From IMG/VR virus record IMGVR_UViG_3300002223_000006, positions 1-37,061 of that record: a DNA stretch of 37,061 nucleotides, one strand, 5' to 3'. The notes under the pieces are model-generated. The model was not told the origin of the DNA and made no database searches. It saw only the letters and a list, made by a program, of their open reading frames with translations. Shown here one piece after another: positions 1 through 37,061 of the stretch; within the stretch, counting starts at the first letter, position 1; each line of letters opens with the position of its first letter. The translations under genes and the position numbers were made by a program. This stretch comes from a virus.

Positions 1-91
1 CGGTGAATGAAGATTATAAGCCCCTGCCAAAAAACGCTTGGCCGTTAGCGAGAAGAAATGGAAAAATCACCTGACAATTTAGAACAAGCCA
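1..91. repeat. Left copy of 91-bp terminal direct repeat
   Basis: Bases 1-91 are identical to 36971-37061. The repeat lies inside coding sequence: the end of a zinc-ribbon gene and the start of the next gene. That is what a circular assembly with a k-mer-length overlap looks like. A genuine terminal redundancy this short, placed within genes, is less likely. The genome unit is therefore about 36,970 bp. Confidence 0.95.
3..74 (+). CDS. Zinc-ribbon protein, C-terminal part (5' truncated by contig end)
   Basis: This is the last 23 codons of the gene that appears whole at 36862-37044, cut because the circular contig was opened here. The zinc-binding cysteines lie upstream and are only present in the complete copy. 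The TGA stop at 72-74 overlaps the next gene, which starts at 58, so the two are probably translationally coupled. Confidence 0.85.
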   Translation: MNEDYKPLPKNAWPLARRNGKIT

Positions 92-243
92 TATTAAGGG
101 CCAAGATCGAAAGAGTGAGAGAAAGGGTTGATAAGATTTTAGCCGAAGAAGATTTAATACTTTCAGCCCAACCAAGAATAACAGACATAGGGTTTATATG
201 CGTGCCGGTTTATAGGAGTAAGCCGACACAGGGAAATGGCTAA
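58..243 (+). CDS. Small charged protein upstream of terminase
   Basis: This 61-residue protein is not recognised. Residues 8-36 are rich in Arg, Glu, Lys and Leu with helical periodicity (a run such as AKIERVRERVDKILAEED), so a short coiled coil is likely. The C-terminus is unrelated and short. It overlaps the preceding zinc-ribbon gene by 17 nt and the small terminase by 8 nt, which places it in the packaging operon. A role as a terminase accessory or DNA-binding factor is a guess from position only. Confidence 0.7.
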   Translation: MEKSPDNLEQAILRAKIERVRERVDKILAEEDLILSAQPRITDIGFICVPVYRSKPTQGNG

Positions 244-739
244 GAAACAACTACCCCTTGATCCTCGGCAAGAAAACTGTCTTGCATATTACTTTGATCC
301 GAAAAGCTCTACTTTCAGCGATCTTAAAAACAGCGCATTGAGGGCTGGATTTACTGAATCATACGCGGATAATCTCTTTCATCTTCTACCAGATTGGCTC
401 TCGGACGCTATCGGGCAACATAAGATGCTTTCCAAAGCCGAAAGAAACCTTGACCAGATGTTAGATTTAAAAACAGAACAACCCATTTTAATAAATAAAG
501 AATTAGTGGTTGATGATAACGGAAACGCTGTTGAAGTAACTAATCCGGCGCTTCTCCGAACGAAAGCAGATGTAACTATGTTTGTAGCTGAAAGACTCGG
601 CAAAAAAAAATACTCTCAACGTAATGAGAGTGTGGTTGTTGATATAAATTTAAAAGATATAATTGATGCCAAACAAGTCAAACGAATTGCCCGAAGAATA
701 CTTAATGGTAATCCAAAGGGCGAGGGAAAATCTGATTGA
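236..739 (+). CDS. terS: Terminase small subunit (probable)
   Basis: This 167-residue protein lies directly before the large terminase. The N-terminal part contains a stretch like LKNSALRAGFTESYADN (about residues 30-46). It resembles the HTH of phage small terminases, where a helix with A-x-x-A-G-(F/Y)-x-x-x-x-A recognises the packaging site. The middle is helical and probably mediates oligomerisation. The C-terminus is Arg/Lys-rich. It overlaps the large terminase reading frame by up to 77 nt, an unusually long overlap that suggests the large subunit may start later (see that entry). Identity rests on position and the HTH-like motif. Confidence 0.75.
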   Translation: MAKKQLPLDPRQENCLAYYFDPKSSTFSDLKNSALRAGFTESYADNLFHLLPDWLSDAIGQHKMLSKAERNLDQMLDLKTEQPILINKELVVDDNGNAVEVTNPALLRTKADVTMFVAERLGKKKYSQRNESVVVDINLKDIIDAKQVKRIARRILNGNPKGEGKSD

Positions 740-3113
740 TTTTGAAATTGCCACCAATTCCAATTACGAACCGAATTGGCACCACGAGTTTATCGCGAAA
801 GAGTTAGAGCATATTGAGCGGTTTGGGGATCGTGATTATAAGATTTTAATAATTACAGTTCCACCAAGACACGGAAAAGAAATTGCGTCAGACACTCTGA
901 TCCCAACTCCTGATGGATTTAAGAAGCACGGAGAATTACAGGTTGGTGATTTTGTTTTTGGTTCAGATCATAAACCAACAGAGGTTATCGCGGTGATCCC
1001 CCAAGAAGAACGAGTGGATTTGGAAGTCACCATAAGTGATGGATCAAGTGTTATTGTTCATTCTAATCACGAGTGGACGGTTTATGATAGAAAAAAGAAT
1101 ACTCGCAATAATCTGGTGACGCTTGAAACGAGAGAGTTACAACAAGATTTATGGATTGGGACACGGGGCGTACGAGGGAGTAGAGCGAGGTGGCAACTGT
1201 TGGACTCTCAAGTTGTGCAATTTTCAGAAAAAAAGACATTATTTGATCCTTATACGCTTGGGGTTTGGTTAGGCGACGGCTCAACAAACGAGCCGAGGAT
1301 TACCATGTCCTATGAGGATTTAGAGGAGGTTTTGTTTTATATTCCTTATAGGCCCAAAAAGATACATTTCCATAAGAATACGGGTGTTTCATCGGCCTAT
1401 TTTTCAAGTAACAAGCATGGGGTTGCGGGAGAGTTTCAGATAGGACTGGAAAAAATAGGAGTTTGGGGTAATAAACATATTCCGAGAGAATATCTCTTTA
1501 ATAGTGAATCCGTGAGACGTGAAATTCTTGCCGGACTTATAGACACCGACGGGTGTGTTACGGCGGATGGGAGAGTTCGTTTCATAAATACTAATAAAAA
1601 CTTGATTGATGATGTCGCCATATTGGTGCGTTCGCTTGGTTACCGTATATGTATTACTAATCAAGAACCCTCACTTTCTTCTTCGGGGATTCAAGGAAAA
1701 AAGAGAGTTTTTACTATTTCGTTTTCCATTAATGAGTTTAAACAGATCGCAAAATTAAAAAGAAAGTCTAAAAAATTGATACTTGCCACTAAGAGAAGAA
1801 GGGCGATTGTTTCAATAGAAAAAGTAAAATCAAAAAAAGGCGAATGTATTCAAGTTAGTAATAAAGATGGTATTTACCTCGCAACAGAAGCGTTTATACC
1901 AACCCATAATAGCCAACAAGGCTCAATAGATTTTCCGGCATGGTATTTGGGTAGAAACCCAACCAAAGAGATTATTACCGCTTCTTATTCCGCAGACCTT
2001 GCTCAAGACTTCGGAGCAAAGACTAGAGAAAAGATGGATTCGGAGCAGTATAAACTTATTTTTCCCGAAGTACCTTTAAGAGAAGATGAACGAGCAAGGG
2101 GCAGGTGGAGAACAAAACAAGGCGGATCGTACATCTCGGTTGGAGTGGGTGGGGCCATTACTGGCAGAGGAACTAACGTTTTTCTAATTGATGATCCGAT
2201 TAAAAACCGCGAGGAAGCTGAATCGCAAGTTTATCGAGATAAAACATGGGAATGGTTTACTTCAACGGCATATACTCGTCTAGAGCCCAAAGGAGTGGTT
2301 GTTTTAATACTTACGAGGTGGCATTTAGATGATTTGGCCGGAAGAATTTTAGCGAATAAGGACTTAGCCAAGAGAACTAAAGTTATTAAATTCACGGCGA
2401 TTGACGAAAAGGGGGAGGCATTATGGCCGGAACGATATGACCTTAAAAATTTAGAAGAAACCAAGTTGGCTATCGGCCCCTACGACTGGGCGAGCTTATA
2501 TCAAGGCAATCCGATTTTAACCGAAAATCAGGAATTTAAACCGGAGTGGATGAAGCGCATTTCTGAAAAGGAACTTGAAATGCGTTCAACTAATAAATAT
2601 CTAACCATAGACACAGCTCTTTCTAAACGGGATCAAGCTGATTATTGCGGGTTTTGTGATAACGAAGTGGACAATGAGAATTTTTGGAATATAAGGGCGT
2701 GGCGGGCGAAACTCAATGCCGATGAGTTAGTGGACACGCTTTTTACCTTACAAGACAGAAGGAAATATGTTTCAATAGGGATAGAGAAGACGGCGTATTT
2801 AGACGGCCTAAGACCATTTTTAGACGCGGAGCAGAGAAAACGAGGTAAGTTTTTACCAATTATAGAGCTAAAACATGGGGGTGTTCAGAAGGAAATTCGC
2901 ATAAGAAGCTTAATTCCTAGATATGCCGCAGGTTCGATCCGGCACGTTGAAGGTCAATGCGCGGCTTTGGAAGAAGAACAGTTTAACTTTCCGTTTGGGA
3001 AAAATGACGATGTTTTAGACGCTACGGCGTATCAGTCGCAAATGGCACAAGCTTTATTTTTCGAAGAAGATAACGACTTATCTAGAAAGACTAAGACACA
3101 AAGAGGAAGATAG
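663..3113 (+). CDS. terL: Terminase large subunit, interrupted by an intein
   Basis: This is the ATPase-nuclease motor that packages DNA into the prohead. The 816-residue precursor holds a 344-residue intein (residues 73-416), leaving a normal-sized 472-residue terminase. The Walker A loop is PPRHGK (67-72) joined to Ser417 after splicing, giving PPRHGKS. Walker B is FLIDDP (507-512). The RNase H-type nuclease shows Asp650 in YLTIDTA, Glu708 in GIEKT and a DDVLDA motif at 782-787. The start is uncertain. ATG at 663 gives a 77-nt overlap with terS; an in-frame ATG at 705 (MVIQRAREN) follows a purine-rich GAAGAA and would shorten the overlap to 35 nt. The family assignment is very secure. Confidence 0.96.
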   Translation: MMPNKSNELPEEYLMVIQRARENLIDFEIATNSNYEPNWHHEFIAKELEHIERFGDRDYKILIITVPPRHGKEIASDTLIPTPDGFKKHGELQVGDFVFGSDHKPTEVIAVIPQEERVDLEVTISDGSSVIVHSNHEWTVYDRKKNTRNNLVTLETRELQQDLWIGTRGVRGSRARWQLLDSQVVQFSEKKTLFDPYTLGVWLGDGSTNEPRITMSYEDLEEVLFYIPYRPKKIHFHKNTGVSSAYFSSNKHGVAGEFQIGLEKIGVWGNKHIPREYLFNSESVRREILAGLIDTDGCVTADGRVRFINTNKNLIDDVAILVRSLGYRICITNQEPSLSSSGIQGKKRVFTISFSINEFKQIAKLKRKSKKLILATKRRRAIVSIEKVKSKKGECIQVSNKDGIYLATEAFIPTHNSQQGSIDFPAWYLGRNPTKEIITASYSADLAQDFGAKTREKMDSEQYKLIFPEVPLREDERARGRWRTKQGGSYISVGVGGAITGRGTNVFLIDDPIKNREEAESQVYRDKTWEWFTSTAYTRLEPKGVVVLILTRWHLDDLAGRILANKDLAKRTKVIKFTAIDEKGEALWPERYDLKNLEETKLAIGPYDWASLYQGNPILTENQEFKPEWMKRISEKELEMRSTNKYLTIDTALSKRDQADYCGFCDNEVDNENFWNIRAWRAKLNADELVDTLFTLQDRRKYVSIGIEKTAYLDGLRPFLDAEQRKRGKFLPIIELKHGGVQKEIRIRSLIPRYAAGSIRHVEGQCAALEEEQFNFPFGKNDDVLDATAYQSQMAQALFFEEDNDLSRKTKTQRGR
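879..1910 (+). other. Class 3 intein with LAGLIDADG homing endonuclease domain
   Basis: This in-frame protein-splicing element covers residues 73-416 of the TerL precursor. Its first residue is Glu (EIASDTLIPTPDG), not the Cys or Ser of ordinary inteins. It ends PTHN followed by extein Ser417. The class 3 W-C-T triad is visible: Trp138 two residues after the block B His136, Cys395 in GECIQV (block F), and Thr414 before the penultimate His415. The endonuclease domain has two LAGLIDADG-type motifs, LGVWLGDG (199-206) and LAGLIDTDG (289-297), plus the HIPREYL linker. Insertion is exactly between Lys and Ser of the P-loop, so unspliced TerL should be unable to hydrolyse ATP. Confidence 0.93.
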
Positions 3114-3114
3114 T

Positions 3115-3258
3115 TTAAGGGTGGCCGCCGGGGCGCGTAACCTTTCGTAAAGAGTTTCGGTTACCACCCTTAAAAAGTTTTCCACAGTGTCTTTTTTCAA
3201 AGACGTATCATAATTAAGTTAAGAGAACTCTTTATTATTAAAAAACTTGAAACTCTTT
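3115..3258 (+). promoter_or_regulatory. Intergenic RNA structure with interleaved inverted repeats
   Basis: Arm A (3115-3124, TTAAGGGTGG) pairs perfectly with A' (3164-3173). Inside its loop, AAAGAGTTTC (3149-3158) is a perfect 10-nt complement of GAAACTCTTT (3249-3258), which ends 13 nt before the ATG at 3272. The order A-B-A'-B' is that of a pseudoknot or a pair of competing folds. An inner alternative GTAACC/GGTTAC pair (3137-3142/3159-3164) competes with A'. There is no U-run directly after A', so a simple terminator is not obvious. A DnaA-box-like TTTTCCACA lies at 3178-3186. Confidence 0.55.
3178..3186 (+). promoter_or_regulatory. DnaA-box-like site
   Basis: TTTTCCACA in the spacer between terminase and 3272, matching TTWTNCACA. 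Confidence 0.3.
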
Positions 3259-3271
3259 CAGGTTATTTTTT

Positions 3272-3532
3272 ATGGATGATGAAATAAAAGATAGTGAATG
3301 GATCAGCGCAAGAGAGGTAAACAGACCGAATCCGAAACCAAAGGAGCCTCCTAAAATTGATCCTTATGTTTCAAAAATAGTTGGTAAGCCAGTTTTAGTG
3401 AATGACCCGCGTTTGATTGCGGAGGTAAACAAGTGGAGGCAAGACTCTCACCCCGATAAATTTGATAATCACTTGCAAAATCCGGCAAAACAAGCCGATT
3501 TAAGGAGGATTTTTAATAAGGAATATCATTGA
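3272..3532 (+). CDS. Hypothetical small head-region protein
   Basis: This 86-residue hydrophilic protein has a Pro/Lys-rich middle (NRPNPKPKEPPKIDP, about 17-31) and no recognisable domain, signal or membrane segment. The segment KWRQDSHPDKFDNH includes an HPD tripeptide like that of J-domains, but the surrounding helices are not convincingly J-like. It lies between terminase and portal and its TGA overlaps the ATG of the next gene, so it is probably made with the head proteins. No Shine-Dalgarno is seen; the folded leader described upstream ends close to the start. Confidence 0.7.
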   Translation: MDDEIKDSEWISAREVNRPNPKPKEPPKIDPYVSKIVGKPVLVNDPRLIAEVNKWRQDSHPDKFDNHLQNPAKQADLRRIFNKEYH

Positions 3533-3900
3533 TGTTTAAAGTTTTACTCGCGATAGGGGATAAGAATTACAAGGGCAAAGGGAAAACTGCCTTTGAAGCT
3601 CTTTCTGATCTTCCTCTAGATTTTACCCAAGTGAAGACTAAAGGGGTTATTACTATTTCCAAAGGCAAGAAAAAAGCCGAGAAGTTGTTTTATCTTCGTC
3701 CTTTAAGAATGTTATTTGCTAATCATTTACGGCGAAAAGGTTTTGCGTGGCAACTGGAAGCACTTTTAAACAAATGGAAACATAAAGACCATACAAAAGT
3801 CGGCAATGTGAATATGAAAATGAAACCGGCAATGGGTAAAATGCCCAAAGATATGCCTAAAAAACACATGATGTTTGACAAGGGCAAAAAAATGAAATGA
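3532..3900 (+). CDS. Hypothetical basic protein with Met/Lys-rich tail
   Basis: This 122-residue protein starts at the ATG overlapping the previous stop (ATGA); a TTG one codon upstream is less likely. The N-terminal half (MFKVLLAIGDKNYKGKGKTAFEALSDL) looks like a small alpha/beta fold. The C-terminal third is dominated by Lys, Met and Pro (about residues 93-122, repeated MK and MPK), so it is probably disordered and nucleic-acid binding. It overlaps the portal gene by 4 nt. Function unknown; a minor head or accessory packaging role is inferred from position. Confidence 0.7.
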   Translation: MFKVLLAIGDKNYKGKGKTAFEALSDLPLDFTQVKTKGVITISKGKKKAEKLFYLRPLRMLFANHLRRKGFAWQLEALLNKWKHKDHTKVGNVNMKMKPAMGKMPKDMPKKHMMFDKGKKMK

Positions 3901-5702
3901 CAAAGGATATTTTTGATTTTGTTATTGAGCAGGAAGCGGGTTTTTCTAAGCCGATCAGTTTAGTGGATGGCTGGAATTGGAATTGGAAAACACATATTCG
4001 TCGCTCGCTTTTGTATAAGAACTCGCAATTTGAGGAAGCCAACGATGACCGGAAGGATCGTCCTTTTAAAAATATTGTGCGCCCGATTTTAAACGTGCAG
4101 TATCGCACTGAAGGTTTTGACGTGAAAGATATAGAACTTTATGTAAATGACGCCCAAAATTACCATAAGTCCTTTTTAACTAAGAAATTTCACGAAGACT
4201 GGGCTTTGGAAAACGAGATGGACACGTTTATTGATGAATTAGTGGAATCCTATGTTGATTACGGAGGCGCTTTGGTAAAAAACGTCGATGATGTGAGGCC
4301 AGAGGTTGTAAATCTCCAAACCATTGCTTTTTGCGACCAGACTAATTTTCTTTCCGGACCGTTTGCGATTAAGCATTATTTTTCTCCATCAGAATTAAGG
4401 AATATGGGAAAACAGGGTTGGGGTGAGAAGAGTAAAGGCGCGACGTTTGACCTTGAAACCTTAATTAAACTCTCCGAACCAAGAAAAACACAAGAAAAAC
4501 AAAATGAACCAAGTACAACGCCGGGGAAATACATTGAGGTTTATGAAGTACACGGTTCATTTCCCGCTAACTGGTTAAGTTATGAAAACTACACCGAGGG
4601 CAAATATGAGTCGCAGATTCATATTGTCGCTTTTTACAAGAATCAAGCCGATGAACAAACTGGGGTTTGTCTTTTTAAAGTCAAAGAACCAAAACTGCCT
4701 TTTAAATTTTTAAAACGTGATCCGATCTTTGGTAGAGCATTAGGATTTGGTGGAGTCGAAGAGCTTTTTGATTCGCAGGTTTGGACGAACTCCTCCGAGA
4801 TTTACATAATGGAAATGCTTAATCTTGCCTCTAAGACTTTATATAAAACTACTGATCCGGCGTTTAAGAACCGTAATAAAATAACTGATTTGGATAACGG
4901 CGAAATATTATCTGTATTAGAAGGACGAGATATTGGGCAGCTTGAAACTACTCCGAGGAATCTTCCTGTATTCGTAGACGCCGTAAATAGATGGGAGGAG
5001 CACGCCAGTAGAATGGGTGCTTCAAGCGAAGCTTTAATGGGACAAGCACCGACTGCTGGCACTCCGTTTAAACTTTTTGAGGCGCAGATTATAGAAGATA
5101 AAGGGCTTCATCGTTACCGACAAGGCAAGATCGCTGTATTTGTAGATGGAATTTATCGAGATTGGATTTTGCCTTATATCACGAGGGAAATAACTAAGGG
5201 TAAAAGTTTTCTTTCTGAACTCTCATCAGATGAATTACAAATGATCGCAGATAAAGTTTCCATGAATGAAGCTAATCGCCAAGCGGTGGAAAAGATATTA
5301 AACGGCGAGCTTATTTTTCCCGAAGAAATGGACATGGTGAAAGAGAAAACGCGCATGGAGTTTTTACAGGGCGGATCAAAAAGATTTATTGAGATATTTA
5401 AAGATGAAATGAAGGATATTCCATTAAAAGTTAAAACGAATATTGCTGGCAAGCAAAAAAATCTCGCTCTTTTGACTGATAAGGTAGTGAACGTTCTAAG
5501 ACAATTCATAGCGACTCCGGAGATAAGACAAGACCCAGAAATGGTTAAGTTACTTAATACCATACTGGAAAGTTCGGGACTTTCTCCCATGATCTTCGGA
5601 GCCTCAAGACCTTCCCAACAGCAACAGCAAGGACAAGGAAGCACCGAGCCATTAAAAGCTTTAGCACAAGGAGCGAAAGCCCCGCAATTAAATGCTCAAT
5701 GA
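3897..5702 (+). CDS. Portal protein
   Basis: This 601-residue protein follows the terminase genes at the place and size expected of a podovirus-type portal. Portals form the dodecameric ring at one vertex through which DNA passes. Features seen are an Asp/Trp-rich N-terminus (WNWNWKTHIRR), a middle with FGRALGFGGVEELFDSQVW followed by long helices (about 285-330), and a polar Gln-rich C-terminus (QQQQQGQG) that is likely the disordered crown or barrel end. The small gene at 5692 overlaps its 3' end. Family naming rests on size, order and this general pattern, since portals diverge strongly in sequence. Confidence 0.8.
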   Translation: MTKDIFDFVIEQEAGFSKPISLVDGWNWNWKTHIRRSLLYKNSQFEEANDDRKDRPFKNIVRPILNVQYRTEGFDVKDIELYVNDAQNYHKSFLTKKFHEDWALENEMDTFIDELVESYVDYGGALVKNVDDVRPEVVNLQTIAFCDQTNFLSGPFAIKHYFSPSELRNMGKQGWGEKSKGATFDLETLIKLSEPRKTQEKQNEPSTTPGKYIEVYEVHGSFPANWLSYENYTEGKYESQIHIVAFYKNQADEQTGVCLFKVKEPKLPFKFLKRDPIFGRALGFGGVEELFDSQVWTNSSEIYIMEMLNLASKTLYKTTDPAFKNRNKITDLDNGEILSVLEGRDIGQLETTPRNLPVFVDAVNRWEEHASRMGASSEALMGQAPTAGTPFKLFEAQIIEDKGLHRYRQGKIAVFVDGIYRDWILPYITREITKGKSFLSELSSDELQMIADKVSMNEANRQAVEKILNGELIFPEEMDMVKEKTRMEFLQGGSKRFIEIFKDEMKDIPLKVKTNIAGKQKNLALLTDKVVNVLRQFIATPEIRQDPEMVKLLNTILESSGLSPMIFGASRPSQQQQQGQGSTEPLKALAQGAKAPQLNAQ

Positions 5703-5949
5703 TTTAGAAAAAGACACTATACAGGTTTTACTTACAAACAGCATTCTCTTAGGGGTGGTTAAGAAAGTTTTTAACCAAGCGATTGAAGACAATAAGCCTC
5801 TAATAAGCCCGGTAGATGATGATCCCGTTTTAGGTCAGAAATATAGGGCATACGAAACAAGCAAGAGAATTTTAAATGCAGGATTTCAAGCAATGGAATC
5901 TTATCGGACAAGGCCGAAGCAGGAATTAAAGGAAAATAGAGCAAGATGA
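5692..5949 (+). CDS. Hypothetical helical protein downstream of portal
   Basis: This 85-residue, mostly helical protein contains SILLGVVKKVFNQAIED and QKYRAYETSKRILNAGFQAMESYRTR. It overlaps the portal gene by 11 nt and the next small gene by 4 nt, so the three are coupled. No homology is recognised. A head assembly or accessory scaffold function is plausible by position only. Confidence 0.65.
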   Translation: MLNDLEKDTIQVLLTNSILLGVVKKVFNQAIEDNKPLISPVDDDPVLGQKYRAYETSKRILNAGFQAMESYRTRPKQELKENRAR

Positions 5950-6122
5950 AAACCAAACAAGAACGCAAAGAGGAGCATATTGAAAAAGACAACATTGAAA
6001 TCGAACGAGTTGTAGCGGAAATTGAAAGACTTACGGAGGACTACAACCGCAAAAAAGAGGCTTTAGAGGATAAATTAGAGGATAGCAAGTTCCGATTAGA
6101 AGCCATTAAGAAATTAAAGTGA
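5946..6122 (+). CDS. Small coiled-coil protein
   Basis: This 58-residue protein is almost entirely a charged amphipathic helix (Glu/Lys/Arg with Ile, Val and Leu at heptad spacing, residues 5-58). It starts at an ATG overlapping the previous stop and ends at a TGA 28 nt before the next gene. It is too short to identify. Coiled coils of this size near portal genes can be scaffold or assembly factors, but that is only positional inference. Confidence 0.65.
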   Translation: MKTKQERKEEHIEKDNIEIERVVAEIERLTEDYNRKKEALEDKLEDSKFRLEAIKKLK

Positions 6123-6149
6123 AAGGTCGGTCAAAGTAAAATAAACATT

Positions 6150-6683
6150 ATGAAAAATACATTAGCCATTATAGGAATAGTAGCGGTTATAGCGGGCATG
6201 TTCTTTGTTTTAAACAAACCAGCCCCAACCGCTTTAGGTGAATCAGTTATCAGAAAAGTTGATATTTTGGGAACAGGCACGAGTACGGCAGGATCATATA
6301 ATTTTGTAGCTACCGCCGCGACAACCACGGTTACTTTCTTACCCGGAGGAGCTACGGATATTATTGACTTAGATATTTACCCAGAATCAGCTTCTTCCAC
6401 GGCCCACGTCGGTATTCAAGTTTTGAAGTCGAATTTGGCGAGATGTCAGACATCAGGAGGCAATCTTCAAGATTGGGTTGACGCAATCGCCACAAACGCA
6501 GTTTCCGCCCACATTACTACGATTGCGCAAGCCACAAGCACGGTTGCATGGGCGCCTACTACACGACAAGCCGGCACGCATTACCGCTTAACCAATTTCA
6601 ATTCCAACTGTGCCAAGCTCTTTATTGGCGGGCAATCAGTGAACTTATATATTCAGGCTACCCTTAAATCATTGAGCTTCTAA
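6150..6683 (+). CDS. Membrane-anchored or secreted Ser/Thr/Ala-rich protein
   Basis: This 177-residue protein opens with a classic N-terminal hydrophobic segment (MKNTLAIIGIVAVIAGMFFVL, residues 1-21) followed by a Thr/Ser/Ala-rich, probably all-beta domain with TGTSTAGSY and ATSTVAWAPTT wording. Two Cys (in ARCQTSGG and SNCAKLF) could form a disulfide outside the cytoplasm. It lies between portal and scaffold genes, where decoration or head-fibre proteins are usual, yet a signal anchor is unexpected for a virion protein. It resembles the protein at 6871 in plan, and the two probably form a pair. Confidence 0.75.
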   Translation: MKNTLAIIGIVAVIAGMFFVLNKPAPTALGESVIRKVDILGTGTSTAGSYNFVATAATTTVTFLPGGATDIIDLDIYPESASSTAHVGIQVLKSNLARCQTSGGNLQDWVDAIATNAVSAHITTIAQATSTVAWAPTTRQAGTHYRLTNFNSNCAKLFIGGQSVNLYIQATLKSLSF

Positions 6684-6684
6684 A

Positions 6685-6729
6685 ATGCCAAAAAAGAAAA
6701 AAAAGAAAAAGGTCAAAATAACTTATTAA
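6685..6729 (+). CDS. Possible 14-residue Lys-rich peptide
   Basis: A short frame, ATG CCA followed by seven Lys codons and ending ITY, sits just after the previous gene's stop. It may be translated by read-on ribosomes, but poly-Lys runs arise easily in A-rich spacer DNA and there is no supporting context. Confidence 0.2.
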   Translation: MPKKKKKKKVKITY

Positions 6730-6742
6730 CTTAACAACAATT

Positions 6743-6874
6743 ATGAATCCAGCAATAAAATTAGGTTCTCTCAAGGACAAATTGCTTGAAAAAGACAAGA
6801 GAGAGCCGATCAAAATAGCAAAACCAAAAAAGGTTAAAAGGTCGGTGAAATTGGGAAAAAGTAAACGAAAATGA
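6743..6874 (+). CDS. Small very basic protein
   Basis: This 43-residue protein is rich in Lys and Arg (KLLEKDKREPIKIAKPKKVKRSVKLGKSKRK). Its TGA overlaps the ATG at 6871, the coupling pattern used across this genome, which supports it being real although it is short. Pro-Lys repeats suggest an unstructured, nucleic-acid-binding tail. It could be packaged with DNA or act as an RNA chaperone, but nothing identifies it. Confidence 0.55.
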   Translation: MNPAIKLGSLKDKLLEKDKREPIKIAKPKKVKRSVKLGKSKRK

Positions 6875-7452
6875 ACAAAGAAAATTTAATTACAGTAGTG
6901 ATGGCGGTAATTCTGTCTATCGGAGCAGTTACTTTTTTGCCGAGCAAAGACGCCGTTACGCCACCGCAGGATGAGAATGTGGGTGCGATTCCGGGTACAA
7001 CAGTGGATAGCCAAGAATTTTCCATTGGCGGAGTCAGATATGCGTATATCAATAAGACTATGGCCGCGACGTCTTCGGCGGTCTGCGCGATTAAAAACCC
7101 GTTCGGATCAAATGCCGCTTTAATTCAATTCAGCGCGAATTTTACTGATACGCCGACAGCCGCGACCACTGTTACTGTTTCAACAAGCACTCAAAAAATG
7201 CTTGGGGCGACATCCAGTCCAGCCTTAGTTATTGATCGTGCGTTAGGAGCGAATACAACTGGCTTTATCTTGTGGCAACCAAACAGCAACGCTACTTCCT
7301 CGGATAGAACATGGACACGCCCACCGACAGACGGCACATCGCCTTTCTTCCTTCGTTCAACCGAATATGTGGGAGCGAAAGCGGCGACTTCATCGCCGGG
7401 AGCAGGCGACAACTATGCAGGCTCATGCTCGGCGGTATTTCAGAAGATTTAA
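6871..7452 (+). CDS. Membrane-anchored or secreted Ser/Thr-rich protein, partner of 6150
   Basis: This 193-residue protein has an N-terminal hydrophobic segment (residues 6-24, LITVVMAVILSIGAVTFLP). A Pro/Asp linker and a beta-rich domain with many ATSS and TSTQ patterns follow. Cysteines at CAIKN and SCSAVF could pair. The general plan matches the protein at 6150, suggesting an old duplication or a functional pair exposed outside the membrane or on the head. Start chosen at the ATGA overlap with the basic protein. Confidence 0.75.
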   Translation: MNKENLITVVMAVILSIGAVTFLPSKDAVTPPQDENVGAIPGTTVDSQEFSIGGVRYAYINKTMAATSSAVCAIKNPFGSNAALIQFSANFTDTPTAATTVTVSTSTQKMLGATSSPALVIDRALGANTTGFILWQPNSNATSSDRTWTRPPTDGTSPFFLRSTEYVGAKAATSSPGAGDNYAGSCSAVFQKI

Positions 7453-7557
7453 GAAGTAAGAAATTGGTTCTCAAACCATTCAACATTGAACCTTTCTCAC
7501 AAGGTAAAAGTGAATTAAAAGTTCTGATTCTTATTAAAAATCAATAACCATCTCATT

Positions 7558-8145
7558 ATGGAAACTAATGAACACGAGGCAGATGAATTAGAGGGTATTC
7601 AAGAAATTGAAAATCCCGACGATTCAACTAACTGGCAAGAGGAACATAAAAAAGTTGTAGAGAAAGTTATCAAAGCCCGCGAACGCAATAAAATGATTCG
7701 CGAGGAAAAGAAAAAGATTGAAACTGACTTTAATACTTATAAAAATACTCATCCAGAGGTTCCGCCTCCATTGAAGGAACCGATAAAATCAAACGAACCG
7801 GACTACGCGCGATTAGCGTTTCTGGAACAAAGAGGCATTAATCACCCCGATGACATTAAAATAGTGGAAGATGAGGCGAGCCGCCTTAAACTCTCCTTAA
7901 CTGATGTCTTGGGGATGGAGCACATTAAAGGCAGAATAACCACAAACAAAGAAGATCGCGAGGCTAAAGCGGGAATGCCTTCGGGCCGAGGGCGTGCCGG
8001 CGGGCATACCGCCAATGATGTGGATTATTACATTGCCAATCCCGACAAGCGGCCCGACAATCAGGAGCTTGCCGAGAAAGTGCTTGATGCCAAAATCAAT
8101 TCGGAGAAACAAAATAAATTCTCCGACATGATGTTTACAGAATAG
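7558..8145 (+). CDS. Head scaffolding protein (probable)
   Basis: This 195-residue, strongly charged protein is rich in Glu, Lys, Asp and Arg. It has a long predicted coiled coil (about 25-65, EEHKKVVEKVIKARERNKMIREEKKKIETDF), a Pro linker (HPEVPPPLKEP), a helical middle and a disordered Gly/Arg-rich stretch (GMPSGRGRAGG). Position immediately before the major capsid gene and this composition are typical of scaffolds that template prohead assembly and then leave. No protease domain is visible. Confidence 0.7.
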   Translation: METNEHEADELEGIQEIENPDDSTNWQEEHKKVVEKVIKARERNKMIREEKKKIETDFNTYKNTHPEVPPPLKEPIKSNEPDYARLAFLEQRGINHPDDIKIVEDEASRLKLSLTDVLGMEHIKGRITTNKEDREAKAGMPSGRGRAGGHTANDVDYYIANPDKRPDNQELAEKVLDAKINSEKQNKFSDMMFTE

Positions 8146-8195
8146 GTTCGACGTAAGAAGGCCGTTTGGTTGATTAACAGAAAAATTCAACTAAA

Positions 8196-9881
8196 TTGGC
8201 AAATACAGTTGTATAAACATTATGTACAACTAAAATCCTCTCTGATCGGCTTGAAACCCCAATTATGGGCAACAAGGCGGAAGGCAACAGCCACCGTGAG
8301 AGACTAAGTGAGAGGACGCTGAAATGTATTACGCCAAAAAATAAATTTAGACTAATCCTCTAATTTACAGCGATGCGATAGTCCGAACACCAGCTATATA
8401 TAAAACTGGTGAGATAAGCAGAAATGACTTATCTGTACATTGAAAAATAGTTGTACATATAATAGTTTGTTGGTATAATAGAATATATGACAATGCCAAC
8501 AGATTCAAAATATACAGAGATTTATAGAAAACGTCTTAGTGAATCTTTGAAGGGTAAAAGAGCTTCTGAAGAAACTAAAAGAATACAATCCGAAGCTAAA
8601 ATGAGTCCTAACAAATCTAAAAAAAGGGTTCATAAATATAGTTCAAAAGAATATCAAAGAAACAAAGAAAAATATCTTGAAAGACAAAGGCGTTATAGAG
8701 AAAATCCTGAAAAAAGAGCAGAATACCTTAGAAAACAAAGAGAACGAAGCAGGAGATGGTATCTGGAAAATAAAGAAAAGCGAATTGCTTATAATAAAAA
8801 ATGGTGGAATAAGCGCGTTGCTTCTTTAGAAACAGAAGTTGGAAGAAAAAAACCAGACGAATGTGAGGTTTGCAAGAAAAAAGGAAGAATTTGTTTTGAC
8901 CATGATCATAAAACAGGAAAATTCCGAGGATGGATATGTCATAGATGTAATTCTGTCTTAGGAATGATTGAAGATGACCAAAGTATTCTAAAAGCTCTCA
9001 ACAACTATCTTGACAATGTTACATAACAATGGGATAATAAACACGACTACGTTACCAAACTTCGTCAACGCTTAAATAAGCCGACAAATTGGATGGACGT
9101 GATGAATGTCATTTACTCGGACGTGAGAACGCGGGTAAATTCGTACATTTCCACTGAACCTTCAGTTGTTTCGGGAACTCGCGGAACAGCTTACAACTAC
9201 GAAGATTTTGTTCTGACAGCCGATACGCTGACTATTTCCACTTACAAGAATATCCCTATATTCATTGATGAAGCGGACAGACACCAGCAAGCTTATTTCG
9301 GTTCACCCGAAATAGCCGACTTTCAGGGCAAAAAAATCAACGAGAAAGTTGAAAGCGCAACCTTGGCCGAACACGCGAGCTGGAAGGATTTTGGACAGGG
9401 CGACTTGGACAATACTTCCGCTAACGACACGACCCAGATTACCGTTTCCGCTACCAACATTGACGACTTGGTAAGAGCCAACAAAAGAAAACTCTACGCG
9501 AACAACTGCGTGGACGCGGCCGTGGAAAACGGCGTTTTCTTCATTTGGCGTGCGGCTGACTACGAGTTTCTTGAGGCATTTGTACAGGCAAATGGCTTCA
9601 ACGAAGCTGACGTTGCCCTTAAAAACGGCGTTCCGGTTGGAATGCGTTATTTGGGCGCGTACCACTATCTCTCGACTTCTCACACCGCGAATCACTTATT
9701 CGCGGGCGTAAGGAGAAAAGGCGATTTGGGCATTCTCCGCTCTACCTACGGCAAAGCTAAATTTATTGAAGACCCAGCTAAATTGTCTGGACTTGGAATC
9801 GTGTCCCGCGTGGACTACGGTTTTTCATGGCCGACATCAGGCGACCTTCAGTACCTTTACGCCGACATTAACGTAGCTTAA
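8196..9881 (+). CDS. Major capsid protein, split by a group I intron (exons 8196-8214 and 9034-9881)
   Basis: The spliced product is 288 residues and begins MANTVVYNKHDYVTK. Exon 1 uses a TTG start at 8196 (no ATG exists between the upstream stop at 8175 and the splice site) and ends after the U at 8214. Exon 2 resumes at 9034. The junction is set by the intron's own P1 and P10 pairings (see intron). Unspliced RNA would stop at TAA 8214-8216. The body has the N-terminal LRQRLNKPTNW, an ISTYKNIPIFIDEADRHQ segment and a beta-rich C-terminus, with size and position of an HK97-fold coat protein. A shorter ATG start at 9093 in exon 2 would lose conserved N-terminal residues. No clear Shine-Dalgarno precedes the TTG. 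Confidence 0.82.
8451..8479 (+). promoter_or_regulatory. Promoter of the intron endonuclease
   Basis: TTGTAC (8451-8456), a 17-nt spacer and TATAAT (8474-8479) make a good sigma-70-like promoter. The ATG at 8487 lies 7 nt after the -10 box, right where transcription should begin, so the endonuclease message is probably leaderless. It is the clearest promoter in the window. Confidence 0.65.
8487..9026 (+). CDS. Intron-encoded endonuclease, endonuclease VII/HNH-like
   Basis: This 179-residue protein lies within the intron and ends 7 nt before its 3' splice site. The N-terminus has NUMOD3-like DNA-binding wording (YRKRLSESLKGKRASEETKR), then long basic Arg/Lys-rich helices. The C-terminal domain reads CEVCKKKGRICFDHDHKTGK and continues to CHRCNSVLG, the zinc-bound His-Me finger of the recombination endonuclease VII family (DHDH catalytic core, CxxC pairs). 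It should cut intronless capsid genes to spread the intron. It has its own promoter and, unlike the spliced gene, probably leaderless translation. Codon usage is AT-richer than the flanking exons, in line with separate origin. Confidence 0.88.
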   Translation: MTMPTDSKYTEIYRKRLSESLKGKRASEETKRIQSEAKMSPNKSKKRVHKYSSKEYQRNKEKYLERQRRYRENPEKRAEYLRKQRERSRRWYLENKEKRIAYNKKWWNKRVASLETEVGRKKPDECEVCKKKGRICFDHDHKTGKFRGWICHRCNSVLGMIEDDQSILKALNNYLDNVT

Positions 9882-9887
9882 CTTGTG

Positions 9888-9933
9888 ATCTTACCCTTTC
9901 GGGGTAAGATTCGGGGCTTGCTAACGAGCCTCG
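9888..9933 (+). terminator. Two hairpins after the capsid gene
   Basis: ATCTTACCC (9888-9896) pairs with GGGTAAGAT (9902-9910). A second stem pairs 9912-9918 with 9927-9933 (seven pairs, one G.U). Neither is followed by a proper U-run, so they may be processing or stability elements, or weak terminators shielding the abundant capsid message. The loop bases TTCGGG can also pair with CCCGAA just before the next ATG. Confidence 0.5.
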
Positions 9934-9948
9934 AAATTTATCCCGAAC

Positions 9949-10524
9949 ATGAAAATTTGCATAGGCATTCCCACTAATAGACAATTCAGGCCGCAAACTG
10001 TTTTTTCATTGGCTAACATGATTGCTCATTCCAAACTGGATTATTTTATTACAATTCCAACGGAAGGATTCAACACCGCAGAGAATAGGAATTTTACAGT
10101 GGGCAAGGCTTTTCAGAATAATTGTACGCACATTCTTTTCTCGGATGATGACATGGCTTATGAGCCGGATAGTCTGGAAAAGCTCTTAGCTTACGACAAG
10201 GACATCATCGGAGGGCTTTATAATATCCGACGCTTACCTTCAACATTTGTTATTGAATACGGCGAAACCATTAAAAGTGATGAAGAAGCCAAATTAGCAG
10301 TCGAACCCTTTGAGTGCCAAGCGATAGGAACAGGATTTATGCTCGTGAAAACGGATGTTTTTAAAAAATTAACTTCGCCTTTCTTTGGCTACAAATGGAA
10401 TGAGAACGGAAGCGTAAAAATGAGTACAGATTGGTTTTTTTGCGAGAAGGCCAGAGAGGCGGGATATAAAATTTGGTGCAATCCAACTTTAAAAATTTCA
10501 CATATAGGAGATTATGCTTACTAA
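9949..10524 (+). CDS. GT-A family glycosyltransferase, copy 1
   Basis: This 191-residue protein has the GT-A nucleotide-sugar fold seen as KICIGIPTNR at the start, a TAENRNFTVGKAF segment and the metal-binding FSDDDMAYEPDSLEKLL motif (DDD at about 65-67). It ends FECQAIGTGFMLVKTDVFKKL and MSTDWFFCEKAREAGYKIWCNP, wording typical of family 2-like glycosyltransferases. It probably transfers a sugar to virion or host-surface targets. It overlaps its paralogue by 11 nt, so both are coupled. No membrane segment. Substrate is not deducible. Confidence 0.85.
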   Translation: MKICIGIPTNRQFRPQTVFSLANMIAHSKLDYFITIPTEGFNTAENRNFTVGKAFQNNCTHILFSDDDMAYEPDSLEKLLAYDKDIIGGLYNIRRLPSTFVIEYGETIKSDEEAKLAVEPFECQAIGTGFMLVKTDVFKKLTSPFFGYKWNENGSVKMSTDWFFCEKAREAGYKIWCNPTLKISHIGDYAY

Positions 10525-11107
10525 AACAACAATTGGAATACCGACTAATAGACAAGGCATGAGGCCGAAAATGGTTCAGTGTCTTTCCAATTTAATCAAT
10601 CATGGTGGTTATGATTTCCATATTGTCATTGCGGAAGAAGGATATACTATCGCTGAAAATCGGAATTATTTGGCAGTGCAAGCCCTAAAAAACGGCTCGG
10701 ATTATCTCTTAATGGCCGATGACGATATGATTTTTCCGCCGGATATTCTTGATACTTTAATGGCTGATAATAAAGATATTGTTGGAGTGGCTTATCATCC
10801 TCGCTCGGAAGCTGGCCAAATCATAAAATACATGGATGAAGTAACGGCTGTGGCAATCGAGGCGAGTGATGATCCGAAATACAAAAACACTTTTGAATGC
10901 CATGCCACTGGAACAGGAATAATTTTAATTAAGTGTGAGGTATTTAAAAAAGTTCCTCGCCCGTGGTTTATGTTTGAGTATCACGAAACAGGACAATGTA
11001 AGTTAGGAGAAGACTGGTATTTTTGCAGGGAAGCTAAAAAGGCCGGATATAAAATTTTCACAAATCCAACTATAAAGATTTTTCATATCGGCGAAAAGTT
11101 ATATTAA
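10514..11107 (+). CDS. GT-A family glycosyltransferase, copy 2
   Basis: This 197-residue paralogue of the gene before it has the same order of motifs: TIGIPTNR, YTIAENRNYLAVQAL, LMADDDMIFPPDIL with the DDD metal site, FECHATGTGIILIKCEVF and LGEDWYFCREAKKAGYKIFTNPTIKIFHIG. The divergence between copies is substantial, so the duplication is old and both are probably active on different acceptors or sugars. It lies between coat and tail genes, where it could decorate capsid or fibre proteins rich in Ser and Thr. Confidence 0.85.
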   Translation: MLTKTTIGIPTNRQGMRPKMVQCLSNLINHGGYDFHIVIAEEGYTIAENRNYLAVQALKNGSDYLLMADDDMIFPPDILDTLMADNKDIVGVAYHPRSEAGQIIKYMDEVTAVAIEASDDPKYKNTFECHATGTGIILIKCEVFKKVPRPWFMFEYHETGQCKLGEDWYFCREAKKAGYKIFTNPTIKIFHIGEKLY

Positions 11108-11122
11108 ATCTATGAAAAAAAT

Positions 11123-11845
11123 ATGCAAATATCTGACATAAACGCAGAAGCAAGACTTTTAACCGATACAGACACAACTTCATACACAGCCGCGAATCTT
11201 TTAAGGCGGATCAACGCCGCTTATGAAATTGTAATAGGCTGGATTATTAACGCCGACGGAACGTGGCAATTTGATGATTCCAACTATACTGACCAGCCGA
11301 GAGGAACTATAGATTTAGTGGAAGGTCAGCAGGCTTATACTTTCGCTTCTGATTACCTGCAAATCGAGATGATCGAGATTAAAACCGCGAATGGGGATTG
11401 GCAGAAAATTTCGCCGCTCGATCACAGTGAATTAGGGGGTGTTTCCCCGGATGAACATTACGGCCTTTCAAGCGGTAATCCGACAAAAAGCTTGCCTGAA
11501 CATTATGACTTGTTCACCGATGACTCTTTCAGACTCTATCCCGCTCCGACTTCAGGAAGCGTAACCTTAACTGCCGGACTTCGAGTAACTTTCAAACGCA
11601 CAGCTGACCTTTTTACATCCGCACAGGTAACCACAGGTACGAAAACGCCGGGCTTTGCCTCGCCTTATCACATTATCCTCTCCTACATGGCCGCAATTCC
11701 TTATTGCCAAAGTTATAAACCTAATAGAGTTCCATTATTCGAAAAGAAAGTTTTAGAACTAAAAGATGAGATTATTAAACACTATTCTCATCGGCAGAAA
11801 GATTGGCATCCCCGATTACAAACTAAAAGAAGATCATTCAGATGA
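11123..11845 (+). CDS. Head-to-tail adaptor (connector) protein, probable
   Basis: This 240-residue protein begins with short helices (ISDINAEARLLTDTDTTSYTAANLLRRINAAYEIVIGWI). A beta region with GTIDLVEGQQAYTFASDYLQIEMIEI and DDSFRLYPAPTSGSVTLTAGLRVTFKRT follows. That plan, a helical N-terminus with the YxFP-like beta core and a helical end (FEKKVLELKDEIIKHYSHRQKDW), is typical of phage head-tail adaptor proteins that bind the portal. First gene of the tail module after the glycosyltransferases. Confidence 0.65.
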   Translation: MQISDINAEARLLTDTDTTSYTAANLLRRINAAYEIVIGWIINADGTWQFDDSNYTDQPRGTIDLVEGQQAYTFASDYLQIEMIEIKTANGDWQKISPLDHSELGGVSPDEHYGLSSGNPTKSLPEHYDLFTDDSFRLYPAPTSGSVTLTAGLRVTFKRTADLFTSAQVTTGTKTPGFASPYHIILSYMAAIPYCQSYKPNRVPLFEKKVLELKDEIIKHYSHRQKDWHPRLQTKRRSFR

Positions 11846-12039
11846 GTTCAAGTGTAACCAACGAATCTAAAAATAACGCCGCAGTAACGAACGACGCCAA
11901 GCCCGGAGCAGACATGACTTGGGACCAAGCAGATTTCACTTGGGATGAAGCGGACAGGAGCACTTGGGATTTGCCGAGAAGCGCAGTTACCAAAGAAGCG
12001 AAGAATAGCACAACAGTTAGCAATGAATCAAAGACATGA
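11842..12039 (+). CDS. Small repetitive structural protein
   Basis: This 65-residue protein is built of near-repeats: VTNESKNNAAVTNDAK, TWDQADFTWDEADRSTWD, then VTKEAKNSTTVSNESK. It is low-complexity, hydrophilic and without cysteines. It overlaps both neighbours by 4 nt (ATGA), so it is an obligate part of the tail operon. It may be a flexible linker or trimerisation piece between adaptor and fibre, but no family is recognised. Confidence 0.65.
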   Translation: MSSSVTNESKNNAAVTNDAKPGADMTWDQADFTWDEADRSTWDLPRSAVTKEAKNSTTVSNESKT

Positions 12040-13325
12040 TTAAATTTTTAGCCACAATCTTATCAGCCATCATCACAGTTGCCGTAGTATATAATTACGT
12101 CCCGCTTAAATATTTTGAAATAGGACAATCAGAAAATTTAGGCTCGACTATAACAACCATACAAGCCACAGATACTCTCAAAAATTCCCGCACGACTATC
12201 AACGATAACTTTACAAATCTAAATACCGACAAACTCGAAGCTGGAAACGTTAATATTTTTACTGCTAGGCAGTACTTTGGAGCCAATGCCACCTCAACTA
12301 TGTTTTCTTCGGTTCTCGCGTGGTTTGGGCAAACCGCCACTTCTTCTTTTTCATCAACAGGAGCTTTGACTTTGGCAACACCTTTAACCGCCGCGAACGG
12401 CGGAACTGGTTCGACCACCTTATCTTCCAATCAGGTTTTGCTTGGCAATGGCACGGGAATTTTAAAAACAGTTTCCGGCTGGGGAACATCGGGAATGTTT
12501 CTAACTTCAGGAGGCGCAGGAGCCGCGCCGACTTGGACATCTGCCGCAGTAGATCAAGCCGCAAACTACACATGGACAGGACGACACTCTTTTGGAGCTT
12601 CGACTTCAACACCGTGGGATTCGGCAAGCGTAACTATCGAAGCAAACGGAGCCGTGCCGTGGCTGGTTGTCGGAGACACCGGAACTTCAACCCCAATTTT
12701 GTATGGAAATGCCAAAGGCTGGTTAGGACTCGGAACAACCACTCCTTATGAGGTTCTTTCGGTAAATGGGACAACAACTATGACCGGACTCGTAATTCCT
12801 ACCGGAGCGTCAGATGGGTACGTTTGGGCTTCCAATTCTACGGGATCAGGTTCATGGCAGGCCCCTAAAGCTCTTGGAATATGGGAATTTTCAGCCGCTT
12901 CCACTACACAACTCGCTGTAACGGACGATCTTAATAACAATACTGTCTGGGGTTATGATCTTGCCGCAAATTCTTTGGGAGCCAATGGCGCGCTTAATTG
13001 TAATTTTGGAGGATCATCAAATACTGCTGACGATGGGGCTATTCGATTTAATTTTGGTGGAACTAATGAAGCAACGCTAAGTATTACTTCTAGCAATGGA
13101 TCATGGTTTATGAATGTTAAAGTTGCTAATCGCAATGATACATCCGCTCAAGTGATTACCGGTACTGGTTTTGAAGATAACACTTTTTTATCAAATTTTA
13201 ATCAAACGGGAACTATAAATACCACTCTAGCCGCGAGAGTGTCTTTAAGTTTTGATAAATCCGCCGACGCCGACGCCGGAACTTATCGCCTAGAATATGC
13301 CCAATGCGACGTAATGCAAAGATAA
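12036..13325 (+). CDS. Fibre-like protein with N-terminal membrane segment
   Basis: This 429-residue protein has a hydrophobic N-terminus (residues 4-21, FLATILSAIITVAVVYNY). It is followed by TDTLKNSRTTINDNFTNLNTDKL, a pattern typical of the start of phage fibres. The body has repeats of the kind TPLTAANGGTGSTTLSSNQVL and LGLGTTTPYEVLSVNGTTT, predicted beta and probably trimeric. The last 150 residues form a separate beta domain (GIWEFSAAST to YAQCDVMQR). Such GTTTP wording is common in Patescibacteria surface proteins. A membrane anchor or signal on a fibre is odd: either it is secreted, or the anchor is removed or used in assembly. Confidence 0.75.
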   Translation: MIKFLATILSAIITVAVVYNYVPLKYFEIGQSENLGSTITTIQATDTLKNSRTTINDNFTNLNTDKLEAGNVNIFTARQYFGANATSTMFSSVLAWFGQTATSSFSSTGALTLATPLTAANGGTGSTTLSSNQVLLGNGTGILKTVSGWGTSGMFLTSGGAGAAPTWTSAAVDQAANYTWTGRHSFGASTSTPWDSASVTIEANGAVPWLVVGDTGTSTPILYGNAKGWLGLGTTTPYEVLSVNGTTTMTGLVIPTGASDGYVWASNSTGSGSWQAPKALGIWEFSAASTTQLAVTDDLNNNTVWGYDLAANSLGANGALNCNFGGSSNTADDGAIRFNFGGTNEATLSITSSNGSWFMNVKVANRNDTSAQVITGTGFEDNTFLSNFNQTGTINTTLAARVSLSFDKSADADAGTYRLEYAQCDVMQR

Positions 13326-14837
13326 ATGGGAAAAATATTTGAACAGACCATAACAGACTTTGCAGGAGGAATGACGAACTCGATCCGTTCAAAGGATTTG
13401 CGTTTCTCACGCATAATTAAGCACTGCGACCCTTTGACTGCGAAAGGCAAGCTGATTCCCTTCCGTGATATGGCCACTGATTCTGTCGGAAACACGGAGA
13501 AGTTTTGTCAGTATTTAGTAGCTGTAAACGCCGCAGGAACAGCCCCGAATCAATACGCTTTAGGTGTAGTTTCGGGCCAGACTTACGCTAAGATTTTTCG
13601 TAATACATCAGGTTCAGGAGCGAGCTGGGTTGCGGCTACCACCGCAGAAGATTCTGTTGCCCGTAATGAAAACCTCTTTATTGAATACAAAGATGTGATC
13701 TATGGAGCAAATACATCTAACATCTGGTCTTACGCTATTTTAACCAACACGTTCACTTCAGCGGCGCAGGCTTTGACTTATACGAATATTGCTCAAGGCT
13801 TAGTTCATTCTAAAGACGACATTCTTTATATTCCCTATGACAACAAGATCGCGTCAAAAAACGGCGGAGGGGCATTTAATCTTACTGCTCTTACCCTACC
13901 AACAAATCAAATCATCACTGCGATTTGCGAATATGGAAACTACTTAGCAATCGCGGCTAAGCCTAAATACGCACCAGGAAAATCAATAGTTTATCTTTGG
14001 GATAGGGATTCTTCCTTAACCACTCTTTCGGAAAAAATTGATTTTGGTTCGGAAACTTTAGTCTTTCTCGAAGAACTGGACGGATACCTTATAGGAATTT
14101 CCAAAATGGGCGGTTCAGGAACAGACGGCGTGGATTATTTCGGCTGGATAGATGAATCAAGGGTTGTTTTTAAATTCGCCACTTCAGGAATGCTCGGAGC
14201 AAAGCCCTTTTTAAGAATTGATGCCACTTCAAGCGGAATACAAATTGCCGGAAAACAAAAAGCCAACAACCGCCTCTATTTTATGATGTCCATTCAGATC
14301 AACTCGGTTCAATATGATGGCGTGTGGGCTGTAGGCAGAAATGAAGACGGCCAGTATGCCCTTTACATGGACAGAGCCTTAAACAACGACACCGCGATTA
14401 CTACGCCTGTTCTCAAAGGCTTCCTTTTATTTGGCGATTTCCTGTTTGTGGCTTACACGACCTCCGGAACTTACGTCGCTAATATCACGATCAACAGCGG
14501 CACTTACACTTCCGCGAGCGGAACGTATGAATCTTTAATTATTGGAGATGGCCGGCATAAATATAAACTTCATGCTATCGGGTGCATGACTCAACCCATG
14601 CCGACCGCAGGACAGATAATTTTAAAATATAAGGTTGATGCCGAAGCTTCTTTTACGACGATTTTTACCCATACGACAGACGATGCGATTTACCACGAGG
14701 CGATTAACGTTGAATCCTCCGGTGCCGAGCTTCCACAGTTCAGGGAACTTCAAATTCAGAGTTTAGGCACAGGTAAAGCAGTCTTGACAGGTCTATATTT
14801 AAAGTATGAACAGATTAATGACAATCCCACTGATTAA
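13326..14837 (+). CDS. Beta-rich tail protein, possibly tail nozzle
   Basis: This 503-residue protein starts MGKIFEQTITDFAGGMTNSIRSKD, like the N-termini of podovirus tail proteins that begin with a FxGGMN-type motif. The remainder is an alternation of short beta strands, with blocks such as LVHSKDDILYIPYDNKI and YLIGISKMGG, as in beta-propeller nozzle proteins (P22 gp10-like). It starts immediately after the previous stop and ends immediately before the next ATG. The nozzle assignment is an inference from fold-like pattern, size and gene order. Confidence 0.6.
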   Translation: MGKIFEQTITDFAGGMTNSIRSKDLRFSRIIKHCDPLTAKGKLIPFRDMATDSVGNTEKFCQYLVAVNAAGTAPNQYALGVVSGQTYAKIFRNTSGSGASWVAATTAEDSVARNENLFIEYKDVIYGANTSNIWSYAILTNTFTSAAQALTYTNIAQGLVHSKDDILYIPYDNKIASKNGGGAFNLTALTLPTNQIITAICEYGNYLAIAAKPKYAPGKSIVYLWDRDSSLTTLSEKIDFGSETLVFLEELDGYLIGISKMGGSGTDGVDYFGWIDESRVVFKFATSGMLGAKPFLRIDATSSGIQIAGKQKANNRLYFMMSIQINSVQYDGVWAVGRNEDGQYALYMDRALNNDTAITTPVLKGFLLFGDFLFVAYTTSGTYVANITINSGTYTSASGTYESLIIGDGRHKYKLHAIGCMTQPMPTAGQIILKYKVDAEASFTTIFTHTTDDAIYHEAINVESSGAELPQFRELQIQSLGTGKAVLTGLYLKYEQINDNPTD

Positions 14838-15203
14838 ATGACTGAAGAACAAGTAAGACGAATTGTAAAAGACGAATTGCAAAGCTTGATTAAAACTGAC
14901 CGCTTTGTGTTTGAAAAACTTATTCAGATAGCTGATGGAAGAAATATTCAACTCTCAGTTGGCACTGGAAACAAACTTGGCACAGCGGCAAATCAGAAGC
15001 TCGGACTATGGGGTGTAACACCAGTAGCTCAACAAGCCGACTTTGGAGCCATGACTGATGCTACCGGAGGATCAGCCGGCGATCAGGTTTCGGACGTAAC
15101 CGCTTCTTTCAACCAAGCAAATTTGAATAATAGTTTAGCAAGTATAGCAAAGTCGATTAACGATATAAGGACGGTTTTAAGAAATATTGGAATAATGGCG
15201 TAA
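14838..15203 (+). CDS. Small virion protein with GTKLGTA-type motif
   Basis: This 121-residue protein has an N-terminal helix (EEQVRRIVKDELQSLIKTD) and then SVGTGNKLGTAANQKLGLWG continuing VTPVAQQADF. That motif recurs in many phage structural proteins and is typically found in short fibres or head-fibre-like trimers. The C-terminal helix (LNNSLASIAKSINDIRTVLRNIGIM) is a coiled-coil candidate. It starts with no gap after the nozzle-like gene. Precise location in the virion unknown. Confidence 0.7.
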   Translation: MTEEQVRRIVKDELQSLIKTDRFVFEKLIQIADGRNIQLSVGTGNKLGTAANQKLGLWGVTPVAQQADFGAMTDATGGSAGDQVSDVTASFNQANLNNSLASIAKSINDIRTVLRNIGIMA

Positions 15204-15204
15204 T

Positions 15205-16764
15205 ATGGCGGAAATTTTTAAAAATTCACAAGGTCAAGATGTTTATTTAAAAAACGGAGTTGAGGTTTCGGTTTCTACCGGACAGCCTCTTTCGACAGCT
15301 CCGATTACGTCAGAAACATTTCAAACAACGCCGACAATAGAGCCGCAAACCCCCAAAGACACCCCTGTTTACCCGGTTGCCGGATTAGATTCTCTTTCCG
15401 CGCCGCTTGAAATGACCCAGCCGGAACAACAAGCGCAGGATTTAACTTCTCGCTTGCAGTCTTTAAATGAGGCTTTAGTGGGTCAATCGCAATATCAAGC
15501 TGAACAGGAGCAAAAGTTTGGGATAGGGGAACTCCAAAAAACACAGAATGATCTTTCATCACAGTTAAAAGGACTTCAAAACGAAGCTCTCGCAATTCCA
15601 ATTTCGATTCAACAAGATTTTCAAGGCCGAGGTGCTACTGCGGGAGGCGTTCAGCCCATTCAGACGGCACGATTAAGGGAAAATGCTATCAGAGCATTAT
15701 CCGTTTCTTCGCTTTTAGAAGCCTCCAGAGGGAATCTTGCTCTTGCGATCCAGCAAGTAGATAGAGCTGTTAGCCAAAAGTTTGACCCAATTAAAGAACA
15801 GATTGCCGTTAAAATGGCAAACCTTGATTTGATACTAAAATCCCCAGCTTATTCGCTTGCGGATAAAAATAGAGCAGAAAGACAAAAAACAATTCAAGAT
15901 AAAAAAGCACGAGATGTCGCAAGACAGGAAAGCAATTATCAAATTGCGCAAGCTATGGCTGCCGCCACAGTTAAACTGAACCCCAACGATCAAGCTGCCC
16001 TGATTGCCGCTCAGCGCGTCCAACAACTCGACGTAGCCGACTCTAATTATTTGATGAAAGTCTATGAACTCGTAGGGCGATACCAGACTGATCCAGCTAA
16101 AATTCAGCAAGATTTGCTTGATATGCAGTATAAAGCGGCCCAGATTGATGCGATTAATGCTGATACCTCGCTTACTCCTCTCAAGAAACAACAACTTATA
16201 ACTCAAATCGAAGCTACTCGCACTACAACTCAACTTGCGGTGGCCAAATTTAACGAAGATATTAGACAATTCGATCTTGAATATGCCTTAAAACAAATCA
16301 AACAACAGGCCGATGTTAAAGCCGCCCAAATAGCCAGCCAAGGTGCTGATACTTTGAAAATTAACGCTCTTGCTACAGCCAGACAACTTTTGACCGATTT
16401 CACGAATGGCAAAGGAACCTCCGCAGTCGGAGGGAATATCCAGAATCGTCTGGGAGTTATCGGCGACTGGGTAGGCAAAGGAACGGGGCGAGCGGACTTT
16501 ATAGTGAACTTTAATAATTTGAAATCCCTTCTTTCTCTCGATAACGTGAAATATTTGAAAGGACAGGGGCAGGTTTCAGACGCAGAACGAAGATTACTTG
16601 AAGAAGCCTCGGCTAAGTTAGATCGTAGTCAATCAGAAACGGAATTTAAATCTGCGCTTGGGGATATTGTGGAAGCGTTGAGCGGTGGGACTTTTGGAGA
16701 TACGCAAATAGTGAATGGGGTAACTTATAAGAAAGCGGCCGACGGGCTTTATTATCCTCAATGA
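15205..16764 (+). CDS. Internal virion (DNA ejection) protein, probable
   Basis: This 519-residue protein has a disordered Pro/Thr/Gln-rich N-terminus (to about residue 75) followed by very long helices rich in Gln, Ala and Leu. A Gly-rich hinge (DFQGRGATAGG, 137-147) interrupts them. Near the C-terminus is GRADFIVNFNNLKSLLSLDN and KYLKGQGQVSDAERRLLEEA, wording common in phage ejection proteins. It would be stored in the head or tail and injected to form a channel across the envelope. One of two such adjacent proteins. Confidence 0.65.
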   Translation: MAEIFKNSQGQDVYLKNGVEVSVSTGQPLSTAPITSETFQTTPTIEPQTPKDTPVYPVAGLDSLSAPLEMTQPEQQAQDLTSRLQSLNEALVGQSQYQAEQEQKFGIGELQKTQNDLSSQLKGLQNEALAIPISIQQDFQGRGATAGGVQPIQTARLRENAIRALSVSSLLEASRGNLALAIQQVDRAVSQKFDPIKEQIAVKMANLDLILKSPAYSLADKNRAERQKTIQDKKARDVARQESNYQIAQAMAAATVKLNPNDQAALIAAQRVQQLDVADSNYLMKVYELVGRYQTDPAKIQQDLLDMQYKAAQIDAINADTSLTPLKKQQLITQIEATRTTTQLAVAKFNEDIRQFDLEYALKQIKQQADVKAAQIASQGADTLKINALATARQLLTDFTNGKGTSAVGGNIQNRLGVIGDWVGKGTGRADFIVNFNNLKSLLSLDNVKYLKGQGQVSDAERRLLEEASAKLDRSQSETEFKSALGDIVEALSGGTFGDTQIVNGVTYKKAADGLYYPQ

Positions 16765-16765
16765 T

Positions 16766-18577
16766 ATGGCAAAGGGATTAACACTCGAACAACTGCAAGC
16801 AATGGGTGCGAAGCCGGCAACTGGTGGGTTGACTTTGGAACAGATTAAAGAGAGGCAAACTCCAACAGCGCAGCCTAATCTCGCACAGCGCATTTGGGGT
16901 GATTTAGCACAACGTGGAGTAAATGTTGCAAGTGAAATCACCAACACGAACCAAAATCCACTTGTAAGTGGGGTCAAGGCTACCGCTCAAATGTTCGGGG
17001 GAATTGGGGACACGCTAACCAATGTGGTAAAGGCAACTCCAGTAGTCGGTAACGTCTATAATGTAGCTGAAAGTCTTATACAAAAAGGTTTTGGTTCTGT
17101 TGTTGATAAAGTTTCAAATACCAAGCTGTTTCAGGAAGCGGCTCAAAATCCAGAAGGTACAGCAAAAATAGAACAATTTTTAGAGGCCCTTCAAGGTGGA
17201 GGTGAAATTGCCGGAAATATTTTAACAGCAGAGGGGGTAAGGGTGGGGGCAGTAAAGACCGGCGATTTAACTAAACAGGGACTCCAAACCGGAAAGGAGC
17301 TTTCCCAATATCTCACCACAAAATCTGAAGCACAAATTCAAAAGTCTATACTCACCAATTTTGAAAAAGGAGTTAAACCTATTCTTCCGGGCAAAGATTC
17401 ACCGACAAAACTCGCTAAATATCGCAAGGATATACTTCAGGGTGTTGAATCTATTAAGAAAAACAAAGGTAATCTTAATTTTGCGGATGATGTTGAGGGG
17501 TCAATTTCAGGCCAGACTCCACAAACTCTTCAACAATTTAGTGAAGCAATTGAGCAAACTAAAAAGAGTATTTTTCGTCAGTATGATGATCTAGCAAAAG
17601 CCGCAAAAGAAGGAGGAATCAAAGTTGACATGGCCCCAATTGCGGATGAGCTCGATTTAGTCATCAAAAATAAAGCCCTCTCTATTACAAATCCGCATGC
17701 TGTCAAATATGCGAAGACTTTAAAAACTCGCCTTAGCGATGTTGGGCAGCTAGACGCGACCACTGTGCAAGAAGTTATACAGAATTATAACAATTCTCTT
17801 GAGGCTTTTTACAAAAATCCTACATATGACACAGCTTCACAGGCCGCGATTGATTCAATGATTGCAAATCGGATGAGGACGGCGCTTGATGACGGCATTT
17901 CAGGTATTACCGGCACTCGATACAGTGCGCTCAAATCACAGTATGGCTCATTAAAAGCTATTGAACGTGATGTTATCAAAGCATCTCTCCGCGATGCCCG
18001 CCGAAACATCAAAGGTCTTATCGACTTCACTGACATTTTTTCGGGAGGACAGGTTGTAAATGGTATTTTGACGTTAAACCCCGGCCAAGTCGCGTCCGGT
18101 CTTGTTCAGAAAGGATTGGCTGAACTCTATAAGTTCAAGAACAATCCCAATCGCGCAATTCAGAAACTGTTTAATCTCTCTGAAGAATTAGATGTGCCAC
18201 GACCCTCTAACCCTTTTACTGGCGTAAATTCACAGGCTGGTTTTGTTAAATTTGACATTGGTAAAGCTAAGAAACTCGAAGATGAGTTTCAGGGCCTCAA
18301 CGATACATTAAAACAAGAAGCGCCAACAATGAGTGGTGGTAATTGGGAGCAATATGGCAAAACCGCGCAACAGGTTCTTACTGCACAGCGTAATGAGGTT
18401 TACCCCCAACTTACAAAACTTCTTGAGGGAATCAAAAAAGGAACTTTTGATATTAAAAAATTACAGTTACTATCGGATGCTGAAAATGAAATCTCTGAAA
18501 TAGTAAAAACGCTCGGCAAAAAACTTGATCCAGATGCTATCAGGAGAGCTTACGAATTATTAGAACTTACAAGTTGA
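16766..18577 (+). CDS. Second internal virion/ejection protein, probable
   Basis: This 603-residue protein starts with two near-copies of GLTLEQL/GLTLEQIKER, then Gly/Ala/Val-rich amphipathic segments (VSGVKATAQMFGGIGDTLTNVVKATPVVGNVYNV) that could insert in membranes. A long helical body rich in Lys, Asp and Gln follows. That combination suits ejection proteins. The start is 2 nt after the previous stop. No lysozyme or protease motif is visible. Function is inferred from neighbours and composition. Confidence 0.6.
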   Translation: MAKGLTLEQLQAMGAKPATGGLTLEQIKERQTPTAQPNLAQRIWGDLAQRGVNVASEITNTNQNPLVSGVKATAQMFGGIGDTLTNVVKATPVVGNVYNVAESLIQKGFGSVVDKVSNTKLFQEAAQNPEGTAKIEQFLEALQGGGEIAGNILTAEGVRVGAVKTGDLTKQGLQTGKELSQYLTTKSEAQIQKSILTNFEKGVKPILPGKDSPTKLAKYRKDILQGVESIKKNKGNLNFADDVEGSISGQTPQTLQQFSEAIEQTKKSIFRQYDDLAKAAKEGGIKVDMAPIADELDLVIKNKALSITNPHAVKYAKTLKTRLSDVGQLDATTVQEVIQNYNNSLEAFYKNPTYDTASQAAIDSMIANRMRTALDDGISGITGTRYSALKSQYGSLKAIERDVIKASLRDARRNIKGLIDFTDIFSGGQVVNGILTLNPGQVASGLVQKGLAELYKFKNNPNRAIQKLFNLSEELDVPRPSNPFTGVNSQAGFVKFDIGKAKKLEDEFQGLNDTLKQEAPTMSGGNWEQYGKTAQQVLTAQRNEVYPQLTKLLEGIKKGTFDIKKLQLLSDAENEISEIVKTLGKKLDPDAIRRAYELLELTS

Positions 18578-18644
18578 TCCGCTCTAGGTACCTCCAACAA
18601 ATTATGGCTATAAGCCCTAAAGCAAACCCGCCTAAAATTATCAT
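18567..18644 (-). CDS. Possible tiny membrane peptide on the opposite strand
   Basis: On the minus strand a 25-residue frame reads MIILGGFALGLIAIICWRYL and ends ERINL. It is one hydrophobic helix followed by a positively charged end. An AGGA sequence lies 7 nt before its ATG. It fills the only gap between the ejection genes and the next structural gene and overlaps the end of the upstream gene by 11 nt. It would be the only minus-strand gene in the window, so chance cannot be excluded. Confidence 0.25.
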   Translation of the reverse strand: MIILGGFALGLIAIICWRYLERINL

Positions 18645-18658
18645 ATACACATCCTACC

Positions 18659-19441
18659 ATGAATGAAACAAAACTCAAAAACAAGAAAGTCTTAGCGATC
18701 TTCGACAACGAAGATGCTGTTAGCTATGCCGAATTCGTGAAGTCTTTTGAGAATGTCGTAAAGCATATTCTAAAACTCGAAAAAGACCTTCTCGAACGCG
18801 ATAATAAGAAAATGGAAACCCTTGAAGCTCATTACATGGAAACAATCAAGATGTTGAAAGAAGCGAAGGCAGGTGATGTCGAGCAGATGAAAGCGGAAAT
18901 GATGAAAATAATCAAGAATATGGTTTCCGAACACGAAAAGAAAATGCAGATGATGGATAAAAAGATGATGGAGCTTCACGATGGCAAGGATGCTGATGAA
19001 GAAATGATTGTCGGAAAAGTTCTTGCACAAATCCCTGAACAAAAAGAAGTTATTTTAGATAATGCCGAGCAAGTAAGAAACAAACTCGAAACCTTGAAAG
19101 ATGATGAGCGTTTAAACTTATCCGCAATCAAAGGATTGCAAGATGAGATACAATTATTAAAAGAGGAGATCGCAAAAGCTCCCAAAGGACAGCGATTAGG
19201 CATGAAAAAGATTACTAGCGTTAGATCGGTTGATTTAAGCTCGCAAGTTAATGGAGTGGCGACAACCTTTACCCTTCCGCACGATACTTTAAAAGTTCTT
19301 ATGGTGATGAGCACACAGTTTCCGATTCTTTACAGAGATGGATCGGATTTCACATTTGCAGGACGAACTCTTACCCTTACCCCTGTTGTCGAAACAGGGC
19401 AATCTTTGGCCGTATTAATTGAAACCGCTTTCTATGCGTAA
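18659..19441 (+). CDS. Coiled-coil tail or fibre-base protein
   Basis: This 260-residue protein has about 150 residues of continuous charged helix (roughly 27-175), unusually rich in Met and Lys. A compact C-terminal beta domain follows: SVDLSSQVNGVATTFTLPHD, VLMVMSTQFPILYRDGSDF, LTLTPVVETGQSLAVLIETAF. Long coiled coil plus small beta head is a fibre or tail-needle architecture. Its TAA overlaps the ATG of the signal-peptide fibre gene at 19434, so they are likely co-assembled. Confidence 0.65.
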   Translation: MNETKLKNKKVLAIFDNEDAVSYAEFVKSFENVVKHILKLEKDLLERDNKKMETLEAHYMETIKMLKEAKAGDVEQMKAEMMKIIKNMVSEHEKKMQMMDKKMMELHDGKDADEEMIVGKVLAQIPEQKEVILDNAEQVRNKLETLKDDERLNLSAIKGLQDEIQLLKEEIAKAPKGQRLGMKKITSVRSVDLSSQVNGVATTFTLPHDTLKVLMVMSTQFPILYRDGSDFTFAGRTLTLTPVVETGQSLAVLIETAFYA

Positions 19442-21053
19442 GATAAACAAAATATTTTTTGGGACATTACTAGGAGCTACTTTTCTTTTTGCTGGGATAG
19501 CCTTAGCCGCCCCGCATTTTCGCATTGAAGGAACTCTAATTCCCGTTGATTCAATTCGTGAAGTTGGAACTTCTACCCGCCCGTGGTTTAGAATGTTTAC
19601 TAATTCTCTCGCTATTACAGGAATCACAGGCTCAACTCAATGCTTGCACGTTGATACAAACGGATTGGTTACAGGAACGGGTTCAGACTGTGGAACCGGA
19701 GCAGGAGGAGTCTTCCCATTTACCCCTTCCGCCGCAGGCAACTCAACCTCAACCACTCTTATTTTCGGAAACGGTTTTGTTTCTTCGGGAGCTTCTTCGA
19801 CTATCTCCGACTTGCTACATTTGGACGGCTCAGTGAATGCGTCTTCGACTTTTCACGTTACAGGCAATTCATCCTTTGGAACTATTCTAGCGGGAATCTG
19901 GAATGGCACCGCTATTGGTGATGCCTATTTAACCAAATCCGGCAACTGGACTGGCACTTTCGATGGACAGGAAGGTACTTACTATCTTGACCGCGCCAAC
20001 CACACCGGAACACAAGGAGCTTCTACTATTTCCGCAGGAACATTTGGAGTGGGGCTTTTCAATTTTCCCGGCAGTTTGAACGCTTCCACAACCTTGCACG
20101 CCACCGGCAACGTAAACTTCGGAGCAGGAATTTTCGGAGCGAACATTGCAGACTGCACCAATCCCACTACCGGGAAGATTCTTTATAATGCCTCTACGGG
20201 AGTTTTCTCCTGCGGAGCTGACCAAGATTCAGGGGTTCCTGTTGCCACTTCGACCTTTCATTATTTTGATGTTGAACGCCTTTTAGCAAAATCTCTTTCG
20301 GCCACCTCTACCGATCTGACTTTAAGGACTTTTGGGACTGGAAAAGTAATCAGAGCAAACCAATCTTTTAACGCATCCTCGACACTCCACGCCACAGGAA
20401 ATGCTTTATTTGGAGCTTCAGTAGGTATAGCCACAGGAACACCCGCTAATACGCTTTCAGTTGTTGGACAAGGCTATATCACCGGAGGACTTGGAATTGG
20501 AGTATCTACGACGACGAGCGGAGGAGATTTGGAAGTTTCTGGCCATTCTTGGTTTTCAAAACTCGTAACCGCAGTTTCAGGATTTATTGTAAATACTCTC
20601 TTTAGACTTCCTTCAAACGGCACCCTCGCAACCGCAGGGGATATGACCCTCGACACGACCACAAACCAGCTTCAGTACCACGACGGAACAAACATCCACG
20701 TAGCCATAGATGAATTTGACCGGACTTTGATTGTTGCCTCGACCACTCCTGATTTGAATTACAAAATGTTTAAGACAGGAACGACCACCTTTAAGGCGTG
20801 GCAACCTTACAGGGCTATGACTTTAGATAGGTTTTATTGTGATATTACGAGGGGCACTCATCTCTTTGTCAGATTCGGCGACGGCACGGCTTCAACCACA
20901 TACGCAAACTGCACACCTTCAGGGGTGGAGGCTTCTTCGCTTACGAACAACACCTTCATTTCCCGTGAGGCGATTTACGTTGAAGTTGGCGGCTCGATTG
21001 GAAGTGCTGACGGAGTAACTATTACGAGCACGTGGAAAGAAACTTCGGATTGA
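19434..21053 (+). CDS. Fibre-like repeat protein with Sec signal peptide
   Basis: I chose the ATG at 19434, overlapping the previous stop, giving 539 residues. The N-terminus is a textbook signal peptide: MRKINK, a hydrophobic core (IFFGTLLGATFLFAGIA) and cleavage motif ALA before APHF. The body has repeats of NASSTLHATGN and GNSSFG type, GTSTRPW and many Thr/Ser. This reads like a trimeric beta fibre. The C-terminal domain (about 420-539) is separate, probably the knob. Neighbouring gene 21053 also has a signal. Export of fibres is unusual; surface display on the host is one possibility. Confidence 0.75.
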   Translation: MRKINKIFFGTLLGATFLFAGIALAAPHFRIEGTLIPVDSIREVGTSTRPWFRMFTNSLAITGITGSTQCLHVDTNGLVTGTGSDCGTGAGGVFPFTPSAAGNSTSTTLIFGNGFVSSGASSTISDLLHLDGSVNASSTFHVTGNSSFGTILAGIWNGTAIGDAYLTKSGNWTGTFDGQEGTYYLDRANHTGTQGASTISAGTFGVGLFNFPGSLNASTTLHATGNVNFGAGIFGANIADCTNPTTGKILYNASTGVFSCGADQDSGVPVATSTFHYFDVERLLAKSLSATSTDLTLRTFGTGKVIRANQSFNASSTLHATGNALFGASVGIATGTPANTLSVVGQGYITGGLGIGVSTTTSGGDLEVSGHSWFSKLVTAVSGFIVNTLFRLPSNGTLATAGDMTLDTTTNQLQYHDGTNIHVAIDEFDRTLIVASTTPDLNYKMFKTGTTTFKAWQPYRAMTLDRFYCDITRGTHLFVRFGDGTASTTYANCTPSGVEASSLTNNTFISREAIYVEVGGSIGSADGVTITSTWKETSD

Positions 21054-22414
21054 TGAAAAAATACCTTTTATCTTTACTCATAGGAGGAACTACCTTAGGA
21101 GCCGGAGCCGTTATTGTTGATAATCAAATTAATCCTTTTATTGAATCTCCGCTTGAATACTCGATTACAAAACAATCCACAATCGAAGCCGGAGGGGATG
21201 TAAGGATTGAACTTAATAAAAAACGACCTGAAGCCCGCATGGAAAAATGGAACGGACAAGCCGGAATGACGGTTCGTTATCTCGGCCTTGCTTCCACTAC
21301 TCCAGGAGCAAGACCCTTGCTTTCTAAAAACGTTTACTGGGGAGCAGGTAAGGAAATTATGGAAGTTGTGCCACTTGACGCTTCCGCAGAAATGGAAGAT
21401 GGGGGAATGGAGATAAACATTTTACTTTCCGAAAAACCCTTAAAGAATACTTTTGATTTTGCGATTGAAGGAGCGGACAACTTAGATTTTTTTTATCAAC
21501 CCGCACTTACCCAACAGGAAATAGATGAAGGGGCCTCAAGGCCTGACAACGTTATCGGTTCATACGCTGTCTATCACAAATTCTTGGCTAACCATCAGCA
21601 GGGTTTAACGAACTACGCCACCGGCAAGGCGTATCATATTTACCGACCAAAAGTCATTGATGCAAATGGAGTAGAGGAGTGGGCTGATTTGAGTATAGAG
21701 AAAAGAATTAAACAGGTTCTCTCTGATTTTGATGGTATTCCACGGTTAGTAGATGTTGAATACTCTGTTTTAGTTGTAACTGTCCCGCAGAAGTTTCTTG
21801 ATGATGCGGTGTACCCAGTGAAAGTTGACCCGACGTTTGGGTATACTTCAAATGGTGCATCTGAACTAGGGTATTTATGCTTAGAAAATGGAATATCCGA
21901 CACAACTAGAACAATAGGCAGAGCTTATCCGGCTCCTGAAACAGGCACAGTTACCTCTGTTTCTATCTATGTTAATCTTGCAGCATCTACTGAAAATATT
22001 GATATAGTTGGTGCCATCTACCAAGAAGATAGTGGAGGTGCTGGAACTCATGCACTAATAAATCTCGGAGAGATTCTTGACCAAGCTTTCACCACAACGA
22101 AAACTTGGTACTCAATAACACTATCAGCATCAATAATATCCGCTACAAAATATATAATCGCCGGTATCTGTAATGCTAGTGATATTGTAGGAACAAATAA
22201 TAAATTAAATATGTACTATGACTCTGGTGGTACTGCAAAAAAACGCTATCTTGAAGCATCTATAGGTTCCTCTGGATATTCAACACGAAAGGATGAGGAC
22301 CCCTGGACTCAAACAGCTAGCAACGACACTCTCCAAATATCCATCTACGCCACCTACACCGCGTCGGCAGGAGCCACCCCGCAAAAGACCATTCCCTTAC
22401 TAGAATTTAATTGA
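21053..22414 (+). CDS. Secreted or anchored beta-rich surface protein
   Basis: This 453-residue protein starts at the ATG overlapping the previous TGA and has an N-terminal hydrophobic segment (MKKYLLSLLIGGTTLGAGAVIV). The next 250 residues (SPLEYSITKQSTIEAGGDVRIELNKKRPEARMEKWNGQ and on to DAVYPVKVDPTFGY) resemble an extracellular wall or phage-tail associated beta domain found in CPR proteins. The C-terminal half is a carbohydrate-binding-like beta sandwich (SVSIYVNLAASTENIDIVGAIYQ to QISIYATYTAS). Base composition changes near 21840, where the sequence becomes AT-richer, hinting at a domain acquired separately. Confidence 0.7.
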   Translation: MKKYLLSLLIGGTTLGAGAVIVDNQINPFIESPLEYSITKQSTIEAGGDVRIELNKKRPEARMEKWNGQAGMTVRYLGLASTTPGARPLLSKNVYWGAGKEIMEVVPLDASAEMEDGGMEINILLSEKPLKNTFDFAIEGADNLDFFYQPALTQQEIDEGASRPDNVIGSYAVYHKFLANHQQGLTNYATGKAYHIYRPKVIDANGVEEWADLSIEKRIKQVLSDFDGIPRLVDVEYSVLVVTVPQKFLDDAVYPVKVDPTFGYTSNGASELGYLCLENGISDTTRTIGRAYPAPETGTVTSVSIYVNLAASTENIDIVGAIYQEDSGGAGTHALINLGEILDQAFTTTKTWYSITLSASIISATKYIIAGICNASDIVGTNNKLNMYYDSGGTAKKRYLEASIGSSGYSTRKDEDPWTQTASNDTLQISIYATYTASAGATPQKTIPLLEFN

Positions 22415-22415
22415 A

Positions 22416-22655
22416 ATGACCAAAGAACCCTACACCAAAATTAAAGGCCAAATTTCAATCCCAATTGCCGTTTTCCTAGCTGGGATTACTATGATTGGTT
22501 CAATCATCAGTGCTTACTACATCCCGCAGACAAAGATAAGCGTAATTGAAGAAAGAGAATCCAACCATTATGAGGAAGTACAAAAACGTCTGGAAACGAT
22601 GGATAAAAAATTAGATCGTTTACTGGAGGCGAATATAGTTAAAACAATAAAATGA
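22416..22655 (+). CDS. Membrane protein with coiled coil, lysis-associated
   Basis: This 79-residue protein has one membrane segment (about 14-36, ISIPIAVFLAGITMIGSIISAYY) followed by a charged coiled coil (residues 42-79, EERESNHYEEVQKRLETMDKKLDRLLEAN). This arrangement resembles XhlA-like or spanin/holin-accessory proteins. It starts the lysis cassette and overlaps the peptidase gene by 4 nt. It may cooperate with the holin at 25345. Exact role uncertain. Confidence 0.6.
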   Translation: MTKEPYTKIKGQISIPIAVFLAGITMIGSIISAYYIPQTKISVIEERESNHYEEVQKRLETMDKKLDRLLEANIVKTIK

Positions 22656-23527
22656 AAAATTTTGGCTATAATCACGATAAGGAAATAGCTGACCGCAAAG
22701 AAACGGATTATTTATTTGGGGCTTCTTCTCCGAAATGCATTGCGGAGATTCCCAGAGAGCAAAGACGAATTTGCTTGCCTCAAGGTGAAATCCAGCATTT
22801 AGGGGATGAGAAAAGAGACTGTTCGCCCCGCGCTGATCTAAATGACCTAGAATCAAAATTCAACTATCTATTTCGCAACGATTTACTTCCTATCGAGCTT
22901 CAGCACTGGCTCCTAGATAACGGCTATGCCGGAAAAATGGGGATTGAGTTCTCGGACAGGTTAATTGCAATTCTTTCCGGCACTGACCCCTTAAGCGGAA
23001 ACTCTTTAATCGCCCCTCTGCAAGCGATCCACGAACACGGCCTTATTCCTAAAAAGATGTTTCCTCAAGTGGAAGACTCAATAGAATACTACGACCCGAA
23101 TACTCTCACCGACGAAATGACCGACTTGGGCAAAGAGTTTTTAAAGCGCTTCAAGATTAATTATGAGCGAGTCTATGAAAAATCCTTTGACGAATGGCTC
23201 GAAAGGGACGTACTCATTGTTGCCGGTTACGCTTGGGAAGAAGAAGTAAACGGAGAAATTCCTCGATCCGAAAACGATCCGAACCACGCTTTTCTGGCCT
23301 TTGATAAGCCTAAGACTTATATATTTGATAATTACAAAAATTCGCAAGGCGACTTTATAAAGAAGCTCGCCGCAGACTATGACTTTCTCGGATATGGCTA
23401 TCGCTTAATTATTTCACTTCCAGCAAGAAAGGATAAAACCTTAAGAAAGGATAAAACCTTTATTGAGAAGCTAAGAGAATGGATCGAGGAATTTGGTCAT
23501 TATTACATTAATCGTTACGAAATATGA
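22652..23527 (+). CDS. Papain-like cysteine peptidase (C1-like), probable
   Basis: This 291-residue protein has the order of a papain-fold enzyme: MKNFGYNHD..DRKETDYLFG at the start, Cys57 in KRDCSPRADLNDLE as candidate nucleophile, His212 in NDPNHAFLAFDK and Asn227 in IFDNYKNS. The region GNSLIAPLQAIHEHGLIPKKMFP is characteristic of phage C1-like proteins. It could cut peptide cross-bridges or process virion proteins. No signal peptide, so export would need the holin or virion delivery. A 7-codon tandem duplication is visible near the end (KDKTLRKDKTF). Confidence 0.65.
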   Translation: MKNFGYNHDKEIADRKETDYLFGASSPKCIAEIPREQRRICLPQGEIQHLGDEKRDCSPRADLNDLESKFNYLFRNDLLPIELQHWLLDNGYAGKMGIEFSDRLIAILSGTDPLSGNSLIAPLQAIHEHGLIPKKMFPQVEDSIEYYDPNTLTDEMTDLGKEFLKRFKINYERVYEKSFDEWLERDVLIVAGYAWEEEVNGEIPRSENDPNHAFLAFDKPKTYIFDNYKNSQGDFIKKLAADYDFLGYGYRLIISLPARKDKTLRKDKTFIEKLREWIEEFGHYYINRYEI

Positions 23528-23982
23528 AAATTCTTATAATCTCAAATGGACGCTGGGCATCGATTACCGAGAAGATTTCTAAAATTGAAGAGTTTTTTAG
23601 TCCCATAGTTGATCTTAAAATAGATTTAAAATTCACCGACTTTAGAGCCGTTCCTTTCGTTAAACGAACCGCCATCGGGAAAGACCTTAAAGTTTTTGAA
23701 GCCACAATAATTGATTCTGATTGGTTTGATAAAAATCTGATCCCTCTCGGTGCTTTTTATGACGCGATTTTGTTTCAGACCGAGGGAAATCCAAGTCCTA
23801 CTATGAGCGGAGCCCGAACAGATAATAACAACGGCCCCATAAAATTAGAGGTATACTCAAAGGAGTACGATAGAGTTTACCAAAATGGAAAGGATATGGG
23901 TGATGCGTTTGTAAAATGGAGTTGCCATGAAATTTGCCACATGCTCGCCATGATGGCTTATCAAAATGAACCAAATAAATAA
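23524..23982 (+). CDS. HExxH zinc metallopeptidase-like protein
   Basis: This 152-residue protein has an HEICH motif at residues 135-139 (WSCHEICHMLAMMAY), the zincin zinc-binding and catalytic signature. It is near the C-terminus, with a further upstream alpha/beta region. The usual third zinc ligand is not obvious; an Asp or Glu after the helix may serve. It is coupled to the papain-like gene by a 4-nt overlap, so two proteases are co-expressed in the lysis region. Substrate unknown; peptidoglycan peptide or S-layer/surface protein are candidates. Confidence 0.65.
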   Translation: MKILIISNGRWASITEKISKIEEFFSPIVDLKIDLKFTDFRAVPFVKRTAIGKDLKVFEATIIDSDWFDKNLIPLGAFYDAILFQTEGNPSPTMSGARTDNNNGPIKLEVYSKEYDRVYQNGKDMGDAFVKWSCHEICHMLAMMAYQNEPNK

Positions 23983-23985
23983 AAC

Positions 23986-24090
23986 ATGCCCAAGGGAATT
24001 AAAGAAGTAAAAATTGATAAAACCGGAATGGATATACGATTAATTCAAACCAAATTATTACCATTAAATATAATTCAATATGCTAACTGA
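23986..24090 (+). CDS. Small hypothetical protein
   Basis: This 34-residue product starts with MPKGIKEVKIDKTGMD. It starts 3 nt after the metallopeptidase stop and overlaps the transglycosylase start by 11 nt. No family or membrane segment is recognised. Coupling with both neighbours supports translation. Confidence 0.45.
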   Translation: MPKGIKEVKIDKTGMDIRLIQTKLLPLNIIQYAN

Positions 24091-24652
24091 AGAACAAAAA
24101 GAACACATCAGGAATAAATTTGATTCTACTCATTATTGGGATTACGAGCGGAATGATCTTTTTAAAGCCGCAGAAGAATTTGCGTTTGTTCTTGCCCAAA
24201 CCGATAGGCGCAAATCAAACTATCAAAGACTTTACCGCGTAGCGCTCTGGTTTAAAAGATTCATTACTCCCTTTTTAAAGCCGGTGGAGTACAAGCCGGT
24301 TGATCCGATTCCAGTACCAAAACCCGAACCGCCAAAAATATTTGAAACAATCCAAGAAATGGTTTTGCGAGTGTGCAAGGAAGAAGGACTGAACCAAGCA
24401 ATGACCGACCGCCTCTACAAAACTGTTGAAATGGAAAGTCGCTTTATACCTAACGCAGAAAATTTAAATAAGGATGGAACAAGGGATTGTGGCATCGCCC
24501 AATTGAATGAGAAGTGGTACTTAATCCCCAACAAAATGAGTTGCCAAGATGCTAAAATTAATCCAGAGCGATGTATAAAAATTATGGCAAAAGCTTTTAA
24601 AAATGGCCGTGCTAAAGATTGGATTGCTTATCGCAAACTTTATGGAGCGTAA
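24080..24652 (+). CDS. Lytic transglycosylase-like endolysin
   Basis: This 190-residue protein has an N-terminal helical part, a Pro-rich linker (PVDPIPVPKPEPPK, about 73-86) and a C-terminal SLT/goose-lysozyme domain. Catalytic Glu119 sits in VEMESRFIPNAENLN, followed by DCGIAQLN (136-143), the characteristic GxxQ(I/L)N strand. It cleaves the glycan of peptidoglycan. No signal peptide, so it depends on a holin. Its last codons overlap the start of an inserted HNH gene, and the sequence AATGGCCGTGC inside its 3' end recurs after that gene. Confidence 0.85.
   Translation: MLTEEQKEHIRNKFDSTHYWDYERNDLFKAAEEFAFVLAQTDRRKSNYQRLYRVALWFKRFITPFLKPVEYKPVDPIPVPKPEPPKIFETIQEMVLRVCKEEGLNQAMTDRLYKTVEMESRFIPNAENLNKDGTRDCGIAQLNEKWYLIPNKMSCQDAKINPERCIKIMAKAFKNGRAKDWIAYRKLYGA
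24602..24612 (+). repeat. 11-bp direct repeat flanking the HNH gene, left copy
   Basis: AATGGCCGTGC occurs here, in the 3' end of the transglycosylase gene, and again at 25267-25277, directly after the HNH gene. The pair brackets the endonuclease cassette and may mark its insertion. Confidence 0.6.
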
Positions 24653-25268
24653 TGAAAAAGGACAATTTATTAAGGGGGGTACATTTACTCATTCGGGATT
24701 AACTAAGAAATTAATTTCTGAAAAATTGAGATTGGCGCACGCTAGAAATAATAAGTGGGGTGGCCTTTTTGCTAAAGGACATCCTGACTATGTACAACCT
24801 GAAGCGAGGAGAGAAGCTGGTAAAAAGATAAGCAACGTGCAGCGTGGTAGGACTTATTCTCTCGCGTCAAAGCAAAAAATGAGCATTGCTCACAAAGGTA
24901 AAAAAATGTCGCTGGAACTTCGACAGAAGTTGAGTGTTCGTAATAGTGGTAGCAATCATCCTAATTGGAAAGGAGGAATAACACCTATCAATGGCAAAAT
25001 AAGGCGCTCGTTGGAATATCGAATGTGGCGTGACGCCGTTTTTAAGCGCGACGAGTACACTTGTCAATGGTGTAAGAAAAAAGGCGTGTATTTAAATGCT
25101 GATCATATTAAGATGTTTGCCATGTATCCCGAACTTCGTTTTGAAATAAATAACGGTCGGTCGCTTTGCGAGGATTGTCATGATTGGAAAACCAAAATGG
25201 ATATGATGGTTTTTGGTGGCGATAATCAATATAAAAAAAGGCAAACCATTGAATTAAATGTTATTTAA
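24642..25268 (+). CDS. HNH homing endonuclease with NUMOD3-like repeats
   Basis: This 208-residue protein starts at the ATG overlapping the end of the transglycosylase gene (MERNEKGQFIKGG). NUMOD3-type DNA-binding motifs (LASKQKMSIAHKGKKMS, LELRQKLSVRNSG) precede NHPNWKGGI. The HNH domain is FKRDEYTCQWCKKKG..LNADHIKMFAMYPELRF, then NGRSLCEDCHDWK, with both CxxC pairs and the catalytic His. It is freestanding here, with no visible group I core. Codon use is AT-rich and Lys-rich relative to neighbours, and it breaks the lysis cassette, so it looks like a recent arrival. Confidence 0.9.
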   Translation: MERNEKGQFIKGGTFTHSGLTKKLISEKLRLAHARNNKWGGLFAKGHPDYVQPEARREAGKKISNVQRGRTYSLASKQKMSIAHKGKKMSLELRQKLSVRNSGSNHPNWKGGITPINGKIRRSLEYRMWRDAVFKRDEYTCQWCKKKGVYLNADHIKMFAMYPELRFEINNGRSLCEDCHDWKTKMDMMVFGGDNQYKKRQTIELNVI

Positions 25269-25277
25269 TGGCCGTGC
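25267..25277 (+). repeat. 11-bp direct repeat flanking the HNH gene, right copy
   Basis: Second copy of AATGGCCGTGC, overlapping the HNH stop codon. Joining the sequences at these copies would remove the endonuclease and leave the transglycosylase ending KNGRA followed by TAA. Confidence 0.6.
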
Positions 25278-25344
25278 GTAATACACACCCCTCTTTGCTT
25301 AACGGCGGTATAATTAAATTAGGTTTATTGGCCAAAAATCAAAT

Positions 25345-25554
25345 ATGTCCACAACAATTATAGGCAACTACATTCAGATCATTTCCCACGTTCTTACGTT
25401 TCTCGGCTTTCGCCGGATTTCGCCGGAAGAAGGAATTGCCCTTGAACTCGTAGTCGGCCTTATCGGTGAAGTTGTCGGGTTTGTAATGACTCAATACGGC
25501 AGACTTCGCCACGGAGATTTAAACATCTTCGGATTCCGTAAAGCAATCAATTAA
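25345..25554 (+). CDS. Holin (probable)
   Basis: This 69-residue membrane protein has a hydrophobic stretch (IIGNYIQIISHVLTFLGF) and a second (ALELVVGLIGEVVGFVMTQYG). It ends YGRLRHGDLNIFGFRK, wording typical of small phage holins whose tail reads GR..(K/G)GD..(L/I)xGxRK. It forms membrane lesions that release endolysin. It lies between the two transglycosylases, as expected. A TATAAT (25308-25313) is upstream but without a convincing -35. Confidence 0.8.
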   Translation: MSTTIIGNYIQIISHVLTFLGFRRISPEEGIALELVVGLIGEVVGFVMTQYGRLRHGDLNIFGFRKAIN

Positions 25555-26158
25555 GAAAAAATTTATATTCGCACTAGCGACAGCTGAATTTTTATTTAGT
25601 TATGGAACTGCCCTCGCTAAAGGCGACATCTTGTTTCAAGAATTTCAAGTTGGCGGCCAACCCGTTCTATCGGAAATAAAGATTGAATCCCTTGAACACT
25701 CCAAAGAAAGGCCAAAATATGTTTGGCGTTATTTCCTATTAGCTCCGGGTGAATATTACCTCTCCCAAGTCTTGACTGAAGCTCTCTTTTGGAAGCCTAA
25801 AGAAGTGAAGGCTGATCAGCTCTCGATACCGGAAGCTGTAAAAAATTACGCTTCAGCCGTCATAAATACATATCAGCTCAATCCCGAGATGTATCATTTT
25901 GTGGTTTCGGGAGAGTCTGGATACAACCCTAATGCTGTGGGCGACAATGGGAAAGCGCGTAACGTCATGCAGTATTGGGAGAAAACTTTTTTGCGTCATC
26001 GAGAAAGGGCTGGGATGTTAGAGGCTAAGTATAACGATTGGCGCAGTCAATTAAACGTGTCAGCGTGGATTTTTAAAAATGGCACCGAGCAGGAAAGGAG
26101 AGAATGGACTTGTTATCGTCGTTTCGTCGCCGGGTGGAAAACTTGTCAAAAATTTTAA
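25550..26158 (+). CDS. Secreted lytic transglycosylase-like protein, ATT start
   Basis: In frame from 25550 the product is 202 residues. It begins with an excellent signal peptide: KKKFIFALATAEFLFSYGTALA, cleavage before KGDILF. No ATG, GTG or TTG exists before it in frame, but an ATT at 25550 overlaps the holin stop (ATTAA), suggesting a coupled AUU start. A TTG at 25631 would give a 175-residue protein without the signal. The C-terminal domain has Glu122 in VVSGESGYNPNAVGDNGKARNVMQYW, a lysozyme/SLT-like catalytic region, and Cys near the end. The signal makes an export-dependent lysin likely. Confidence 0.65.
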   Translation: MKKKFIFALATAEFLFSYGTALAKGDILFQEFQVGGQPVLSEIKIESLEHSKERPKYVWRYFLLAPGEYYLSQVLTEALFWKPKEVKADQLSIPEAVKNYASAVINTYQLNPEMYHFVVSGESGYNPNAVGDNGKARNVMQYWEKTFLRHRERAGMLEAKYNDWRSQLNVSAWIFKNGTEQERREWTCYRRFVAGWKTCQKF

Positions 26159-26161
26159 TAC

Positions 26162-26184
26162 GCGGGGTTTCGACCCGACCCCGC
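26162..26184 (+). terminator. GC-rich hairpin after the lysis cassette
   Basis: GCGGGGT (26162-26168) pairs with ACCCCGC (26178-26184). An inner alternative GGGT/ACCC is possible. No U-run follows, so it is likely part of a two-hairpin end together with the terminator at 26221. Confidence 0.5.
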
Positions 26185-26220
26185 AGGAGTCCGAATAAGG
26201 CTCCAGTAAATTAACTAATT

Positions 26221-26250
26221 AGCCTTCCGATATGGAAGGCTTTTAGTTTT
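26221..26250 (+). terminator. Rho-independent terminator
   Basis: AGCCTTCC, a 5-nt GATAT loop and GGAAGGCT form an 8-bp perfect stem followed by TTTAGTTTT. This is the strongest terminator in the window and closes the late operon after the secreted transglycosylase. Confidence 0.85.
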
Positions 26251-26254
26251 CCAC

Positions 26255-26263
26255 TTTTCCACA
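26255..26263 (+). promoter_or_regulatory. DnaA-box-like site
   Basis: TTTTCCACA fits the consensus TTWTNCACA and a near-match (TTTTCCACT) lies just upstream at 26247. Similar sites are at 3178, 27511 and 32957. Confidence 0.35.
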
Positions 26264-26294
26264 AGATATATTTCTATAAAGTTTTAAAATTAAA

Positions 26295-26465
26295 TAAGAA
26301 CTCTTACACCTGCTGGCGACGGACAAGTTTGTTTTTCATAGTTTTTTGATTTCTTGTCCCCTCGACCTTGTCGCCGGCGGGTTTGAGAGCTTTAAGAAGG
26401 GTAGCCAGCCCCCAATGTAGCACATGTGTATCAGAAAGGGCGGGCTATCATTCTGAGAGTTCTTA
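26295..26465 (+). ncRNA. Large multibranched structured RNA, unknown class
   Basis: This region between the terminator and the next ORF folds by eye into a closed multibranch. The outer stem TAAGAACTCT (26295-26304) pairs perfectly with AGAGTTCTTA (26456-26465). The first branch pairs 26312-26320 with 26370-26378 and 26321-26327 with 26353-26359, with a 10-nt bulge. The second branch pairs 26402-26411 with 26438-26447 (nine pairs and one mismatch). The sequence is far GC-richer than its surroundings and has no ORF. It sits directly upstream of a well-marked start (GGAGG before ATG 26487), so it may be a leader RNA or independent small RNA. I do not recognise the class. Confidence 0.7.
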
Positions 26466-26486
26466 AAAAGAGAGGAGGACGAACCA

Positions 26487-26561
26487 ATGGATGAAATAAC
26501 TATTTTGATATATCTCATCGGCGTAATATCGGGGCTCATCTTGTTTGGAGGCGACCTATGA
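26487..26561 (+). CDS. Tiny single-span membrane protein
   Basis: This 24-residue peptide is mostly one hydrophobic helix (MDEITILIYLIGVISGLILF, ending GGDL). It has one of the best Shine-Dalgarno sites in the window (GAGGAGG, 8 nt before ATG) and its stop overlaps the next start (ATGA). It follows the structured RNA. The strong initiation signal makes it likely real; function unknown. Confidence 0.65.
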   Translation: MDEITILIYLIGVISGLILFGGDL

Positions 26562-26776
26562 GCAAAAGAAATAAGAAGTTTCTGACTCGCCATCACATCA
26601 AGAACAAGACCTACGGAGGAAACGGGGATGTCTGGAACATTCTCCGGCTCCGGCGAGATAGGCACGATGTCTGGCATCTGCTCTTTCGTAACCTCGACTT
26701 AGAGGGTGCAATCAGACTGCTGGAACGGGTCAATCGGATCAAGTCCGAACAGAGGAGGCGTGAATGGAATCTCTAA
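26558..26776 (+). CDS. Small HNH-like protein
   Basis: This 72-residue protein has RHHIKNKTYGGNGDVWNILRL and RRDRHDVWHLLFRNLDLEGAIRLLERV, a compact HHxxN..GG..N...L....H..WH pattern of tiny His-Me-finger proteins seen in Patescibacteria and their phages. Cysteines are absent, unlike zinc-bound HNH enzymes. It could be a nickase or an RNA/DNA-binding remnant. It starts at the 4-nt overlap with the membrane peptide. Confidence 0.65.
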   Translation: MSKRNKKFLTRHHIKNKTYGGNGDVWNILRLRRDRHDVWHLLFRNLDLEGAIRLLERVNRIKSEQRRREWNL

Positions 26777-26868
26777 AAGACTGGTTTGAATGGTACTGGG
26801 TGGAAATAAAAGTGCGTTACGAAAGCTGGAAAAGTCGAAGGAGAAAACGCCATGTCGCGCGCAGATAG
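26764..26868 (+). CDS. Small aromatic/basic peptide
   Basis: This 34-residue product (MESLKDWFEWYWVEIKVRY, then ESWKSRRRKRHVARR) has an aromatic amphipathic half and a strongly basic tail. It overlaps genes on both sides. It could bind membrane or nucleic acid; nothing identifies it. Confidence 0.45.
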   Translation: MESLKDWFEWYWVEIKVRYESWKSRRRKRHVARR

Positions 26869-27043
26869 AAAGTGCCAGTGGTGCGGACATACGGTTTGTC
26901 CTTCTTGTTTGGACTACGCTCCGTATGATTGGATTCGGTGTTGCGAGTGCAACCGTTGCATCGGGAAAGGAGATGCAGATGGCCTACACCCACTTTCTGA
27001 AATACATCGCGGACGTTCTCATTCACACGAGGACGGAAGCTAA
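26852..27043 (+). CDS. Zinc-binding protein with multiple CxxC motifs
   Basis: This 63-residue protein follows a good Shine-Dalgarno (AAGGAG, about 7 nt before ATG). It has CQWCGHTVCPSC (8-19) and CCECNRC (30-36), two or three zinc-binding knuckles, then a His-rich end. Likely a small zinc finger or adapter that binds nucleic acid or a host protein. It overlaps the genes before and after in different frames. Confidence 0.6.
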   Translation: MSRADRKCQWCGHTVCPSCLDYAPYDWIRCCECNRCIGKGDADGLHPLSEIHRGRSHSHEDGS

Positions 27044-27236
27044 GTCAGACGGCTGGAAGATGGTTTCAGACCACGGAGTGGTAACGCTCCAATGCCAGAA
27101 GTGCAACGCTTCTCTGAAACTCACCCTTCAAAGCAAAGATGAAGCCATCCTGCACCGGAAGCTTTGCATAGACGCAAACAAGAAAAGACGAATCCGCCCC
27201 GCCGAAACCGTCAGCCGATGGTTCGAACTCCGCTAA
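26979..27236 (+). CDS. Small zinc-knuckle protein
   Basis: This 85-residue protein starts at the ATG 6 nt after AAGGAG (another in-frame ATG is at 26973). Residues 41-44 are CQKC followed by NASLKLTLQSKDEAILHRKLC, giving a possible Cys/His zinc site. The C-terminus is basic (ANKKRRIRPAETVSRWFELR). This and the preceding three genes are more GC-rich than the rest of the genome, so the block may have come in together. Confidence 0.6.
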   Translation: MAYTHFLKYIADVLIHTRTEAKSDGWKMVSDHGVVTLQCQKCNASLKLTLQSKDEAILHRKLCIDANKKRRIRPAETVSRWFELR

Positions 27237-27250
27237 TAGACCTGCCAAAA

Positions 27251-27315
27251 GAAGGTGCGCTTTCCTCATGTGGAATCAACGCACCTTCGCCATTTATGCC
27301 CTACGGGGCTTTTTT
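27251..27315 (+). terminator. Hairpin plus short intrinsic terminator
   Basis: GAAGGTGCG (27251-27259) pairs perfectly with CGCACCTTC (27280-27288). It is followed by GCCC-TACG-GGGC (27298-27309) and TTTTTT (27310-27315). The second hairpin with its U-run is a compact terminator that ends the small-gene block. Confidence 0.7.
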
Positions 27316-27360
27316 GTTTTCCACTTTACAAATACTGAATCATCATTGAACATAGAAGAT

Positions 27361-27507
27361 ATGCCAAAACTTGGTAAAACCAAATCTCTTAAAAGGGAGC
27401 TCCTTATAAAGGAAGTAAAGAGGCTTAGAAAACAAGGCTTAACTATAGAAGAAATCCGGCTCGCTCTTGACAGAAGCGCGGGCTGGGTTTGTGGTGTTCT
27501 CAAATAG
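27361..27507 (+). CDS. Small helix-turn-helix DNA-binding protein
   Basis: This 48-residue protein starts at the ATG before MPKLGKTKSLKRELLIKEV. Residues 21-47 (LRKQGLTIEEIRLALDRSAGWVCGVL) form a resolvase/Trp-repressor-style HTH. No dimerisation domain is present. It is immediately upstream of overlapping palindromes at 27535-27565 and may repress or activate the following promoter. An in-frame frame extends upstream to 27268, but that overlaps the terminator and is rejected. Confidence 0.65.
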   Translation: MPKLGKTKSLKRELLIKEVKRLRKQGLTIEEIRLALDRSAGWVCGVLK

Positions 27508-27510
27508 AGT

Positions 27511-27565
27511 TTATCCACAGTTTCATAGTTGAACGATAACTGAACGTTGAGTTATCATTAACTCA
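27511..27565 (+). promoter_or_regulatory. Operator/promoter region with palindromes and DnaA box
   Basis: A perfect DnaA box TTATCCACA is at 27511-27519. TTGAAC (27529-27534), 17 nt and TTATCA (27552-27557) could be a promoter. Over it lie GATAACT/AGTTATC (27535-27541/27550-27556) and TGAGTTA/TAACTCA (27548-27554/27559-27565), which share bases. TGAACG also occurs twice 11 bp apart (27530, 27541), one helical turn. This is an operator layout for a repressor, plausibly the HTH protein just upstream. Confidence 0.5.
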
Positions 27566-27661
27566 TGAGGGTGAGGGTTGCTTAATACCTCAACTGCGTA
27601 CAAGGGCGCATGGATTAAGACTCCACAGTAAGACGTTCGATAGCGCAGGCTCTCTAAAAAA

Positions 27662-27696
27662 AGATTCCGCTTCGTGGGGAAACGGAAGCAGAATCT
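27662..27696 (+). other. Long hairpin in the 5' leader of the lysozyme gene
   Basis: AGATTCCGCTTC (27662-27673) pairs with GAAGCAGAATCT (27685-27696) with one mismatch. The loop carries GTGG, which can pair with CCAC upstream at 27613-27616. It lies 36 nt before the next ATG and the 27566-27661 spacer before it has no gene. It is probably a leader structure. Confidence 0.5.
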
Positions 27697-27731
27697 CAAA
27701 GGTCGAGGAAAAACTAAACAAAAAAACTATT

Positions 27732-28286
27732 ATGCGTTGGTATGAAAATGGGAAATATATGGGCCAATTTTCCTTAAAAGAAAATTCCCCAAAGAGAAAG
27801 TACAAACACACTTGGGAGTATAGAAAAAATAAATACGTCAGGCCGTTCGTTCTTAAAGTCATCGTTCCCGCCGCAATCTTATTCGCTATCGGAGCGATCA
27901 TCGCTCCGGCCGCCATAAAACGCGACAAAGAAGCTTATGAAGCGTACACAGTAAGAGAAGCCGAGGCGAACATTGAAATTGTTGATGAGAGTCCGGCGGC
28001 AGTCTTGGGAAGAATTGCGGAAGCGGAAAGTTGGAACAGCCATTATTGCACGGAAAAAATAGTTAAACTAGGCGGATGTCCAAAAGGAGCAATTGGGCAA
28101 GTGTTAGTAAACAAAACTCTTGATGTCGGTCGCTACGCTATTAATTTAACCTACAACGGAAAATGGTGTGCGGATCGAGGCTATGACATCTTTAAAGAAA
28201 AGGATAATGAGGAATGTGCTAAAGAATTATTTAACGAAAGAGGGAGCACCCCTTGGGATGCCAGCAGGAATAAGTGGAATAAATAA
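27732..28286 (+). CDS. Membrane-anchored lysozyme-like protein
   Basis: This 184-residue protein has a basic N-terminal cytoplasmic part and one transmembrane helix (about 39-62, FVLKVIVPAAILFAIGAIIAPAAI). An external lysozyme/SLT-like domain follows. RIAEAESWNSHYC gives candidate catalytic Glu97 or Glu99. Further Cys are in GGCPKG, KWCADR and NEECAKE. The end ERGSTPWDASRNKW matches the G-T-x-P-W-x-x-S end of small CPR lysozymes. Early location, away from the lysis cassette, suggests a role in cell-wall remodelling or superinfection exclusion. Confidence 0.75.
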   Translation: MRWYENGKYMGQFSLKENSPKRKYKHTWEYRKNKYVRPFVLKVIVPAAILFAIGAIIAPAAIKRDKEAYEAYTVREAEANIEIVDESPAAVLGRIAEAESWNSHYCTEKIVKLGGCPKGAIGQVLVNKTLDVGRYAINLTYNGKWCADRGYDIFKEKDNEECAKELFNERGSTPWDASRNKWNK

Positions 28287-28287
28287 C

Positions 28288-28500
28288 ATGGAACTCAAAC
28301 AAAGACTCTTAGCCGAGTATTACAAAAAAGACTGTCCCGACTTAAAAGCAATCACCGAAAACGGAGAATATATAATTAAGCTCGGAGATCTCGAAGTATT
28401 GAGATACTCCGACCGGACTACGGGAATGCTCGCGAGTTGGTACATCCAAGAGAAAGTCCAACAGGAGGGATATAAACCAGTCGTACATTATCAGGAATAA
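28288..28500 (+). CDS. Hypothetical early protein
   Basis: This 70-residue protein (ATG at 28288, one base after the previous stop) has a helical start (MELKQRLLAEYYKKDCPDLKA) and a small beta part. No family is recognised. It ends exactly where the interleaved RNA structure begins (TAA 28498-28500). Confidence 0.65.
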   Translation: MELKQRLLAEYYKKDCPDLKAITENGEYIIKLGDLEVLRYSDRTTGMLASWYIQEKVQQEGYKPVVHYQE

Positions 28501-28575
28501 CCCTTGCGTCGAGCAATCTGTCGTAGATTAAGGCCCAAGGTCACTCACTCGCAAGGGGAGTTTCTACGACAGATT
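28501..28575 (+). ncRNA. Pseudoknot-type RNA element before the recombination genes
   Basis: Arm A CCCTTGCG (28501-28508) pairs with CGCAAGGG (28550-28557). Arm B AATCTGTCGTAGA (28515-28527) pairs perfectly, 13 bp, with TCTACGACAGATT (28563-28575). The order A-B-A'-B' means both stems can only form together as a pseudoknot, with loops of 6, 22 and 5 nt. The ATG at 28597 follows 21 nt later with no Shine-Dalgarno; a GGAG lies in the third loop (28557-28560) and can also pair with CTCC at 28577-28580. Confidence 0.7.
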
Positions 28576-28596
28576 TCTCCAATTATTTCTAACAAC

Positions 28597-29214
28597 ATGA
28601 ACATGCCTAACCAAGCCATTCAGGCTCCTATCGGTACAAAGGAAATTGAAGTTTATAAAAAAGAAATTACCAAAGCTGAGAAATTCAGCTTATCTCTCGA
28701 AGTCAAGACGCAGGAGGATTATGAAACAGCTCTTGCCGAGGGAAAGGATATAAAAACCAAGCTCGACACAATTACCCGTCGAAAAGAAGAAATAACGAAG
28801 CCCCTCAATGCCGCCTTAAAAAGCGCGCGCGATCTCTTCAAGCCCTTGGAATCAGCCGGCGAAACCGCTCTCGCAACGATCAAGCGTAAAATGCTCGACT
28901 ATACGAACGAGCAGGAACGCAAAGCAAATGAGGCCAAGCTTAAATTGGCTGAGCGCGTCGAGCGCGGGACCATGAAAGCGGAGACCGCCGTCCGCAAGAT
29001 TGAGGCAATCCAAGAGCCTCAAACCACAGTCAAAACCGATCAGGGTAAAGCCACCACGAAAACCGTGAAGAAATACCGAGTCACCGATAAATCGCTTATC
29101 CCATATGTTTTCATGGAGCCCAATATGACAGCCATTAAACAATCATTTAAAGACGGGCAACCCGTACCCGGAGTCGAGGAATACGAGGAAAAGGAATTAT
29201 CACTTTACAATTAA
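28597..29214 (+). CDS. Coiled-coil protein of the recombination module
   Basis: This 205-residue protein starts at the ATG of MNMPNQAIQAPIGTKEIEVYKKEI. Residues 30-135 form a long helix with EEITKPLNAALKSARDLFKPLESAGETALATIKRKML, wording of a phage coiled-coil family that often neighbours ERF/RecT-like annealing proteins. The C-terminal part (about 150-205) is a small domain with KTVKKYRVTDKSLIPYVFMEPNMTAIKQSFKDG. It is likely an accessory of the annealing system. The next gene begins 3 nt downstream. Confidence 0.6.
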   Translation: MNMPNQAIQAPIGTKEIEVYKKEITKAEKFSLSLEVKTQEDYETALAEGKDIKTKLDTITRRKEEITKPLNAALKSARDLFKPLESAGETALATIKRKMLDYTNEQERKANEAKLKLAERVERGTMKAETAVRKIEAIQEPQTTVKTDQGKATTKTVKKYRVTDKSLIPYVFMEPNMTAIKQSFKDGQPVPGVEEYEEKELSLYN

Positions 29215-29217
29215 CCT

Positions 29218-29928
29218 ATGGCGAATCCAAAACGGCAACTCATCGTTTCTACTCCGGTGTCTCTGATGACACCGGTAGTGATGAAACAGCAGTTAGAGGT
29301 TGAGAGTCAAAAACGTAAGCTACTCACTGAATATATCAACCGGCACATGAAGAAGGGCATTGATTATGGACAGATTGAAATCGTGAGCAAGCGGACTGGG
29401 AAAACCTACGTTTCAAAGCCCACGCTTTTTAAGCCAGGTGCGGAGAAATTTTGCTCCTTGTTCCGTATCCGGGCTGAGTATTCCAAGGATGATGAAACTT
29501 GGGAAATGTTAGGACGAGAATCTAAATACATTTGCTATATATGCCGCCTCTATAACGGCGAGATACTTGTCGGCGAGGGGCGAGGTGTCTGTACGGTCGC
29601 GGAGAAAGACGGGTCGGCAAATAACGCCGTGAAGATAGCCAAGAAGCGCGCCAAGTTGGATGCGGTTTTAGAAACCGGAGGATTGTCTGAATTTTTTACT
29701 CAGGACCTAGAGGACGAAATCGATCCAATGCCAGCTCGTAAGAAGACTCAAAACGTCTTTCAGGAAGCCGAACGAATGATCACTGCCTCAAAATTGATTG
29801 ATAATCTGCTTACCATTGGCGACCGCATTATCGCTTCTGAAAAATTTACGCCCGACCAAAAGGGGAAATTACAGGCCAAAATAACTGCCCGCCTTGATGA
29901 ACTCGAAGCCGAGGCCAAAGCAAAATAG
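29218..29928 (+). CDS. Single-strand annealing protein (probable)
   Basis: This 236-residue protein has HMKKGIDYGQIEIVSKRTGK followed by KPTLFKPGAEKFCSLFRI, a motif common in a family of phage annealing or recombination proteins. It also has beta segments with YICRLYNGEILVGEGRGVCT and NNAVKIAKKRAKLDAVLETGG. The C-terminus is helical and charged (LIDNLLTIGDRIIAS). It would coat and anneal ssDNA during replication. It overlaps the nuclease gene by 32 nt. Assignment is by motif and context. Confidence 0.6.
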   Translation: MANPKRQLIVSTPVSLMTPVVMKQQLEVESQKRKLLTEYINRHMKKGIDYGQIEIVSKRTGKTYVSKPTLFKPGAEKFCSLFRIRAEYSKDDETWEMLGRESKYICYICRLYNGEILVGEGRGVCTVAEKDGSANNAVKIAKKRAKLDAVLETGGLSEFFTQDLEDEIDPMPARKKTQNVFQEAERMITASKLIDNLLTIGDRIIASEKFTPDQKGKLQAKITARLDELEAEAKAK

Positions 29929-30520
29929 CTTTCTCCCCCGAGGTTATTTATCCGCCACTCAAATCATTCTCGTTAATCGAAATCCCGAGGAGTACGTTCG
30001 CCGGTATATCTACGGCGAGGAGAGTCGAACGTCCGAGTACATGGAGCTAGGAAAGCTTGTGGCCGACGTGTTCGACGGCAAGCGCACAGATCCCGCCGCC
30101 GAAGCCATTAAAGAGTTTATCCCTAAATACAAGAAGCGGGAGCATGGGATTTCATGCCAGCTGAAGCAAAGTGGCGAGGCATTTATCCTGAAAGGGGTTC
30201 TCGACGGGTACAACCCCAAAACCTCAGTCCAAGGCGAATATAAAACAAGCACAAAGAGGTGGACGCCAAGACAGGTCTATACGAATCTTCAACTCAGGAT
30301 CTATGCCCTAATTCATTATAAAAATACCGGCGCCATCCCCCAGCAAGAATTGACCTGGATAGGAACCAAATTTGAAGATGGCGAACTCATCTTGTCCGGG
30401 GAGTTCGAAACTCACAGCGTCCAATACACTTTAAAAGAAATGCTCGAAACGGAAGCGGAAACGTGGAGGGCATTTAAAAAGATTATCAGCTTAGTAAAAC
30501 ACGAATATGACAAGATTTAA
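29897..30520 (+). CDS. PD-(D/E)XK nuclease, Cas4/RecB-like
   Basis: This 207-residue protein starts at ATG 29897 (a TTG one codon earlier is in frame). The motif LSATQIILVNRNPEEYVRRYIYGEE near the start is typical of RecB-family nucleases. The active site reads KGVLDGYNPKTSVQGEYKTSTKRW, with Asp, Glu and Lys in D-x(n)-ExK order, followed by NLQLRIYALIHY. No iron-sulfur Cys cluster. It is probably the exonuclease partner of the annealing protein, forming a RecET/Red-like recombination pair. Confidence 0.75.
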   Translation: MNSKPRPKQNSFLPRGYLSATQIILVNRNPEEYVRRYIYGEESRTSEYMELGKLVADVFDGKRTDPAAEAIKEFIPKYKKREHGISCQLKQSGEAFILKGVLDGYNPKTSVQGEYKTSTKRWTPRQVYTNLQLRIYALIHYKNTGAIPQQELTWIGTKFEDGELILSGEFETHSVQYTLKEMLETEAETWRAFKKIISLVKHEYDKI

Positions 30521-30746
30521 CGTGGTCACCAAGAAAACCTATCAAGGAAAAGACGGTGAAAAAGCCCAGTGGCTCAATGTCGGGTCTCTGATTAGATTTC
30601 CGGCCACGGGAGAAAAAGACGAAAGTTTTATCTTGGAACTAAATATGTTCCCGAGCACTAAATTTTACGTCTTTGAGCAGAAGAAAAAGGCTGTAAAACA
30701 GGAAAGGTTGGATGATGAGCCGCCGATAGACGATATTCCTTTCTAA
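30507..30746 (+). CDS. SSB-like protein with acidic C-terminal tip
   Basis: This 79-residue protein has a short beta region (FNVVTKKTYQGKDGEKAQWLNVGSLIRF and ESFILELNMFPSTKFYVFEQ) and ends with DDEPPIDDIPF. The final (D)DIPF is the binding tip that bacterial SSBs use to contact replication and repair proteins. It is shorter than a full OB-fold SSB (about 110 residues of fold), so it may be a compact phage ssDNA-binding protein. The DDIPF tip and place in the recombination module are persuasive. Confidence 0.75.
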   Translation: MTRFNVVTKKTYQGKDGEKAQWLNVGSLIRFPATGEKDESFILELNMFPSTKFYVFEQKKKAVKQERLDDEPPIDDIPF

Positions 30747-30747
30747 C

Positions 30748-31044
30748 ATGCAACAGACGAGTATTAAAACTTATCACGACGAAATCCTGCCTACGCTCGG
30801 AGCGAGGCAGGAAGCCGTCTTAAAACAGTTTGCAGATACAGATCATGGCTTTACCAATTCCGAGCTTGCTATGAGGCTAGGGTGGCCTATCAACACGGTT
30901 ACGCCGCGAGTCTATGAGCTAAGACGACTAAAAGTTTTAGAAGAATGTTGCAAACGAGCGTGTCGGGTAACCGGTCGCAGGGTGATTTGTTGGAAAATTA
31001 AATTACCGGAGCCGGAACAGCTCACGCTAAATGCACTGGGGTAA
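30748..31044 (+). CDS. Winged-helix DNA-binding protein
   Basis: This 98-residue protein has GARQEAVLKQFADTDHGFTN, then SELAMRLGWPINTVTPRVYELRRLKVLEE, a winged HTH with recognition helix INTVTPRVYELRRLK and wing (RRVICWKIKL). Cysteines CCKRAC are near the wing. It starts 1 nt after the SSB-like gene and overlaps the next by 14 nt. It probably regulates transcription or loads at the origin. Confidence 0.75.
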   Translation: MQQTSIKTYHDEILPTLGARQEAVLKQFADTDHGFTNSELAMRLGWPINTVTPRVYELRRLKVLEECCKRACRVTGRRVICWKIKLPEPEQLTLNALG

Positions 31045-31393
31045 AGTAAAGCTCCGCTATACCGACACTCTTTTCTCAAAATACCTTCGAAAAAAAAGAG
31101 GTTACTTCTGCGAGAAATGCAGAAGGTTCTATCCCAAAGGCCACGGCCTCACCCTCTCCCATTTCTGGATTCGATCTAAAGAATCCGTAAGATTTGATGA
31201 CGAAAATTGTGATATTCTTTGCATTCCCTGTCATCAATATTTCGAGGAACATAAGACCGAATACACGGAATGGAAGAAAGAAAGAATGGGCGAGAAGATG
31301 TTTAACCTCCTAATGCTCCGAGCGCACCGGCCCGGAAAGAGAGATGACGCGATCACACTTATTTGGCTTAAACAATTAATCAATGAATCTTAA
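31031..31393 (+). CDS. NinG-like/HNH recombination nuclease
   Basis: This 120-residue protein has CEKCRRFYPKGHGLTLSHFWIRSK and CDILCIPCHQYFEEHKTEYTEWK. Two Cys pairs surround a LTLSHF core and HQYFEEH, as in lambda NinG-like (Rap) proteins and other HNH folds that resolve branched DNA. The middle WIRSKESVRFDDEN matches the usual segment between Cys pairs. It overlaps the previous winged-helix gene and the NinB-like gene, so recombination genes form one unit. Confidence 0.75.
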   Translation: MHWGKVKLRYTDTLFSKYLRKKRGYFCEKCRRFYPKGHGLTLSHFWIRSKESVRFDDENCDILCIPCHQYFEEHKTEYTEWKKERMGEKMFNLLMLRAHRPGKRDDAITLIWLKQLINES

Positions 31394-31796
31394 AGAACCA
31401 ATCAAATTTCAGACCACCTTTGAGAAAGGAATTTTAAAGCTCACCGATTACAGTATATTTATGCTTTCTAGGTATGAACCTTCTAAAGTGTGGGTTACAG
31501 TCGAGCCGGTCAAGAGCCACCGGAGTACGAATCAAAACGCTTACTATTGGGCCGTGGTCATCCCCTTATTTTGCGAGAAGACCGGCTACGCTCCTGCGGC
31601 CATGGACAGAGTCTTTGAACAAGAATTTTGTCCGAGGAAAGTCCTAAAGTGGAGAGGGAGAGATATTATCACAATCAAACACTGTAAGGATTTATCGAAA
31701 GGAGAGTTTGTGGAATTTTTGGATAAGGTAATTGCGGAGGCCGGAGAACTTGGAATCAACATACCATCTCCAAATTTCGAACATCAGGTGAAATAG
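31383..31796 (+). CDS. NinB-like recombination protein
   Basis: This 137-residue protein has HRSTNQNAYYWAVVIPLFCEK, resembling the (R)RS.xQN..YW motif of NinB/Orf proteins that bind ssDNA and assist recombination. The C-terminal half has LSKGEFVEFLDKVIAEAGELGINIPSP, typical of the family. It is coupled to the NinG-like gene by an 11-nt overlap. The 48-nt spacer after it leads into the interleaved RNA structure. Confidence 0.75.
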   Translation: MNLKEPIKFQTTFEKGILKLTDYSIFMLSRYEPSKVWVTVEPVKSHRSTNQNAYYWAVVIPLFCEKTGYAPAAMDRVFEQEFCPRKVLKWRGRDIITIKHCKDLSKGEFVEFLDKVIAEAGELGINIPSPNFEHQVK

Positions 31797-31843
31797 TTGT
31801 GCACAGTTGCGATTTAAACATTGGAGGTATGATTGAGATATGA

Positions 31844-31918
31844 ACACTTACGCTGGACAGATTAAGAATTTCAAGAGCCACATCGGGAAACTTATCAGCG
31901 TAAGTGTCCGGTGTGGCT
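31844..31918 (+). ncRNA. Pseudoknot-type RNA element before the replication gene
   Basis: Arm A ACACTTACGCTG (31844-31855) pairs perfectly, 12 bp, with CAGCGTAAGTGT (31896-31907). Arm B AGCCACATCGG (31876-31886) pairs with CCGGTGTGGCT (31908-31918), 11 bp with one G.U. A' and B' are directly adjacent, giving a coaxial pseudoknot. TTTT follows B', so B:B' alone could act as a terminator, with A:A' as a competing fold. The ATG at 31934 has no Shine-Dalgarno. A 40-codon frame with an upstream GGAGG (31823-31827) starts at 31840 and runs through the structure to 31962; it may be a leader peptide or chance. Confidence 0.75.
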
Positions 31919-31933
31919 TTTTAAGTTTTGAAT

Positions 31934-32680
31934 ATGTCCAAACAACGCTTCATCAATACTAAATTCTGGTCAGATAATTATATCGTCAACCTCAACCCTT
32001 TAGAGCGCTATCTGTTTTTATATTTCTTAACCAACGAACACACAAACATAAGTGGAATATACGAACTTCCCCTAAAAAGAATGGCAACAGAAACGGGTAT
32101 TGATATTGATATGTTGCCTAAAATGTTAAAAAGAATGGTTGGTAAAATTTATTATGTGGATGGTTGGGTTTGTATAGTAAACTTCGAAAAACACCAGAGG
32201 TCAAGGGGAAGTCCTAAAATCGAAAAAGGTATTGAACTCGCAAAAAAAGAAGTCCCTGTAACAATATTAGACAAATTCTCCACCTTAATAAGTAGTCTAC
32301 CGATAGACTATCCATACACTCCGAACTATTCTGATTCTGATTCTGATTCTGATTCTGATTCTGATTCTGATTCTGATAATAAGATTATATCTAAAGATAT
32401 AAGGGCCAAAGGCCCGAACCAAGATGTTGAATTATTATTAACCCAATTAAAAGAAATCTTCGGATTGAGGGTTTTAGATGGCACGCAGAAAGAGAACCGC
32501 CAGTATGCTTGGCTTTGCTTGAAGAAATTTGGGAAGCCGGAAACCATAATCGAAGTCATGAAGGCTGGGGTCAACGATAAGTTCTGGCGTACTAAACTTA
32601 CAAGCATGAAATCTCTTTACTACAACGCCGTTAAAATTGCTTCTTCCAAAAGGATTCCTAACATAATCAAAATTTCATGA
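31934..32680 (+). CDS. Replication-initiator-like protein
   Basis: I use the ATG at 31934; the TTG two codons upstream is less likely. The 248-residue protein opens SKQRFINTKFWSDNYIVNLNPLERYLFLYFLTNEHTNISGIYELPLKRMATETG, a winged helix typical of phage replisome-organiser/DnaD-like N-termini. The linker has eight Ser-Asp repeats (residues about 133-148). The C-terminal part (VELLLTQLKEIFGLRVLDGTQ to MKSLYYNAVKIA) is a DnaD/DnaB2-like helical domain. It probably recruits host helicase to the phage origin. Confidence 0.75.
   Translation: MSKQRFINTKFWSDNYIVNLNPLERYLFLYFLTNEHTNISGIYELPLKRMATETGIDIDMLPKMLKRMVGKIYYVDGWVCIVNFEKHQRSRGSPKIEKGIELAKKEVPVTILDKFSTLISSLPIDYPYTPNYSDSDSDSDSDSDSDSDNKIISKDIRAKGPNQDVELLLTQLKEIFGLRVLDGTQKENRQYAWLCLKKFGKPETIIEVMKAGVNDKFWRTKLTSMKSLYYNAVKIASSKRIPNIIKIS
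32330..32377 (+). repeat. Eight tandem TCTGAT hexamers
   Basis: Eight copies of TCTGAT encode (Ser-Asp)8 in the replication protein's linker. Slippage in units of six preserves the frame and would only lengthen or shorten the linker. Confidence 0.95.
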
Positions 32681-32955
32681 ATTTACCTACAGACAAAATG
32701 TATGTTTTGCAACTTAAAAACGAAATTCGAGTTTGGCTTAACCAAAATGAGTTTGAGCTAACCAAAAAAGCTCTTTTGTCGGACGTGTCGTTTATTGAGG
32801 TGCAAGGGAGGCTTATAAATTCAAAAGAGGTTATTTACGTTATGCCACGGACTGATGTTGATACTTCAGACCGGATCAAGCGCGGAGAATGGAAATGTTC
32901 AGGTTGCGAGCAGTGGATACCCAAAGGAAAGCAATGTGGGAAATGCTTTGCGTAA
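32677..32955 (+). CDS. Small zinc-ribbon protein
   Basis: This 92-residue protein has an N-terminal alpha/beta part (MNLPTDKMYVLQLKNEIRVWL) and a C-terminal zinc ribbon CSGCEQWIPKGKQCGKC (C-x2-C-x10-C-x2-C). It overlaps the replication gene by 4 nt. It may act as a co-factor in replication or transcription. No named family recognised. Confidence 0.65.
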   Translation: MNLPTDKMYVLQLKNEIRVWLNQNEFELTKKALLSDVSFIEVQGRLINSKEVIYVMPRTDVDTSDRIKRGEWKCSGCEQWIPKGKQCGKCFA

Positions 32956-32956
32956 C

Positions 32957-32992
32957 TTATCCACACCCCCCTCACGAACAATCAAGTATAAT
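32957..32992 (+). promoter_or_regulatory. DnaA box and -10 box before the SANT-like gene
   Basis: TTATCCACA (32957-32965) is a perfect DnaA box. TATAAT at 32987-32992 lies 6 nt before the ATG at 32999, so a transcript from it would be leaderless or nearly so. The CCCCCCTCA between them also occurs in the duplicated leaders at 34840, 35131 and 35938. No clear -35 box. Confidence 0.5.
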
Positions 32993-32998
32993 AAACCT

Positions 32999-33220
32999 AT
33001 GGCCGGAATAAAAAGAAAAAAGTGGCAAATAGAGGAAATTAAAAGACTTGTGGAGTTATGGCCGATTCACTCCATAGAGGAAATTTCCAAAATAATGGAT
33101 CGCAATAGATTCTCGATTTACGATCTGGCCGACAGAATCCGCGAGGAGGGTTATGACTTACCCAATAAAAAAGCCGGAAAGATTATGGCCGAGAAAATTA
33201 AAAAAGCATTGGGAAAATGA
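32999..33220 (+). CDS. Myb/SANT-like DNA-binding protein
   Basis: This 73-residue protein starts with MAGIKRKKWQIEEIKRLVELWPIHSIEEISKIMDRNRFSIYDLADRIREEG. That is a helix-rich domain with W-x(n)-W spacing and 'EEISKIM..NR.SIYDLADRI', as in GcrA-like or SANT-like DNA-binding regulators. The C-terminus is basic. It has its own near-leaderless promoter and probably regulates the downstream accessory genes. Confidence 0.7.
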   Translation: MAGIKRKKWQIEEIKRLVELWPIHSIEEISKIMDRNRFSIYDLADRIREEGYDLPNKKAGKIMAEKIKKALGK

Positions 33221-33267
33221 TTGACGAAGAAAGAAAATAAGGTTGAGTTGGAAGATAAATAAAAAAA

Positions 33268-34335
33268 ATGAAAGCATACAAAATATTTGACCATAACTGG
33301 AAGTGTAAAGATTTTCAGTTTGAAGTGGGGAAAGAGTACACCTATGAAGGAAAGCTCGAAATCTGCGAAAGCGGATTTCATGCTTGTTTAAAATTGGAAG
33401 ATTGCTTCAAGTATTACAAAGCAGTTTCTTGGAACAAGATTGCAGAGGTTGAGATATTGGGAAAAAGTATAACTCACGATGAAGACAGCAAAATTGTAAC
33501 CGATAAAATTAAAATTGTAAGAGAAATAGGATGGCAAGAACTCGAAGAAGTTTATAACGACATCTATGGAGCCAGCAACATCAGTGGAGGAAACAACATC
33601 TGGGGAGCCAGCAACATCAGTGGAGGAAGCAACATCCGTGGAGGAAACTATATCTATGGAGCCAGCAACATCAGGGGAGGAAACAACATCAATGGAGGAA
33701 ACTACATCAATGGAGGAAGCAACATCCGTGGAGGAAGCTATATCTGGGGAGCCAGCAACATCAGGGGAGGAAACTACATCAATGGAGGAAACTACATCAG
33801 TGGAGGAAATGACATCAGTGGAGGAAATGACATCAGTGGAGGAAATGACATCAGTGGAGGAAATGACATCTGGGGAGGAAACTACATCAGTGGAGGAAAT
33901 GACATCAGGGGAGGAAACTACATCAGGGGAGGAAATTACATCAGGGGAGGAAATGACATCTGGGGAGCTAAGAATTGTTATGGAGTAGATTCAGCAATCT
34001 TTATCGCAAACAAAAAAAGACAACCGACTATCTTCGGGAAGAAAGTTACACAAAAAAGATTTGATGAGGTATTTCAAAAACTCAATTCTTTCAACTGGTA
34101 TCCGAAATTCAATAATGCTTTTGATTTTTATTTACAGAAAGGGAACGACTGGGAAAAAGTTCCGGCAGATTTAATCGCGCCAAAAACCAATAAAGAGGCG
34201 TGGGCGGATATTCCTGTCCCTATGAAAAATTATATTTCTTCTTTAAAAGAATACGATAAAAAGACTTTTAAAGAAATCACCGAAATTGATTTGCCAAAAA
34301 ACTCAAATTTGATTTTTTTTCTAAAGATGAGATGA
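33268..34335 (+). CDS. DUF7666-like protein with 23 hexapeptide repeats
   Basis: This 355-residue protein has three parts. Residues 1-90 (YKIFDHNWKCKDFQFEVGKEYTYEGKLEICESGFHACLKLEDCFKYY) resemble a domain common in phage proteins, DUF7666-like. Residues 99-236 are 23 hexads of form I-x-G-(G/A)-(N/S)-x, such as ISGGND and IRGGNY, probably a beta-solenoid. Residues 237-355 form a helical C-terminal domain. The central DNA is made of 18-bp repeats and is open in a second frame too. Proteins of this plan are often found in phages of uncultivated bacteria; role unknown, perhaps a DNA-mimic or binding scaffold. Confidence 0.75.
   Translation: MKAYKIFDHNWKCKDFQFEVGKEYTYEGKLEICESGFHACLKLEDCFKYYKAVSWNKIAEVEILGKSITHDEDSKIVTDKIKIVREIGWQELEEVYNDIYGASNISGGNNIWGASNISGGSNIRGGNYIYGASNIRGGNNINGGNYINGGSNIRGGSYIWGASNIRGGNYINGGNYISGGNDISGGNDISGGNDISGGNDIWGGNYISGGNDIRGGNYIRGGNYIRGGNDIWGAKNCYGVDSAIFIANKKRQPTIFGKKVTQKRFDEVFQKLNSFNWYPKFNNAFDFYLQKGNDWEKVPADLIAPKTNKEAWADIPVPMKNYISSLKEYDKKTFKEITEIDLPKNSNLIFFLKMR
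33562..33975 (+). repeat. Tandem array of 18-bp repeats
   Basis: There are 23 units of ATC-nnn-GGA-(GGA/GCC)-(AAC/AGC/AAT)-nnn. Two codons per unit vary freely (AGT, AGG, CGT, AAT, TGG, TAT in the first; AAC, TAC, GAC, TAT in the last). Four consecutive units at about 33800-33870 are identical (AGT and GAC), a sign of recent expansion. Confidence 0.95.
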
Positions 34336-34372
34336 TAAAAATTGGAAAAATAATTAAAAAAATGAAAAAAAT

Positions 34373-34567
34373 ATGAACGAAAAAACATTCACCTACGAAT
34401 ACATAGAAACAATGGAAGAAGTGAGAAAGCACATACAACAATGTGAGGGGAAACATTCCCAGCAAGTCGCATACTCAACTTTCCACGACGCGCTTACTCA
34501 AATTTGCTTCGGCTGTAAGATGATTCGCTCGATGATTAAAAGACAACATGAACCCCCTCAAAAGTGA
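34373..34567 (+). CDS. Small hypothetical protein
   Basis: This 64-residue protein is helical and hydrophilic, with a CFGC near the C-terminus (ICFGCKMIRSM), perhaps half of a zinc site. It overlaps the next gene by 20 nt. The preceding A-rich spacer (34336-34372) has no visible Shine-Dalgarno. Confidence 0.6.
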   Translation: MNEKTFTYEYIETMEEVRKHIQQCEGKHSQQVAYSTFHDALTQICFGCKMIRSMIKRQHEPPQK

Positions 34568-34838
34568 AATGAAAAAAATTAAACACATTCATCGCTGGTC
34601 AAATTGGTGGAAAGTAAAAGCCGATAATTCTATGGAACGACTTTGTTTGGCGTGTGGAGAAATCCAAAATGCGGGAAGAGTGAACAGAGTTATTATGGGC
34701 TGGGCATTGTCTAATCGTAGGAACGGTATGAGTTGCCACACCGCACAAATGCCTATTTATTGGAATAGAAATGTCGCGGAAAAGTACGCAAAAGAATGGG
34801 GCGAAAACCTAAAACAAGTAAAGATTTTAATTCTCTAA
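34548..34838 (+). CDS. Small protein, MNPLKSEM N-terminal family
   Basis: This 96-residue protein starts MNPLKSEMKKIKHIHRW and has CLACGE. The N-terminal eight residues recur in the ORF at 35298 and, as MK(D/N)LKSE, in 35646 and 36251. The DNA behind it (CCCCTCAAAAGTGAAATGAA) is nearly the same as in the duplicated leaders, so the N-terminus looks like a translated leader. Possible zinc knuckle with Cys and His. Function unknown. Confidence 0.6.
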   Translation: MNPLKSEMKKIKHIHRWSNWWKVKADNSMERLCLACGEIQNAGRVNRVIMGWALSNRRNGMSCHTAQMPIYWNRNVAEKYAKEWGENLKQVKILIL

Positions 34839-34839
34839 T

Positions 34840-34872
34840 CCCCCCTCAAAGGAGTATAATTAAGGAAAATAT
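34840..34872 (+). repeat. Duplicated leader, copy 1
   Basis: The leader consists of a C6TCAAAGGAG block, TATAATTAAGG and AAAATAT directly before ATG 34873. It holds a perfect Shine-Dalgarno core AAGGAG and a TATAAT -10 box. Copies occur at 35131 and 35938, and a diverged one at 36220. Confidence 0.8.
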
Positions 34873-35130
34873 ATGAAAGAAGAAAAGAAAATAAAATTAG
34901 TTTGTGTGTCGTGGTTAGACGCCCACAATATGGAAAACTGGCAAGAAAGGAGAGATGTTTTGGAGTTAGCTGAAAAATCCTTTAAGGAAGATAATAGAAC
35001 ATTCGGAGAAATGATAGCGGAAACAAAAGATTATGTTGTCGTGGCAACCAACTTTAGCCCGCAAAAAGATTTAATCGCAGACGCAATGATGATACCCAGA
35101 AAAATGATAAGAAAAATAAAGTATTACTAA
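34873..35130 (+). CDS. Small protein, MKEEKK family
   Basis: This 85-residue protein begins MKEEKKIKLVCVSWLDAHNMENWQERRDVLEL. It is alpha/beta without Cys pairs. The first six residues are shared with 35161 and 35968. It is expressed from leader copy 1. No known domain. Confidence 0.65.
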   Translation: MKEEKKIKLVCVSWLDAHNMENWQERRDVLELAEKSFKEDNRTFGEMIAETKDYVVVATNFSPQKDLIADAMMIPRKMIRKIKYY

Positions 35131-35160
35131 CCCCCCTCAAAGGAGTATAATTAAGGAAAT
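35131..35160 (+). repeat. Duplicated leader, copy 2
   Basis: Almost identical to copy 1 (34840) but one AAT shorter before the ATG at 35161. The C6TCAAAGGAG, TATAATTAAGG order is kept. Confidence 0.8.
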
Positions 35161-35301
35161 ATGAAAGAAGAAAAGAAACATAGGCATAAATGGGAGCAGG
35201 TATTTTATGATTGTGGATTTTGCGGAGGGGGAGAGGCTTACGAATGTGAATGTGGCGAAGTTAAAAATAGGTCGGTTACCACTCAAGAAAAGAAAATATG
35301 A
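35161..35301 (+). CDS. Small zinc-finger protein, MKEEKK family
   Basis: This 46-residue protein reads MKEEKKHRHKWEQVFYDCGF and continues CGGGEAYECECGEVKN, giving four Cys (DCGFCGG, ECECG) for one zinc. It has leader copy 2. The stop overlaps the next ATG (ATGA). Confidence 0.6.
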   Translation: MKEEKKHRHKWEQVFYDCGFCGGGEAYECECGEVKNRSVTTQEKKI

Positions 35302-35378
35302 ACCCCCTCAAAAGTGAAATGAAAGAAGAATTTATCAAATTAAACGGCTCGCAACCTACTGCGGAAAAATATGTATGA
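35298..35378 (+). CDS. Mini-ORF of the MNPLKSEM family
   Basis: This 26-residue frame begins with MNPLKSEMKEEF, identical for eight residues to the protein at 34548. It ends just as the next gene (35371) begins. It may be a degenerate paralogue reduced to its N-terminus, or a leader peptide coupling to 35371. Confidence 0.45.
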   Translation: MNPLKSEMKEEFIKLNGSQPTAEKYV

Positions 35379-35649
35379 AGATAAATTATCAGAGCCAGTA
35401 AGGGAAACGGAAATTAACAGGGCTTTTGGGAAATTGTTTTCCGTAATCGAAATGTGTCAAAAGGAAGCCGAAACACTTATTGAGCGATTATCGCCAGTGT
35501 TAAGTGGCGGCGGAGTATCACAAGGAAGCGATAAAGCAAAAACACCGGAGTTTTCTTCTGGGCTTGCACAAGAAATAAATAAAGCCATAGTTAGAATTGA
35601 TGATTTGGCTAGTAGAATTAGAGAAACACGAAATCGAGTTGAGTTATGA
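35371..35649 (+). CDS. Small helical protein
   Basis: This 92-residue protein has helices INRAFGKLFSVIEMCQKEAETLIERL and LAQEINKAIVRIDDLASRIRETRNRV with a Gly/Ser loop (SGGGVSQGSDK) between. The outline resembles a helical hairpin. It overlaps the previous mini-ORF by 8 nt and the next gene by 4 nt. No family recognised. Confidence 0.6.
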   Translation: MYEDKLSEPVRETEINRAFGKLFSVIEMCQKEAETLIERLSPVLSGGGVSQGSDKAKTPEFSSGLAQEINKAIVRIDDLASRIRETRNRVEL

Positions 35650-35933
35650 AAGACCTCAAAAGTGAAATGAAAGAAGAAAAGAAACATCAATGCGATGTAT
35701 GCGATAAAGAAAGGGCGGAAAACCTTGTTGTCTGTTCGGATAATTGTGTGGAAATTCGTCAAATGATATTTGACTTGGAAAAAGAGTATTTCCCTACTAA
35801 TGGTTGTGATAATTGCTGGGGCGACCTACATCAAGGTTGTTCAGAGAAATGCAAAAAAGAGTTTGACGAGTTATTAAAATTCGGAACGAAATTGTGGAAA
35901 CTGGTTCACTTTATTACAAAACACAAAAGATAA
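35646..35933 (+). CDS. Zinc-finger protein, MKDLKSEMKEEKK N-terminus
   Basis: This 95-residue protein starts MKDLKSEMKEEKKHQCDVCD, joining both repeated N-terminal pieces seen in this array. It has C-x2-C, a CSDNC and NGCDNCWG..QGCSEKC, so at least two zinc sites. The Cys arrangement with acidic helix (EIRQMIFDLEKEYFP) suggests a protein-binding or nucleic-acid zinc finger. Confidence 0.65.
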   Translation: MKDLKSEMKEEKKHQCDVCDKERAENLVVCSDNCVEIRQMIFDLEKEYFPTNGCDNCWGDLHQGCSEKCKKEFDELLKFGTKLWKLVHFITKHKR

Positions 35934-35937
35934 CCTC

Positions 35938-35967
35938 CCCCCCTCAAAGGAGTATAATTAAGGAAAT
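35938..35967 (+). repeat. Duplicated leader, copy 3
   Basis: Same 30-nt leader as copy 2, before ATG 35968. The C-run is seven long here, one more than in copies 1 and 2, pointing to slippage. Confidence 0.8.
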
Positions 35968-36219
35968 ATGAAAGAAGAAAAGAAAAATTGCGGAAAAATC
36001 TATACAGACAAGCACGGAAATAAGGGTGCTACTTGTGCTAACTTTTTGCCTTGTAATTCCGACCACTTAATTGCTGAACCAGAACCAGTTTGTCTTCACG
36101 AATTTCGCTATTCACATATTGAATATCCACCAATGGGGACATACACTGCTATCCCGCCAAATAAGGAAGTTGTCATCTGTCCAAAGTGCGGAGAATTAAG
36201 AAAAACAATAGTAATCTAA
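35968..36219 (+). CDS. Zinc-binding protein, MKEEKK family
   Basis: This 83-residue protein begins MKEEKKNCGKIYTDKHGNKGATC. It has CPKCGEL near the C-terminus and Cys at NCGK, ATC, PC and VCLHE, a probable two-site zinc protein. It is expressed from leader copy 3. Unrelated downstream of the shared N-terminus to the other family members. Confidence 0.65.
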   Translation: MKEEKKNCGKIYTDKHGNKGATCANFLPCNSDHLIAEPEPVCLHEFRYSHIEYPPMGTYTAIPPNKEVVICPKCGELRKTIVI

Positions 36220-36250
36220 CCCCCTCCGAGAAGGAGTTAATTAAGAAAAC
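36220..36250 (+). repeat. Diverged leader, copy 4
   Basis: C5TCCGAGAAGGAGTTAATTAAG is followed by AAAAC before ATG 36251. The Shine-Dalgarno remains but TATAAT has become GTTAAT, so promoter function is probably lost. Confidence 0.65.
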
Positions 36251-36616
36251 ATGAAAAACCTCAAAAGTGAAATCTTAGAAGATTTTGTTAAAAGATTTGA
36301 TTATCCTTTTAGCATTGAAGATTATAAAAGTGGGACAATAGGGAAAATGCTCAAATCTTTCCTCTCCGAATCCTTAGACAAAATAGAACGGGCGGCATAC
36401 GACCAAGGGCACCAAGACGGAGCGTCAGACCAAAGAATGGCTATCATCAAGATTGCAGAGGGGATGATGACGCTAGAAAAAAGTATAGAATATCTCAAGC
36501 GTTGTGATGAAAGCTTACTCACGCCCGAAGGCATCCAACTTCTCCAAGAGCAATCACAAGAAGTTGGCTACAACCAAGTCATAGCCGACCTTATCAAGAA
36601 AATCTCCGAAATATGA
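36251..36616 (+). CDS. Helical protein, MKNLKSE N-terminus
   Basis: This 121-residue protein begins MKNLKSEILEDFVKRFDYPF and is largely helical (MLKSFLSESLDKIERAAYDQGHQDGASDQR, ESLLTPEGIQLLQEQSQEVGYNQVIADL). It lacks Cys pairs. Its N-terminus is the third version of the LKSE motif. Its stop overlaps the ATG of the next gene. Confidence 0.6.
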   Translation: MKNLKSEILEDFVKRFDYPFSIEDYKSGTIGKMLKSFLSESLDKIERAAYDQGHQDGASDQRMAIIKIAEGMMTLEKSIEYLKRCDESLLTPEGIQLLQEQSQEVGYNQVIADLIKKISEI

Positions 36617-36750
36617 GCGAAGAAGAATTTGGAAAAGAAGAAGAAGAAATAGAACTACTCAAAGAGTTCACCTGCAAATTTTGCGGTTACACTTGGAGGA
36701 AAAAGAAAGACGATGCGGAATGTTTAAATTGCGGCCATGAGATTGATTAA
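36613..36750 (+). CDS. Small acidic zinc-ribbon protein
   Basis: This 45-residue protein starts MSEEEFGKEEEEIELLKEF, then TCKFCGYTWRKKKDDAECLNCGHEID. C-x2-C and C-x2-C are 13 residues apart, a rubredoxin-like zinc ribbon. It overlaps a tiny membrane gene (36737) by 14 nt. Acidic tails on zinc ribbons suggest binding to RNA polymerase or ribosome, but this is a guess. Confidence 0.6.
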   Translation: MSEEEFGKEEEEIELLKEFTCKFCGYTWRKKKDDAECLNCGHEID

Positions 36751-36865
36751 ATTCATCTGGGAAGAAGTGATTCAAGGAATCCTAGTTTGGTTATTCACCA
36801 CCCCGTCCGGCCTTATTCTTCTAGGGTTTTGCACATTAGTGGTCTTATATTTTGTGGTACGATGA
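36737..36865 (+). CDS. Tiny membrane protein
   Basis: This 42-residue protein is RLIKFIWEEVIQGILVWLF, then TTPSGLILLGFCTLVVLYFVVR. It has a hydrophobic second half of about 20 residues, probably one or two membrane spans. It starts within the zinc-ribbon gene and its stop overlaps the next ATG, so it is coupled. Possible holin-like or toxin-like peptide; role unknown. Confidence 0.55.
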   Translation: MRLIKFIWEEVIQGILVWLFTTPSGLILLGFCTLVVLYFVVR

Positions 36866-37044
36866 AAGGAATGAACGAGGGGACTTTACTTAAACTGATG
36901 AGCCGGATCGAATGTTACATTTGCGGAAAATGGTTTCCCGAACACGCGAAGAAATGCTCCCACTGCGGGGCGGTGAATGAAGATTATAAGCCCCTGCCAA
37001 AAAACGCTTGGCCGTTAGCGAGAAGAAATGGAAAAATCACCTGA
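36862..37044 (+). CDS. Zinc-ribbon protein (complete copy)
   Basis: This 60-residue protein starts at the ATG 1 nt before the previous stop. It reads MKGMNEGTLLKLMSRIECYI, then CGKWFPEHAKKCSHCGAV, giving C-x2-C-x11-C-x2-C. The C-terminus is basic and Pro-rich. Its 3' half recurs at 3-74 because the circular contig is cut here. The next gene starts inside its end (37028). Confidence 0.75.
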   Translation: MKGMNEGTLLKLMSRIECYICGKWFPEHAKKCSHCGAVNEDYKPLPKNAWPLARRNGKIT

Positions 37045-37061
37045 CAATTTAGAACAAGCCA
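36971..37061. repeat. Right copy of 91-bp terminal direct repeat
   Basis: Identical to bases 1-91. Joining the copies gives continuous reading frames through both genes crossing the ends. Confidence 0.95.
37028..37061 (+). CDS. Start of the pre-terminase gene (3' truncated by contig end)
   Basis: The first 11 codons of the gene seen whole at 58-243. They are here only because of the terminal overlap. Confidence 0.85.
   Translation, partial: MEKSPDNLEQA

What the first reader, a model, noticed from the sequence alone, without database searches (positions are those of the whole stretch)
26295..26465. Unrecognised 171-nt multibranched RNA after the late terminator
Three independent sets of long-range complementary arms nest into a closed multibranch, in a GC-rich island with no ORF, ending just before the best Shine-Dalgarno in the genome. 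It could be a phage non-coding RNA or a cis leader for the tiny membrane protein at 26487. Strongest candidate for an undescribed RNA class here.
Basis: partly seen in the sequence, partly recalled or inferred. Interest (0 to 1): 0.8.

Follow-up and report, generated by a model that had tools for sequence, protein, structure and literature searches.

The report
Structured leader RNA of phage operon
Just after the late-gene terminator, an uncultured phage carries an unusually stable pair of back-to-back RNA hairpins that most likely form the start of the messenger RNA for a small operon, the only one in this phage with strong ribosome-binding sites; no known RNA family matches it and nobody has shown what it does.

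Summary
The structure is real, but its shape is not quite as drawn. Window 26295-26465 folds far better than shuffles on the + strand (z about -6, none of 600 as good) and less so on the - strand (z -3.7). It is the most unusual fold of the + strand. The best fold is two flush hairpins, 26308-26382 and 26383-26466. The proposed closing helix 26295-26304/26456-26465 is possible but about 4 kcal/mol worse (probability about 0.001). Rfam has no match, and no sequence relative was found in phages, plasmids or the relatives fetched.

The setting points to a 5' leader. A late terminator and promoter-like boxes lie upstream; hairpin 2 ends seven bases before an AGGAGG. That site opens a five-gene operon (24-aa peptide, HNH protein, 34-aa protein, two zinc-ribbon-like proteins) whose five starts have the five strongest Shine-Dalgarno sequences of a genome otherwise almost without them. 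The HNH gene shows the same contrast in related phages. In one related group, strongly folded hairpin arrays of unrelated sequence sit at the same place; in three others there is none.

Most likely it is a cis-acting mRNA leader (stabilising or processing site), not an established new RNA class. Covariation could not be tested: no homologue was found.

The parts
26221..26245 (+). intrinsic terminator at the end of the late gene block (AGCCTTCC-GATAT-GGAAGGCT then TTTAG)
   Evidence: 9 pairs, 5 GC; region 26159-26250 z -6.0
26247..26263 (+). two tandem TTTTCCAC boxes (the second TTTTCCACA, DnaA-box-like). All six + strand TTWTCCAC in the genome are intergenic (intergenic = 6.6% of the genome)
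26275..26290 (+). -10-like sequences TATAAA (26275-26280) and TAAAAT (26285-26290); would start the transcript at about 26287-26297
   Evidence: read from sequence; inference, no transcript data
26295..26304 (+). 5' arm TAAGAACTCT; perfect complement of 26456-26465 but hardly paired to it in the ensemble
26308..26382 (+). hairpin H1: 13 bp plus 7 bp stem, 10-nt one-sided internal loop, U-rich apical loop
   Evidence: z -5.6 on + against -3.2 on -
26383..26466 (+). hairpin H2: stem of 11+4+7+4 pairs broken by single mismatches, apical part less certain; abuts H1
   Evidence: z -6.0 on + against -2.1 on -
26473..26478 (+). Shine-Dalgarno AGGAGG, 8 nt before the ATG; joint strongest of the genome
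26487..26561 (+). 24-aa hydrophobic peptide MDEITILIYLIGVISGLILFGGDL; stop overlaps the next start (ATGA)
26558..26776 (+). 72-aa HNH-like protein
   Evidence: weak PHROG HNH match; relatives in L019, L042-L046, L052, L054
26764..26868 (+). 34-aa basic small protein, strong Shine-Dalgarno (-12.0)
26852..27043 (+). 63-aa zinc-ribbon-like protein (CQWC...CPSC...CCEC)
26979..27236 (+). 85-aa protein with a CxxC motif, last gene of the operon
27298..27315 (+). terminator-like GCCC-TACG-GGGC then TTTTTT at the end of the operon
   Evidence: read from sequence

Best explanation
It is the structured 5' untranslated leader of a short operon (24-aa peptide, HNH protein, 34-aa protein, two zinc-ribbon-like proteins). 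Transcription starts just upstream, beside the TTTTCCAC boxes. The leader folds as it is made into two flush, probably stacked hairpins that end directly before the Shine-Dalgarno (SD) site. The hairpins block 5'-end decay or are trimmed by a double-strand-specific RNase, and keep the start region open, so this operon gets a long-lived mRNA translated by classical SD pairing, unlike the rest of the phage's genes. Shown: the fold, its strand bias, the context, and the SD contrast in several phage groups. Inferred: the transcription start, leader status, the stabilising or processing role, and the stacking.
For: Fold beyond shuffles and stronger on the + strand. Terminator upstream; TTWTCCAC boxes on the + strand only in intergenic sequence. 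No U-run after either hairpin, so no attenuator. The AGGAGG is mostly to partly unpaired in the ensemble (0.13-0.68 per base for 26474-26478, rising to 1.0 at 26479). The five operon starts have the five strongest SDs among 61 starts; 51 other genes have median -1.8 and best -7.9 kcal/mol. HNH genes of G005, G012, G013 and L052 also have strong SDs (-9.5 to -11.6). In the G012/G013 group the same gap holds hairpin arrays with z -5.0 and -5.6 on the + strand; strand bias is clear in G013 (-2.3 on -) and slight in G012 (-4.2 on -).
Against: No transcript data. Part of the SD and the bases before it pair weakly with 26301-26305 in about half of the ensemble, so the start region is not fully open. 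The hairpin sequences are not shared with any relative; G005 and L054 have the HNH gene without a folded leader and L052 has only a terminator-like hairpin, so the leader is dispensable in general. H1 and H2 could equally be an independent RNA. Some small-gene starts were chosen by me partly by their SD.
Confidence: 0.55

Rival explanations
1. A free-standing phage non-coding RNA that acts in trans and merely lies before the operon.
For: Very stable self-contained fold, no ORF, own promoter-like boxes. In L054 the corresponding gap carries another RNA gene, a tRNA-Phe.
Against: No terminator between the RNA and the SD; hairpin 2 ends seven bases before the SD; no homologue found.
Confidence: 0.2
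2. A switch: three similar arms (26295-26304, 26384-26398, 26451-26466) compete, and in one state the SD region is covered (26301-26305 with 26470-26474, or the CCUC in the H1 internal loop with GAGG of the SD), so a ligand, protein or ribosome state sets translation.
For: The 5' arm is a perfect 10-nt complement of the 3' arm; 5-bp helix beside the SD at probability about 0.45; possible 4-bp contact of the H1 internal loop with the SD (-6.4 kcal/mol as a bare duplex).
Against: One main conformer dominates (26384-26392/26457-26465 near 1) and persists from 10 to 45 C; four-base complementarities are common by chance; no conserved pocket can be tested without homologues.
Confidence: 0.12
3. A put-like RNA antiterminator: two tandem stem-loops at the start of a transcript bind RNA polymerase and let it pass downstream terminators.
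For: Two abutting stem-loops close to a putative promoter, as in HK022 putL (PMC9378689); a terminator-like site lies at the end of the operon (27298-27315).
Against: put RNAs are about 70 nt (PMC9378689); this is about 160 nt. The operon is short and ends at the terminator; no evidence of read-through.
Confidence: 0.07
4. A DNA element: miniature transposon with terminal inverted repeats, replication origin or packaging site whose hairpins act as DNA.
For: Perfect 10-bp inverted repeats at the two ends; DnaA-box-like sequences and an AT-rich stretch directly upstream.
Against: Strand asymmetry (7 G-U pairs in H1/H2; z -6 against -3.7) points to RNA; one copy in the genome and none in the other sources searched with R1/R2; no match in plasmids or phages.
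Confidence: 0.06

Closest known systems
5' stem-loop mRNA stabilisers and RNase III processing sites of phage and bacterial mRNAs (T7 early mRNA sites, T4 gene 32 and ompA leaders; from my own knowledge)
   Same: Long hairpins at the 5' end of a message, directly before the ribosome-binding site; long imperfect stem
   Different: Two large flush hairpins; no cleavage or half-life data; no sequence relation
HK022 put RNA (PMC9378689)
   Same: Two tandem stem-loops just downstream of a promoter in a phage
   Different: About twice as long; no antitermination evidence; short operon that ends at a terminator
HEARO / OMEGA RNA beside HNH-type nucleases
   Same: Folded RNA near an HNH gene
   Different: No Rfam match; the protein is a 72-aa HNH-like protein, far smaller than the RuvC-containing IscB or IsrB (own knowledge)
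TIGR arrays of TIGR-Tas systems (PMC12045711)
   Same: Phage, tandem structured RNA, HNH gene near
   Different: No repeat-spacer pattern and no Nop-domain protein found
Retron msr-msd RNA
   Same: Inverted repeats that could close around folded stems
   Different: No reverse transcriptase found in the record; the closing repeats are not the favoured pairing
Strong-SD genes in SD-less genomes, e.g. rpsU of Bacteroidota (PMC9976891)
   Same: A few exceptionally strong SDs in a genome otherwise without them
   Different: A whole operon of small non-ribosomal phage genes; SDs reach -12, not below -13 kcal/mol (scored differently); host unknown; no bS21 gene found

Membership tests
Any Rfam 15 family | match above gathering score, or a convincing sub-threshold match | tested here: not met
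   none at threshold; the only weak match over the hairpins is a microRNA model at E 9.3
tRNA or tmRNA | ARAGORN model | tested here: not met
   none in the window
Intrinsic terminator or attenuator | GC-rich stem followed directly by a U-run | tested here: not met
   no U-run after H1 or H2; the scan lists no site in 26295-26480
HK022 put RNA | two adjacent stem-loops near a promoter | tested here: inconclusive
   two adjacent stem-loops are there; the promoter is only inferred
HK022 put RNA | about 70 nt long | tested here: not met
   H1 plus H2 span 159 nt against about 70 nt
HK022 put RNA | RNA polymerase binding and antitermination | not testable with these tools
   needs transcription assays
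HEARO / OMEGA RNA | match to the RNA family | tested here: not met
TIGR array | alternating 8-12-nt repeats with 9-nt spacers, or repeated stem-loop units | tested here: not met
   no such repeats at 26150-26600
TIGR array | Nop-domain Tas protein encoded nearby | tested here: not met
   PF01798 absent from 8 records, controls ring
Retron ncRNA | reverse transcriptase gene | tested here: not met
   PF00078 absent, controls ring
Retron ncRNA | end repeats that pair around the structure | tested here: inconclusive
   perfect 10-bp complement exists but is about 4 kcal/mol off the best fold
RNase III processing site or stabilising leader | long double-stranded stem at the 5' end of the mRNA | tested here: inconclusive
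   H2 has 26 outer pairs with single mismatches, but the transcript end is unknown
RNase III processing site or stabilising leader | cleavage or longer mRNA half-life | not testable with these tools
   needs RNA-seq or a reporter
Miniature inverted-repeat transposon | several copies or a movable insertion | tested here: not met
   single copy, no relatives found

The most novel reading that the evidence does not exclude
In several groups of uncultured phages whose genes are otherwise almost SD-less, one HNH/zinc-ribbon operon is reserved for SD-dependent translation. In some of them it carries a fast-evolving hairpin-array leader that sets when ribosomes with an exposed anti-SD may read it: a phage expression switch keyed to ribosome state, with a leader RNA conserved in architecture but not in sequence.
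Probability: 0.1. Interest if true: 0.75.

Novelty: new variant of a known kind. Interest (0 to 1): 0.42.

Why it matters
The fold alone would be one more orphan phage leader. What lifts it is the setting: it fronts the only operon with strong Shine-Dalgarno sites in a genome almost without them, the same contrast recurs at the HNH gene in related phages, and one related group has hairpin-array leaders at the same place. If the leader and the SD sites work together, this is a testable case of a phage giving one operon a translation regime of its own.

Tried and rejected
Rfam at gathering and relaxed thresholds and on the relatives' leaders: nothing convincing. DNA searches in phages and plasmids and an exact-pattern scan of viral contigs: nothing. 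Single-sequence covariance models of H1 and H2 over 33 sources (438 kb): only the window itself. Terminase relatives mostly do not reach this region; G005 does and has no folded leader there. Scans with the HNH protein alone, with 29218-29928 and with the upstream protease found no closer relative. Homology to the G012/G013 leaders: the only aligned piece is an AT-rich string, TTTTAAAATTAAATA (p 0.002 against shuffles), and similar strings precede several genes in that AT-rich virus; resemblances of hairpin-base motifs that I saw by eye did not come up in the alignment. I treat homology as unproven. A pattern scan with those motifs returned one hit besides G013, inside a coding region. TIGR array, retron and bS21 were tested and not met. 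Covariation in one hairpin shared by G012-G015: 3 distinct sequences, one compensatory pair, a value reached by 153 of 500 shuffles: uninformative. Bacteroidota-type promoter motif TAnnTTTG was not seen in the intergenic regions that matter, so no host inference.

Full report
WHAT WAS CHECKED. Window 26295-26465 folds at -69.3 kcal/mol; dinucleotide shuffles average about -45.5 and none of 600 comes near (best -58.1; z -5.98). The reverse strand is weaker (z -3.7), in line with 7 G-U pairs among the 54 pairs of the hairpins. A genome scan with 171-nt windows, corrected for GC, places windows over this region first, second and fourth on the + strand. This is the behaviour of an RNA rather than of a DNA palindrome.

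SHAPE. In the transcript-like stretch 26287-26486 the best fold is two flush hairpins, 26308-26382 and 26383-26466. The forced closed form is about 4 kcal/mol worse. Essentially the same fold holds from 10 to 45 C, so a thermometer is unlikely.

SURROUNDINGS. The window is a whole uncultured-virus record of 37 kb; the genes I can recognise are on the + strand. Upstream are a lysozyme-like gene (SLT domain) and the late terminator at 26221-26245. Then come two TTTTCCAC boxes. All six TTWTCCAC on the + strand of the genome are intergenic, although intergenic sequence is only 6.6%, so the boxes are probably regulatory. I infer that they belong to promoters, with -10-like TATAAA or TAAAAT placing the transcript start at about 26287-26297; the sigma-70 consensus scan listed no promoter there. 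Hairpin 2 ends at 26466, AGGAGG begins at 26473, and the ATG of a 24-aa hydrophobic peptide is at 26487. Its stop overlaps the start of a 72-aa HNH-like protein, followed by a 34-aa protein and two zinc-ribbon-like proteins; a terminator-like site follows at 27298-27315. No U-run follows either hairpin, so neither is an attenuator.

A STRONG-SD OPERON IN AN SD-POOR GENOME. Scoring pairing to the anti-SD for 61 starts, the five strongest are the five genes of this operon (-12.0, -12.0, -9.3, -8.8, -8.7). Fifty-one other genes, each given its best start, have median -1.8 and best -7.9 kcal/mol. The homology-defined HNH gene also has a strong SD in G005 (-9.5), G012 and G013 (-11.6; these two share the gene nearly letter for letter) and L052 (-10.0), against background medians of -0.6, 0.2, -0.9 and -5.5. 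Caveats: I chose some of the smaller operon starts partly by their SD, a few relatives' coordinates were off by one to three bases, and the G013 and L052 backgrounds are small. L054 is an exception, with little SD before its HNH start. This contrast is better supported than any claim about the hairpins' sequence.

RELATIVES. The HNH gene led to G012-G015, L052 and L054. In G012/G013 the gap before the same HNH gene holds large hairpins: three in G013 (z -5.6 on +, -2.3 on -) and a large multibranch in G012 (z -5.0 on +, -4.2 on -). Their sequences do not align with the window beyond an AT-rich string. One hairpin is shared between G013 (before HNH) and G012 (after the zinc-ribbon gene, which is shortened there), so the modules seem to move within that group. 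G005 has no such array; L052 has only a terminator-like hairpin there; L054 has a tRNA-Phe there. The locus attracts structured RNA but does not require it.

MECHANISM. The best reading is a 5' leader that stabilises the message or is trimmed, and leaves the SD mostly open. Rivals are an independent RNA, a switch among three similar arms, a put-like antiterminator, and a DNA element. HK022 put RNA also has two tandem stem-loops by a promoter but is about 70 nt (PMC9378689). Ribosomes of Bacteroidia sequester their anti-SD, and those lacking bS21 favour strong-SD mRNA (PMC9976891). If this phage's host is of that sort, the strong-SD operon could answer to ribosome state; this is speculation, as the host is unknown and no bS21 gene was found.

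VERDICT. A real, unclassified, strongly folded element, most likely the leader of an interesting operon. It is not yet an RNA class, because there are no homologues and hence no covariation.

Noticed in passing
window 26487-27236; L019 17842-18215; L042 1378-2180; L044 3801-4875; L052 2941-3406: A small operon (HNH protein plus mostly zinc-ribbon-like proteins) with strong Shine-Dalgarno sites in phages whose other genes mostly lack them, in four or five phage groups.
   Followed up: partly
window 3178, 26247, 26255, 27317, 27511, 32957: All six TTWTCCAC boxes on the + strand are intergenic and mostly follow gene ends or terminators; they look like DnaA boxes or a phage promoter element. After the one at 32957 a TATAAT follows with the ATG about 6 bases behind it, as for a leaderless gene.
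   Followed up: partly
L044 3410-3800 and L042 1104-1350, 1717-1832: Hairpin arrays with long outer stems before the HNH operon; one hairpin module occurs at different places in the two viruses, and the zinc-ribbon gene is shortened where it sits in L042.
   Followed up: partly
window 8146-9026: A 340-nt non-coding gap with sequences reminiscent of a group I intron core (GAGAGACTAAGT ... GCGATAGTCCGAAC), followed by an endonuclease VII gene (PF02945, E 3e-15). Rfam gave no match up to E 0.5, so an intron with its endonuclease is only a guess.
   Followed up: partly
window 33556-33967: Eighteen- and 90-base tandem repeats inside the DUF7666 protein gene, about 21 copies of an 18-base unit.
   Followed up: no
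L054 2798-2870: A tRNA-Phe gene between the lysozyme-like gene and the HNH gene, where the window has the folded RNA.
   Followed up: no
window 34873, 35161, 35968: Near-identical upstream sequences (AAAGGAGTATAATTAAGGAAA) before several small genes near the right end, perhaps a repeated promoter or ribosome-binding cassette.
   Followed up: no

Follow-up and report, generated by a model that had tools for sequence, protein, structure and literature searches.

Intercistronic RNase processing sites are common in phage operons, and phages also carry RNA pseudoknots in the form of the type III antitoxin RNAs (ToxI). Among worked examples of a pseudoknot placed before a phage recombination gene, the operator of T4 gene 32 comes closest. 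In the account given of this operator, a pseudoknot of ~28 nt nucleates gp32, which from there extends along a leader of >40 nt that is less structured and contains UUAAA/UAAA repeats (PMC535899). Here we describe an interleaved two-stem element at 28501-28575 of a phage genome, for which a literature search found no description. The window analysed is the whole IMG/VR virus record of 37,061 bases, and all positions below refer to it. Our preferred reading, put forward tentatively at a probability of roughly 45%, is that 28501-28596 forms a cis-acting RNA between cistrons, which would modulate the downstream recombination operon post-transcriptionally.

Results

The element fills the only sizeable gap in its gene run, ahead of recombination genes

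The two ends of the window share a direct repeat of 91 bp (1-91 is identical to 36971-37061), and the phage genome is therefore probably complete. It encodes a phage terminase; phages of Porphyromonas, Bacteroides and Gordonia supply its best matches, at 34-39% identity. The virus probably has a bacterial host. The Walker A motif of the terminase large subunit (663-3113) is split by an insert of ~340 residues (PPRHGK / EIASDTLIPTPDG ... IPTHN / SQQG), which is missing from the relatives L003, L005 and L006. Judged by its ends, which we take to match intein end motifs, this insert is probably an intein.

All genes in the run 27732-31796 lie on the + strand and are joined by 1-3 nt or by overlaps, bar one gap of 96 nt (28501-28596). 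This is the sole sizeable gap of the run and is occupied by the two-stem element. Upstream sits a small gene of 70 residues (28288-28500; a longer reading frame covers 28168-28500) with no family match above cut-off, and its TAA abuts the first arm of the element. The first gene downstream (28597-29214) encodes a Gp157/DUF1351-like protein, matching phrog_10477 (E 4.8e-11), a family that carries the name 'exonuclease', and 37% identical to a gp157-like protein of MW202577. It is followed by a phrog_10048 protein (29218-29928), a PD-(D/E)XK nuclease-like protein (29894-30520; Pfam E 0.0026, below cut-off), a protein of 79 residues (30507-30746), a NinG/Rap-type HNH endonuclease (31031-31393) and a NinB/Orf recombination mediator (31383-31796). 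An earlier reading made from the sequence alone (the sequence-only reading) had placed the element ahead of a recombination operon. The NinG/Rap, NinB/Orf and weak PD-(D/E)XK matches lying 3' of it, together with the Gp157/DUF1351-like and phrog_10048 genes, bear this out and make the name a fair one.

A predicted dominant hairpin with a possible pseudoknot

The sequence-only reading had described interleaved A-B-A'-B' stems of 8 bp and a perfect 13 bp, with loops of 6, 22 and 5 nt, and this description is exact to the base. Arm A (28501-28508, CCCTTGCG) starts directly after the upstream stop codon and is linked by the 6-nt loop 1 to arm B (28515-28527, AATCTGTCGTAGA). Loop 2 (28528-28549, 22 nt) leads to arm A' (28550-28557, CGCAAGGG) and the 5-nt loop 3 to arm B' (28563-28575, TCTACGACAGATT), all on the + strand. 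All 21 pairs of the two stems are Watson-Crick, with no G-U, and stem B is extendable to 17 nt at 94% (28511-28527/28563-28579), closing a loop of 35 nt. A mostly unpaired, A/U-rich leader of 21 nt (28576-28596) separates the element from the ATG, and the fold of 28576-28660 has a z of 0.06.

In nested ensembles the pairing probability of B was 0.88-0.98 and that of A at most 0.08. The pseudoknot reached -32.0 kcal/mol, obtained by a common shortcut that adds the energy of the A duplex and an assumed penalty of 8.1 to that of a fold in which A stays unpaired, compared with -31.7 kcal/mol for the nested fold. In these models hairpin B dominates, and A gains about as much as it costs. The A:A' pseudoknot beside B is predicted to be possible rather than proven, and we place it at about even odds. 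Reasoning from the layout, the geometry seems to permit A to lie alongside B through the 6- and 5-nt links. Of the H-type pseudoknot proposed earlier, the two interleaved stems and their energetic feasibility stand, but the loops are not all short, as loop 2 spans 22 nt and its local hairpin pairs compete with A.

Searching Rfam gave no match for the window at gathering scores, and none for 28480-28620 up to E 5. HDV-like, hammerhead and tandem ToxI-type RNAs were considered by eye and dropped given the Rfam result and the lack of a fitting core or a tandem repeat. B' is followed by TCTCCAATT, in which a T-run is absent, and the element is therefore not a plain terminator. A terminator scan accepting loops of 3-8 only did not pick it.

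A B stem of 13-17 bp with a 35-nt loop, sitting between cistrons and free of a terminator tail, would also suit an element of mRNA processing or stability. The stem could then be a site for a double-strand-specific RNase or a barrier to decay, giving the two halves of the transcript separate lifetimes. We consider this explanation unlikely.

Relatives lack the arms, though some carry structured spacers at this place

A profile scan returned 21 viral loci with homologues of the downstream Gp157/DUF1351-like gene, 20 of them distinct, as L200 and L201 lie on the contigs of L028 and L027 and are alike. The starts of the homologues and their upstream ORFs (at least 40 residues) were chosen by a crude script, which gave upstream gaps of <35 nt in 9 loci and larger gaps in 12. 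The A and B arms were present at the matching place in 0 of the 21 loci, none of which is close over the whole region. As far as these relatives go, this counts against the sequence-only reading, which had looked to conservation of the arms. As the arms are shared by no relative, they offer neither covariation nor proof of selection at the RNA level, and their function is a guess. In the locus with the nearest homologue, L183 (67.7% identical over 192 residues), a small overlapping reading frame lies at the place of the element.

Other kinds of structure were observed upstream of some homologues. The best pseudoknot beat 50 of 50 shuffles in L190 and L200 and was equalled by one of 50 in L201, each with another layout. 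The most syntenic relative, L027/L028 (the same as L201/L200), carries the Gp157-like, phrog_10048, nuclease and NinB homologues in order, and a single long hairpin (MFE z about -5) takes up its 72-nt gap. L203 has strong hairpins at the same place (z -4.2). Judging from these predicted folds, structured spacers appear to recur at this place in some relatives, with different structure. The element itself is lineage-specific and not a conserved family.

Single-protein scans of viral_contigs with the 29218 and 28597 proteins found no relative, nor did a search with the two-row alignment A1, and blastn against phages gave no match; the searched sets may omit records very near the window. A search with alignment A2 supplied the best 80 of 512 viral loci and the best 80 of 302 bacterial loci.

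The other genes near the L183 homologue are ~30% identical or unmatched, compared with 68% for the downstream gene. The region is therefore mosaic, with the element at a module boundary. Such a boundary, and arms that are perfectly Watson-Crick and free of G-U, could reflect a feature of the DNA rather than the RNA, such as protein-binding inverted repeats, a cruciform or the module junction itself. However, the two arm sequences and their spacings are unlike a dimer site. Further copies were found neither in the window (B arms with up to 2 mismatches, A arms with none) nor in viral_contigs (10-base cores of the B arms, 20-50 nt apart; 0 found). We judge a DNA-level feature to be quite improbable.

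Candidate binding proteins within the operon

The model of the phrog_10048 protein has a core that weakly resembles RAD52 and Mgm101 (Z 6-7). These rows tie with unrelated chains and the Foldseek E values are >0.01, so a RAD52-like fold for this protein may serve as a weak lead only. The 79-residue protein encoded at 30507-30746 ends in DDEPPIDDIPF and has homologues in 2 of 36 virus records (47-56% identical). Its acidic C-terminal tip (DDIPF) presumably resembles the tip of SSB, and its structure model is poor (pLDDT 66).

It is possible to imagine a translational operator of the gene-32 kind, in which the pseudoknot would nucleate an SSB or annealing protein, the product of 29218 or 30507, that would then coat the leader and the start codon, repressing the operon that encodes it. 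The order of the parts (pseudoknot, unpaired leader, start) is that reported for T4 and RB69 (PMC535899), the leader is unstructured, and an ssDNA-annealing protein may be encoded within the operon. Yet the leader is 21 nt and not >40, it is devoid of UUAAA repeats, and the first gene is Gp157/DUF1351-like rather than that of a binding protein. With the RAD52 likeness weak and the model of the 30507 protein poor, we are distinctly doubtful of this explanation.

Non-random pairing, measured against shuffles and real DNA

When the whole window was shuffled 100 times under a first-order Markov model, one shuffle reached a total of 21 interleaved bp; the window itself holds two such places, the 28501-28575 element and 3114-3258. 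For the 96-nt gap, the stacking energy of the paired arms was -40.0 compared with -17.8±4.1 in shuffles, and the nested MFE was -31.7 (z -4.7); in both cases 0 of 200 shuffles were as good. We surveyed the 18 gaps of the window of at least 40 nt using 60 shuffles. The interleaved-stem energy was unmatched in four gaps, 3114-3271, 18578-18658 (a low-energy case, -13.4), 28501-28596 and 31797-31927, and was matched by a single shuffle in three more, 6684-6870, 9882-9948 and 26159-26557.

Real DNA is a harder comparison. Places with arms below 25% G+C were excluded. For interleaved stems of at least 19 bp, the density was then 14.3 per Mb across 60 stretches from related virus records (32 of the 36 records, 13 of these minus their last stretch). 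It was 31.5 per Mb for 8 named phages and 18.4 per Mb for 80 bacterial loci. Shuffles of each whole set contained 0-4. At rates of 14-32 per Mb, ~0.5 to 1.2 such places would be expected in a 37-kb window, and 2 are observed. Shuffles therefore flatter the element, which is less extreme against real DNA. A tight layout (outer loops of up to 8 nt, a middle loop of 8-40 nt and at least 20 bp) was found twice in 1.16 Mb, including 28501-28575, and not in six shuffles. The idea that interleaved elements are special to the kin of this phage was dropped, as the named phages and bacterial loci show an equally high rate.

These rates, and the lack of conservation across the 21 loci, bear on whether the arms are functionless inverted repeats that arose by chance in an untranslated spacer. 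The 0 of 200 shuffles and the rarity of the tight layout speak against chance, which we regard as very unlikely.

The gap is non-coding and unlikely to hide a ribosome site

The reading frames 28288-28500 and 28597-29214 are in the same frame, and 28501-28596 is free of stop codons between them. Because the gap thus keeps the frame of both genes, we tested whether it is read through or belongs to an extended N-terminus. The codon-usage score of the 32 codons was -0.20. The 234 in-frame coding pieces of the genome average 0.25 (sd 0.13) and every one scores higher, so the gap is non-coding. Stop-codon readthrough or an N-terminal extension, stimulated by a pseudoknot just after the stop, would exploit the shared open frame but is scarcely credible given this codon usage, the TAA stop, the missing spacer before the stem and the estimated odds of roughly 1 in 14 that an in-frame run of this length stays open by chance.

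The ATG at 28597 lacks a Shine-Dalgarno motif, as the sequence-only reading had noted. SD-like motifs precede 9 of 54 starts. Shuffling the upstream sequence 500 times gives an expectation of 7.0 and at most 14, so there is no genome-wide excess and a start of this kind is the rule here. The same reading had envisaged control through a GGAG buried in loop 3 (28557-28560). Three of its bases (GAG) lie in that loop, the leading G being the 3' end of arm A', and the nearest downstream ATG, GTG or TTG is the one at 28597, 36 nt on. Pairing ends at 28575, with 21 nt left before the ATG, and the start region is of only average openness (rank 18 of 47), which does not fit an occluded start. Taken together, the lack of an SD excess, the distance of the GGAG and the average openness make it unlikely that the fold hides a ribosome site.

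Other structures in the window

Another interleaved element (31844-31921) closely follows the recombination operon and precedes a DnaD-like gene, with stems of 12 and 14 bp including G-U and loops of 16, 8 and 1 nt. Its energy is -48.0 compared with -20.2 (sd 2.5) in shuffles, 0 of 200 being as good. The 3' stem B:B' ends in GGCTTTTTAAGTTTT and so resembles an intrinsic terminator; its loop (A') would pair with the upstream arm A. The same type of layout, A, spacer, B, short loop and A' abutting B', usually with a T-run, was seen with unrelated letters in L006 (16112-16180, where a separate terminator follows), L032 (5740-5800), L086 (1257-1331), L195 (about 4225-4310) and L197 (about 3928-4000). 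Strong cases number one each in 5 of 32 virus records. The strict layout occurs 10 times in real sequence and 1-5 times in six shuffles, or 6 and 0-2 times with a T-tail; by a looser count it is not special to the kin of this phage. By eye, the element of L197 precedes a primase-polymerase-like gene and that of L086 an HNH gene and then a DnaD-like gene. Were A:A' and B:B' mutually exclusive, this layout would be an attenuator-like switch.

Interleaved stems of 11 bp and 10-12 bp, with a further long imperfect hairpin, follow the terminase (3093-3258); none was seen by eye in L002-L006, 5 of the 15 loci returned by a terminase search. The gap 9882-9948, after a possible major capsid gene (weak phrog_267 match), contains two adjacent strong hairpins (MFE z -9.0; 0 of 60 shuffles). 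An array of 18-bp repeats (33466-34022) lies within the ORF 33268-34335 and encodes NISGGN-like repeats, and leaders of the form CCCCCCTCAAAGGAGTATAATTAAGGAAA...ATG (3 copies) and CCTCAAAAGTGAAAT (4 copies) recur before small genes in 34540-36292.

Discussion

For the cis-acting RNA that we favour, we envisage the following mechanism. The upstream gene, the gap and the recombination genes would share one mRNA, assuming that the gap is transcribed. B:B' is predicted to form a stable 13-bp hairpin, to which A:A' could optionally add a pseudoknot along the side of B. The structure would let the recombination operon be translated and degraded separately from the upstream gene, while a short, open, A/U-rich landing site would remain before the ATG. 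A ribosome terminating at the UAA (28498-28500) would be expected to cover and unzip arm A, and without upstream translation A would be free to pair. It is possible that upstream translation toggles the pseudoknot in this way. Working as envisaged, the element would illustrate how a phage lacking Shine-Dalgarno sites can dose its recombination genes through RNA structure alone.

Several observations argue for such an RNA. The pairing is non-random, with no equal among 60 shuffles or among 200, and the codon usage is non-coding. The element occupies the only large gap in a run of + strand genes, its two folds are of equal energy, and no T-run follows. Structured spacers are also found at the same place in L027/L200 and L203. 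The reading is weakened in that the 21 of 21 Watson-Crick pairs fit a DNA-level feature or a recent inverted repeat equally well, real DNA contains interleaved stems often enough (14-32 per Mb), and the start is not unusually open. Statistically the case for the element is good; comparison with relatives adds no support. The best-supported statement is a modest one, namely that hairpin B, with A as an optional pseudoknot, separates expression of the operon from that of the upstream gene.

A bolder version would see in the element a counterpart of the T4 gene-32 operator that evolved independently. The ribosome stopping at the adjoining UAA would open part of its long-armed pseudoknot, and by way of this pseudoknot a RAD52-like annealing protein or a small SSB-like protein would repress its own operon, in a phage without Shine-Dalgarno sites. 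We see this as a long shot.

Compared with known systems, the element is of an ordinary kind and a new instance of it. It resembles the intercistronic hairpins and RNase sites of phage operons in being a stable hairpin between cistrons with no terminator tail, and differs in its second interleaved arm A:A' and in having no known cleavage. Like the MuLV-type readthrough pseudoknot, a pseudoknot-capable stretch directly follows a stop with an open frame beyond; unlike it, the element has no spacer, a TAA stop and non-coding codon usage. Unlike ToxI, it has no tandem repeats, and no adjoining toxin gene was seen. With the T4 and RB69 gene 32 operator, as far as the account of it extends, it shares a pseudoknot-capable structure before an unpaired leader on a replication or recombination transcript (PMC535899). 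On the same account it departs from T4 gene 32 in its much longer arms (8 and 13 bp, against a pseudoknot of ~28 nt), in a first gene that does not encode the binding protein and in a genome without SD use. The short leader of 21 nt, free of UUAAA repeats, means that it is not a member of the gene-32-type operators, and it might work like one if the 29218 or 30507 protein bound the leader.
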